Source: Bryopsis sp. KO-2023
Taxonomy: Eukaryota; Chlorophyta; Ulvophyceae; Bryopsidales; Bryopsidaceae
Assembly (NCBI GenBank): GCA_030272585.1
Contig: BSYQ01000003.1
Coordinates: 7,006,001-7,070,000, forward strand
Direction of reading: 5' to 3'
Length of the DNA: 64,000 nucleotides
Under the pieces are notes generated by a model. That model did not search any database. It had not been told where the DNA came from and was given only the letters and a program-made list of their open reading frames with translations. Shown in pieces: positions 1 through 64,000 of this stretch. Positions within the stretch are counted from its first letter, which is position 1. Each line of letters starts with the position of its first letter. A program made the position numbers and the translations under genes.

Positions 1-1
1 C

Positions 2-3562
<3,561 letters not shown>

Positions 3563-6408
3563 GAAATTGCACGTGTGCATGTGTGTGTGTGTGGCCATTT
3601 TATAGTTTTGGGGACCGAAACAAAAGCAAAGAAAATCAAAGAGAGCGTTGCGGCAATGAACAACAAAAAGAAAGCGAAAAAGCAAAAAAAAAGAAAGAAA
3701 GGAAGGAAGAGAAAAGACACGTGCAATTGTGGGGGGATGTAAAAACCGAATGAAATAAAACATGGTAGGCAAGGGGAAAAAAAAAAAGGAAAGCAACAGC
3801 AAAAAGAAGGAAGAAGGAACCAAAAAAAAAAAGAAGAAAGAAAAAGGTAACACTTTTGTGATGATAGAGTTTCTTTTTTTTTTTTTTTCACATGGGTTTT
3901 TAAAAAAAGAGAGAGAAAAAAGGAAGAGATCTTTTCTGTGTTTTTCTTTTTATTTTGCATTCTAGTGAAGAAAGGAAGGGAAAAAAGAAAAGAAAGTTTT
4001 GCACGAATTTGGGGGAATTTGAGTAGCTACCGCCACCTCCCTTGCAAGGTCGAAGAAGAGGAAAAAAAAGGGACCAAAAAAAAAATGGGAAAGAGGAAAC
4101 AGAAAAAGGACTGTGGGCGTGTGTATTGTATTGGCCCGCTCAGCATTGTTGTTAACGATGAGGTTATAATACCTTTTTGATTTTACAGGGCGTTCGGATT
4201 GTGTGTTTCAGGGGGTTAAAAAAAAAAAGGGAGGGGGGGGGAGGGATCTGTTTGGGTTTGATTTAATTGAATGTTTCATTCTACTAGGATCTGGGTTTTT
4301 TTGCCCCCCAACATTTTCGGAGGCCGCTCAGAGAGAAAGAAATACATATGATATATATATGTATATGTCTGTGTGTATATATATGAACCAAAAAGGCGGA
4401 AAAGAAAGCAGAGGTCGAAGAATTCAATATATATATATGTGTGTGTGTGTATATATATTTGCATCTAAAAAAAAGGAGAAAAGAAAAGAAAGTGGAGGTC
4501 AAGGGGGAGGAAAAGACGGGGGAATGTCACAGAAATGTATATAAACTTCCCTTTCTTTTTTTTTTTTGGGAAGGAAAGAGCAAAAAAAAAATATGACATG
4601 TGATTTTTCAAGGGGGTTTGTAAGAAGTTTCTTCGTCGATTTCCCACCTTAATTGTTTTTCTTTTTGGGCAAAAGTCCTGCGCGATATGATGGAGAGGGG
4701 GGGGGGATTTGAGAGGGGTAGAAGGGGGGGGGGAGGGGGGGTTGTGTTTTTTTTGGGTGTTTCTGTAATATTGCGATGCTGAGAAGGAAAATACAGGCGG
4801 GGTGCTCAATTCTCGAATGTATTAGATGTGTGCGTGCGTGTGGCTTTGTGTTTAGTGTGAAAAAAAAAGACTGAAGACGACAGAAAAAAAGGGGACTTGC
4901 CATTTGTTGCTGAAAGGGGGTTTTGACAATGAGGTGCGACTGGACAACAGGCAAAAAAAAAGAAAAGAAAGAAAGAAAGAAGAAATGAAGTGCAGAGAGG
5001 GGCAGAGCATAACAGATACATGAAAGAACAAAAATTGCCCTCAACAAGATATACATGTAGTGTTTTTTTTTTTGCTTTGTTTTCGTGTTTGTTTCGGGGT
5101 CTTTTTTCTCTTTTTGCTTTGGGCTCCTTTCGGTTGTGGGAGATGAGAGTTTTTCTTTCTTCTTTTTTTTTTCTTTTTTTTTCAATTTGTGGTGGTGGGT
5201 TGGGTGATGATGGAAGGAATTTTGTTCGATTGAACATCATTGCGGGGGTAATTTGATGGAAAAAAAAGGGGAAAAAAGTGTCACTGAGAAGAAGAAGAAA
5301 AGGGAAAAGCAAAAAAGCAAGAGGAGGGAAAAAAATACTGCGTTTTTTTCGTCATTCTTGTATTGATTCCATCTCCCCCCCCCGAAAAAAAAAGAAAAGA
5401 AAAAAAAGACAGAGAGAGAGAGATGAAAGTCAACAAAAAAAGGAAAGAAAAAAATGAACCGTTGCGAAACATTTGGGGTCCCCACGCACAAGATAAAGAT
5501 AAAAGGAAAGAGAGATGACAATATATGGAAAGACCGGTAGCAAAGCCAAGCAGCAAAGCGGGAAAATATATATATATATATGTGCATATATTCTTTTGAG
5601 GGTTGACAGGCGATGGGGCTGGTTTTTTTTGGTGTCAAGTCGTGTTTTGTTGTCGCTCTTTTTCGATGACGAAATAATCGTGACCAAAAAATGTTAAAAA
5701 GATCAACTGGAAGGCAACAGAAAAAAAAAATGTGGGGAAAAAAGGAAAGAAAAAGGAAAAAAAACTGTGTAAATTCAGGGGTCACGTTGTTTGAAAGGTT
5801 TGTAGAGACGGCATAATTGACCTGGGGATGGTCCTCATATATATTTTCGGTGGCATTTGTGTGTGTATGTGTGTGAAATTCGGGTGGGTGTTGTTTTGTT
5901 CTATGTATGCAAGTTTGCGAGGAAAAAAAAAAAGGGGTGGAGAAGAAGAAGATGAAGGGATGTGGGGGGGGGGGGAAGGGTTTGGTGGGGTGTTTGCAAG
6001 AAGGGAAAAATATTTTCAAAAAGAAAAAACTTTGGATTGATTTAGGGATGGGTTTTTTTTGCGGGGAGGGCCAGAACAGGAAAAAAAAAAAAAAAAGAGA
6101 GAGAGAGAATGATTTCACATGTTTTCGTGTTTTTTTTTGTTTTCGTTTTTTTTTATTTCCGCAACACCTTGAGGGAAAACAACAAAAAGAAAGCTATGGG
6201 AAACAAATATATATATGCTTCATTAATTTGTTCCGTTTTTTTGTTTCTTTTGAAAACGATTTTTTTTTTTTAATTTGCGGGTGGGGGAAAGGGAATCCAC
6301 ACCTCCCCCCCCCCCTTAGCTCTGTGTCATTTTCCCCGCCCCCCCCCCCCCTCCTTTCGTTTGTTTCTTGCTTTGTTTTTTTTTCAAAAAAAGGTTTTTG
6401 AGTTTTGA
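3563..6408. other. Purine-rich low-complexity stretch, no gene seen
   Basis: For about 2.8 kb the plus strand is dominated by A and G with long A, G and T runs (for example GGGAAAAAAGG-like blocks) and little C. It includes TA/TG microsatellites at about 4345-4460. All open frames are Lys/Glu/Gly-rich on one strand and Phe/Ser/Leu-rich on the other, as expected of homopolymer DNA. The first few hundred bases may be the DYRK 3' untranslated region. Confidence 0.7.
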
Positions 6409-7635
6409 AATTAACCGGTCCGTCTCATCGCTTCGACAGAGAGAGGGAAATCGAATGTAATGAGAACGGCCGATCTGAACTCTTTTTTTTTTTTTTCCTT
6501 GGCGATCGCCGAAAGCGCGTCGCACTGCGCGCTGCACGCTCGTTTTTTTCCAAGTCGCGGAAGTCGGACTGGCGCGACTTTGGAAAAAACGTGGTTTTTT
6601 TTTTTTTTTTTTTCGAAACCAAATCTGGGCCAGGGCGTCGCGCGCAGCGCCCTCGTTTTTTCCAAGTCGCGCCAGTCGCGGAGCGCCCTTTCCCAAGGCG
6701 CTCGTTCGTTGGTTTTTTTTTTTCTAACTCTCAGCGAACCAGATCTGGGCAAGGGCGCTGCGCGCAGCGCCCTCCTTTTCTCCAAGTCGCATCAGTCGGG
6801 CTGCGCTGCACGCAGCGCCCTTTCCCAAGGCGCAGCGCGCAGCACCCTCGCCCATCACACTTCCTAACTCCACAGGTCGCTGCACGCTGCGCAGCTCCCT
6901 CGCCCATCACCCCTGTTCAGTTGACAGGTCGCTGCGCAGCGCGCAGCTCCCTCGCCCCTCACACCTGTCGACTCGACAGGTTGTGCGCGCTGCGCAACTC
7001 CCTCGCTCATCCCACCTGTCAATTTGACAGGTCGCTGCGCAGCGCGCAGCTCCCTGGCCCCTCACTCTTTCAAAGCGGTCGCTGCGCTGCGCGCAGCTCC
7101 CTCCCCATCACTTTTTTTAGTTTGATAGGTCGCTGCGCTGCCCCCAGCGACCTCGCCCATCACCTTGCCTGACCCCTCACACTTTCTAAGAGGTCGCCGC
7201 GCTGCGCGCAGCACCCTCACCCATCACTTTTTCTAACTCCACAGGTCGGTTTGCTGCCCCCAGCGATTTCGCCCATCACCTTTTCAAAAGAGCGAGCTGC
7301 GCAGCGCGCAGCTCCCTCGCCCCTCAACCCTGTTGATTCGACAGGTCGCTGCGCAGCGCAGCTCCCTCTCCCTTTCAGTTTTTTTTTTTTTTCTTTCGTT
7401 CTCCGCCAGTTCGCTGCGCTTCGCGCAGCGCCCTGGAATCGCAAAGTCGCTGGAGTCGGACCTGCGCTCCGCGCACGTCCGCCATGCGGGCAGAGTCGCC
7501 CGACATGGCGCTTCGAAAATCTGACATGCGAGCGCGGAGCGTGACCGGCTACGCAGGGACATTTCGCCTGTGGGCTAGTACCCTGCGGGGACAAACTGAT
7601 GATCCTAGGAAAATCTCATTAACATTCGATTTCCC
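6409..7635 (-). mobile_element. Non-autonomous Helentron-like unit 1
   Basis: A 1227-bp unit that opens with AATTAACCGGTCCGTCTC and closes with CATTCGATTTCCC. Both ends match the ends of the autonomous unit at 9174-18399. The strand given is that of the Rep-Helicase gene in the autonomous unit, so the transposon 3' end is at 6409. The subterminal motif GGGAAATCGAATGTAATGAG (6445-6464) is the inverted partner of the opposite end (7615-7635). The interior is a GC-rich palindromic repeat array with T-runs. No protein gene. It abuts unit 2 directly. Confidence 0.75.
6499..7440. repeat. GC-rich palindromic tandem array in unit 1
   Basis: Copies of about 51-60 bp built from GTCGCTGCGCAGCGCGCAG, CTCCCTCGCCC and a short palindrome such as ACCTGTCGACTCGACAGGT. 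The palindrome at 6963-6981 and the next copy ACCTGTCAATTTGACAGGT both have perfect 9-bp arms although the inner arm bases differ. Similar arrays occur in units 2 and 3. Confidence 0.8.
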
Positions 7636-7691
7636 AATTAACCGGTCCGTCTCATCGCTTCGACAGAGAGAGGGAAATCGAATGTAATGAG
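7615..7691. other. Junction of units 1 and 2, large inverted repeat
   Basis: The last 21 bases of unit 1 (7615-7635) and bases 7672-7691 of unit 2 are inverted repeats with one extra base, separated by 36 bases. Within the 36 bases, on the element strand, TCTGTC and GACGGA can pair as a 6-bp stem just before the CCGGTTAATT end. Confidence 0.7.
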
Positions 7692-9173
7692 AATGGCCGA
7701 TATCCGACACAAGAAGTTGTGACACGAACGAGCACGTGAAAATACCACGGGAAGGACCAAACTTACAACGGATTAGAGCGAAATAACCAGCCTTCGCAAC
7801 ATCTATGCATAATCTGAACCTCCACTCACATCACAATTATTATTTTTTTTATTTCCCATCCTTATGTCCGAACCAAACGTTATTCTTTCCTTATGTTGTG
7901 TGAGAATTTCTGGAACGTAGTGAGTTAAAAGACGCACATTCAACGAAGTACTCAGGGGTGTGTAAGAGGAGTGAAAAGAAGGGCAGAATATGATCAGGTA
8001 CAAGAAGTAATGCTGTAGTGCAGAGGGAAGGAAAGGCAATAAAATACGAAATAACGAAGGGGAAAAGAAACTTGGTTTTGTAAGTTTGTTTTTGTTTTAC
8101 CCAGTTTCCTTACATGTTGTTTTCTATTTTTTCTTTTTTTTTTTCCTTTTTTTTTCTCAATTCCTATATCCAAACCTAACGATATTCTTTCCTTATTTTT
8201 ATTTTAAAGTTTTTTTTTATTATTTTATTTTAAAGTTTTTCTCTGATTCCAAAACGAACCTGTGGGTCGCGATCACCGAAAGCGCGTCGCACTACGCGCA
8301 GCGCCCTTTCCCAAGGTGCTCTTTCGGTTTTTTTTTTTTTTTTTTCGAAGTCCAGAGCGAACCAGATCTGGGCGAGGGCGCCGCGCGCAGCGCCCTCGTT
8401 TTCTCCAAGTCGCATCAGTCGGCCTGCGCTGCGCGCAGCGCCCTTCCCCAAGGCGCAGCGCGCAGCTCCCTGGCACATCACACTTTTTAACTCGTCGATT
8501 TTTTTTTTTCGAACTTCCAATAAACCAGACCTGGGCGAGGGCGCCGCGCGCAGCGCGCAGCACCCTCGCCCATCACACTTTTTCATTCGACAGGTCGCTG
8601 CGCGCTGCGCAGCTCCCTCGCCCCTCACACCTGATCAATTGACAGGTCGCTGCGCAGCGCGCAGCTCCCTCGCCCCTCACACCTGTCGACTTGACAGGTC
8701 GCTGCGCAGCGCGCAGCTCCCTCGCCCATCACTCTTTTCAAGTGGTCGCTGCGCTGGGCGCACCTCCCTCACCCATCACAATTTTTAATTTAATAGGTCG
8801 CTGCGCTGCCCCCAGCGACCTCGCCCATCACACTTTTAAAGGAGCGAGCGGTTTTGTTTCGGTTAACCTGTCATACTGAGTGTGGTTGCCCTTTCGGTTT
8901 CGACTTTGCTGCGACTTTGGCGCCTCCCCCCCTCGTTCTCCGCCAGTTCGCTGCGCTTCGCGCAGCACCCTGGAGTTTCGAAGTCGTTGGAGTCGGACCT
9001 GCGCTCCGCGCAGGTCCGCCATGCGCGCAGCGTCGCCCGACATGGCGCTTCGAAAATCTGACATGCGCGCTCGGAGCGTGACCGGCTACGCAGGGAAAAT
9101 CGCCCTCAGGGCTAGTACCCTGCGGGGACAAAACCGTCCTCTTAAGGAAAATCTCATTACATTACGATTTCCC
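7636..9173 (-). mobile_element. Non-autonomous Helentron-like unit 2
   Basis: A 1538-bp unit with the same ends as unit 1, placed head to tail with units 1 and 3 without spacer. Its first 250 bases after the end motif (7672-7920) are nearly identical to 9209-9400 in the autonomous unit, so it looks like a deletion derivative keeping the element's two ends. The interior again holds the GC-rich palindromic array (about 8270-8960). No protein gene is supported. Confidence 0.75.
8270..8960. repeat. GC-rich palindromic tandem array in unit 2
   Basis: Same GCGCAGCGCGCAGC and CTCCCTCGCCC building blocks as in unit 1, with GACAGGTCGCTGCG repeated between 8590 and 8710. It ends in a block at about 8940-9120 that is nearly identical to 7400-7590 and 18140-18350. 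Confidence 0.8.
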
Positions 9174-9228
9174 AATTAACCTGTCTGTCTCATGCTTTGA
9201 CAAAGAGAGGGAAATCGAATGTAATGAG
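9153..9228. other. Junction of units 2 and 3, large inverted repeat
   Basis: Same arrangement as the first junction: end of unit 2 (9153-9173) and 9209-9228 are inverted repeats around a 35-base spacer. The inner stem here is TTTGTC with GACAGA on the element strand, so the pairing is kept although two positions changed. Confidence 0.7.
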
Positions 9229-10479
9229 AATGGCCGATATCCGACACAAGAACTTGTGACACGAACGAGCACGTGAAAATAACACGGGAAGGACCAAACT
9301 TACAACGGATAACAGCGAAATAATAAGCCTTCGCAACATCTATGCATAATCTGAACTTCCACTGACATCACAATTATTATTATTTTTATTTCCCATCCAT
9401 ATATCCGAACCAAACGTTATTCTTTCCTTATGTTGTTTTTTTTTGTTTTTTTTTTGTTTTTCCTTTTTTTTTTTCAATTCCTAAATCCAAACCGAACGTT
9501 ATTCTTTCCTTATTTTTATTTTCAAGTTTTTAAAGTTTTTCTCCGATTCCTACTCCCAAACCGAACATTATTATGTTCTTTGTTTTCTCTAATCCCAATA
9601 TCTAAGCCCTAAAATTATTTTCTTTTATCCTCATGATTTTTTTATTTATGATCCCTAAATCCGGTGTATTTTTTTTATTTTATTTTTTTTTTTCCTCGAC
9701 CTCATAACAGTTCATATCTGTTTCCCTCCTAAAGATACCTTGTAAGATCCGCATAGAAACTTCAACTCTTTTTTTTACCGCGTAAAAATCCCTCAGTTCT
9801 CTCTCTCCCACTTGGATCAATTTTTCTGTCTTTTTTTTCAACAATGAAAGCAAAACTTCCACTCGAGCGAAGCTTAATCTCAATAGAATCGAGAGAGTGC
9901 ACATCACCATAGCAATCAGCAAAGGCCATAGAGAGGAGCCGTACCCAACGGATGCGGGGGAACATCCAATAATCCAAACGGTCGGGGCAAACCGTGACTC
10001 GTGTGGGGGGTGACACACGTAATGCGCGGGGGAACGCAACAAAAAACGGGTTGCTGATTGCTTATAGCTCAGAGAACTCCCAAGAAACTTAAAGAGAATA
10101 GCATCATCCGAGAGGGTAGAACCGACATGAAAGCAAACAAACTATGCGGAGGTATCGAAATCTACAAAAAGAAAACCCATCGGATCGAGGATACTGCAAA
10201 TAACGAAGAAAAAAGCAAAAAAACAAAACGTGTGATACATAGAATCGGCACAAAAAACGGCACAAGGGAGAATCTTCGTTAGGTGAATGTCTATTGGATC
10301 AATCCTACGTAGAAAACTCAGAAACAACATCGAAGACACACAAATTTGAAACAAAAAGTCATAAAACATGCTCACAATCAAAGAGGAACATATAAAAGAA
10401 AAATATGATCAAAAACAGAAAAAAAAAGAATACTCGAACCAAAGGAAAACAATATGATCCTCACAAATAATGAAAAAAA

Positions 10480-13400
10480 CTACTGAATATATCGAAGCAC
10501 TCCCTGAATACCCTCAGCGTCATACAAGGTCCTCGTCTGCTCCGCAAGACCCTCCAACCTCGCAAACTCCGCCAGCCGCGGACCAAGCTTCTTCAGCTTG
10601 GCAAGGGATCGGATCCGACCACGAGTGATGGGCGGATCGAAGGCGAGACCCTCATAGGTGAAGGATCGGCTGACGGCCACGAAAGTAATGCCTGCCGCAA
10701 ACTCCTTCGTCCCAAGGTCCACCAACACCCTGTCTAGTCCCTTGCCTTGGGACTTGTGGATGGAAATGGCCCAAGCCGGCATGAGAGGAAGCATCTTCCT
10801 CTCTCCAGAAGCCCTAGCCGCAGATGTCCGGACGTCGCGAGTGATAGGGACAATAGGAACGACCCCCTCGACCCCCTCCAAGAAGCTCGGCCCCCTGTAG
10901 TCGTCGAACCGAACCAAGATAGCATCCGGCAATGCAGGGGGAGTCGTGGACGTGTACACGATGTCATGAACGAAACCCATGGCGCCGTTGATGAGGCCGG
11001 CCTCTGTCCACGGGTTGGCTCGCAGCATCACCCTCGCTCCCTTGCATAAGCGCAGGGTAGATGGGAGATTCGTCGCCTCCTCCACGTCAAGACCCCTGGG
11101 CACTCGCAAATCCTCCGCCCTAATCATCGCCGTGGGTTGATCCAACGCCACGATCCGATCGTTGTTATGGCTCTCGGCTTGGGCGTTGGTGGCGCATAGG
11201 TACAAGGCATCTGAGAAAGCCTCTCTGTCGTCCACTGAAAGGGTACGGAGGTTGCGAGCCATCAGGGCGTCGATGTCGGAATCCGTGGGACATCCTCGTC
11301 GGAGCCTCATGAGAATGTCCCGGAAGGCCACCTGGTCTTGGCCCGCCTGTCGCATGACCGCAGTGAGACGAACCACCACCCTGAACTGACGGTACGCAGC
11401 AAAACCGCGCAAGCGATCCGCCTTGGGCCTCTGCCCGCGATCGAACATCTCGGCATCGCTGACGGGAGGGAGCTGTCCGAAATCACCCTCAATGACAATC
11501 GACAAGCCCCCAAACAACTGATCCGCGTGCTCCGGAAACGCCTGTCTACCCCGGGAGTCGATCGATGCAAACATCGATGCCCCGATCATCGATTTCTCAT
11601 CGATGATGAGATATCGCACGCCCCTCAATCTCTCCTGAAGAAGGCTCAAGGCGTTGCCCTTGAGGTCCTTGCACCTCGAGCCCACGGGCAACATCAATAG
11701 AGAATGGAGCGTGCAACCGCCGACGTTGAAGGCGGCACAACCTGTCGGAGCGGCAACCACGACCGAACCCTCCCCATGCTCTCTCTCGATCGCGGCAACG
11801 ACGGCATGAATCAGGGCACTCTTGCCCGTGCCGGCGGTCCCCTCGACGATCATGCGCAAGGGAGGAGGGTCGTCGGAACGAGCATGCTCCACGATGATGT
11901 CATACGCGAGGCGTTGACTGTCAACGAGCTGATCACGATCGAGGTGGTCACGATCTCTGGGCAAAGGGCCGTCCCGTCTCACGTCCTGGATGAAGGTCCG
12001 CATGGTCGGGACGTCGTACTGGGCCGCGCTCGCGTGCCAATCATGATCGGAGGCCTCCATCATGGGTCGGGCAAACTGTGGATGGGCAGCCAAAGCCCGC
12101 ATCCAATCATCCTGCTCGTCCTCGGGGAACTGTCGATAGTCGTCGTCGCTCCCCTCGGACCCATCCTCCTCCTCATCATCATCCCCCACCTCGGGAGCGA
12201 TGGAAACCTCTCTGAACAAATCGATCGCCCTGTGCATGGGCTGCTCCTCCAAGAACGCATCGAATGCCTCGACCCAAGTCATCTCACCGCCACCAAGCAA
12301 ATCCCGATCCACGTCTCTCCACTCCTTGTAGCGGATAAGGTATTGCTGGCAAAAGTCGGGAAAGCGCTCGTCATCCCGCGGCACTGGTCGGCAAGGCGGA
12401 AAGATCCTCATGATCTTGGGGTTCCTCTTGCGCTTGGGGGCCGCATTCCTCGGAAGGTCGTACCATCGAAAGAAGTCCTCCAAGCACTCATTGATGTCGT
12501 CCGGACGGTTTCTGTACTCGTCCATCCACGAACGTCGAAGGAAACCACCCTCTTCTGTGGTGATCTCTCTCGAATCGTCAAGCACTATGATACCGAAACT
12601 CCTCGAGGCCATCGTGAGCTTGGCCGAGGCAAGCTTGTGGAAGGCCTCCATCGTGCATACGTCATGCTCCTTGATGGTGCGGTTGAGCATCTTGACGACG
12701 GCCGAGATGGAGTTGGCCTCCTCAGCGGTGCGACACGTGTCGTCGAGGATCTCCGAAAACACCGCCATCAAGCTCCCGCTCTCCACCTCGGCCTTGCACG
12801 TGTAGCCGCACAGGTATCTCAAGAGGGCCGTCAACGACAAGATAGGTTGTATGTCGATGTTGGCCCTGAAGCCCTGCAGCATCGGTCGCGCCTGGTACTG
12901 GTTGAAGCGCTGCTGCTTTCCGGGCCTCCTCGCGAGCTCGAGCCTGTACTTTTGCCTTGGATCCTCCACGATCTCCGCATGCGGCCGCACCTCCCTCGGG
13001 AACCTGAACCTGCACCTACCCAAGTCCCGGTCCCTCTTGGACTTGAAGCAGCTGTTGGTGCACGCGTGGGGTCCCTGAACCCTCAACAGCTCCTCCAAGT
13101 CCCTTGCACGCTCCTCGTCGCTCGTGCCGATCGACGTGTACGTCCTCGTGGACGGGTGAGGCGTGGAGGGAGCGCTGCGGAAGTCCTCGTCCATGTCCAA
13201 GGTGATGCCGACTGTCTCTGTGAAGTACTCGATGACCTCTGCTCTCGTGTCGGCGCTCATCTCCTCGTGGGCGCTCCGCATCAAGTTGGGCGCATCCGGC
13301 AGCCACAAGAACCCGTGCATGTGGGGCGCCCCTCGCCACTGGTACTCGATCTTCGCCCAAAACTCGTCCGCGCCGAAGTAAGGCACCATCACCTTCTTGA

Positions 13401-15900
13401 GGAACGACTCGGATCGCTCCAAGAAGTAGGCATCGATGAGATCGGCGTTGTCCACCATCGCTCGCCTCTTCTTCGCCTTCCTCTGGGCCTCCGTGGCACA
13501 ATCTGAGTAGTCGAGTTGGAGGAGAGTCTCGATCTGTGGCCAAAACATCTCGGCGGAGCTCAAGGTGAAGAAGAGCGAGGGCATGTAACCCTGGCTACCC
13601 TCGACCGGGTGCGTGAGCTGCCGAAACATCTCCTCCAGCTCGCCACGTCTATCGGACCAAAATTGCTTCGTTCCTCGTATCCTCGAACCAAAGGCAAGAA
13701 TCTTCCTCATAAGGCTCGAATCACCCTCATCTACGAGGTCCTTCAAGTCCTTCACCGTCATCTTGTTGATGTCTTGGTTCCCCTTGAGGAACACCCGTGC
13801 CATGCCAAACGCGGCTTTGCGATCTGCGAGATTGACGACCAAGAACTTGAAGCGTGGATGCCGCGCGAAACGACGATCCGGCCATCGCATCAAATGAAGA
13901 GCGTACTCTCGCATGCCAATGACGTCGGGAAAGCCGGCCGTCGTGTAGTCCGCACCGCCACAAGGAAAAAGGGTGGGGAACGCCATCGAAAAGAGTCCTC
14001 GGGTCATGAACTCCTTGATCGGCTCCCTGTCTCGCACCGGAAAGGGAGCCACGTTGTTCCCCTCGGCGCGATCGATCGCCTCTGTCACAGATGCTCGGAT
14101 CTTGTCGACCTCTCGAACTCCACGGATTGTCGTGGGTGCATGAGAGTGCATCGACACATCGCCGTCGGCCTCGTCATCCGAATCGTGGGCACGGAACCCG
14201 CCCTCCTCCTCTGCCTCGGCGGCCTGCCGCTCGGTGAACTCTCGCAATCCCTCGGGGCTCCCGTGCTCCGGAAGACGAGCGATAACGTCCTCGTCAATCT
14301 CAATCCCAGCATACCAGGGGTTGTTCTTCTGCAACCAACGCAAGGCGCGGAGAACAACCCCTCGTCGCACGATGTGATCCTGATGGGTCCGATCAACCCC
14401 GTGTTGTCGGACCACCACCCAAGGAAGGTCTCTCGGGTCCACCGGCAGGCGCTGAAGGGCCTCGATCGTCTCCGAGTGGTCCGCCATAAAACCAATGAAG
14501 TGACCGCTCAACCGATGCATCCCGCTCTTGTGGATCCTCGCAATGTACATGCAAGGGTGAATACGGGCGATCAACATCTCCTCCATCTGGGTGAGGCCGG
14601 TGAGCTCGGGAGGAACGGGATCCGGCCAGAGCCCGTTCTCTTCGCTGTACGCTCGTCGATAGCGCGGATTCCTCTTGCACCTCGCACACGTGGCATCGCT
14701 GAAGTCGGCACCCGGCCCCGTCTCTCCACAACTCTGGCAAACGTTGCCGTGCCAGGTAACGGTCTGCTCCAAGTGACGCTCCCAATCGCGAATCAGCTCG
14801 TCGACGCTCGTGCGTTTGAGATTTTGCTTGTGGATCTTTTTTTTGGTCGCCCATTCCTCTCGTTGCTTTTTTCTCTTTCGCTCGTTTTCTTTCCTCGTGT
14901 TCTCGTCGGACGCTTTCTTTTCGCTCGTGTCCGTTCTCTTTCGTTCCTCGCTCGCGTGTGTTTCACGCAATGCTTTTTTCTTTTCTTCGGACAATTTCGC
15001 TTCCCTCTCGCGCTTCAGCAAAGCACGTTTCTCCAACCTTTTTTCCCTCTCTGTTTCGGGCTTGCTCGCAATGTTTTCTTTCTCAGCATCCCTCATCTCT
15101 TTTGCTTTCTTCGCATCGCTTCGTTGCTTCCTCTTTCTTTCCCTCGCAAGGCGTTTTTTTCTTTCTTCTTTCGTTTCCGTTTCGGTTCCGGTTTCATTTT
15201 TGAGTTGGGGAGTTCTGTTTCCCACGATCGGCACGTTAATATTCGCAAGTAATGAGGCGGGGGTGATCGCTTGGAGCTCGTTTCGCTCGTACACCCTGTC
15301 GTAGTGGTTACCTTTCGTGTTACATAATCTAACAAACACGTTATCCATGGCGCTGGTGGTAATCAAGTGAGTGGGGAACAAAGGATTAAATTTGAATACA
15401 GGGTAGTCACGTTGGTATAATTGTATTTCAAAAGGGGTTTGGAGGAGGGTCGCGGCCGCAAAAATAGTCCACGTGCTCGCCCACGTATCGTTGGACCGCA
15501 TGTTATTTATCTTTATTTTTATCTCATCGATGGTGCACCCCTCAAAAGCGGCAAAAGTCACGGGGTGCGTCGCCGCCAGGTCGCATACCAAGGTTCGTAG
15601 GGTCCCCGCACTCGTTTCGTCCCCGCTTATTTCTTTGGATATGGCGTTAAAAAAACACGCCCCGTTTGCTGAACTGTGATCGACAAAAAATTCTGCCCCT
15701 AGGGCCACGTTCATTTGCTCGTATAACGAAAAATTTTGTCTCCCGTACGGGGAACTCGTCACTGGAGTGATCACGAAAGGATCACGAGAGATCACTCGCC
15801 TGTTTGGGATACCCAACCCCACGCACACTTGATTCCTCCACATCCATCGAGCTTGCACGTCGGACCTTGTGAAGCTCCTCGTCTCACCCACTGACGTCAT
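10480..15900 (-). CDS. OTU-Rep-Helicase transposase of Helitron type
   Basis: A single uninterrupted frame of 1806 codons starting at the ATG at 15900. In order: an OTU-like cysteine protease domain (about 65-210) with NGACFFNAIS (Cys82) and GNHYDRV (His199), where the usual Asp before Gly is Asn; a Lys/Glu-rich charged stretch (240-365); a CxxC-x13-CxxC zinc site (388-408); a Helitron-like N-terminal region with MPSLFFTLSSAEMFWP; the Rep HUH motif GAPHMHGFLWL (about 860); the tyrosine motif RYLCGYTCK (about 1030); and a Pif1-like SF1 helicase with Walker A GTAGTGKS (about 1350), LIIDEKSMIG, GDFGQLPPV and AISIHKSQGKGL. Rep nicks and joins strands and the helicase unwinds during rolling-circle transposition. 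All main catalytic motifs are intact, so it may be active. No endonuclease domain is seen. Confidence 0.95.
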   Translation of the reverse strand: MTSVGETRSFTRSDVQARWMWRNQVCVGLGIPNRRVISRDPFVITPVTSSPYGRQNFSLYEQMNVALGAEFFVDHSSANGACFFNAISKEISGDETSAGTLRTLVCDLAATHPVTFAAFEGCTIDEIKIKINNMRSNDTWASTWTIFAAATLLQTPFEIQLYQRDYPVFKFNPLFPTHLITTSAMDNVFVRLCNTKGNHYDRVYERNELQAITPASLLANINVPIVGNRTPQLKNETGTETETKEERKKRLARERKRKQRSDAKKAKEMRDAEKENIASKPETEREKRLEKRALLKREREAKLSEEKKKALRETHASEERKRTDTSEKKASDENTRKENERKRKKQREEWATKKKIHKQNLKRTSVDELIRDWERHLEQTVTWHGNVCQSCGETGPGADFSDATCARCKRNPRYRRAYSEENGLWPDPVPPELTGLTQMEEMLIARIHPCMYIARIHKSGMHRLSGHFIGFMADHSETIEALQRLPVDPRDLPWVVVRQHGVDRTHQDHIVRRGVVLRALRWLQKNNPWYAGIEIDEDVIARLPEHGSPEGLREFTERQAAEAEEEGGFRAHDSDDEADGDVSMHSHAPTTIRGVREVDKIRASVTEAIDRAEGNNVAPFPVRDREPIKEFMTRGLFSMAFPTLFPCGGADYTTAGFPDVIGMREYALHLMRWPDRRFARHPRFKFLVVNLADRKAAFGMARVFLKGNQDINKMTVKDLKDLVDEGDSSLMRKILAFGSRIRGTKQFWSDRRGELEEMFRQLTHPVEGSQGYMPSLFFTLSSAEMFWPQIETLLQLDYSDCATEAQRKAKKRRAMVDNADLIDAYFLERSESFLKKVMVPYFGADEFWAKIEYQWRGAPHMHGFLWLPDAPNLMRSAHEEMSADTRAEVIEYFTETVGITLDMDEDFRSAPSTPHPSTRTYTSIGTSDEERARDLEELLRVQGPHACTNSCFKSKRDRDLGRCRFRFPREVRPHAEIVEDPRQKYRLELARRPGKQQRFNQYQARPMLQGFRANIDIQPILSLTALLRYLCGYTCKAEVESGSLMAVFSEILDDTCRTAEEANSISAVVKMLNRTIKEHDVCTMEAFHKLASAKLTMASRSFGIIVLDDSREITTEEGGFLRRSWMDEYRNRPDDINECLEDFFRWYDLPRNAAPKRKRNPKIMRIFPPCRPVPRDDERFPDFCQQYLIRYKEWRDVDRDLLGGGEMTWVEAFDAFLEEQPMHRAIDLFREVSIAPEVGDDDEEEDGSEGSDDDYRQFPEDEQDDWMRALAAHPQFARPMMEASDHDWHASAAQYDVPTMRTFIQDVRRDGPLPRDRDHLDRDQLVDSQRLAYDIIVEHARSDDPPPLRMIVEGTAGTGKSALIHAVVAAIEREHGEGSVVVAAPTGCAAFNVGGCTLHSLLMLPVGSRCKDLKGNALSLLQERLRGVRYLIIDEKSMIGASMFASIDSRGRQAFPEHADQLFGGLSIVIEGDFGQLPPVSDAEMFDRGQRPKADRLRGFAAYRQFRVVVRLTAVMRQAGQDQVAFRDILMRLRRGCPTDSDIDALMARNLRTLSVDDREAFSDALYLCATNAQAESHNNDRIVALDQPTAMIRAEDLRVPRGLDVEEATNLPSTLRLCKGARVMLRANPWTEAGLINGAMGFVHDIVYTSTTPPALPDAILVRFDDYRGPSFLEGVEGVVPIVPITRDVRTSAARASGERKMLPLMPAWAISIHKSQGKGLDRVLVDLGTKEFAAGITFVAVSRSFTYEGLAFDPPITRGRIRSLAKLKKLGPRLAEFARLEGLAEQTRTLYDAEGIQGVLRYIQ

Positions 15901-16441
15901 CTATACAAATATTCGAAAAAACAAACGAATTCATTGAAATTCCGTGAATAGAGAGAAGATTCAAGGGGTTTCTTGGGCTGATTTTTCATGCGAAACACCC
16001 ACGATAGTCAATGCCTCAAAAAATCATTTATTTGCACTCCATTAGGCTTATACAATAGCTTTCTTTTGTTTTATACAATATTTGGGTGGCCGAATCCCTC
16101 CCGACGTCCAGAAGTCGTCAAAGGACGATCGACCTAAAGTTTTTCCTTTAAAACGTGACAAAATAGTATGTAGTGGCTTCCCCTCGACTCCACGTTTCCA
16201 ACGCGCTTTGTTTCGTCGGAAACGACACGGTATAAGAGAAGTTATGAGGAAAAACATAAAGAATCTCAACAGGAGGGAGATCTTTTCGGCGACGAAGTTG
16301 GTTTCTCCCAAAAAAGAACGCGAACAAGGTGGAACCAAGCCAGAAAAAGGAAAACAAAGAAGAATAGGGAGAGGTTTCCCTAAAACCTTTTCTGTCGACC
16401 CCTACATGTTTGAATTTCCAGGAAATAAGCCTTCAGGAGGT

Positions 16442-16458
16442 GTGGGAGTCGAACCCAC
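16442..16458 (-). other. tRNA T-arm / Pol III B-box-like sequence
   Basis: On the minus strand GTGGGTTCGACTCCCAC has a perfect 5-bp stem around the tRNA T-loop TTCGACT and matches the B-box GGTTCGANTCC. I could not fold a full tRNA around it: no matching acceptor strand or D-arm was found. Confidence 0.35.
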
Positions 16459-16897
16459 TTCACCCTCCTTCTTCTCTCACCTTGTTCGCGTTCTCAACAC
16501 GCCTGCGTCGTCGCGTACGTCGTCGCTCGTCGCCTTTTTTTCCTTCCTCGACTTTCCTTGCTCGATCTTCGTGGATCGTCGATGGTTACGCGAGAATCGG
16601 AAGTCGTCAATGACAGGGACAGGATGAGAGTCACATCACTCTTCCAGGTACGTCATCCCTGAGGACTTCGATTTCGCTTCACGGTTTTGGTGGGGTGGAA
16701 TGGTGGGGGGGATCCGCGAGAACACTTTCTCGAGATATCGACATAGACTCGCTGCGTGTTGACGATACGGCCGACGGCGGCAGAGACGACCGGAAACACG
16801 AGAAACCAGAGCTTACTCGTGTGAGGAGGGTAATCGCCAGGAGATGAAAGAAACGCAGGTGAGTGAACGTGAAATAATGCTCACAGCGGGTTCCAGG

Positions 16898-16914
16898 TTG
16901 GGTTCGACTCCCAA
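16898..16914 (+). other. Second tRNA T-arm / B-box-like sequence, inverted
   Basis: TTGGGTTCGACTCCCAA has a perfect 5-bp stem and the same T-loop as the copy at 16442-16458, in the opposite orientation. No complete tRNA cloverleaf is visible here. Confidence 0.35.
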
Positions 16915-17099
16915 GTGAGACCACAAACGTAAAGAGGGAAGGAACTCTTGCAGTAAACGTAGTGCTAGCTTCCTCTGAACCATTTGCAGGCGTGAGGGGC
17001 AGCCCATCCACAACTCTGGCTTCTGTCAAACTTCCTGGTATCCATCATTGACAGCTTTTTACGTTGAATTCAGTCGAAGTAAAAACACCGTCAGCAAAC

Positions 17100-17750
17100 A
17101 GATCGGTTGGGAAGGGCCTGTTTTTTTTTTGTTTTTTTTTTTGGAAAGGATAGGTCATTTGCTGTGGTTCCTGGGAAGTGGAAAGGGGGAAGGGAAGAGT
17201 TGTTTTTTTTCGATTGAATGGAATGGAAGGGTATTTTTTTTGCTAAGCAAAGGGAAAGAGAAGGGCCAGGTGTTCTTTTCAATGGGAAAGGGAAGGGCCT
17301 GGTTTTTTGTTGCTTGTTTCAAGGGGAAGGGAATCGCCCAGTTTTTTTTCTATGTTTTCAAGTAAGGGAAGGGAGCAGAGTAGAGCAAGGGAAGGGAGCA
17401 AAGGCTTCCTTTTCCCTGTTTCAAGGGGAGGGATAGGCCAGTTTTTATTTTTTTGAAGGGGAAAGGGAGGGGGGGGGGGCTCTTTTTTATAAGGGAGAAG
17501 GGAAGGACCAGTTTTATTTTATATTTGTTGCAGTGTTCTTTCAAGGGAAGGGAAAAGGAGGGGAGAGGAGAAGAGAGGCTTGTTTTCCTTGTTTGAAGAA
17601 AAGGAAAAAGGAAGTGCCAGTTTTTTTCAAGGGGGATGGGAAGGGAGAGAGTGGTTTTTTTTGGGTTGCTTCAAGGGGAGGGGAACGGCCCAGTTGTTTT
17701 TTTCTATTTCTGTAAGGGAAGGGAAGCAAGGCTCAGTTGTTTTTTCGATC
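17100..17750. repeat. Degenerate GGGAAGGG / poly-T repeat
   Basis: About ten loose copies of a 45-70 base unit in which AAGGGGAAGGGA and GGCCAG or GCCCAG are followed by a run of T. It lies inside the autonomous transposon unit between its coding region and the GC-rich array. No coding potential. Confidence 0.6.
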
Positions 17751-17754
17751 ACGA

Positions 17755-18350
17755 TCACCGAAAGCGCGTCGCACTGCGCGCACCGCCTTTTCCCAAGGCG
17801 CTCTTTTTCGTTGTTTTTTCCTTTTTTTCCAACTCCGAGCGAACCAGACGTGGGCGAAGGCGCAGCGCGCAGCTCCCTCGCCCAATCACCCCTGTCACTT
17901 TGACAGGTCGCTGCGCAGCGCGCAGCTCCCTGGCCCCTCACACTTTCAAAGCGATCGCTGCGCTGCGCGCGCGCAGCTCCCTCCCCATCACTTTTTTTAA
18001 TTTGATAGGTCGCTGCGCTGCCCCCAGCGACCTCGCCCATCACCTTTTAAAAAGAGCGAGCCGCGCAGCGCGCAGCTCCCTCGCCCTTTCCTTTTCGATG
18101 GTGCCGCGCCGCGCTTCGCGCAGCGCCTCCCCCCCTCGTTCTCCGCCAGTTCGCTGCGCTTCGCGCAGCGCCCTGGTAACCACCCAAGTCGCGCGAGTCG
18201 GACCTGCGCTCCGCGCAGTTTCGCTGCAGCATCGCGCCGGTCCGCCATGCGAGCAGCGTCGACCGACATGGCGCCTCGAAAATCAGACATGCGCGCGCGG
18301 AGCGTGACCGGCTACGCAGGGAAAATCGCCCTCAGGGCTAGTACCCCGCG
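17755..18350. repeat. GC-rich palindromic array at the 5' end of the autonomous unit
   Basis: Contains the same motifs (GTCGCTGCGCAGCGCGCAG at about 17907, CAGCGACCTCGCCCATCACC at about 18023) and the same closing block as units 1 and 2. It lies upstream of the Rep-Helicase gene on the element strand, so it could serve as promoter or as a replication signal. That role is inference. Confidence 0.75.
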
Positions 18351-18399
18351 GGGACAAAACTGATGATCCTAGGAAAATCTCATTAACATTCGATTTCCC

Positions 18400-21006
18400 A
18401 AAAAGGAAAAAAAAAGAGAAGAAATGGGAGAGATAAAGATTGAAAAAAAGGCGTGTCTTTTTTTTGTTTGTTAAAATATTGGAGGGTTTGGATGCTTTTT
18501 CAGTTGTGGTTTTTCTTTTATTTCTTTAAAAATACCTTGACCATGTAAACCTTATCTTTGCAAACTGGAGCACCAGGCATTACAATTGTGTTGGATTTGT
18601 TTAATTCTTCAATGGAATATTTCAATCCCTAGATTTTGCAAAGAAAAATTGAGGGGTGGACATTAAAAATATATATTTGATATATATTTGTGTATGTGTG
18701 TGATTTGACATTCTGGAGGTGGTGGGGTGGCGGTGGTGAAATTGAACAGTTCCAAGAATAGAAACAGATTTCGGTTTTTAGCCAGGGGTGGGGGGGGGGG
18801 AATCAAAGGAAAAGGAAAATACATGACTGGGTTATTTCTTTCTCCTTTTGGGTTGAGCAAGATTGGAGGGAAAAAAAGGAAGAAAAATGAAGAAAAAGGT
18901 GACAAAAAACGTCGAATTTTGCTTCTAGAGGGTGGGTCTCTGAGAAGGTTGTCCTGTGGACTCTTACAAATTGACCCTTTTTTTCAGGGTTTCATTTTGT
19001 TGGTTTCAACGCCATTGACAGATTTCTTTCTTTTTGGGGGGGGAAGGGGGGGTGGGGTTGGATGAAAAATCTTGGACGAGACAGGCAGAACTCGGTGTTT
19101 ATTTGGGAGGTTGTACATAAGGGTGTTTTTTCTTGTTTTCTTTTTATTTCTTTTATTTCTTGGTTTTTGTGCCTCTGTCAGGTTGGCTTTAGGGGTTTGG
19201 GGGAGGAAAAAGAAAGGGAAAACGATGGGAGACATATATGTGTGTGTGCATTTTTTTTCGGTGACCCCCCCCCCTTTAGCCTTTGGGTGGCAAATATGTA
19301 AATTGCCAGAACCAAGTTTTGCTCTGGCCAGATGGCATAATGGGTTCCTTTAACAAAAATATGGGGAAATGTATCGCTGGATTGTGTAGTTGGATGGGCG
19401 GAGCAGTCCTTGGTGCAACCGAGAGGAAGGATGCATGTAACCCAGAAAACAATAAATGGATACTTCACTAATGGGTTCCAGAACTGTGATGCAGTCTATT
19501 TTATCAGAGAAGAACCAAAAAGGTTGATTCTCCATAGCTCGAACAACCCATTTCCTTGACGACCCACTGTTGAATCCGAAAGTACAAATCAGACAAAAGG
19601 CATCAACAGCACCATAATCCACAGTTACAAAAAATAAATTAGAAACTAGGGCAGCACCTATCCTCCCGAAAGTCATCCAGGGTGGGATTGCTGTTGTGGC
19701 CTGATGCAATCAATAAAACTCACGATGCAAGGATATTCCAGAAGTGATCTTAAAGGCATCCGATTCAGCAAAAAAACTAAAATTGTTAACTTCGGAACAC
19801 CACCACCCTCTGCACTTTTCGGAACAAAAAAATACGTGCACAGTAACGAATGGACCCAACAGTGTAACGTCACGCACGGTCATGCACCGCCACCAAGGTA
19901 TTCGGTCGTCAACGGCTGAATTTCGTCTTCTTTCTTCAGAGTTTGCAGAGTTTTCGGTCTTGGGTGCACTGTTGTTGAGCCAGAGCTATCGAGTGTCTTT
20001 TCCGCGCAATGACGTACGGTGGGAGCATCTTCGGTGTGGTGGGCGCGTTTTCATCACGGTAAGCGCAAAGAGAGATCCGAACGAACGAGCCAGTTAAAAG
20101 TGGGACGTCGTAACCACCACCTTTCCCAAGGGTCGTCAAAGCTTGATCGTGACCCGTAGTGTCGTCCGAGTGCAAGAACAAGGCGTATAGCTGTGGTAGT
20201 CGAAGCCAACTTGGTTTTTCTTCGTTTACGTCAGTTTTTATTGCCGATATCGTGGTCGATCACGTAGGAAAAGCTGTCCGTTTGCTTTCTGTCATGGAGT
20301 CTGTTGTCTTTCGCGTGGAAAGAACGAAGTCAGTGAGCCCATCGGTGGAGATAGATTGTCTATCTATTCCCCCTCGCGCGAGTCGCTGTATTTTGGGCGA
20401 TACAGGAACAGATTCGAGTGGCAGCCGTGAAGTCCACTCGATGGAACCTGGTTCCTTGTGCGACGCACGCCTTCGATCAGTTTAAGAAACTTGACCTGCG
20501 GTGAAGTTGTTTTGGTTGGGAAACCGCTATCCCATTCTGAGGGGGCCAGTTGTCCCTCGCCTCCCGGTTGCTGTGGGCGCTCGGGTTCAAAGGAAAGCGA
20601 ATCTTTCTCTTTTGCTTCGATCTCGTGCTCACGGATGTTTCGACAGCAATAGCACAGTCGTCTTTTCGACGACTTTGCGAGCGTTTTCAACAGAGCTGTA
20701 ATAGCGCACGCGTGCGCTCATTTAATCGCAACTGCGCACTATCGGAGAAAGCGGTGTCCCCGCTCGCAACTGCGCAACAGCGGAAAAAGAAGTTATACCG
20801 CTGATTCAACAGCAATCCAGTTCCAGTCTTTTCCTGGATGTAATGACCACCTTGCAGTAGTCGTCATCAAAACATCACCAATTAGCTTTCTAACCAGACT
20901 GGTATTGGGAATGTGATGAAGATCAAAATCGAATCAGATAATCATATCTTGGTTCAGAAATTTTTTGGGAGTTTTATTCTTCAATGTGTGTTTTTTGAAA
21001 AAATAG
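18400..21006. other. Stretch without a supported gene
   Basis: From the transposon edge to about 19300 the DNA is T- and G-run rich. From 19300 to 21006 base composition is more balanced, but open frames are short and match nothing I know. ATG at 20295 followed by 13 codons and a GTGAGC donor at 20334 could be a first exon for the gene at 21011, with weak support. The 16-bp palindrome AGCGCACGCGTGCGCT lies at 20703-20718. Confidence 0.4.
20703..20718. other. 16-bp perfect palindrome
   Basis: AGCGCACGCGTGCGCT reads the same on both strands. It lies about 300 bases upstream of the small membrane protein exons and could be a binding site, but nothing else supports that. Confidence 0.4.
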
Positions 21007-21010
21007 GCAG

Positions 21011-21595
21011 TGGAAGATTCATGCGGCTGCATTGATCGCAATCAGTGCAGTTTGCTTGTGCTTTTTCGCTCCGCCGACGACCGCTCCAACCAGAATTCTT
21101 GCGTTGCCTCCGTCTCCCTATTATTATGGGGAGTATTACGGGGACATCGCGGGAAAGTGGAGACAACCGGTAAGTCATGGCAGAAAAAAATTATTTTCAT
21201 CTTGGTTTGAAATTTTCTGAGCTGGAATATTGTATCAACTCTGTGCATCAGTCAGATTCTGTTTTGATATCAAATGGGGAAAAAAAAATCTGAAATTTGA
21301 ATTGATAAAAACTGAGTTGTGATGGTGATTAAGCGAATCTGTTTTGCGTTTGTTTGTGAAGACTTACGAGATGTGCAAGGAGAGAAAGGCAGCCGACGAC
21401 AAGAAGACAACCGATGATGAACCCGCGAAGAATTGGATCTACGATGTTTTGGTGGTGCTCGCCCTCAGATGCCTCTTCCGATGGACCCCGTACCTCAAGA
21501 TTCTCGATGTCCTCACCCAAGGCTTGATTTTGGCTTGCAACAAAATCAAGCTTTGGGTGATTAAACTGCGCACGAAGGCCGGGCTGGAAAACTGA
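21011..21595 (+). CDS. Small membrane protein, C-terminal two exons
   Basis: Exon 21011-21169 (or from 21007) ends at a GTAAGT donor and joins 21362-21595 in phase 0, giving at least 130 residues. The first exon has a hydrophobic helix with AALIAISAVCLCFF, then a Pro/Tyr-rich part with SPYYYGEYYGDIAGKW. The second has a charged stretch followed by hydrophobic segments (WIYDVLVVLALRCLF and ILDVLTQGLILAC). It looks like a secreted or membrane protein of unknown function. The start codon must lie in an upstream exon that I cannot place with confidence. Confidence 0.55.
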
Positions 21596-21764
21596 AGGGA
21601 ACGAGCGAAAAGTTTTCGGGAAGGAAAAAAATGACCGAAGGCTTAAAGAAGAGTAAGGAAATGGGGATGTGGGTGTCAGAAAAAAAGAATGCTTCAGTGG
21701 ATGAAAACATTTGGGGGTAAAAAAAAAAGAAAAAAGAAATGAAGCAAGGGTGTAGTTCTAATCA

Positions 21765-21940
21765 GGTCAAATCAGTCAGTCTGATTATGGGTCATTATGG
21801 GTGGGGTAGAAAAAACAGTTCCAAAAAAAAAAAAAAAAATCAAAAAAAAAAAAAAAAGATGGTTGGGTGTAGAATGTAACAGTCAAATCAGTCAGTCAAA
21901 GTCATCATGGGTAGGGTGAAAAAAAAACTTCAAAAAAAAA
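21765..21940. repeat. Two-copy repeat with long A-runs
   Basis: GTCAAATCAGTCAGT and TCAT(T/C)ATGGGT(G/A)GGGT occur twice (from about 21766 and 21883), each followed by long A-runs. Confidence 0.6.
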
Positions 21941-22832
21941 ATGTCCCCTTAATGGTATGAAGTATAAAGTGTCATCAGATGACATTTAAGTTCATGGGTC
22001 AAGTCAGTGGTCAGTTTGGGGAAGGAAAAATTTTCAGGAAGCGGGAACGTCCTGGATATGACACTTAAACTGTCCAATCGGTCAGATCGAGAATTGATGG
22101 TATCGAAGTCAGTACACGAGATGCCTTAAAAATAGGGAGAAAGGGGAGAGAGGAAGCTTCATGTCATCTTTTCAAACATTAGCATCACTTGGGTTCTTTT
22201 TCTTTCAACCTCTTATCAATCCATTCTCCTTGACCGGGCAGAAAAAAAAGAAAAAAAAAAAAAAAAAGAAAAAAAATATACAAAAAAGAAAAAAAAGTCC
22301 CCGTAATGGTATGAAGTATAAAGTGTCATCAGATGACATGTAGAGGTCATGGGTCAAGTCAGTGGTCAGTTTGGGGAAGGAAAAATTTTCAGGAAGCGGG
22401 AATGTCCTGGATATGACACTTAAACTGTCCAATCGGTCAGATCGAGAATTGATGGTGTCGAAGTCAGTACACGAGATGCCTTAAAAATAGGGAGAAATGG
22501 GAGAGAGGAAGCTTCATGTCATCTTTTCAAACATTAGCATCACTTGGGTTCTTTTTCTTTCAACCTCTTATCAATCCATTCTCCTTGACCGGGTAGAAAA
22601 AAAAGAAAAAAAAGAAAAAAAATATACAAAAAAGAAAAAAAAGTCCCCGTAATGGTATGAAGTATAAAGTGTCATCAGATGACATGGAAAGGTCATGGGT
22701 CAAGTCAGTGGTCAGTTTGGGGAAAGAAAATTTTTCAGGAAGCGGGAATGTCCTGGATATGACACTTAAACTGTCCAATCGGTCAGATCGAGAATTGATG
22801 GTGTCGAAGTCAGTACACGAGATGCCTTCAAG
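21941..22832. repeat. About 350-bp tandem repeat, 2.5 copies
   Basis: Copies start at about 21941, 22296 and 22641 with TAATGGTATGAAGTATAAAG and continue almost unchanged through GTCCTGGATATGACACTTAA and CTTATCAATCCATTCTCC to an A-rich stretch. The third copy breaks off near 22832. Differences are mainly A-run length. Confidence 0.9.
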
Positions 22833-22859
22833 GAAGAAAAAGAGCTATCTAGAAAAAAT

Positions 22860-23190
22860 CAGAGTGAATGGGATAAAGTGGAGAGATCAGTGGAGGAGTT
22901 CAATAGAACAAAGACCATTTCCAGAAAGAGAGTGACAGCAATCAAGAGATGAGTGGAGGAGTTCAGTAGAACAAAGACTTCTTCCAGAAAGAGAGTGTGA
23001 GAGCAATCGAGAGATCGACGAAGGAGTTAAATAGAACGAAAGCAATTTCCAGAGAGAGATAAGAGCAATTGAGAGATCATTGGAGGAGTTCAATAGAGCG
23101 AAGACAATTCCCAGAGCAATCGAGTGATGAGTGGAGGAGTTCAGTAGAACATACACCATTTCCAGAGAGAGAGACAGAGAGGGAGCAATC
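22860..23190. repeat. Degenerate 50-60 bp minisatellite
   Basis: About six copies of GAGAGATCAGTGGAGGAGTT followed by a variant of CAATAGAACAAAGACCATTT and CCAGAGAGAG. Frames through it vary and carry stops, so it is not taken as coding. Confidence 0.7.
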
Positions 23191-23552
23191 GAGAGATGTG
23201 GAGGATTTGGGAGTTTCTGGTGAGAAAGATCCTATTGGAATCAGAGCAGGGCATTTTTATTTTTTATTGCCAAGGAAAGGAATCGAAAAAGAGGAGAAAA
23301 TCAGAAAAGATGTCGAAGCCACAGAAATTCAGCCGGAGGCGACTTGTTGAGATGTATGGAAAGAGCTCCGATCTGAGCTGCAAGAGGCGAAGGAATGTTC
23401 TCTGCAAAATGCGGGAGGTACCAAGTCGGATTTGAAAGGGCATTTGGTGGGGACATAGTTGAAAAGCTGGCATTGAACGGGGAAATGCAGGAAGCTGCAA
23501 AAACGAATTTTGGAGGGAGATTCGGGATGGATCTGCCCGTAATACTGCTGCT

Positions 23553-23690
23553 GGATAAGATTTTTGGATCCATCAGTGTGGTTTACAGTTTTAAATGAAG
23601 AATCGCGCACATGCAACTCGAGCTGGTTGTGAATTTTGGGAAAAGTAGCAAAAGAGAGAGGGAGAATCGGGATGGGTCTGAAACCGTTCT
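23553..23690. repeat. Single diverged copy of the 144-bp satellite unit
   Basis: The run GGATCCATCAGTGTGGTTTA, GCACATGCAACTCGAGCTGG and GAATTTTGGGA follows the order of the satellite unit at 25020-26240. Confidence 0.75.
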
Positions 23691-24229
23691 TGAAGGGGAT
23701 GCCAGCAAGCTGGCCATCGAGTTGTTTACCCCTGTGAGGCAAGAATTGTCCATAAGAGATGGATGATTGGTGATGTGATTTGGTTTTTGTTTGGGAATAT
23801 ATATATGATGGCAACGCTTGGGAAAAGGAGTGCATGCTCTACTGAGGTTGGCGTTTATTTTGGAGTATGTGTGTGCGTGGAAAACGGGGGAATTTTGCTG
23901 GAGAGAGACAACCCCTAAAGGTAGTGATGAGGGGATTAGCGACATGAGAAGGAATTCATGTGGCCATCGTGGATATCGGAATCAGAAAAAGCGTTTCGAG
24001 ACAGGTTATTAATGGCAGTGCGGTTGATGCACTGGAGGACACACAGAAGGAGTGAAAAATGATATCAGGTACCAGTTGCATTTGGTCTGGGCATTCAATT
24101 CATGATGCAGCTTCTAATTCTGGTTATTTTTGTCTCACTGCTGTGGGTTTAGGTCCCCCTTTAAATTTTTGTTCTTATGTGCATTTGGTATTGGCATTTA
24201 GTTTCGGGTGTTTTTTTTTCCAGAAAATC

Positions 24230-24850
24230 AAAAAATGTAAGAAGAAAGAGAAAAGGGATTCAAGAAGCCGTCAAGAAATAGCAAAGGGGATGGAGATCAA
24301 CATCCTGGACTGACATGAGGGTAATCTGTCGGAATGAGGGAACAGAAATTGGAATCAATACATGCATCCCTTGCAAGGGGGGATCGGAGTAAAGCAGTGC
24401 CATGTTGGCGGAATGGAGAAGGCTTATGAGCTGGAATATACCGGGTAGGAGAGATTCTGCGGGTTTGGCTCCCTCTTTGCATTTTTTTTCTTTGGCTTTT
24501 CCTGTTGTAGCATTAAGAGATGCCTGAATGCATTTTGTAATTATAGTCATTTAGTATTGGCATTTACTTGTGGAAACCATATTTCAGGGAGGTGCCAGGA
24601 AATCAAGAAACATAAGAAGCAAACAGGATTGAAGAAGCCGTTGAGAAAAACAGAGGAGGGGATGGAGATCGACATCCTGGACTGACATGAGGGAAATCAG
24701 CCAGGACAAATGGGGCTGAATATGTGCATCCCTTGCAAAGGGGGATTAGAGTGAAGTGTTGCCAGGCTGGCAAAAGGAACAAGACCAATTGGGCCAGAAT
24801 TGACCACAAAAAATATACACTGATCGTGGATGCAACAAATGAAAGTGCTG
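24230..24850. repeat. Two diverged copies of a 370-bp repeat
   Basis: CATCCTGGACTGACATGAGGG occurs at about 24301 and 24672, each followed by a stretch with GCATCCCTTGCAA. The second copy continues with GTTGCCAGGCTGGCAAAAGG, also found at about 26268 next to the satellite and, inverted, near 59000. Confidence 0.7.
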
Positions 24851-25019
24851 GTCAGGGGCGACCTCATTATTGACAGAAGGCCAGAAAATGCCATGTGGCA
24901 GGTAGATAGGTTCAATTCTTGAGCAAGAAGTTTCGAGAGAATACGCAACTGAGACGAATGGTCAGCTTTTTTAAATCTGTGCTTTGAAAGCAAAGCAAAG
25001 CACTGCTTTCTCAAATATT

Positions 25020-26240
25020 CCTGGCTGTTGTGAGCTGGCGGTGAATTTGGGAGAATGTGACAAAAAAGAGGGAGAATCGGGATGGATCTGCCCGTATCAC
25101 CGCTGCTGGATAAGATGTTTGGATCCATCAGTGTGGTTTACAGTTTTAAATGAAGGATCGGGCACATGCAACCCGAGTTGGTTGTGAATTTTGGGAGAAT
25201 GTGACAAAAAAGAGGGAGAATCGGGATGGATCTGCCCGTATCACCGCTGCTGGATAAGATGTTTGGATCCATCAGTGTGGTTTACAGTTTTAAATGAAGG
25301 ATCGCGCACATGCAACCCGAGCTGGTTGTGAATTTTGGGAGAATGTGACAAAAAAGAGGGAGAATCGGGATGGATCTGCCCGTATCACCGCTGCTGGATA
25401 AGATGTTTGGATCCATCAGTGTGGTTTACAGTCTTAAATGAAGGATCGGGCACATGCAACCCGAGTTGGTTGTGAATTTTGGGAGAATGTGACAAAAAAG
25501 AGGGAGATTCGGGATGGATCTGCCCGTATCACCGCTGCTGGATAAGATGTTTGGATCCATCAGTGTGGTTTACAGTCTTAAATGAAGGATCGGGCACATG
25601 CAACCCGAGTTGGTTGTGAATTTTGGGAGAATGTGACAAAAAAGAGGGAGATTCGGGATGGATCTGCCCGTATCACCGCTGCTGGATAAGATGTTTGGAT
25701 CCATCAGTGTGGTTAACAGTTTTAAATGAAGGATCGCGCACATGCAACCCGAGTTGGTTGTGAATTTTGGGAGAATGTGACAAAAAAGAGGGAGAATCGG
25801 GATGCGTCTGCCCGTATCACCGCTGCTGGATAAGATGTTTGGATCCATCAGTGTGGTTTACAGTCTTAAATGAAAGATCGGGCACATGCAACCCGAGTTG
25901 GTTGTGAATTTTGGGAGAATGTGACAAAAAAGAGGGAGATTCGGGATGGATCTGCCCGTATCACCGCTGCTGGATAAGATGTTTGGATCCATCAGTGTGG
26001 TTTACAGTCTTAAATGAAGGATCGGGCACATGCAACCCGAGTTGGTTGTGAATTTTGGGAGAATGTGACAAAAAAGAGGGAGATTCGGGATGGATCTGCC
26101 CGTATCACCGCTGCTGGATAAGATGTTTGGATCCATCAGGGTGCGTTTACAGTCTTAAATGAAGGATCGGGCACATGCAACCCGAGTTGGTTGTGAATTT
26201 TGGGAGAATGTGACAAAAAAGAGGGAGATTCGGGATGGGT
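25020..26240. repeat. 144-bp satellite array, about 8.5 copies
   Basis: The motif AATGTGACAAAAAAGAGGGA recurs at 25054, 25198, 25342, 25486, 25630, 25774, 25918, 26062 and 26206, exactly 144 bp apart. Copies differ at a few bases only. Each unit also holds GGATCCATCAGTGTGGTTTA. Although 144 is a multiple of three, most units carry a stop in every frame, so this is not a repeat protein. Confidence 0.95.
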
Positions 26241-26600
26241 CTCTTGCAAAGGGGGATAAGAGTAAAGTGTTGCCAGGCTGGCAAAAGGGAGAAGGCCAAT
26301 TGGGCCACAATTGGCCACAAAAAATTATGTTCGTATTAGCATTGATGTCGGGAGATGAACAAGAATGGTTAGCTTAAATAGGGGCAGCTGGTTTAGGCTG
26401 TTTGTTCAGAAAAAAAAAGGCTCGATCGAAGAAAAGGAAGAGTCAAAGAGCCCATTTTGCTGGGCAATGATTGTCAAAAATTCTGTGTCACTGCTGAATG
26501 AAGCACAGTAAAAAACATCAGCAATCAATGTTTTCAGAGCAGTGCTGCTACTGCTCCTGGGAGATTATCAGAGGGAATGTGTGGACTTGTAAGCTATCCC
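26241..26600. repeat. Single-copy tail of the satellite element
   Basis: This stretch, from CTTGCAAAGGGGGATAAGAG to GGACTTGTAAGCTATCC, is repeated in inverted orientation at 58676-59040, again directly next to 144-bp satellite units. Satellite plus tail therefore form one mobile or duplicated element. Confidence 0.85.
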
Positions 26601-27702
26601 CTGTGATATTTATTGAAATTGAGACATGTACTGATTTTCCAATTGTTGTCGCCTGACACCGCATTATGAGTCATTGATAGTGGAAATTATATTGGAAAAC
26701 CTTTCGCTGTAGAATGAGGGGCTTTCTTAAACTTTGCTTTGTTGATTATATCTCAAAACTGTCATTTCCGAGCATGAGGAGGTTTGAATAGAATCTGTTG
26801 GCTTTCTTTCACCTGCCACACTGAATTTTTTTTAAGATATCAACATCTCTGTTTTAAAACCCCACAAAATTTTACCCCTTCCATTCTAATTTCATGTGTG
26901 AAAAAGACCCACTACCCACTACCCTCCCATCCGACCACAACTCCATTTTTTTTTTTAAAGGAAAATACAAGAAAGAGCAAGGTCCTGTTGCTCCCTGGAA
27001 AAAACAGAACAAAACGAAAGGCCTGAAAGCAAGTGAGGGAAAAGTCCAGCCAAGGATCCCAACTTCTGACAAAACAAAAATCGACACACCCCCGATTCGT
27101 TACACAGTACCCTTAAGTGGAAGAATATCATCTATTCACTCCCCCTTTCCGGAATTTTTGATTAACATTTTTTAGACAATTCTATAATTTGGCCATCCCA
27201 TATCTCCACGATTTTACAATGGCCCCCAGCAAAAAAACAAAAGGCCATTCCATCCAAGAATATTTAACCACTACATTCACTCCTCCCTGCCCCTTCCCAC
27301 TCTCTCTCAAACAAACCCCCCCTTTCCCTCACTCACTCTCTCACTCTTTTTTTTGCATGACACAAATATATGCATCAAGAGATTTCCCCCCCCCCCCCCT
27401 CCCTCCCTCCCTTTCAACCACACCTCTCTCTCTCTCTCCGATATGAAAAGATTTTGAAATTGAAAAAATTATGCAATCGATCCCACCCTCGGTAAATCTC
27501 CGGTGGGTGCTGGTGGTGTTTTTTTTTTTCGGTTTCTTTTCCGCCGTCCATTTCAATTTTCATACAATCCCCCCCCCATAAAACAGGCTTCAACAAGGAA
27601 TTCTGGTGATCGTGTCGCAACAAAAATCTAGACCTGCTCCCCCCTTTCTCGTTCGATGCAAGTGATTCGCAACCTCCCCCCCCCCAAAAAAAAAAAAGAG
27701 TG
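26601..27702. other. Spacer with pyrimidine-rich tract, no gene seen
   Basis: No supported exon. C-runs and CTCTCT repeats occur at about 27386-27438. Part of this stretch may be the 3' untranslated region of the minus-strand gene that ends at 27703. Confidence 0.5.
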
Positions 27703-30700
27703 TCAATATTGCCTGTAGTGGCCATGCAAGGGAGTCCCTCCCATTTCGGATTCCATTGGAGGATGCCCGTCCCCAAATTGACTGGATCCTCGGCCACAAC
27801 TCAAGTCAGACCGCTGTCTCTGAATTCCGCCTGGACTGGTAGGCTCCTCCGGAACCGCAACATCGATAGCAATGACGTTGCCACGAATCTTATGGGTCCC
27901 ATGTGAAACAACCCTCTGTACAAAAAAAAAACAACACAAGCCATATCAGCGTGGAAATTCTCACACCACAAAAATTCTCCTGCCTCACGAAGTCATAGTG
28001 GGATATTGTGGAAAAAGGGCAGATATGGATATTCATAGGTGAACTGCGTTGTGTGTTTAAGCAGCTGGCCCATATCACAAACGAGGGGGGGGCTTTCACC
28101 TCGCCAGAAACCCAAACATCAACAGAGCTATACCAAGACGGTGAAAAAAACCACAAAATCAATGATTCTCAAGAAAGGATCCACATGGGTGCGTAAGTTG
28201 CAGGGTTGATGACGGGCGGTCGTCAATTGAGCTTGCCTGTATTGCTGCCTCTGTTTCAAAAGTGATGAACCCGAATCCTCTATGCTCCTTTTTGTTCTCC
28301 TTGGCTCGAGGGATGAAGACATCCATGACGTATCCGTACCGAGTAAAATATTCCCGCAGGTCCTGATCTGTGGTCTCTTTCGACAATTTGCCCACGAATA
28401 TTCGAGGGCCCACCCTGCATGACAGCACCCAACCCAATAAGCAACTCACCCGTTTTTTCCTGGCTCCTGAAAATCAGTGGTGCTCTGGTTACCATTGGTG
28501 GAGCAAAAGAATACAAAAAAAAGTAACCTTTGCTATGGCCCCATCCACCCAAGAAACTGACATAATTCTGCTTCCACCATCAAACGCTGTTGTTCTCTCA
28601 TACAACAGTATGAGACTCCTTGCAACGACAAGGATTTTTGAACACCACCTCATCTCAGACAAAAACACACACTCTTCGAAAGGAATGAAAATCAAAAAAT
28701 CCACCTCTAGCTGCTGTGAAGTTACGCACCGGACTTTCGGAACCCTGCCAGTGTCTCCACCTTGGGAAGACTGAACAGAATGCACCGATTGGGCGACGTT
28801 CGCAGGTTCGCCCTGATAGCTACCAACCGGTGGATTTGGTGGGGGTGGCACCCCAACAATGCCAGGAGTTCCTATGCACACACACACATCAGCCGTCACT
28901 CTTCAACACTAAACAAAAAAAAAGAAAAAATTATGGAGACCAGACATCAACTGAGGCAGGTGACAATAAAAGCTGACCAAGGAGGGAAGACGTCGATCAG
29001 CCACTTTCAAACACAGTAAGCTAAACACTGACTCTCTGCTCACCAGATTCCACTGCTCTGGTTGCGATTTCCCGTAGGTTGGCAGCAAAATTTGGGTCAA
29101 GTTGCATCCCTTGCGACAGCGAATCCAACCCTACTAGCCCTTGTGATAAAGGGTCCAGTAGAGCTGCGAGCCCTGAGGATGCTGGGGAAGCTGCAAAATC
29201 GGGCATCAACCCAGGCGGAAGAACAAGTCCCGAAGTTGAAACCGCATCTGAACCAAAACCCAGAGAGGATTCAGAAACCGAGAAGAAAAGAAATGAGGAG
29301 AAAAACAAGAAAAGAGTGACAAATGTGTGAGAAAATATCGAAAATTACTTTTCAAGTCTAGTGATACTTTTTTACATAGATATGGAATTCGTCTTACTTT
29401 TTGAAAATCATTCTCTTCAATTAAGAAGTTGAAACAAAACTGATTTTTAAATAAGAATATTCATTCTAAACCTGTGTTTCATATTTTCCCCCAATTCACC
29501 TTGCTCAACCTCCATTACACTGGCTGGTCTCTGGCTCATTGCCATGTACTGCTGTTGCTCCCTCAACACTTGGAAGAGCTCCATTTGATTTTCAAACTGG
29601 GCCGCTTGCAGGGCAGCCAGACTGGTTGCAAGATCATCAGGTGGGAGGCTTAAGGCTGGAGCTAGGGACACGGCCAGACTGGAATCAGGTTGGGGAGGCA
29701 TGGGGGGTGGAGGAATGTGACTCTGGCCCATGGGGGGGTATCCATGGGGAGGAGGTGGGGGGGGGAAAGGAGGCGGGGGCTGAACAGCTCCTGGATGGTC
29801 TTTCGGAGTTGCACGATCCACCACAACTTCATGGTCATCGAATCTGAGTTGAGAACATGATTTGAGCAATAAGCTACAGACATACCCAATCCTTTGGAAA
29901 AAAAACGTATTGGAGGGGGATTGGAGTCTTTGGCATTGGTGTTGTGTGAGCGACTCACGTGTGTCTGACTGCCATGACTCTCTCTGTCGAAGAGGGGTCT
30001 GCGAAAGTGACGAAGCCGATGCCTCGGTGGCCGTGGCGAGCGTGGTCCCTTGGCATATAGGCATCGTCGATCCTTCCAAACCGCTCGAAATATTCTCGGA
30101 AGCGCTCCTCCGTCACTTGAAGCGGGATTCTTGCAACAAAAATCCGGCGAGTCCTCAATGGCACCGGCTCTCCCTGTTTGGACAACGGTTGTGCGAGCTG
30201 GGTTACTAACCAGAAAGCCAGTGGGGGCTCCTCTTTGACACATTCTCATGGGCGCTCGGTGAATTCTACAAAGTTGAGCTAAGTGGAGTGCATGAATTTG
30301 AGTTTGTGGGAAACATTTCCAGCGGGGTCAATCGATTATTGTCAAGGCATTGAGGTGTCATTCAGGGAGGGCTGCAACATAGTTGAAAATCAACCAATCG
30401 AAAATACGTTCGATAGCATGTTCTAAAGTTGGGTTTTCCTCTACCGTGAAGAAATAAACTACTAATTCTTTTCAGTCGGAGTAAAACCCGATCATTTCTT
30501 TTCCCTGGAGGAAAACCTGTCGTTTTGTTCGACCATCAATCGGGTAAATTTAGACTCACTCTCGGAACAGCCGGTTTGACATCGCATCGTCTGCCCTCAA
30601 TATAGTGCGAAGCATTCAATGCATTTTCCACAGACATGGGATCCCCGTAATTGACAAATCCAAATCCTCGCGACCTCCCAGTTTGTTTATCGCGGACGAC

Positions 30701-31108
30701 CTCCACAGAGTCCAAATTCCCGAACTGAGAAAAATGCCATTGGAGAGCACCTTCACTGCTCAACACAAAATGAACCATCGAGTTGGCTTAATTATTGAGG
30801 AAAATAACACACACACCCTCCCCCACTCCACAACCAGAGGAAAAAATAGCATATCTAATGGAAAGAACAATTCAAGATTTAAAATAAAAAACATATTTCT
30901 CTCTCATAACATAATTTGACCGACGAGGCCGCCTCTCTCTACACCGTCTCTGTATTTTTTAAATCTTGCTTTTCAAGGGGGATTTAATTTTCAATTCTAA
31001 AAAAAGTAAAAAAAAACAGAATAGTAAAACCCCCACAAATATATCAACTTACTCGGAGGTCCATGGCAGACCCAGCACGATCAACTTTGTGCTTTTGAAT
31101 TTGGCCAT
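27703..31108 (-). CDS. TDP-43-like RNA-binding protein with three RRMs
   Basis: Eight exons on the minus strand join in frame: 31108-31053, 30755-30560, 30197-29959, 29843-29500, 29247-29044, 28871-28730, 28414-28237, 27915-27703 (523 residues). RRM1 (about 7-82) has KLIVLGLPW and SRGFGFVNY, and its HYIEGRRCDVK matches the TDP-43 RRM1 end. RRM2 (about 102-180) has RRIFVARIP and RGIGFVTFA. A Pro-rich and Gln-rich linker follows. RRM3 (about 397-475) has RIFVGKL, YGYVMDVFIP and RGFGFITFE, close to TDP-43 RRM2. Such proteins bind UG-rich RNA and act in splicing and mRNA stability in the nucleus. The intron after 28237 starts with GC rather than GT. The start is set by ATG at 31108, seven codons before the first RRM strand. 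Confidence 0.92.
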
Positions 31109-31280
31109 CCAGGTTTAGTTGGGAGATTTTCCGGTGATTTGCCAAAAGCAAAACCTTGCGCTCTTCCAACTATAAACCACTTGCTCTCTCTCTCTCTCAC
31201 AGAAGGGCAACTCTTATAAAGTCCTAAAAAAAAAAAACAGGAAGGGGGGGTGGAAATCCTCTCAGTTGATCGTGCTGGGT
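31070..31280 (-). promoter_or_regulatory. 17-bp inverted repeat between upstream leader and first RRM codons
   Basis: AGTTGATCGTGCTGGGT lies on the plus strand at 31264-31280 and its exact reverse complement at 31070-31086. The second copy is inside exon 1 of the TDP-43-like gene. If the transcript starts upstream of 31280, leader and coding region could pair over 17 bp close to the start codon. A regulatory role is inference. Confidence 0.4.
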
Positions 31281-32326
31281 ATCCACTAATTTTCGTATTC
31301 TTGTCTCAAACCCAGCCAGAATGAATCCATCAAAGGAAACAAACGATAACAAGCTAAACTCAAAGAGCGCGAAACAATGCCTGGGCCCAACAAGAAAAAC
31401 AAATCTGTCGATCAAGCCCTTTTTGGACACCACTGGACGCGCGCGTCTGACTGCGGAAAAACCGTTGGGTTCCAGAAAAACGTACGAGCCGATGTCTTCA
31501 TACAGTATTAGTTTTCCTGCATCTCCTCTCCGGGTGGGAGAGGGTTACGTGCAAACGATAGGAGCGCACTAACTATTATCGCGGGTGGAATTCTTGTGAA
31601 CTGCAACTGTTCTGGCAATTTTCGAAGCCTGTGGGCGACCCTTCTGGACGCGCGCGCCGGATTTCAGAACCGGACTCGAGATGTGACAACAAGTCGTCAC
31701 TCTCCTTCATCGCGCAAGTCCGAAAACCGAGTCCAGGGACGCGAGAATTTCAAGGTTGAGTTTTCTACCGGTCGCCCCCCAACACTGCGCATCAACTCAC
31801 GAGTAGACTCCGTTTGACATCGCCTTCGTCAGTCCCTCCCAGAAGCACTGCGAACGATTTGGGTCGTCTCCCTGCGCAACGTCGAGCACTGGTTACGAAA
31901 CGAAACACGGGTTGTTCCCTTCCGTTTCAAACTATTGTTTCGCCACAGGGGCTCAGGTGCGTGTGGCTGGGACATTGTGGACAATTCTGCCAAGTTCGCA
32001 CCAAAGGGAATTATTCGGGGTAACCAACGGAATCGAGCGGGATGCCCCCAGCGAAAGATGCTTTTTCCTGTGGAATCTTTTCTGACAGGCCACATCGAGC
32101 GTGCCCAAGCGAAACTGACAGCCCCTTCTGCTCTTGCGTTCGTTTTTGGACGATTTTGCCAATCGCAGATCTTTTGACGCCTGAAAACATCCCACGTGGA
32201 ACGTGATATTGCTCGAGTTGGGTTTCAGCTGATAAAAGACTTGCCGCGCAGCAGGATTTTTCCACGTTTGAACAACACGTAGAGCTCTGGCGGTGGTGTT
32301 GGAAATACTCCTTCTCTGCGAAAACA
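31109..32326. other. Divergent intergenic region
   Basis: It separates the minus-strand RRM gene from the plus-strand gene starting at 32327 and should hold both promoters. Apart from the inverted repeat ending at 31280, I see no recognisable motif or exon. Confidence 0.5.
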
Positions 32327-32979
32327 ATGGTGTGGGCGGAGGACGTCCATGAGCATCGCTCGAAGGTGGAGCGCAGAAGGGACCGATTGCGCTCCCAAGG
32401 CAAAGACGTCGACGAGTCCAACGCAGCAGACCTCATGCCGGTGGCGATAGTCGTTGCGGTTATAGCCGGCGTCTCTTTATGGATCAACGAAAACCACAAG
32501 CTGTTGCGACGAGGATTTTTGGAGAGGATTCCTGTGATTTCCCGGTTGTTTGGAGGTCGTAAGGCAAGGAAACCCAAAAACGCCAGGACGGCGGCGGCGG
32601 AGGCTGCAGAACGAAGGCAACGAAGCGCGCAGGTGCAATTTGACGCTTTTGTGGGAAAATATGCTTGGACAGAATTTTTTTGACGTCTTCCTTAAATTCT
32701 GTGTGGGGTTTAAGGGGGGGGCAGAACAGCAAGGGGGTGTTGATTTGAGCCCCCATTTATTCTCATTTGTTGATAAGCAAATCACCACATGGGTTTGCTG
32801 GGAGACAGTTGGTAGATGTATTGTTGATTTGTTGGAAATTTGTTGGGTTGAGATCTGTATGGGATTTATTGGTTGTGCAGCTTGGAAGGAGCTCATCTGC
32901 TCAATCCAGTGGGAGTGCATCTGGCCAAAACAGGTCTTCCCGCAAGTCCAGCCGTCGGAGATCAAACAAGAGGCGCTAG
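32327..32979 (+). CDS. Small single-span membrane protein with basic Ser/Arg tail
   Basis: Exon 32327-32632 joins 32881-32979 in phase 0 (134 residues). An unspliced reading would stop at 32683. The protein has a charged N-terminus, one hydrophobic helix (DLMPVAIVVAVIAGVSLW, about residues 35-52), a basic Arg/Lys/Ala segment, and a tail of Ser, Arg and Lys (SSRKSSRRRS). It resembles a tail-exposed ER or organelle membrane protein. I do not recognise the family. Confidence 0.65.
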
Positions 32980-33164
32980 AGCTTGTGTAGGGGCCATGTC
33001 TATTGAGGGAAGAATGGGTAATGTGGGCAAGAAAATTCAAGAGGGTTGGGAACCAGTACATTTGCATGCAAAGGGGCCAACATTTTTCTTTGTCATATTT
33101 TGTAATCATCTTTGAGGTCATTTTTGACGTCTTTGAGAAGAGCTCACGGTCGCCAGCGCGCGCG

Positions 33165-34922
33165 ATGCCGTTTTATTCTTGTCCGACGGTGCGGACGTTG
33201 CCTTGGGTTTATTCGAAGAACTGTTCACGGCGACCATGGAATCTGCGTCAAGCAGGGATACACGGAAATAGGGCGTATAGAAGTTCTGTTAGGGCATGCG
33301 CTGGCGATGACGACGACATCTTCGACGTGTTGGTCGTTGGTGGGGGCGCCGCCGGATTGACGGCGGCGTACTTCGCCTCCGAAAACGTAGAAACCGCACA
33401 GCCTCCGCGCGTAGCTGTTCTGGAACGCACACGCGAGTCGGGAAAGAAAATCCTCATGTCGGGGGGAAGTCGATGCAACGTCTTACCCGCGCACGTGTCC
33501 ATCGAGACCGACTACTTCACAGAATCCAGCCGTTCCGCCCTGCGCGCCGTTTTCTCGTCGTGGGATTTGAAGGGTTGTTTCGGTTGGTTGAAAGACGGTG
33601 TGGGGCTGGACCTGTCCTTCGAAGAAGAAACTCAAAAGTATTTCCCGACCAGCAATTCCTCTAGAGAAGTCAGGGATAAATTGGTGGATGCATGCACTAG
33701 GAATGGAGTGACATTCAGATACAATTCCTTTCTGACCAAAATGACTGATTGTGGGGCTTCTGGGTGGCGATGTGACTTGGCTGATGGAGATGTCAAATTT
33801 GGAAAGCGGATCATTTTTGCCACAGGGGGAAAGTCATTTCCATTGGTGAGGACAAATGTGACATAGGAACCCAGAAAGAAGAAGAAGAAGAAAAGAAAGT
33901 TTCATGAAATCCTCCTCTCTTTTTTTTTCTGAGTGACCTCCTTCTTGTGGGATCATTATGTGGATCTTGATCCCTTTCATGTACGTTTTTTTTTTCTTCC
34001 AGTATTTCTGCCAGGATCCAGGAAATCATAATGCGCGAACAATACACTCTTTAATGGCAGTGGTTGGCCCCCTCCTATCACTCAATTGCATAGTGGATGG
34101 GGCGGATGGGGCTTTCAACCTCGATATACTACATGTGAATGGTATTGGTTGCATGTGGTAGAGACTGACTTGATGTGATGCCAGGTGGGCACTGACGGTA
34201 GTGGACATAACATCATCGAATCCCTTGGCCATAAAATGAACGAAACCTATCCGGCACTCACCCCATTAACTGGGCAACATCCAGGGGGCGAACCACTGCC
34301 GGGGGTTTCCCTGTATGATGTCTCTGTGGAAACACGGGTCAGTAAAGGCAAAGGGGGTGTTCGGCGGTCGGATCGATCAGGGTTTCTTTTCACTCACAAG
34401 GGCTACAGTGGACCCAGCATTTTGGATTTGTCACACTATGCCGTAATGGGGATGGAACGAAATGGTGTGAAGCCGAAGTTGACGGTGAATTGGATAGGCA
34501 AAGATGTGGCATTCTGGGAGGGTGTTCTGAAAAGCACGACGAAAGGCTTGGTTCCAAATCTGTTGCACCGCCAGGGCATTCCACAGCGAATGTGTGATGC
34601 TCTGTGTAGGGCTGCGAATGTCCCACTTGATCGGAGATTGTCTGAAATCAGAAAACTTGAGATGAAATCGTTGCTGGAGGTGCTGACTCGGTATGAGTTG
34701 CCCTATGAGGGCCATCAAAGCTACAAGAAAGCGGAAGTCACTGGGGGCGGGGTGCCTTTATCTGAGTTAGACTGTTCCACGATGGAATCCAGAGTTTTGC
34801 CTGGGGTGTATTTGTGTGGCGAGATTGTGGATGTGTTTGGGAGGATAGGTGGGTTCAACTTTTATTGGGCATGGTTGTCAGGGCGACTCGCAGGATCAAG
34901 TTGCCTGAAATCACTGCTCTGA
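33165..34922 (+). CDS. FAD-dependent oxidoreductase, BaiN/HI0933 family
   Basis: Exons 33165-33845 and 34185-34922 join in phase 0 (472 residues). After an Arg/Ser/Cys-rich stretch of about 50 residues that looks like a transit peptide comes the dinucleotide fold LVVGGGAAGLTAAYFASE, then SGGSRCNV, FATGGKSFPLVGTDGSG spanning the splice site, and near the C-terminus TGGGVPL, VYLCGEIVDVFGRIGGFN and WAWLSGRLAG. These are hallmarks of the HI0933-like flavoproteins, common in bacteria and plastid-bearing eukaryotes. The substrate is not known for most members. Organelle location is inferred from the N-terminus. Length fits the family plus a leader. Confidence 0.92.
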
Positions 34923-35473
34923 AATGCTTGTTATTGCAGGAATTCATTTTATATGATGGAAGGGTTGTTGGAAAGGTTTGTAGAATTCAAGCAATCGGGT
35001 TTCGATTCTCAAGCCCAATTGGCAGCAACCCCTTATCTTGCGTCTGCATGGGTGTAATTGAAAAGGTGTCCTCTCACCATTTTACTGCGTCGTTCACTTT
35101 GACATGCTACCACATTCACTCTTTTTTTGCACTTCTTGGATTTCATCTGTCTGATCTACCTGCCATGTCTTTCTCATTCCAACAGTGGGGCAATGCATAC
35201 GACGCACAAATATTCAAGATTGCCCAAGAGAGATCAATCCTCCTAACTGTACTATGCAACGTATGTTTGTGTGCAAGGATCGAATCAAATAGCAGATTTA
35301 ATAACGTGATCAAAACTGCTGGTTACAGAAAACTTCACCTTTTTTTCCTATTTACGACCCCTGACCTGATTACCCTCCAATGAAGAAAAGCACAGCATAA
35401 ATCTCTGTCAATGCTTCTTCTCAATGTCCTCCACCCTGCCCCCAAAATATACACCTATCCATCCACCCTGCAT
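34923..35473. other. Spacer between converging genes
   Basis: Lies between the stop codons of the flavoprotein (+) and the ARID-like gene (-), and probably holds both 3' untranslated regions. No further feature seen. Confidence 0.5.
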
Positions 35474-38410
35474 TTACTCAACAACCCTTGCCATTGCCTC
35501 TTCTACCATTTCCCTCAGTTTAGATTTAAGCACATCTTGGACATCAGCCGCCGGCAGTAGCATCTTTTGGGTGCCCACCTTGATTTCGATATCCTTTGTG
35601 AATTCTACTTCGGAAAGAATCTCCGGCCTTGAGATCAAAACGTCATCAGTCACCGCATCTATATGAGAAATGGACAAATCATATATCTGATCCAGTTTCT
35701 CCTCTGAAATTGCCACTTTCACGTTGTGCTCCCCCAAAACCACGATTTTCTCGCCTTCCATTAAAATCTGAGTTGCATCCTGATACTGTGGGGCTACTTC
35801 CGTTCGAGCTGGCAAACATTGTCCAGCATCATCGACATCGATCCAGTTCCACCTTTCATTTCGCCCCTCGGCAAATCTTGCCAATGATCTGATGTCATCA
35901 GCTGTCGGGTTGTGTTCTGGTGGAATAGCGCTCTCCCCAGCCAGTTGAGTGGCGGGGATGTCAGTCTGTTGGTTCAATGGAAGGTCCACCGCTTCCTGAG
36001 CTCCACAAGGTACCCCTTGTTCATCAATCTCCATGGGGTCGCCAGGCGGAGTGTCACCAAGTGTTGTGATTTCTGGGGGGACATTTGGTTCTTGCACAGG
36101 CAGCGGTGCATCAGGCTGGGCTGAACTGTTGTGCGAGAGGACAGCAATCGAAACATCCTCTGGGTCTTGGGCGGTTGGGAAGGGGAGATTGCGTCGGTTG
36201 GCGTCTGGTCCAGACGAGATACCATCATTGGGCGAGGGAAGCGAATTGAAAAATGGCTCACCCAGTCCAGAATCAGTGTCAGGTGAAGATATCGGATCTC
36301 CCTGGCCTGAATCGCCAAAAAATCAAAGCATGTTAAGTTGACAGAAAACGGCACCTGGAAAATCTGCCACAGGTTCCAAAAGGCTGGTGCAACTACAGAT
36401 GTGAAATAGTTTTTCTTTTTTTATACCAAAAATGCAGGAAAAGAGAGCCAAGCTGACGAAAGCATTCTTTTCCAAGCTACCTAGTTGGAATGAGCTGTGA
36501 GTCCCGGATGGACCAGCACCAGATGAATTCGTGAGGATCCTTGGGGGGCCTTCATCCACATCCATAGGAGCTGCCGCAGTCTGACTCCCAGATCTTTGTC
36601 GTTTGCCCTCCCTGTCAAGTTCAGTAGAAGCTCCATCGACCGGTCGCTTACCTGTGGGAATCTCATCCACATCCTGACTATCCGAACCCAGTTGAGGGAG
36701 AATCATTCCTTCAGAACTCTGCAACTGCACAGCAAATTCTCTTGCTGAGCTGACATAGGACTGAAACAATGGAGGAGGTTCGTATGGCAAGCGCTTCCAA
36801 AAATCGCTTCTCCGACCCAGCACCGGAGAACAAAAAAGAAAGAAAAGAAAAGCAACACACCCCCTCGGAAAGTGGTAAACTCAGCGTTCCTATCAAATGA
36901 CAAGTCATACCTTCAACTGATCGAGATCTTTTCCAAGGTAAGGATATCGAGTTCGGATGACCTTCTCTTGCAACCAGACTGACTGACCATCTCCAGGAAG
37001 TTTGACTTGCCAACACGTCACCTGGAAACGGCCACAACAGTGCTGCATGTCAGTCATCCACCATAACTCTCTTTTGGTATCTCTTTTGCTAATCCACCCA
37101 AATTTCCCCTCCCCCCCCATCAACCCAACCCAGCAATACTCAAGGAAGGCTACAGAACGTTTATTACATCAGGAGGAATAGAGGAAAACAAAAAAAAAAC
37201 TTTCATGAGAATTCGAGATTAGTTCCTGGCGGGGGAATTTGCACCACCCAGATATCGGTCGCAGTCATCCGGTGCGATTTGTTCTTTTGCGGAAGGGCTG
37301 CCTATGTTCTATATGCAACTGATTTCACCTTTGAGTTGCCATCTTTCTCTGGTCGTTTCACGCTGCTCAATCTCACAGAAGCGTTTTTGTCCAAGGTTGG
37401 CTCCAAAGGCTGACTTGCCATCGCCGCTTCTTCATCCACGATGTTTTCCACATCTACGATGTTATCCACATCTGAATCCTATGAAAATGGATGACAGCAG
37501 CGCCCCGTCAGCTTCTTAAAATCATTCACTGTCGCCTCCCACATACATTTTTGTAAAACAAATCGTGGAAGCTTTCATATTTTCTCGGGCATCGATCTCC
37601 ACAAAAATATATGTATTTATAGATTCATGGGGGGAGTTTTGTTCCAAAGATCGACAGAGAATTTTTCTGGTGAAGTCTTGAAGCAAGTGCTGATAACAAA
37701 CCCCCCTTCCTTCTGGAAATGTGTAAAGTCCATTACTGCTGATCAAAATGAAGATTCTCCAGCTCTAGAGAACAGGGGTAGGCACCAGGAAGAAAGCAAC
37801 CAGACTGCCATCCATTTTGAGTAGAAAATTTCCCAAATTTTCATGTCCGTTTTGTCTCTCTTCTTACCGGTCCGTGGGAAGCACCTCTTTGAGTTCTGGG
37901 TTGAGCAGGGGTCGACGTCAAATCTTGCAACAACCCATCCATTTCCGCTCTCCTCGACTGAGTGGAACTCAAAGTCTCGACCTCGTTCACAAGATAATAA
38001 GCTTTCATCGCCAATTCCGTTTTTTCCGGGTAGCCCAGCTTCCTGGCCAATTCTTTCCAGCCTTCCCAGCTATCATAAGCAGAGGCTTCTGCAAATCCAG
38101 CCAGGTTTCCACCGCCCGACAATGGATGATTGCGCTGCAAGCGTTCGAGCGCGACCCCAGCCTGCACACACGACCCACCAGAATGATCGCAAAGGCGTCA
38201 TGGATTGACGTCCCACTTGACAGCCAACGTCAAGCCAGCAACAGAATCTTTTTCCTTTGCGCTTTCGAATCCGAAAGGATTGGAAACGGGAAAAGTTATG
38301 GCAGAGATGAAAGGAGACAGGACGCCACGAAAAAAACGGCCCTCGGTTGTGAAACTCACGATCAGCTTCCACTGCAACGCTCTGAGGTCAACGCCATTTG
38401 TCCCCGACAT
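35474..38410 (-). CDS. ARID-like DNA-binding protein (tentative)
   Basis: Six minus-strand exons join in frame: 38410-38360, 38161-37868, 37478-37377, 37021-36911, 36793-36481, 36306-35474 (567 residues). Residues about 28-80 end in WKELARKLGYPEKTELAMKA and YYLVNEV, which resembles the C-terminal helices of ARID/BRIGHT domains. The rest is acidic and Pro/Ser-rich, with a basic KRQRSGSQ segment that may be a nuclear signal, and a C-terminal part with an amphipathic helix (DVLKSKLREMVEEAMARV). The architecture suggests a nuclear chromatin or transcription factor. The ARID call rests on a short stretch and may be wrong. The exon chain is well supported by phase. Confidence 0.6.
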
Positions 38411-39250
38411 TGCAGCGACGCTCGAAGTTCGAAAGGAGTTGCACCACCACACAGGATAAAACCCTGGTCCAGCAATTGTAACATCTCATTCCACCAGTCA
38501 CTTTTTTCATTTCCTTGAGTGTAAAAAGGACCTTTTTACATTGAGCACCAGGAAGCTTCGCGATTGAAAAAATGCCTCAGAATAAGGTTCAAGAGAGTCC
38601 AACCCCTGGTCTTTCAGACGTCCCTTTATTCGCTGGCTTTTTTTGCTGAACCTGTGCCCATGTTGCAGGAGGGCTTGGAAACTGGAGGCCGGAGGGAAAA
38701 AACGCCGGTGAGATCATTTTGAGTAACCGTCATTCACGAACGGCATGGATTCCTGGAACCCAACCCCAGTTGCCATTCCCACAATGAGATGCATAATCGC
38801 ATGGTTGCCAAAAGGCGGCAGCAGCGGACGTTAGAGTGTGCTGCAAGTCTGTCCTGACGACATTTTGTTCCCAGGTGTGGCATAGTGTCGGATGGAAGCA
38901 CAGATCCCGGGGAAAACGTTCATCCAAAAACGCTTCCGCAAACTTGATCGAGTGCGAGACGGGTGTGATCGCTTTTCAACTTGGCTGAATCTGAGGTCGC
39001 GTGGTGAGGCTGGCGGCTAACCATCGCGTGCCGTGTTGATTGTTTTCCAGGAACAGCAGCACAAGCTCCCGCAGAGCCATACACCCACAGGGGAAATGTC
39101 TATATAAAACATCACTGCCACACCCACACATATGACAGGAATCAGTCGCATTCGATAAGGTGGCCTATTTTCCGTCGACCGCCCCATTCGCACACGCAAA
39201 GCGAAACGAATTCTTAGCCATGTCAAGACGCTTTCTCTTTGTGATCCCAG

Positions 39251-39848
39251 GACGACCTTGCACATGCCCTGGAGGTTGGGGATGAATGGGGTTCCGCCGC
39301 CACATACAAACCTCAGAGGTTTCTGTGGAGAGCTGGATGTAAGGATTGGGCATCCGTCCAGACAGACCGTCAAGATCAACTCACATATGTCTTTGAAATA
39401 GCCTGAAATAGATCAAGCGCCAGGCCGATTTTTGTTGTTGATGCAGGACGAACTTTCCCATATCAATGCCACCCTGAAATCAGTGCAAGAAAAGCTCGGT
39501 GTGCTGGAGGATGAGGATGAGAAAGCATCTGACCTTATGGAATGGAGTAGCATCCACAAGCGCAGGAATCTCACGAAAAGGTACTTATCAAGGCGACACC
39601 AGAGAGAGGGGAATACAGTCGTCTGTTATTACACAATATTTCAGTGCGGAGGGGCACCAACTGAGGTGGATGAATGGTTGCATGCATCAGTGCTGGCAGT
39701 TTCTGGCCACCACCATAACTACTGTGTGTGTTTGGTTGGCAGCGTTGCAAACCAGATGGAGTTTTTCACACAGCGGATGAACGAGTGGAGCCACAATACA
39801 GATGGGCAACATGAAGTGGCAGAGGCGTCCGATTCCGAGCCTCACTAA
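39251..39848 (+). CDS. Coiled-coil protein, C-terminal exons
   Basis: Exon 39447-39580 joins 39743-39848, ending in TAA. They encode DELSHINATLKSVQEKLG, an acidic helix and ANQMEFFTQRMNEW, with heptad-like spacing and a polar tail. A 24-base exon at 39251-39274 would fit in phase 0 upstream (weak). Earlier exons between 38570 and 39250 could not be chained, so the start is unknown. I do not recognise the family. Confidence 0.5.
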
Positions 39849-40048
39849 GCCCAATCCCTTCGGATCAATCCTTCATTCTTAGTCTTTTAAAGTTTACAAC
39901 TCGTCAAATTGAGCGATCTGATCGAGGGGCTCCAGATTTTGTTGACATTTCGGTGCTGGAGAGGAAGCAAACTTCCAACTCCCTATTTTGATGTGATTTC
40001 TTTCTTTATTTTGATTGGAGTTTGTGAAGGCCGCCTTTTTCACTAGAA

Positions 40049-41964
40049 TCAACGGAATGTTCTCCTGGAAATTTCTTCGATCATGACCTTCCTTGGGGGC
40101 TTTTGATTCGAGGTTCCAATGTTTAGCATTGGATTGAAAATCTCTTCGATCTCCTCTTCTTTTTCCTCCACAAAGCATTTACTCTTGGCTGTTGTTTGGC
40201 CTTGGGAATTTGTTAGCTCGCTGTCGGCATTTTCAACACTTTCACACTCTGAAGCAGACTCATCATCGGAGTCCTCCTCGATAACCATTCGTCGACTTTG
40301 CTTCGAGTTGATCAGTTGTTTGGCAAGAACAGTTCGGCATTTTTCTCGGAGATCCAGAAGCTCTTTGCAAGTGGGGTCGAGTGCTAACCCTGCATCCACA
40401 TCCTGGAAAGAGAAACGATATTTTTATATTTCTTTCTGGATAGAGTTAGAAGCCCCTTTAGTAAGCATGAGGCTGTCTGACAAACACACACACCCTTCGC
40501 CTAATGTGCTGTTGACTATTCAATGATGCTCCACATCAGGTCAATCGAGAACCCTCTGATCAGCCCATCCACAAATTCGTGATTCAGAATAGCCTTCACA
40601 AATTCAAGGATTGCAAACGAAGCTGCATAGGACATACCTCAAGTGCTTCCTTGTGCTTTTTCAACTCGAACCGGGCGAAAGCTCGACGGAGCCACCCTTT
40701 GATGTAGGTTTTGTCATAGCTCAGCGCATGCATGGAATCGGTCTCAGCAAACTCATACTTTTTGATCTTCAGATATGCTGCGGCCCTGTTGGCATGGAGA
40801 GGAGCTTTCCCTGGATTCAAATTGATTGCTAGAGTGTAGCTTTCAATGGCAGCATCATACTCTTTCGCCCTGAACAAAACACCAGAAAACCACTTCGACA
40901 CAATGGGCAACCCACAATGCATGGTGGAGATGCTTCCTCCAAATGTTGGGAATGGTGGTGGTGGACAAAGCATTGTTGATGAAATTTCGACATTGGCAAT
41001 GTTCGCAGGGTCTGTCAGACAGATACCTGAAGTGCTCGTTACCCTTCTCTTTTTCTCTTTCTGATTGCCAGTGTTTTTGATGCTCCATTTGGTTAGCATT
41101 TGCTTGAAACAGCCTTTCTGTGTTTGCCGGAGTCCCAGCACCTCTTGTTGAACACCCGTCTGTCTGAGTCGGAGTAACGTTTCCAGTTTTGGACTCAATC
41201 TCGACAATTTTGGGATTTGAGGGCCCTGCTGCTGAGCTTGTGGATGCCTGTCAAGTGTATGATTTGAGTGTTTCACTTTATCTCCCCACTGGGGCGGCTT
41301 GCAGTCTTTCCAGCTGGCACAAATTACCTTGTTTTGAGGTGAGCTCCCTTCTGATGCCTGTGCATTTCCACAACCTCGGATAGGCACATGGAAATTCTCA
41401 TCTGCCCTGCTGCCAGAAGCTCACGTCACCAAAAACTGTTTGGTTGTGCAAAAAAAGATCTCCATGCAGCTATTTTTGGAGGCGTTTTTCTTACCCATCT
41501 CCTTCAAGCCCAGACCACTGGTTTTTGAGATCATCCTGGAGAAAGCAGAAGATCCATTTACACAGTGGAAAAACGCATTTATAACCTGCGTTAGTAGATT
41601 TGTTTTCAGTAGTTTCAAGAATTGACGATGAAGTTACTAATGACCCGTGCATGGTATTTATTTCACACAAGATTGGGTATCGCTTCCTGGAGTTATGCCA
41701 GTAGCCTCTGGTGGTATAACTGGTTTTTCTGGAAATGTGCTAATCCATAATTTTCCACCAGCAAGAAAAATATGATGTGGACGCGCGTTCATTCATTGCA
41801 TCTCGCCCACGGTCAACCTGCCACTCCTCCAAATCTCTTTTGAATTGTTTCAAGTCAGCTTCTGCCTCCTCCTTCACTTTCGCGTCGACGGCTGTGGCGC
41901 CCAAGTCGAAGAGCCTTTTCCGAGCAGCTTCCGCAGTGGGCTCGAACCCCTCTTCTCTGGCCAT
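40049..41964 (-). CDS. TPR co-chaperone, RPAP3/SPAG1-like
   Basis: Six exons join in frame: 41964-41818, 41535-41495, 41409-41328, 41247-41027, 40869-40638, 40402-40049 (358 residues). The N-terminal part has [13 protein letters not shown], like the leader helix of RPAP3-type proteins. Residues about 150-265 form three TPRs: [35 protein letters not shown], and [20 protein letters not shown]. The carboxylate-clamp style (GNEHF, NRAAAYL, RRAFA) is typical of HSP90/HSP70-binding TPRs. RPAP3 and SPAG1 serve R2TP assembly of RNA polymerase, PIKKs and axonemal dynein. The C-terminus is acidic and ends in [11 protein letters not shown]. The third exon has two acceptors three bases apart. Family member identity is inferred. 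Confidence 0.82.
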
Positions 41965-42102
41965 TCACACAAACATAACATAAAACCGAAAGGCTCATAC
42001 GTTTGGGATACAACGTTGCGCCTCGTTCTACTGACGACTTTATTGTCGTCAGCGTATTCTTGCTCTTCGAAGCACCGACGACAGCTGATCTCGGCTGAGG
42101 CC

Positions 42103-42499
42103 TTATCTTAGCTCTGAACACACTTCCTCGCACCTCATATATCGCTCCAAACGCTTCAGTTTCGACACATCTTCTATCGCAGCAATGCCATCATACCTAT
42201 GCACCGATATAAGCTCGACGCTCTTACGAAAATATGTCGAAAGCCTTTCTGATTGGAAGCGGTTGGAAACGGAACCCACGTGATGTTGTCGAACTCGTCC
42301 TTCTCCCTTTCGTCCAGGTCCATCTTGGCTTTGAGAGTCATGGTTTCAAAGCCTTTCTTGCACACTGTCGGTGCACAAACAACACAGGTATGGGAGCGCT
42401 CGTCGATCTTGACAGCAAATGCCTAAAATCGTCGAGCAACGACCACAGGAAATCGATTCCATCGCTACATTTACCCAGTTTGTTCTCTTCGTAATTGTG
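42103..42499 (-). CDS. Unrecognised Cys-rich small protein (5' end unresolved)
   Basis: Exons 42499-42475, 42422-42280 and 42196-42103 join in frame and end in TAA. The middle exon encodes HTCVVCAPTVCKKGF, a possible zinc site, followed by LKAKMDLDEREKDEFDN. The last encodes a helix (IEDVSKLKRLERYM) with two more Cys. No start codon was found upstream before the oppositely oriented gene beginning at 42582. Codon phases support a real gene, but the family is unknown to me. Confidence 0.5.
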
Positions 42500-42581
42500 C
42501 TGGAGGAATGATAAAGGGAAGGGAAAATGGTTGCTTTTGCCAGCGAGAAAAGGTCCTCGGCGGCACGAGAAAAGTGGGCAC

Positions 42582-44791
42582 ATGGGAGGTTTACGAAAGT
42601 CATCGAAAGCCAAAACGAGGAAAGCCAAAAGCAAAACCGTGAAGAACCTGAGCAAGCAAGGAGCTCCTGGTGACCCATTCGCATATCTGGTAGGGAAAAA
42701 GCATTGATATGGGATTGGAATCGCTAAAGTTTCCAGAGAATCCTTGTGAGTCGAGCTGATGTTGTCCTAGGTTCCGCCAGAGCAATTGAAGCCAGTAGAG
42801 TGCGTTAGCAGTGCAGGAAAAAGGTAGGTGTTGGCTTGTGGAGTTGTCAGTGCTGTTTTTTGGTTTGCTTGTGAGCTGGACGGGATGAGCGCGCTTTTGT
42901 CTTAAAACCCAGGGAAAAATCCTTTAACCCCCTCCATCAAAATGGGAAGCCTGTACAATCTCGAATCTCGGTGGCGTCTATATTGAATGACAAGAAAACA
43001 GAAGCCCCAGGAAAAGAACGGAAAGTCATCACAACCAATATTCCTTCCCCACAAAAGAAGAACAGAAGTGACCTCAAAGTCTTCGAATCTTTCCCAATCG
43101 GTGATGTTGGGCTCTGCCCACAAGGTCCACGAAAATCGAGAAGGCGGCCTGCCTCTGCTCCAGTCAAGAAGCACCACAATGTTGAACACCCGAAAGTTAA
43201 CCCCATCCCCGCTGTAGAAGTCCGGAGGCGAACGCTGAGTCGTCCCGCTGGCTCTTCATCATTTCTGGCTACTGGTAGGGAACAGGTGGGATTTACCTGA
43301 AGTCGACCTTAACAGATCTTCTCACCCACCATATGAGCCAAGATTTGGGACAATGTGAAACAAGGGGCCAAAGCGATTGCCTTGCAGGCCAAGCGTTCGC
43401 CGCAAAATAATCCAGAGCTGGGCCCTGGCAGCTACAATATTGACTCGACCCCGAACACGAAGGCCATTGCATCCAACACAGCGATGAAACAGATCAAGTC
43501 AGGTACAGCCGTCATGTTCCAAACCAAGCGTCCAATTTTCTCTTAGACCAGCAAACGCTGAAGTACTTCCAGTGCAGATTACACCGCACGTGTCCAAGCG
43601 GCAACAGACGCAGAGAAACCACCAAATAAGGAGTCGCCGTCCCCCACTCCTGCCCAAGCTGTGCTGGCTGATGCCAGACCTCAATCGGCTTCTCCTGGGA
43701 CTTCCTCCTTCAAGGTGATCCTCTGGGACACTAGCGTACCCCAGCAAGGCTTGTTGAGAAGAGCGCTGCGTTCTGATTGACGAGTTTTTCTTGTGTCCTC
43801 AGGCTTCGCCAAGACCAGTTTTTCGGCCAAAATCAGCCGCCGCTCATCTGAGTTCCCATCAGTATCAACCAAAGTTGAGCGCCACTCAAAACAGGATTTT
43901 GCACCTCGTCTCAAAGTTCAACCAGGACTCCTCTCCAAGAAACTCTCCGAGAGCAGTCTCTAAGATGTCCCCGTTCCTTGGGCCTGGTGAGCGCGCTACT
44001 ACAGCGATTTAATCCGTATATTTTTCCAACTAGCAAGGAAAACGTTCTTTGCTCGCCAGGGTCCCATTTCAAGAAGCCTCCGACAAGTTACATGGGAAAG
44101 CACTTGCAGGCAGGACATAAGGGTGAAAGCAAAGTGCTGGATATCGCCAAGTACACAGCCCGTCCAGGTTCAGCTCCACCAAATCTTAAACTCCAAGCGG
44201 AGCAAGTTGTGCAGCCGTGGTTGGACAAAGTCGAGGAGGGGGAGGAGATAGAGGACTTCGTATACGAAGATGATGGATCCGGCAGTGATATGGTAGGTCG
44301 TAGTTGGTGGAAAGCATCACAACTGACGCCTGAGTGTCAGAGCTGGCTTGACGAGAGGTGGGTGTTTCCTCAAGGACCCAGCTTTCAACGAGGACGACTT
44401 GCCACTGGAACATCCATTAGAGTCGCGAGATATCCCTAAGAGTCTTGCCGCATTTGCTCCGGATTGGGACACACCCAGGTATACAAAGAGAGCGCCATCA
44501 CCCCGAGCGAAACCTCATCCGCTTGGGCCGGGCTCATACCTCGGACAAGATAGTGGGTTTTCTTCCACAGGCTTCAAATCCAAGCCAAAAGGAGGGACAA
44601 TTTCGAAGTGTGGGCGAAACACTGTGCCGATGACTGCTCAGAACAGTGAACAAGACATAACCGCTCTCGACTATGACCCCAAGGACCATGTCCAAGGACA
44701 CAGGACAAGGGCACCCTCGTGGGATATGCCCCAAAACACAGTGGAAAAATCGAAAATGTGGCTGTTCTCAGGATCGGGAACGCTCTCTTGA
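42582..44791 (+). CDS. SHIPPO/ODF3-like ciliary protein
   Basis: Eight exons join in frame: 42582-42689, 42771-42823, 42913-43285, 43343-43502, 43578-43714, 43803-43986, 44060-44292, 44375-44791 (554 residues). The protein is basic and Pro/Ser-rich and carries the PGS(Y/H) repeats of the SHIPPO/STPGR family: ELGPGSYNI (about 207), FLGPGSHFKKP (about 338, across a splice site) and PLGPGSYLGQ (about 465). Family members such as ODF3/CIMAP bind microtubules in axonemes and outer dense fibres. This indicates that the organism builds flagella. The exon at 43578-43714 has no long open frame of its own and is found only by phase and splice sites. Confidence 0.82.
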
Positions 44792-45117
44792 GCTGTCAGA
44801 ATTCCTCAGTTTCTCAATGTTGGCCCACGCCTGTGCGTGTGAAACATCTCTACCTCCAGAACCCAACCAACATCCCACAAGGGTTGCGCAATGCCAGATA
44901 TTCATCAAACACGAAGCAAAGAGGACAATCCCAAACATGCAACAGCCATTTGATCAATTTCCCTTCCCCACATCACAACTTATTCAAGATCTCACAATTC
45001 GAAGCAATATTCCCCCCACCCTCGCTACTATTTCCCCTGAAACACAGGATGAATGCAGTTCAAACTCTCTCCTCCCCCCCTTTTAGTCTACTCTGGCGCG
45101 GAAATTTTCTGTCTGGA

Positions 45118-48100
45118 TCAGCAAATCTTAGCTATACACTCCTCCCGCCAGTCAGAATGCTCAAACAGTGCGTATATCAGCCGTCTGACCTCTGAACCAG
45201 AAAACCCTGTCCTCTGCAATTCACCAGCTTCCCACCACTCGACAATTGCAGCCAATCTGGCCTCAAAAATTTCCATCAGCTTCTCCAGTTTCAAAAGACT
45301 GGGGCAATGTTCACAGAACACCCTCCACATCAACCAAGACAGGTTCGATTCGGCATTGGCCACATCAGAGCCTCCATCAGTGGATTTCACCTTGAAGGTT
45401 TTGAGGAGCTCCTCTGAAATGGACAAAATAGCTGCTGGCATTTCACAGGATATCGGTTGCAGGATCTTGGGTAGCTCCTCGCTCTCTTGCAGTGTGATGT
45501 CTGTCTGACCCATCAGGCTCCCCACTATTTGGGATGCGATGTCCTGAAACAGCCAATCAGAACAAAAAGCATGAACTCCATTTCCTAAATTAAAACTTTA
45601 ACAAATGACTGCACTTGCTACTTCAGCAGAACCCCCCAACAAGCAATGAAACTGAAGATTATGCCTGAGGATAGATGGACCGACAGCCATCCACCGCATC
45701 AATTGTAATTACACAGCTGACTGTACCTCCATCAGCAAGCTGGCTAGGGCAACTTGATCACTGACAGCCATCACATCACCGATCACCCTGCCCAGCCGGG
45801 CCATCAGCTGACTCAATTGCATAGCACTGCGTCGCATCGCGATTCCCTGTTGTCCGGTTCTCAAGCCGGTAAATGAATTCACTCGATTCACTACTTCCAG
45901 CAAGGCCTCCCTCTGTCTTGCTACCTGATCAGAAAACACCCCTGATTAAGCATGGAATGAAAGCTACCCCGGGTTAGTCCACAAAGATCAAAGATAGCAT
46001 GCACTCGATGGGAGGTGATCCGCCGGAACACCTTGGTGTTGCCTCAGCCCCACCTGATGCTCCATAGTGGTTCTACCAGCAATTCTCAGTCTTTGAGCCA
46101 CATTGAGAAAATCTATCTTCCCTGCTGAGGGCTCAAACCCATCCGGAATCGACATCATGTGTGGAAGCATCAAAAGCTGGTCGCTCAGGTAGAAGCAGTC
46201 ATTGCTGAAGAGCATTGAGATTTCTGGGACTTCCAGCTGGCTGGAATGCAGGGTGGGGGGAAGGGAACAGTACATAACGGCCATATCTTCGATTGCTCGG
46301 CAAATGGAGTGAAATATCAACGAGCTCCCTGTTGAAGCACACAGGAGGACTCGATAAGGCGGAAATTTTAAATATATTTTTTTATTTTGTTTTATTTTAT
46401 TTTTATACTTTATGCTATGAGTTTGTCAGTGTGAAATGCTAGGGCAGCCCAATAACGACAAAGTGCATTCTTTCATTGACCTCGCGTTTCCTTGGGTATT
46501 AGCACAAATCTGTGGACCGTGTATTGTTTGATAGGAACCCACCCTCTTTGCACGCATTGTTCATGGCCTTTCTCATGAGCTCCAGCACTGCAACAGCCAT
46601 CCCACTGACTTTAAACTGCCCCTTCCCGGCGACATACTTTTCAAAATCGAGTCCAGTGGCGGGATCCTCCATTTCCCATTCTTCCAGGCCCCCTTTCATT
46701 TGCCTTGCGAGCCAAGCTGAATCTACCGCGAGAGGCACCCCCACTTGAACCCCGTCCCAATTGGGGGAGATCAGCAAGCCTCGAGCTTGGGAAAGGTACT
46801 TAATTGGGAAAGCCTTCAAGTGCTGCTGGGCCAGATCAGAAATAGCTTTGCACAGGGAGGTCCCTTCTTCTGTGGATACATAAGATACATAAGATGAATG
46901 GCTTTTGTAAAGAACCATATAAAGGATTTTTCCTGAAGCAAGGATAGGCAAAAAAAAAAGCAAATCCAAGACAAAATGGACAGCACTAATTACTCAACAC
47001 CCCTTTTTTGGGAAACCAGCTATTCCAAGAGATCAAATTTGACTGCAGGAAGCTTGTGTTTTTTCAGATAGTTCTACATGGGTCCAGGTTATCTGGCAAC
47101 TCCTTTTCTTGTGAGGGCTTTCTGCAACTCTGGTCAACGTAAAATGGAAATCATCCTGATTGACTCACCGTTATCATGGTAGCCCATGTGCTGCAGTGCT
47201 TGTGAAAAACTCTTTACAGAGTCAGACACCAGCTCCAAATACCCGAGGGCAGCCACTGCCTCCATACTTTCTACCTCAGACTTTACCTGCACGAAAAATG
47301 TACGTACTTGGCATGAATCGCAAACTGTGGAGTTGCTTCGATGGGCCGGTTCAAAAATGCTTTGATAAAAAGCAATATTCAAAGAAAATGTTTGATCAGA
47401 CTAGTGATGGAACCAGAACGGCATGCTACCAAAGATTCAGTGAGTAGAATGGAACCATATTAAATTATCCCACCACTAATCAACCATCAAAACAACTGAA
47501 AGCACACAAAAGCATCTCCACCGCTCACCCCCTCAACATATTGTCGATAAAAACTAAGAGGCTTAAATGCGTCATAATTCTATTGCACTTACAGCGTTTC
47601 TATAGCCCCGCCTTCCCTGATGTTTAAAATAAAAAAAAAGTACCTGGTGCAATATGGCTGCGTCCAGTCTGCACTGGAGTTTCTCTCCAGCAATTTGCAA
47701 CAAGCTTCCGATCCTCTGAAACAGATGCTCTGAAAGATGTTTCAGCACACCTTCCACTGCTTTGAGTTTTCCAGGCAACCCTTGCGGACCTTCCCTTGTG
47801 GAATTCGTGGCTTGCCATTCAAACCTCGCTCCTCCACTCCCATTAGTATCGACCCGAAAGTCTATCGATGCCAAGGTACTCTCCAGGATCGGGCAAATTC
47901 CATCCTTGAAAACATTACCTGGTCAAAAACCAACAAAAAATCACTTCAGATTGGCCAAAAAAATGGGGCGATGGGGTTACAGCCCTTGTCTGGTTTCAGC
48001 TGATTGTGAAAAATACGCACATGTCGTCCTGTGGATTTTTTAATTCTGTTTGCCAGAAAAATTTGATGAAAATCAGCAAAATACCTACGATCTCTTCGAT

Positions 48101-50190
48101 GGCTGGCTCCAATCCTCCCATCACTTCCAAACCTTTCCATACTTCACTCGTCAGATCTGAACCCACTGTCAAATAGTATTGAGAAGGACTTACGCAAATT
48201 GCTTTGGACAATCCATCCGCAAGAACCTGCAGAGCAAGAAAAAAAAAAAAAAAGCATTTCAAAAATCATAACCCCCTCATGATGCCTAATTCACAGGTAG
48301 GAAATAAAAAAGAGATTTCAGGTTGTAGCGGAGCTGGAAAACGAATCGTTGTCAAAGAAAAGAGCTAATGGTTTGGTAACCAGGTTTTGACCGTTCAAAT
48401 TCAAACCATTGATTTCAGGAGCTACTTTGACAGAATTCACAACGCTGAGAGTGCAGGAAAGTTGGGAGAACACCAGCAACAATGATGAATTTCAAATAAT
48501 AATGGACTTCAGTTTATTCTTCGAAGCTCTCTGACTTGTTCCTATTTTGAAAAGATTTCTTGTGTTTCTTTCTGTCTCTCCCAATTTATCAAACAGAAAA
48601 AAAAAGATGCTTTTCTTTTGTACTTTGTGTAACGTCGATTTTCCAGCTTCCACCCTTTGAGCCAGAGCGATCAGATCTGGTGTCAAATCTTTGTCTTCTA
48701 AAGTGCCGACCACCCCATGCTGCTCCAATGATTTGTGCAAACCCAAAATGCACCATCCAGCATCCGAAAACCTTCCTGAGTTACAACCCATCACCAACAC
48801 CAAATTCTTTTAAAAAAGAGTAACAACACATACTCCCACGAGAAAAGCATCAACCTCAAATTTTTATTATTATCGATAAGCTAATGGTGGGGCTATGTGT
48901 ATATATATATGCTTATTTTATTTTTGTTGTTAGGAGGTTAGCAACAAATCTGACAGTGGAGGATTGTGATGGAAAAAACAACAACTGGAGCTGGTGATAT
49001 CCCAGCACAACACTCTTTCATATTTTAGAGAGGGTCTAAACCCCACCTTGGGCAATGTGCTCATCAAATTCGCTCAATTGTTTTTCAAGAAGCGCGGACA
49101 CCTTTTTGGCATTTTGAGACAATTGCAACCTTTGCAGATCGCTCTTCACAATCCTGAAAAGTTTTTGGGAAAAAAAAAATCAGATCTGTACAACCTACAA
49201 AAAGAATCTTTTACATGAGGCTTTGTTTCTGTGCCATCTTTGCTTGTTATGATTTCGCAATTTGTTTTCAACAATGCTTCAACAAACTCGACTCATAGAC
49301 AAAACTCTGGGGACCTCTTACTCCCCAAATAAATAAATAAATAAATAAATAAAAATAAATAAATATTATTGAAGAGACAATTTAAAAAAATGTGTTTCTG
49401 TTTTACGTATTATTCTAAAGACCCCATAAGTGACAAGCTAAAAATTTTCTCAACTCATCCAAAATTTCACCTGTATTCCTTCACATCCTGGAGAAGTTGA
49501 TTTGTTTTATTTCTCTCTTTTTCTTCACCATCAGAGACCTCCTTCAAAACATTTTCAAACATTTCCAGAGAGTCGTCCCGAGGTGGCACCTCAGCAAACA
49601 CCTCCTGTGCATAACTGTAGAGCGCCTGCTTCAACTTCAAAACCAGATCACAAAAAAAACAAAAGCTTAATTCTCTGTGGATACAATACCTGTATGGATT
49701 CCTTGGGTGCTTTTTTTTTGCTTCAGTTTCATTACAAAAACTGCTACTGCAAGTGAGAACGAAAATTCGAACATCTAATTTTGCCCTTCCAGGTGCTGGA
49801 ATATCTCAAATCACAATTTACCATTCCAGATATTTCCCAGCCCAGTGCTTCCTATTGATCCATTCATTGAGCTGCAAGAGATTCAGACATATTTTTGACA
49901 TATTTTATCTTGTCTGCTTGAATTTTCAGCACCTAAATCGTGGTATTTACCTTCCTTTCTTCAGCAGTGAGCCTTTGGAGTGCTTCTCGGAGAGCAGAAC
50001 CACTGACAATCTGCCGGAAAAATTTCCACAACAACAAAAGAGAAACAAATCGCGTGTTTTTCACGGCTTTTTTTACCGAAACGCAGATTTAACCGGCCAA
50101 GCGATGCAGGATTTGTGAAGGATGCACAGAAGAATGGGGGTGGGGCGGTACCTCGGATTCTTCAAAACCAGACAGAAGCTCGTCGAGCAT
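45118..50190 (-). CDS. ZW10 homologue (dynein recruitment / vesicle tether)
   Basis: Exons found: 50190-50152, 50010-49951, 49871-49822, 49625-49471, 49153-49047, 48775-48624, 48226-48085, 47918-47644, 47286-47169, 46869-46543, 46328-46054, 45924-45727, 45543-45118. The last ten chain in frame for 725 codons. The C-terminus has EWWEAGELQRTGF, then SEVRRLIYALFEHSDWREEC, as in plant and animal ZW10. Upstream, MLFSNDCFYLSDQLLMLP matches the conserved hydrophobic stretch of the family. ZW10 is part of the NRZ/Dsl1 Golgi-ER tether and of the RZZ complex that brings dynein to kinetochores. Total length near 775 fits. Exon 49871-49822 ends in phase 2 while 49625 starts in phase 0, so one small exon is missing from the model. 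Confidence 0.83.
49326..49365. repeat. (AAAT)n microsatellite
   Basis: About ten AAAT units with one interruption, in an intron of the ZW10 homologue. Confidence 0.9.
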
Positions 50191-50798
50191 GTCAATCAGC
50201 CAAAGCCAGAGAGATTTCGCGCGGAGGCAACAGCCCGATTTGAGTGCTCGCGGAATGCCATGCTCGTCTTTGTTTTCAAAATGAAAAATGTCGAACTTTC
50301 ATTTTCCAGACAAGGCTCATGCATAAATTGGCTGTGGTGAGAAATATGCTTGCATGACAACAACAAGAAGAAAGCATGCACAGGTTTGAAAGGTTTCAAT
50401 ATGGGGCTGGTAAAATTATGGAACAATGATGTGCTTCCTTCTTGATTTAAAAAGCTGCAGGAAATGTAAGCCATTTGTTTTTGCAACACATGATCGGATG
50501 AAGAATTTTTTCCTTTTTTTAAAGAGGGCAGCTATTTCCCACACTCCACAATATTTTCTTTTGACTGCAAGAATGAAAGAGAACCACTCCTGTAAGATGT
50601 CTGCCTGTAAATCCAGCTTGATATGGGTTGCTACATTCAAACAGCATCTTTCATTGTCCAGTTTCTGATAGGAACAAACCAGGCTCCCCCTTTTGCCACC
50701 AGCCAACCCCAAACAGCTTCAAAACAACAGTGGATTCCCCCCCAAAAAACTAGCCTTTTTCTTTGGGCTTTGACACACAAGAAGTAGTTTTGCATTGC

Positions 50799-51113
50799 TC
50801 ATTCTGTGCTTGGGCTTTGCACCACCGTCAGGTAGTATTCATGATTCTTGCTGAAATCAGGGGCGACCAAGATCTCATGCTTCTGGGACCTTATCCGCAA
50901 GAATTGAACCTCATCCTCAGACTCCAGAGCTTTGATTGCACTCCTGGCCTTTTTGATGAAGGAGGAAACCACGGCGGCGTAATGCACCGTGACGTCATTC
51001 TCCATGGTCGTTCGGATGGCTATTCCATCGCCATTCATTATCATCATGCCCTTGCATCCGTGAATGGACGATACTTTTTTGAACGCCTCCTCGACCTGGG
51101 CGATATCCCCCAT
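50799..51113 (-). CDS. Dynein light chain, roadblock/LC7 type
   Basis: A single exon of 104 codons. It shows the full roadblock fold: VEEAFKKVSSIHGCKG, MIMNGDGIAIRTTMEN, YAAVVSSFIKKARSAI, FLRIRSQKHEILVAPD and YYLTVVQSPSTE, matching DYNLRB along its whole length. The protein dimerises and binds dynein intermediate chains in cytoplasmic and axonemal dynein. Length is slightly above the usual 96, with a short insert (FSKNHE) before the last strand. It follows ZW10 head to tail on the same strand. Confidence 0.96.
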   Translation of the reverse strand: MGDIAQVEEAFKKVSSIHGCKGMMIMNGDGIAIRTTMENDVTVHYAAVVSSFIKKARSAIKALESEDEVQFLRIRSQKHEILVAPDFSKNHEYYLTVVQSPSTE

Positions 51114-51682
51114 TCTAACGGCTCAATTTCGATGAATGCTCTGTTTGTTTCACTGTGCTGGTGTGCCCTCCTTTCGATCTTTTTGGCAAAAGACGTCAAT
51201 GGGGACGTCTGTTGGCGTCAGGCCTTGCTTTTGTGTGGATCGCTGCTGACGTGGATGTTCTTTATGGCGAGGAAAGGTCTTTTCGCAGAAATGGATTGAG
51301 TTGCTGGCAGCTGATGTTTGGGTTTTCGTCAGGGCTGGTGGAATGTTTTGTTTAGCCGCTCATCAGCCTGTTGGTGGGAGTTGCTGGCATCGCCGCAATG
51401 TCCGACATGCATTGTTTCGTAACTCGTCCGCACTCGCCAGCCCTTCCTCCAGAGTTTCAAAAGCCGAGCCACACCCTGCTCGTCTAGACCATAGAAAGGC
51501 ACGTGGTCCCCTAGGGTTGTTTCTTTGTTTCATGAAATTTCTTCCTTTCTGAAAACTCAGCTCTTGGATCAAATCCCCAGAGATTTGTGTGGTAACTTAT
51601 TTGGTGGTTTCTGAGGTAGTTTCTTGGAGCCTGTTCTGATTCCTTCTTGGTTTTTCTGTGGGAAAAAGGTTTTGTGTTCCAG

Positions 51683-54600
51683 CTCTGTCGAAGCTGTAAC
51701 CAGCACTGAACCAGGTTTAGTATTTACAGCTGGTGATTCGGAATGCTGGGATGAAGGTGGTGTGGGCAGTCCAGTGGTATGCATCTTTCCAGCATGAATT
51801 TAAAAAGAAATCTCATACTTTTAATGAATGGCAGTCAGACCAAAAAAACAATGGAATGAAGCGATCCGTGGAAATTTTGAGTGGAATTTCTCAAGTGTGT
51901 CTGTTAAATTCGATTTTCATCGAAAACAAAATTTTCCTATTTGCAACGAAAGCGACATGCCCCAACCATTCCGAAAATAAACTAATGAAATTCCCCATGA
52001 CTGTGATCCGACACTCTTTTTCATCTATTTGTTGCAATGAATGTTGGTTTATGTTGGAGGATCTATGAGTTAGGCTTCCGTTTTCATTTGGTGCGACTTT
52101 TTTTTCCACAGGTCTCATGTTTTGTTGGGGATAATGAACAAAGGTGGTTCATGTGGTACTCTGGGTGGAAAGAAACCAAACCCATTCATTCCGTTTTGCC
52201 TTCATCAGGGAGTGTAGGTAGGTCTGACACTGATGCTCGACACAGTTCAGGGTCCAGTCACAGTTAAGCTAGCATGTTTTTCCATTATCCCTTTGTTGGA
52301 TTGGTGGGAAAAAATTCGATTAAAGATTCAACTCACATTTATGGGTGTAACACTGGAGTGCATTTTCTTGCTCGTTGTACTATGTGTGCAGAAAAGCCAA
52401 GAAATAGACTGGAAACATTTTCAAACTTTTTGATGGAAAAAGAATTCATGTTCACTGGTTGAATGGGCAATATTATTTCGGATCGGTGCCCTGACCCCTG
52501 GGTGGGGGATTTGTTTTTGCGGTGTAATGAAGGTGTGGCTTGTTCATCGGATGGAGTCAATTGGGAGCGAGTTCAAATATCTGACAACGGTGAGGGTGTG
52601 CACATTTGGGCTGGATGTTCGAAAACAAATCGACATCTTGCAACGCAAATCGTGACACCAAGGTTCGGAATTAAGAATTGAACCCAGCCTCCAGACTCAT
52701 CTTGGTCGTTAGAACCAACTGCTGGAATGTTCGCATGGGGGAAAGATGCATTCCAAAAGGGATATGTGCCATTTTGCCAAGAGATTTTGCTTTTGAGTTT
52801 GCTTTTTATGGGGGAACGTGGTATCGTAGACAGAATGCAAACCACAATTCAATTTTAAAAAGGAGCATATTAAGTCTGCACGGGGTCAATTTCCAGGTCT
52901 TATGTAAGGTAATATTCAAAAGGAATGTGTTCGTATGAGACTCCGGGATGCAGTCAAAATATTGAGGACATTCAATGCATGGTCAGATTGATCTTTAGAA
53001 TGACCATCATAATCAATTATTTTCAAGGTTCTATTAGTTTCCTCATAAAAAAATAAATGTTTTTTTGAAATCTTATAGGTCCAGCTCAGAAAGGCTCCGC
53101 TATACAGGCCAACGAGGACTGGTGGACATTCGACACATGCCACTTGGCAGCATCTGATGTTCAGGTAACAAACGATTTGAACCCCCTTTTTCTTTTCTTA
53201 TGGAGATCCAAATTAAAAGGCTATGTGACTGGTTGGGATTGTTTTACATACTCTAATATTGTCATTTTTCCCCTTCAGATTTTGTCCAACAGCTCTGTCA
53301 GCGATGGAATCGGGGTGTATTGGATGTTCTATTCCGGAGGCTCGTTCGAAGACGCTGTCGCTCCAAACAATATGCCAGGTGTCCGAGAGGGTGAAAAAAT
53401 CGAAGGATTAAGAATGAGGCCAGGACTCGCCATGAGTCAGGTCAGTTGCTGTTCAAATTTTCTCACTTTTTTGGAATATACGATGCCACGCCTGTACCGC
53501 TGACAACCTCCAATGAATGGTTGAAAAAGGAGATTTGAACACTAGTTGGGGTATGACTTTTGATGTTGGCAATGCAGAATGGATACAATTGGGCTAGAAT
53601 CGAAGGTGCACATTACACCGGAGCCTTGTTCGAGGAAGATCCAGACGAAAAAGATTGGGATGAGCTCTTCGGCGCTTGCCCCCAGGTGGTGAACGCCGGG
53701 CCTAGGGATCTGCGGATGTATTATCATTCCTTCGACAAAAACAAGGGAAGATATGTTATTGGATTGGCCAAGTCTAAGGACGGATTTGAATGGAAAAAGA
53801 GCGGGCCAGTGTTGTCTGGTGGTGAGGATTCGGAGTTCGATGGCAAAGGTGTGGCCTCTCCATTTGTGGTAAGATTTCTTTAATTTGATGTCGATTTTAT
53901 TTTTCCCTATGCATGCACTCATGCTGAAAAATAGTTGGACGCATGGCTGAATCCACTGATCCAAAACGACATAGGATGACCATAACACAAAGATCCCTCC
54001 CCGTTTTCTTTTGGATTTTTCTTGTTGCTGACTTTTTTTTGCATGACTGTTTGTCTGTTTGTGTCTGGAAGACAAAAGATGTGGACAGCGGCAAGTTTTT
54101 GATGTTCTATGAGGCAGTCGACAGCAAAAACGAACGAAGCGTTGGATTGGCAGTATCTGACGATGGCTTGATGAATTGGTGAGCTATTAATCTTGTTTTC
54201 GTTCGTATGATATTCATTGCACCGTTTGGCTTTTTCATCTCTACAAAGCTCTCCAGCTGTGAAAAAAGGCATGATTTTCCATTATTTATCTTCTTTCGGT
54301 GGGTCTTTAACACATGCTCCGTTGTCAGGAATCGACATCCTCGGCCGGTTTTGTCGAAATCGGGAGGGTCTGGATGGGATTGTGGCAGCATTGGCAGTCC
54401 ATGGGCAGTATCTATGGCGGGTGGACGATGGAGACTGTACTATGCAGCCCGAAAAGACGCCACAGGTGAAAACTCAGAATTGGTGCGGTGGCAGAAAATG
54501 CCCCATGCAGATGAACACATGATGAAAACAACCAGAATGCATTTCACTGTTCTCTTGGGTGGGATGGTGTGCTGAAGCTTTCTCCTTCTAAGAAGCCCCA

Positions 54601-54776
54601 AATGAATTCATCATTTGCATTTCGAGATCTTTCGAGGTGGTTTGGCTTTAACTGCAGCTCTGCTTTTGCTGTGTACAGGTTCCTGGGATGGAATAGGGTT
54701 GGCACTCAGTGTCACAGATGGGGAAACGTTTGAGGGTATCGCCACTGAATTCAAGAGGAGGACAGGGAAATCTTGA
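51683..54776 (+). CDS. Five-bladed beta-propeller glycosidase-like protein (5' end unresolved)
   Basis: Nine exons join in frame: 51683-51776, 52112-52217, 52533-52589, 53079-53164, 53279-53440, 53578-53868, 54072-54178, 54329-54465, 54679-54776 (at least 379 residues). Blade-like strands repeat: RWFMWYSGW, GVYWMFYSGG, LRMYYHSFD, KFLMFYEAVD and RWRLYYAARKD, each followed by a variant of IGLAxSxDG. EGGVGSPVV and CGSIGSPWAV are typical of GH32/GH43/GH68-type propellers that act on fructans or arabinans, or bind sugars. The real substrate and catalytic acids cannot be assigned. The first exon enters in phase 2, so at least one exon upstream (51114-51682) is missing; the short frames there are not convincing. 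Confidence 0.75.
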
Positions 54777-55283
54777 CGCAGTCATCCATGTTCTTCTGCA
54801 CTGATTCACATATTCTTTGGCAATTCTGGTGCATTTGCGGTTTTTCATTTTTGTTCATTTTTTTAGACCTTCATTTTCTTTTTTTTCCTTGTTTGCTACA
54901 CGTTTTAATGGGTTTCGAAATGCCGAAAGTTGTATCCATCTCAACTAAAGAGACATCAGATATATCAGCATATTCTTTTATTCCAAAGAAACAAATTCTG
55001 GAAGAGAAAGTCTGGTAATTGGCATTGGCTTTTTTACGTTCGATGCTGTATATAATTGAACACACTTACACCAGGACTTCCCAGTCGGAACAATTTTTTT
55101 CAAAGTCAAATTTGAACTCCTGACATATCCAGCAGGCCATGGAAGATGCATAACACCAGAAAAAGATATCGAAAAAAGAATACAATGTAATCCCAAATGA
55201 ATCCCGGTAACCGAAAGAAAAAACTCACTCACTCAACTGCAAGAATAGAACCACACCGCCAAACAAAACAATTTCCTTCGGCT
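54777..55283. other. Spacer between converging genes
   Basis: T-rich, lies between the stop codons of the propeller gene (+) and IleRS (-). No exon or motif recognised. Confidence 0.5.
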
Positions 55284-58200
55284 TTAAACACCGACCTCCA
55301 CTGCCTTCGGCTGTGGTTTGAACCCCATGTCCACCACCACAGGTAAACACCGTTCGCACAACTCTTTGTGGTCGTCATGGCTTCCCACTGCAGAACTGTA
55401 GTTCCAGCATCTTCCACATTTTCCACCATCGGCTCGGGCCACCCCCACAGCCACCTCACCCAGACCTTCCACCTGAGCAACCGAGTTGAACTCACACCCC
55501 ATCGCCACATCTTTGGCCACTTTTTCTGCCTCAGACGTCAAAAACAAGTATCGCATATCGTCCACCCCGTTCTCACTACCGCTGTAGGAAACAGCCCCTC
55601 CCAAGCTGGCATCATTCTCGACATACACCAACACTTTGGCCTCCATGGATGCCCCGACGAATTTGTTCTCCCTGGCTACCTCCAGAGCTTTAGTGACCAC
55701 TTCCCTCAGCCCCAGTGCCGCTTCCCACGATTTCGAATCCTCAGTACTCCAATCGCTCAAGAAGCGAGGGTTGGGCTGAAACCAGCCGGCCTTGAACACG
55801 GATGCCTCCTGATCTGAAACATGCAAATTGCTCCAGGCATCCTCAGCCAAATGGGGCAAGATCGGGGCAGATGCTGTCAGCATCCCGAACAGAAGGTCGT
55901 TCAGCACAGTCTGGCAGGACCTTCTGGAGAACGATGTCTTGCCCTGAATGTACAGCCTATCCTTCGCAGCATCCAGATAAAAATTCGACAAATCCGCCAC
56001 CACGAATCGATTCATGACTGACATGAATCTCGAGAACTGGTAAGTGTTGAAGGCCTCCTCCACCTCACGGAGCGCCGTGGAGAACCTGGTCAGAATGTAT
56101 CGATCGATGGATGGAAGGTCTTCGTAAGCAACAGCCTCCGTTTTTGGATCGAAATCGGACAGATTCCCAAGTAGAAATCGAATCGTTCCTCGAAGCTTGC
56201 GATAGGTGTCAGCAGTTTGCTTGAGAATTCCAGACCCGATCGCAACATCAGATGAATAATCCACGCTGGACACCCACAGCCTCAATACATCCGCTCCGTA
56301 GGCAGGCTCCTGTTTCTGGTTCTTGCCCCCTTCAATAACCTTCCTGGGATCGATCACATTTCCCAGACTTTTCGACATTTTCCTGCCCCTCTCGTCCAAG
56401 ACGAAGCCATGAGTAATCACTTGATCATAGGGAGGCGTTCCGTTGGTAGCCACACTGGTCAACAGTGAACTTTGAAACCACCCTCTGTGCTGGTCAGACC
56501 CCTCCAGGTAGAGATTTGCGGGATATCTAACATTTTCATTGTTTTCCAGCACCGCAGCCCAGCTCGTTCCTGAATCGAACCAAACATCCATCGTGTCCTC
56601 CCCCTTTCTCAAATCCCCAGCCATATCTCGGTACTTTTCTGGCAGTAAATCGGCGATGTCCTTTTCCCACCAAGCATCGGTGCCTTCCTCAGCTACGATG
56701 CTTTGCACATAGGAAATCGTTTCCTCCGTCATGAGGGGCTCCCCAGTGACTTTGTTATAGAAAGCCGGAATCGGTACTCCCCACCTCCTTTGCCGTGAAA
56801 TACACCAATCAGATCGGCCCCCAGTCATGGCACTGATTCGATTCAACCCTGAAGAAGGCACCCATTTCACATTGGAGATCGCTGCCAACGCATCCTCCCT
56901 GAATCCATCCACCGAGGCAAACCACTGGTCGGTCGCTCTGAAAATGATTGGCTTTTTCGTTCGCCAATCGTAAGGATACTTGTGCTGATAAGGCTCCTCC
57001 TTCAAGAGAGCATCCACACCTTTCAATTCTTCCAACACAGCTTTGTTACCCTCGTTCAAAACTTTCAGCCCCTCGAATTTGCCAGCTTCTGCGGTGAACC
57101 TCCCATAATCATCCACAGGGGAAAACACCTCCAACCCGTACTGAATTCCAGCCTTGTAGTCCTCTTGACCATGGCCCGGAGCGGTGTGAACCAAGCCAGT
57201 ACCCGTTTCTGTCGTGATATAATCGCCCCCCAAAATCACAGGCTGGATTTTTTCCGGGTATAGAGGGTGTCTGTAGCTGACCCCCTCCAAATCGGCACCC
57301 TTGAAAGTTGCAAGAGGCTTCAACCCCACCCCGAATTTCTCTTCCAAATTCTTGATCAGGTCCACAGCTACAATGATTCTCTCCACTGTGATGCCTTCCA
57401 CATCCCCAGTTTGAACCTCAACCAGCGCATAGTCCAGATCAGGGTTCACCGCTACAGCCCTGTTCGCAGGGACCGTCCAAGGAGTGGTGGTCCAAATTGC
57501 CAGCGAAGCCGGCATGAAATCCTTTAATACCTCCACGTCTTTTTCGATTTGAAAAGCAACGAAACAAGAACGAGAAGTGTGGCCCTCCGGGTATTCCAAT
57601 TCAGCCTCCGCAAGGGCTGTTTGGGAAGATGGACTCCAATGCACCGGCTTTCTTCCACGATAAATATGGCCATTAGCAACCATCTTGGCGAACACCCCCA
57701 GCTGAGCAGCTTCGTATTTTGGCTGCAGAGTCAAGTAAGGGTTCTCCCAATCGGCCCAGACCCCATACCTTTTGAACTGCTCCTTTTGGGCAGCAACAGT
57801 TTTCTCGGCGAATTTCTTGGCTCGTTTTCTCAAATCCAGGGGGGTCAATAACTTTTGCTCTTCTCTGGGGATGGATTGCAGGACTTTCAATTCGATGGGG
57901 AGCCCGTGGGTGTCCCAGCCAGGGATGAAAGCAACTTTCTTTCCTTTCAGCAGCTGATATCGATTGATGAAGTCCTTCAGGATTTTGTTCATGGCATGGC
58001 CGATATGCAAATCTCCATTGGCATAAGGAGGGCCATCGTGCAGGGTGAACATTTCCCCAGGATTTTCCTTCCCGACGCTTTCCAGCACTTTGTTTTCCTC
58101 CCAGAATTTCTGAAGCTCGGGTTCCCTGGTCAAGGAATTAGCCCTCAGACTGAACGCAGTTTTGGGCAACGCCACGGTTTCCTGGTAGACGCTTTGCTCC

Positions 58201-58409
58201 TTCTTTTTTCTCGCTGCGACCGTCACGCATCGACGCTGGGAGTAATTCGAGCCTTCGTGCACGGGGGCACTTCGCAAGAAGCCTGTCTGGGGGCTATCCA
58301 TTCTGTGGGTAGCGCGCTGAAACAGAGAACCAGTCGATGGCACCCGTCGCGGGGCAACTGGGCAACAGACGGCGCCCGCCGCGAGCTTGGGAACTTTGAG
58401 AGGCCACAT
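55284..58409 (-). CDS. Isoleucyl-tRNA synthetase, bacterial/organellar type
   Basis: One uninterrupted frame of 1041 codons. After about 75 Arg/Ser/Ala-rich residues that look like a transit peptide come NSLTREPELQKFWEENKV, the class I motif YANGDLHIGHAMNK (about 136), GWDTHGLPIELK, the editing domain with TTTPWTVPANRAV, the second class I motif GRKMSKSLGNVIDP (about 676), and the C-terminal zinc knuckle CGRCW with CERC (about 995-1020). The zinc knuckle and order of domains are those of bacterial IleRS, so it probably charges tRNA-Ile in plastid or mitochondrion. The lack of introns is odd beside intron-rich neighbours. The ATG at 58409 is the first of the frame. Confidence 0.96.
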   Translation of the reverse strand: MWPLKVPKLAAGAVCCPVAPRRVPSTGSLFQRATHRMDSPQTGFLRSAPVHEGSNYSQRRCVTVAARKKKEQSVYQETVALPKTAFSLRANSLTREPELQKFWEENKVLESVGKENPGEMFTLHDGPPYANGDLHIGHAMNKILKDFINRYQLLKGKKVAFIPGWDTHGLPIELKVLQSIPREEQKLLTPLDLRKRAKKFAEKTVAAQKEQFKRYGVWADWENPYLTLQPKYEAAQLGVFAKMVANGHIYRGRKPVHWSPSSQTALAEAELEYPEGHTSRSCFVAFQIEKDVEVLKDFMPASLAIWTTTPWTVPANRAVAVNPDLDYALVEVQTGDVEGITVERIIVAVDLIKNLEEKFGVGLKPLATFKGADLEGVSYRHPLYPEKIQPVILGGDYITTETGTGLVHTAPGHGQEDYKAGIQYGLEVFSPVDDYGRFTAEAGKFEGLKVLNEGNKAVLEELKGVDALLKEEPYQHKYPYDWRTKKPIIFRATDQWFASVDGFREDALAAISNVKWVPSSGLNRISAMTGGRSDWCISRQRRWGVPIPAFYNKVTGEPLMTEETISYVQSIVAEEGTDAWWEKDIADLLPEKYRDMAGDLRKGEDTMDVWFDSGTSWAAVLENNENVRYPANLYLEGSDQHRGWFQSSLLTSVATNGTPPYDQVITHGFVLDERGRKMSKSLGNVIDPRKVIEGGKNQKQEPAYGADVLRLWVSSVDYSSDVAIGSGILKQTADTYRKLRGTIRFLLGNLSDFDPKTEAVAYEDLPSIDRYILTRFSTALREVEEAFNTYQFSRFMSVMNRFVVADLSNFYLDAAKDRLYIQGKTSFSRRSCQTVLNDLLFGMLTASAPILPHLAEDAWSNLHVSDQEASVFKAGWFQPNPRFLSDWSTEDSKSWEAALGLREVVTKALEVARENKFVGASMEAKVLVYVENDASLGGAVSYSGSENGVDDMRYLFLTSEAEKVAKDVAMGCEFNSVAQVEGLGEVAVGVARADGGKCGRCWNYSSAVGSHDDHKELCERCLPVVVDMGFKPQPKAVEVGV

Positions 58410-58675
58410 TTCGTTGGCCTGCTTCTTGCCAACGAGCAGCAGACTTCGGTTCGGTTCACTAGCTACCCACCACCACCGAGAAGAAACACCAGCACACGTG
58501 GCCCATCACGTGCGTGATCAATTATACATAATTCGTTTTAAATTTTGTTTCCTTGTGAAGCGGCCGTTCTTGTGGCGAATTTGCCATATGAAGTGGAAAA
58601 AAAAAAAACTCGACGAAAACATGGGGGACAGAAGAAAAATTACTGAACAAATGATTTGATAAATCCTGGTCTCAA

Positions 58676-59480
58676 AGGATAGCTTACAAGTCCACACATT
58701 CCCTCTGATAATCTCCCAGGAGCAGTAGCAGCACTGCTCTGAAAACATTGATTGCTGATGTTTTTTACTGTGCTTCATTCAGCAGTGACACAGAATTTTT
58801 GACAATCATTGCCCAGCAAAATGGGCTCTTTGACTCTTCCTTTGCATCGATCGAGCCTTTTTTTTTGTGAACAAACAGCCTAAACCAGCTGCCCCTATTT
58901 AAACTAACCATTGTTGTTCATCTCCCGACATCAATGCTAATACGAACATATTTTTTTTGTGGCCAATTGTGCCCCAATTGGCCTTCTCCCTTTTGCCAGC
59001 CTGGCAACGCTTTACTCTTATCCCCCTTTGCAAGAGACCCATCCCGAATCTCTCTCTTTTTTGTCACATTTTCCCAAAATTCACAACCAGCTCGGGTTGC
59101 CTGTATGGGATCCTTCATTTAAAACTGTAAACCACACTGATGGATCCAAAAATCTTATCCAGCGGTGATACGGGTAGACCCATCCCGATTCTCCCTCTCT
59201 CTTTTGTCACATTTTTCCAAAATTCACAACCAGCTCGGGTTGCCTGTATGTGATCCTCCATCAAAAACTGTAAACAACGCTGATGGATCCAAAAATCTTA
59301 TCCAGCAGCGGTGATACGGGCAGACCCATCCCAATTCCTCCTCTCTCTTTTGTCACATTTTCCCAAAATTCACAACCAGCTCGGGTTGCATGTGCGAGAT
59401 CCTTCATTTAAAACTGTAAACCACACTGATAGATCCAAATATCTTATCCAGCAGCAGTGATGTGGGCGGACCTATCCCGA
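58676..59480. repeat. Inverted copy of the satellite element
   Basis: 58676-59040 is the reverse complement of 26241-26600 with few changes. It is followed by three satellite units starting near 59038, 59179 and 59324 (141-147 bp apart), inverted relative to those at 25020-26240. It sits upstream of the IleRS start, whose promoter must lie in about 58410-58675. Confidence 0.9.
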
Positions 59481-60345
59481 ATCTCCCTCCAGAGATTCCT
59501 AGCGGAAGCTTCTGCCTGAACTGGTGAAGAAGGGAATTCGTTGGCTTGACGTTGATTGTGAGAAATGAGATTTGGGATTTGTGCAGCGCAATAGCACTTC
59601 ACCACACTCCACAAAATCCTGCCTGCCTGGTTGCAAGAAATCAAAGCCGATAGAGATGACTCCATTTTGTGAATTTTTGGCGGTCTTGTGACTTCGAACG
59701 CAGTTCATTACAAGTCGGCAACCATACATCTTCAAGCTGCATCCTTCCTTTTGCCAACAGGTAGGATCATGAGAAATCAACATCATAAGTTTTCAATTTT
59801 GGGTTGCTATGGTGCCTATTCTCAATGAATTTCGCTTTACATATCTCCAACAGCAATCACAGGCACTGGTCATGGAAAAAAAATAAAAAGTGTCAGCAGG
59901 TCTAGCTACCTTTGTCCATAGTTGATGAGTGCCAAGCATTTAGAAATAGTTGGGCAGCAATAATAAGAAAAACACCCATCCAAACAAACGTAGGATGGCG
60001 GTATTGTACTGGGCAGCCGCCCCCAATTACGATATGCCTCCTGTGTCGCACCAAATTCAGATGAAAGAATTCATCCTAAAAAATCAAACGGGAATCAAGG
60101 GTAAAAACAATTAACTACAAATGAGCCAACGACTTTTCCCAATTCTTTTTATCATCACCCCGTAACCAGTGCTCTTTTTCCATCCCCTTTTTCCTCCTCT
60201 TTCCGGTCATTGCATGCAGGAAAACATTCCAAAAAACATTTTCCACCGGAAAGATGCAAACCCCCTCTATGACTGGTTTTCTTCTTTCAACCCAGAATCA
60301 AGTACCATTGTATTCTCGCTGTGCATGGTGGGGTTTGATTGTCCG
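59481..60345. other. Stretch without a supported gene
   Basis: Short frames only. It probably includes the 3' untranslated region of the diflavin reductase gene that ends at 60346. Confidence 0.45.
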
Positions 60346-63300
60346 TTAAAACCAGACATCTCTTTGATATCTCCCTGTGGATGCTAGCCCCTCCAGGAAA
60401 TCCTTGGCATAATTCTCATCCGTGCCTAGATCTGCAGGTTTGTTGGAATCGATTATCTCCAACAGCACTTTCTCGACATCCCCAGCCATGGCATTTGCAT
60501 CTCCACACACATAGAAATGAGCCCCTTGATCAAGCAGCTCCCAAACCAGACTAGCTACCTCCTTTAATTTATGCTGAACGTAAATCTTCGTTTCCTGAGG
60601 GGAAAACAGAATCCAAATCATGACTCAATTCGCTTCTTTCCACATTTTGAAAACTGACGTTGGCTTGCATCGAATTACTCATTATTCATCCGGGAGGGGG
60701 GGGGGTGCGCCCATCTCTGTTCAGATAGCTACTCTAAATTCCTGAGGGCTATAAACACGTACCTGTTCTCTGGAGAAGGCTGAAAAAAGAGTGACCACTC
60801 CTTTCTCACTCCATTGCTCCAACATGTCCCCATACAAGTAGTCTTGATCACGTTTTCGGCATCCGAAAAACAACACCTGCTTTCCGATCTCTCCCCCGAA
60901 TTGCTTCTGGGTTAGCACTCTTTCCCAAACGAATCCTCTGAAAGGAGCTAGGCCAGTGCCGGGCCCAACCATGATGATGGGGGTAGAGAGCATTGGCAGA
61001 CGGAAATCTGGATTCTTAGACACATATATTGGAAGCGAGTCCCCAACCTGGATAAATAGATAATACGTTAATAAGAAAAATAGAATATGACTTTAACGAA
61101 AGGAACTAATGAACGAATGCGTGTGAAAACTGAGGGCTATACAAAAGTACGAATCAATGGAGGAATTTTTGAACCCAATATGTTCAGAAAGGCACATATA
61201 TATGCTCATCCTATTTCTCCTGCAAAAAAAATACCCCTGTTTTGACCCCCTGTTTTCCTCGAACAAGTGCCAGTCACAGCAAAAGTCAGAGTCATTCTGT
61301 GGCAGCAGGGAATTCATTGTCAGACCTGGAGTCTTTGCGACAGACAAGTGGATGCCACTCCTTTTCGTTCGATCTCCAGACTGGTGTACATGACTTCCGC
61401 AACCGTGATGCTCACGCTGGAAGGGTTTTCCAAAGGTGATGATGATATCGAGTACATTCGGGGCTGCAGAGCTCGAAGGCATCCTATTATCTATCAACCA
61501 AAAGGGAACAAGTGATGACAGAAAAACAGACACAAAAAAAAATCCAGCCATGTCACTCATTTGCACAAAAAGTAACCCCAAAAAATCTTCCGCAATTTGT
61601 TTTCAAAATAAACTTGAGGCACTCAATTTTTGGAAAAAGGGAATGCCACTAATTTGTGTGTTTTCTTTTGTTTCAGTTTTTTCTCAGACATGGGGCGCAT
61701 CTGCATTTCAATATGTCGTATTTGCACACGAGGCCAAAATAATAAATCATATTGGAGCTGACAGGATTACCCACCTGGTGAATAGACAGTTTTTTCCCTT
61801 GATTGAAATCCTGCAAGATGTCGATCAAGTGCCGCTCTTCCAAATACTCTTCCCTCAATTTGTCATCATTGATCAGCAGCTTAAGCCTGTCAGACTGGAC
61901 ACACACAATAATTTCAATAATGCAAATTGCTGGAATCTGTCTGTTTACATAACTTTCAGAAAAAATCAAATCTCCCCTCCCCCCCTTCCTTCAAAAACAA
62001 AAGCAAAAATATGAAAAATGAAATGAAATCCCAGCACTCACTTGATTTGTCGGTTGAGCAAACGTGGCTGACGTCAGGTGAGTCTTTACCCCATTTGGCT
62101 TGGTGAATGAATTCGATTGAATGGTTCCGTTCGTTTTGAGCAAAGAGGACGTCTGACACTCGAGCAGAAGAGTGAATATCTCTGATTTGGGGGTTTTGAT
62201 GTCGTAAAATTCAGACAGAGCACGGCGTAACGAAATTTGAGCAGGTTTTTCCATTTCATTTACGCCGTCCAGACTTGTCAATTTGGAGTCGTGGTACCAA
62301 GAGGGGGTGTCGATGAGATGCTCCCCATCAGCTTTCATTTCTGTTAGTAAACCATCCACAGCCTGGACGAAAACAAACCACAAAAACAGAGGCCTTTCAG
62401 ACAGAGGAGCAAAAGTCCAAAAAAAGTTGGCAAATCCGGACGTTTTTAGAATGATGTTATCAGTTTTATGCACTCCCCCCCCCCCCCCAAAAGCATTCAA
62501 ACACTACCTTTGGGCAATTCAATGCATAGATTCCGAGAGCATCCCCAGGAATGTATTGGATGCCAGATTCGCCCAAATCGAACTCGACCAGCAAGGTGTT
62601 TTTATCTTTTGCGGAGGAGACCTTACATAATCCCCTTATGTTCGTGATGGTCGCACAATAAGGAACGCTCTTGCCCCATTTCACGGTGGAGTCGATTTCC
62701 GTCGTGAAGTCCAAAAAGTCATCTGGCAAGGAAAGTAAAACGCTCAGCTGAAAAAAATATGGAAAATAGTCGACCACGTTTGCAGTGCTGCCCAAAAAAA
62801 TATGATAATGGCAATTCACACTTTCAATCAATTTCTTTCGCTATGATTCTTTTTGGGGTAATAGAGCTACGGTTTGTCAAAAAACATAAAAAAATAAAAT
62901 TAAAATAAAATTATTACTATTACTATTTTTTTAAATTAAGAAAACGGTACATTTAATTAGTGTTATTTGTATTATTTATGTAGATATGGAGGAAAAGAGA
63001 ATTCTAAAAACGGGTGCATGTGCAAATATATTGCCATTATTACCTCCCAAATCCCCTATAGTCGGCAATTGCAGCAAAGGCAAGCCCTCGATCACGGCAC
63101 TCATCCAGCGGTCGATCGATTTCCAATCTTCCCGGTCAACCTCTTGACAATCGACAAATCGATTTCCTCCAGAAACATCCAGCGATTCGTCCACCGTTTT
63201 TCCAGAGCGGCAGAAATGGGGATAGGAACTGGTTACAGGCAAACCCCCCCATCAAAGCTTGGCCATTTAATTTTTCTTTTTTCGATTGAGTAGAATATGT

Positions 63301-64000
63301 GGTTGAATTTAATCTTATAAACACAGCAACAAGGATCCTGCGCAGGAAAAAATCCATTACTACTTTTCGTTTGTGTCTGATATTTAAAAAAAAATTCGCA
63401 ATCGAATGTCTGAATTGTTTTCCTACACACCTGTCCCCCAGAGCACAAACGGAGAAATTGAGATCCGACAAGTCCCCAGCGCTGCCAGCTGACAGCCAAT
63501 CACAAAAATCACGAGCCTCTGGAGGAGGAACCCCATCGCCCTGTGAACTGCACAACCAATTTGGCCAGGGGAAATTACAGATATCAAATTCCATGACCAA
63601 GGCTTGATCATAACGGGTGAAACTATTTAAGTATTAAATTAAAAAAAAAAGAGAGTGAGACACACACATATATTTCCACAAGAGAAATATATACAGGTCT
63701 TTGAGGGTGGAACCTACCTGAGTCGAACATACGACAAGGAGAATTTGCTCATTGGCCAGCTTGAGTCCTTGGGGAAAATCTGCCATGTTCAGCAAGACAG
63801 GCCTGGTAACATCAAGAAATCTCAACGTCACTGCATTCATATTTCTGGTGCTACAGTGGTGGGGTGGGTGTTGCACCATTTGGTTGGCTTTTAAAAGATT
63901 GTCAGATTACTCATGATGGGCAATCTGCCAAACAAACCCTGCATCCATTCTGAATTGTTTAATTGTACACTCAAGAGTCCAAAGATGCATGTCTTACCAA
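60346..64000 (-). CDS. Diflavin (CPR/CysJ-family) reductase, N-terminus outside window
   Basis: Minus-strand exons join in frame: 63830-63718, 63540-63431, 63228-63044, 62722-62508, 62362-62042, 61894-61771, 61483-61326, 61047-60763, 60594-60346 (586 residues). A GTAAGA donor right at 63997 shows another exon beyond the edge. The flavodoxin part has VVCSTQGDGVPPPEA and ALGDSSYPHFCRSGKTVD, the FAD part YIPGDALGIYALNCP and ALQPRMYSISSSP, and the NADPH part IIMVGPGTGLAPFRGF, FFGCRKRDQDYLY, HFYVCGDANAMAGDVE and a terminal RYQRDVWF. The ending is like that of sulfite reductase flavoprotein (CysJ), and such modules also occur in P450 reductases and fused to pyruvate:NADP oxidoreductase. The FMN phosphate loop and any fusion partner lie outside. 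Electrons pass NADPH-FAD-FMN. Confidence 0.93.

Follow-up and report, generated by a model that had tools for sequence, protein, structure and literature searches.

Mixed one-way arrays of a Helitron2-type transposon in the genome of Bryopsis sp. KO-2023

Three adjoining units and their autonomous member

The 64-kb window of Bryopsis sp. KO-2023 analyzed here (the whole stretch of contig BSYQ01000003.1 under study) contains three transposon units on the minus strand that follow each other head to tail, without spacer, at 6409-7635, 7636-9173 and 9174-18399. The alignments of the ends and the sequences of the joints agree with the first-pass annotation, which had placed three adjoining units with common ends at these positions and had recognized one of them as autonomous and two as non-autonomous. 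Unit 1 (1225 bp from TTAACC to CCC) is non-autonomous and is a type of its own among the units analyzed; unit 2, also non-autonomous, belongs to type T7, the four analyzed copies of which all reside on contig C3 and are 99.7-99.9% identical; unit 3 (type T34, 9224 bp from TTAACC to CCC) carries the long open reading frame (ORF) described below. Read on the plus strand, the joints between units 1 and 2 (7627-7643, minus strand) and between units 2 and 3 (9165-9181, minus strand) are both CGATTTCCC-AA-TTAACC, where the AA can be assigned to the left or the right unit, leaving a two-base ambiguity in the unit ends. Units 1 and 2 are 98% identical over their first 66 bp and 89% identical over the last ~240 bp; for units 2 and 3, the respective values are 94% over 264 bp and 80% over ~540 bp. 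GC-rich 52-bp tandem repeats occupy 6830-7372 in unit 1, with similar repeats at 8548-8841 in unit 2 and 17860-18086 in unit 3. The left flank of the array ends with GAAA and the right flank begins with AAAAAGG, and neither resembles the units. The earlier description of the first unit as lacking the left arm and the last as lacking the right arm is accurate in that the array stops at genomic flanks, but not as regards the units, all three of which possess both kinds of ends.

The 1806-codon ORF of unit 3 (15900-10480, minus strand) is indeed intact, as originally annotated: the frame is open, and the matches to OTU, DUF6570, Helitron_like_N and PIF1 helicase are all above the Pfam cut-offs. 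The product contains the sequence PHMHG near amino acid 860, which we take to be an HUH-like motif, and RYLCGYTCK near amino acid 1029, which presumably holds the two tyrosines of an HUH Rep. No Pfam match to an endonuclease domain was detected in this ORF, and two other ORFs of unit 3 have no Pfam match. The relatives with solved structures are mostly PIF1-type helicases, along with the helicase part of Helraiser (chain 7lcc, E 7.6e-08). Seven autonomous ORFs on contigs C4 and C11 are identical across 5,418 nt, and the comparison of the window ORF with these seven yields dN/dS = 0.24; the suggestion that the family might still move thus translates into probable recent activity.

Termini and family assignment

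So to which group of rolling-circle transposons does this element belong? On the element strand, the ends read (TT)GGG...GGTTAA, which rules out a canonical Helitron (Helitron1), for which 5'-TC and CTRR-3' ends are expected. In unit 3, a 5'-terminal asymmetric inverted repeat (18378-18399, minus strand; GGGAAATCGAATGTTAATGAGA on the element strand) is accompanied by a 3'-subterminal counterpart (9209-9229, minus strand) that begins 33 nt from TTAACC. Such repeats could be aligned at the 5' end and 33-35 nt from the 3' end in 105 of the 107 complete units analyzed, with a mean score of 14.8 (lowest 5) vs 6.4 for shuffled ends (highest 10), and a G/A change is mirrored in the 5' and 3' repeats of 97 of the 105 readable units. 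The 5' repeat also takes part in a 5'-terminal hairpin, GGGAAATC...GATTTTCC (element strand; 18372-18399 in unit 3, minus strand), which is present in this or a shifted form in all 8 commonest of the 35 distinct ends; for these 8, from 6 to 22 of 200 shuffles fold equally well, and in 66-nt folds of the window sequence the stem is present at an energy no better than that of shuffles (85 and 106 of 200). The 3'-subterminal hairpin (TCTGTC...GACGGA on the element strand; 6419-6440 in unit 1, minus strand) is identified by pair counts, with single-sequence folds favoring other pairings for the variant of unit 1. Compensatory changes are apparent at a stem position that is T-A in 56 units, T-G in 23, C-G in 20 and C-A in none (8 of the 107 unread); the energy is not distinctive (of the 13 ends, the 8 commonest are equaled by 21 to 152 of 200 shuffles), and 2 of these 8 fold into another structure.

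The asymmetric repeats, terminal at the 5' end and subterminal at the 3' end, the two hairpins, and the combination of an HUH Rep with two tyrosines and a PIF1-like helicase are all features of Helitron2. We classify the element as a rolling-circle transposon of this type, which fits better than a Helentron in the strict sense because the latter requires an endonuclease fused to RepHel and no such domain was found. The original label, Helentron-like, accordingly holds at the level of the Helitron2/Helentron group, given the HUH Rep and the PIF1-like helicase, but not for Helentrons proper.

Among the closest known systems, according to the description of Helitron2 in PMC3627910, Helitron-1_CRe of Chlamydomonas shares with the Bryopsis family the 5'-terminal and 3'-subterminal asymmetric repeats, hairpins at both ends, an endonuclease-free RepHel and a T-rich target, and the Helitron-1N1_CRe copies described there likewise lack target duplications. 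The differences from this description are the OTU domain within the RepHel ORF, the location of most copies in arrays, and the distance of the 3' repeat from the end, 33-35 nt in Bryopsis vs about 20 to 30. Helentrons and their non-autonomous HINE/DINE-1 relatives, as described in PMC4067079, also have subterminal repeats, a 3' palindrome, boundary T runs of variable number and, in some copies, internal tandem repeats; OTU proteases occur in that group as well, but as additional ORFs, whereas in Bryopsis the OTU domain is inside a RepHel ORF in which no endonuclease domain was found. Helraiser (PMC5876387) similarly combines an HUH Rep with a helicase but is a canonical Helitron, and its sequence match to the Bryopsis protein (the one noted above) is limited to the helicase part.

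Arrays and insertion sites across the genome

In the Bryopsis genome, the left end of this family occurs 131 times in exact form and the end-to-end joint 120 times, whereas reversed-pattern controls gave none, which excludes a chance origin of the joint. Comparing the lists of left ends and joints by eye, we found that 85 of the 100 left ends listed (of the 131) are directly preceded by the end of another unit. At the 100 joints listed (of the 120), nothing but A's separates the units: two in 90 cases, three in 7, four in 3 and one in none. There are at least nine arrays, on eight contigs. With cut-offs of 90% identity and 95% length, the 107 complete units fall into 46 types, the clustering to which the type labels used here refer (a 102-unit set gave 44 types with a different numbering); T4 and T5 each consist of two subgroups at 92-94% and T15 of a single pair at 92%, and therefore a finer cut would yield more types. 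The counts cover the retrieved sequence and leave aside partial units without a type as well as units that lack both a read end and a joint. Typed neighbors are unlike in 86 of 91 pairs, and 16 of the 20 multi-copy types are present on more than one contig. The family, then, resides mainly in long, one-way, end-to-end arrays of mixed unit types. Tandem Helitrons are already known; a family housed chiefly in this way is an unusual variant, and we found no description of such arrays in the literature, nor a paper on the host genome, in a search with coverage mostly outside subscription journals. Head-to-tail tandems of Helitrons also occur in bat, in silkworm and in the centromeres of plants, as stated or cited in PMC4067079 and PMC5876387, but the Bryopsis arrays differ from these in the many unlike types, the single direction and the nearly uniform joint.

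Near-identical repeats are difficult to assemble, and yet an assembly artefact is scarcely credible given at least nine arrays with differing unit orders and one common joint, and a window array bounded on both sides by sequence unlike the units. Hardly more probable is a role as centromeres or as some other host-maintained feature of the chromosomes. They are large, with one or two per contig where present, and tandem Helitrons have been reported from plant centromeres (Xiong 2016, as cited in PMC5876387 and PMC5148889). However, among the joints listed, which extend as far as part of C11, there are none on C5, C9 and C10; the single match listed beyond C11 is a solitary copy on C13; and another repeat, matched by a C5 flank, clusters elsewhere on C1, C3, C4, C6 and C7.

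The first-pass annotation attributed the array to rolling-circle replication that ran past the 3' terminator and produced head-to-tail concatemers. This is how PMC4067079 explains the tandem copies known from bat and silkworm, and the mechanism is compatible with the spacing of the autonomous ORFs on C11 by one unit length (9,365 and 9,361 bp) and with the recurrence of certain unlike pairs, such as T3-T0, found three times, which composite read-through predicts. As the main source of the arrays, however, it does not hold up: if replication of a circle overran the terminator, one would expect runs of one type, in which adjacent units are mutual copies, whereas same-type neighbors account for only 5 of the 91 typed pairs, not above the expectation from shuffles (mean 2.6; 604 of 5000 reach 5), and 3 of these 5 pairs involve a partial unit whose type was assigned from one of its ends. 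We consider this mechanism unlikely to be the principal one. Tandem Helitrons are usually ascribed to a missed terminator; with neighbors in the row mostly unlike, a different route is needed.

How do individual copies insert? A genome search with the unit ends, as had been proposed, revealed solitary copies sharing these ends, and unfilled places were found for at least three of the 8 loci searched (with 40 of 203 candidates scored). When the flanks were joined, three loci gave matches to 6, 34 and 1 such places, respectively, in accord with exact insertion without duplication. The outer left flanks end with A in all 15 cases read, that is, a T follows the 3' end on the element strand, and the outer right flanks start with AAAAA in 9 of the 15 read, the others being AAAT, AATA or AATT; the two-base ambiguity of the ends blurs any comparison with the Helitron2 target, which lies between TTTT and T or C. 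The flanks and the empty sites together bear out the predicted insertion at T-rich sites (on the element strand) without target duplication, and rule out a cut-and-paste element with target duplication. An array on C3 near 6454787 lies partly within another copy, which is a case of nesting and not of homology beyond the unit ends.

Arm exchange and the growth of the arrays

So what could have brought unlike units together? Among same-type pairs on different contigs (non-independent pairs of units of up to 3 kb, as in all arm comparisons), the right arm is at most 3% worse than the body in 75 of 106, and units therefore seem to travel mostly with their own ends. Of all 142 same-type pairs, 35 have a right arm that matches less well than the body by over 3%, and 15 have a left arm that does so by over 5%, which implies that ends have been exchanged between types. 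The arms of neighbors are slightly more similar than those of random pairs, both on the right (0.800 vs 0.777; 35 of 2000) and on the left (88 of 2000), in keeping with exchange. Two cases were worked through. On C11, the T12 units at 3340355 and 3342811 differ in the left-end arm, and the former has there the arm seen in the T21 unit two positions further on, with no difference in the 170 bp compared. On C4, a dissimilar unit that ends at 321591 shares ~147 bp of identical right arm with the T18 unit at 306948, and both precede an identical three-A joint followed by T9-T8. Arm exchange between units is, on these sequence comparisons, well supported. Discordant right arms result from truncated ends in T2 and from the two subgroups in T4, as judged by eye.

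Homologous exchange could in principle be the dominant process, with a few founding insertions seeded by Rep and with the arrays then built up and reshuffled by unequal crossing-over, conversion or circle reintegration via the shared arms. The two cases above, the discordant right arm in at least one pair of 11 of the 19 short multi-copy types, and the recurrence of ordered neighbor pairs (10 vs a shuffle mean of 3.3, with 2 of 5000 shuffles reaching 10) all speak for this possibility, and the last observation implies that blocks of units are also copied jointly. Nevertheless, retention of the right arm in most of the cross-contig pairs runs against it, and the first joining of unlike units by the identical two-base joint is left unexplained. 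We regard this scenario as possible although on balance rather unlikely.

The mixed arrays suggest that new copies are added onto the ends of older ones, and we would give about an even chance to a scenario in which separate units insert end to end at the terminal cleavage site of an existing copy, followed by exchange via the shared arms. Any such account has to accommodate the anatomy of the units, the arrays of mixed types with their uniform joint, the exact insertion at unlinked sites and the exchanged arms, all read from sequence. The Rep-helicase of the autonomous unit would displace a single strand, starting at TTGGGAAATCG, the 5' end (on the right in the plus-strand view), and finishing at GGTTAA, the 3' end. 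Before reinsertion, the two ends would be linked, probably forming a circle whose junction reads GGTTAA-TTGGG. The enzyme might prefer as a target GGTTAA^T, its own 3' cut sequence, which is also present in unit-unit joints, such that the GGTTAATTGGG joint would be favored by Rep over other T-rich targets. Units of whatever type would line up one behind another in a single orientation, every insertion restoring a joint of exactly two T's (A's on the plus strand), and later exchange through the shared arms, presumably homologous, would account for block duplication and arm swapping. Joined-end circles are intermediates of Helraiser transposition (PMC5876387). For FoHeli of Fusarium oxysporum, another member of the Helitron2 group, PMC5148889 reports joined ends detected by PCR, several 5' termini attributed to self-insertion and one copy located 2 bp from another; the tandem copies described there are single cases, whereas the Bryopsis arrays hold most of the family.

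Two comparisons fit end-to-end insertion, T5-T16-T3 vs T5-T3 and T2-T8-T19 vs T2-T19, each with a clean single unit within a joint and the adjacent arms unchanged. Yet triplets A-X-B for which A-B exists elsewhere show no excess (6 vs 4.8 expected by chance; 1033 of 3000), and among 22 such comparisons listed there are several in which the arms are not clean, so these cases do not prove single-unit insertion. Furthermore, solitary copies have inserted elsewhere, and therefore self-targeting would be a preference at most. The more general proposition, that a Helitron transposase prefers its own terminal cleavage site and that unlike units thereby gather in one-way, cassette-like arrays with any joint open to insertion and remade each time, is put forward tentatively; if true, these arrays would match in form the cassette arrays of bacteria, but with a rolling-circle element in a eukaryote. 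With its signs of recent activity, the family could be used to test how a Helitron2 element chooses its targets, forms circles and enlarges its arrays. The same genome also provides an internal contrast, a second RepHel family that is found at five widely separated loci.

Units of the window and their Rep-helicase

The three abutting units delimited in the first-pass annotation, at 6409-7635, 7636-9173 and 9174-18399 of the window, all with the minus strand as the element strand, are borne out by the sequence: unit 2 adjoins units 1 and 3 on its two sides, and each of the three contains 52-bp GC-rich tandem repeats. On the element strand, the 5' ends start with (TT)GGGAAATCG and the 3' ends close with GGTTAA(TT); the joint between units is CGATTTCCC-AA-TTAACC, and its two A's can be assigned to either neighbor. 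The autonomous unit 3 holds an 1806-codon ORF (15900-10480, minus strand) with matches to OTU (aa 77-164), DUF6570 (aa 416-539), Helitron_like_N (aa 665-863) and PIF1 (aa 1323-1535), in which both PHMHG and RYLCGYTCK are found; we take these to be the HUH and tyrosine motifs, respectively. No endonuclease domain was found in this ORF or in two further ORFs of unit 3, and units 1 and 2 are without a large ORF of the Rep-helicase kind.

Seven autonomous ORFs on contigs C4 and C11 of the same genome are identical across 5,418 nt; between these and the window ORF there are 64 differing sites, 35 synonymous and 29 nonsynonymous (dN/dS = 0.24). In a protein search of the genome, 26 of 268 candidates were scored, yielding 27 matches; among those listed, 19 are full length or start from residue 8, with inner stops in none of these, 2 start near residue 400, one of them with a stop, and 6 are fragments. 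A second Rep-helicase family occupies five far-apart loci (C4:3225436, C4:2025907, C7:442759, C13:2377969 and C15:214355), with open frames of 1386 codons at four of them and 578 at one.

Elsewhere in the window, one dispersed repeat is present as two opposite copies (25032-26599 and 58677-59490; 817 bp at 92%) that carry a satellite of about 144 bp in about 8 and 3 copies; a tandem repeat with a 355-bp period (2.6 copies, 95%) lies at 21935-22828, and an uninterrupted 1041-aa ORF at 55284-58409 (minus strand) encodes a class I tRNA synthetase with an IleRS/FPG-type zinc finger.

Ends, joints and insertion sites

Of the 107 complete units, 105 have a 3' subterminal repeat, 33-35 nt from the 3' end, that can be aligned with the repeat at the 5' terminus. 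Where one repeat has a G/A change, the other carries the corresponding change; this holds for 97 of the 105 units read (Fisher p = 1.6e-17, indicative only since the units are related). The 3' stem position is T-A in 56 of the 107 units, T-G in 23, C-G in 20 and C-A in none (8 unread); the folding energies of the unit ends, taken alone, are weak or not significant. These terminal features agree with the published description of Helitron2 (PMC3627910).

Among the 100 joints listed, only A's stand between units, two in 90 cases, three in 7, four in 3 and one in none; for the 90 joints in the sequence read, the numbers with two, three and four are 85, 3 and 2. Shortened joints, outside this pattern, occur at two end-to-end pairs (C3:2212234 and C11:3482519). 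The outer left flank has A as its last base at each of the 15 places read, and the outer right flank starts with AAAAA at 9 of 15. For eight loci, TTAACC...CC(C)AA was excised and the joined flanks were searched, with 40 of 203 candidates scored. The two-unit locus on C3 gave 6 junction-spanning matches (four at 100%, two at 99%), a locus on C5 gave 34 (33 at 100%, one at 99%) and a solitary locus on C4 gave one (97%); for the remaining five, no empty site was among the matches listed from these 40 of 203 candidates. The C3, C5 and C4 matches are empty sites with the target neither duplicated nor lost, as the first-pass annotation had anticipated in proposing insertion without target duplication.

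The repeat holding the solitary C5 insertion is clustered at one place per contig on several contigs, off the arrays (C4 5.15-5.19, C3 2.76-2.84, C1 5.75-5.77, C6 3.37-3.39, C7 3.19-3.20 and C5 2.15-2.18 Mb), and is perhaps a centromeric repeat.

Distribution in the genome

The assembly comprises 28 contigs (91,088,769 bases), and the window corresponds to C3:7006001-7070000. CCCTAAA repeats, that is, TTTAGGG telomeres, are found at the starts of C3 and C4 and are absent from the C3 end and both C11 ends; of 400 bases read from C28 (91,672 bases), the last part resembles, by eye, a green-type plastid rbcL, suggesting that the host is a green alga. The exact left-end pattern occurs 131 times in the genome and the joint pattern 120 times (0 for either control). 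Places were listed for 100 of each, in contig order as far as inside C11; 85 of these left ends are joined leftward to another unit and 15 are not (by eye). Past them, the C11 sequence read contains 22 more left ends (up to 2 mismatches), and much of the remainder therefore sits on this contig.

Arrays are located on C1 (7.89 Mb), C2 (7.76 Mb), C3 (6.39-6.46 Mb and, in the window, 7.01 Mb), C4 (0.27-0.33 Mb), C6 (6.28 Mb), C7 (2.68-2.73 Mb), C8 (1.57 Mb) and C11 (3.33-3.48 Mb). The solitary copies for which a search had been suggested do exist, having been read on C2, C4, C5, C10 and C13. Within each array, the joints listed run in a single direction. C11 is the exception: its array is minus on the left and plus on the right, the two orientations meeting near 3,389 kb. 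There, at about 3388967-3389096 (about 4967-5096 of stretch L033), the minus-array end adjoins a plus unit seemingly reduced to its last ~125 bp. On C3 near 6454787 (stretch L036), a five-unit sub-array ends beside the left part of another copy; this copy lacks its first ~73 bp at that point, and they do not lie on the far side of the sub-array either.

Composition and growth of the arrays

Cut at 90% identity and 95% length, the 107 complete units in the sequence read make up 46 types, of which 26 have a single member; 16 of the 20 multi-copy types are found on more than one contig, and identity within types is mostly 95-100% (92-94% where subgroups exist). Among 91 typed neighbor pairs, including partial units at the edges of the stretches that were typed, less securely, from the remaining sequence (some ~200 bp), 81 are distinct and 5 join the same type (shuffle mean 2.6; 604 of 5000 shuffles reach 5), and 10 ordered pairs recur, compared with a shuffle mean of 3.3 (2 of 5000 reach 10).

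So how could such arrays grow? Tandem Helitrons of bat and silkworm have been ascribed to a bypassed terminator, and side-by-side unlike Helitrons are mentioned for bat and maize, in the same source (PMC4067079); circles are described as intermediates of Helraiser in another (PMC5876387). Read-through of the terminator, invoked in the first-pass annotation, would be expected to leave runs of one type from an over-copied circle, and none are seen. A more attractive scenario is that separate units insert at the 3' cleavage site of an existing copy, which would account for the uniform joint, the single direction and the mixed types. Joined ends and cases of self-insertion are reported for Fusarium Helitron2 elements (PMC5148889); in the portions of the literature searched, no family was found described as mainly in mixed one-way arrays. 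Two clean comparisons of A-X-B with A-B fit insertion of a single unit; A-X-B arrangements with A-B elsewhere are no commoner than chance, and other comparisons of this kind are not clean.

Arms have also been exchanged between units: a T12 unit on C11 bears the left arm of T21, and an unlike unit on C4 bears ~147 bp of the T18 right arm. We consider targeted end-to-end insertion with later exchange the likeliest mode of growth, with about an even chance of being correct; the main rival, under which exchange alone builds the arrays, is considered less likely. Of 19 short multi-copy types, 11 include one or more pairs in which the right arm matches less well than the body by over 3%, the discordance reflecting truncation in T2 and subgroups in T4. 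Overall, the right arm is discordant in 35 of 142 pairs, and in 31 of the 106 pairs on different contigs; the other 75 of these 106 keep their own right arm.
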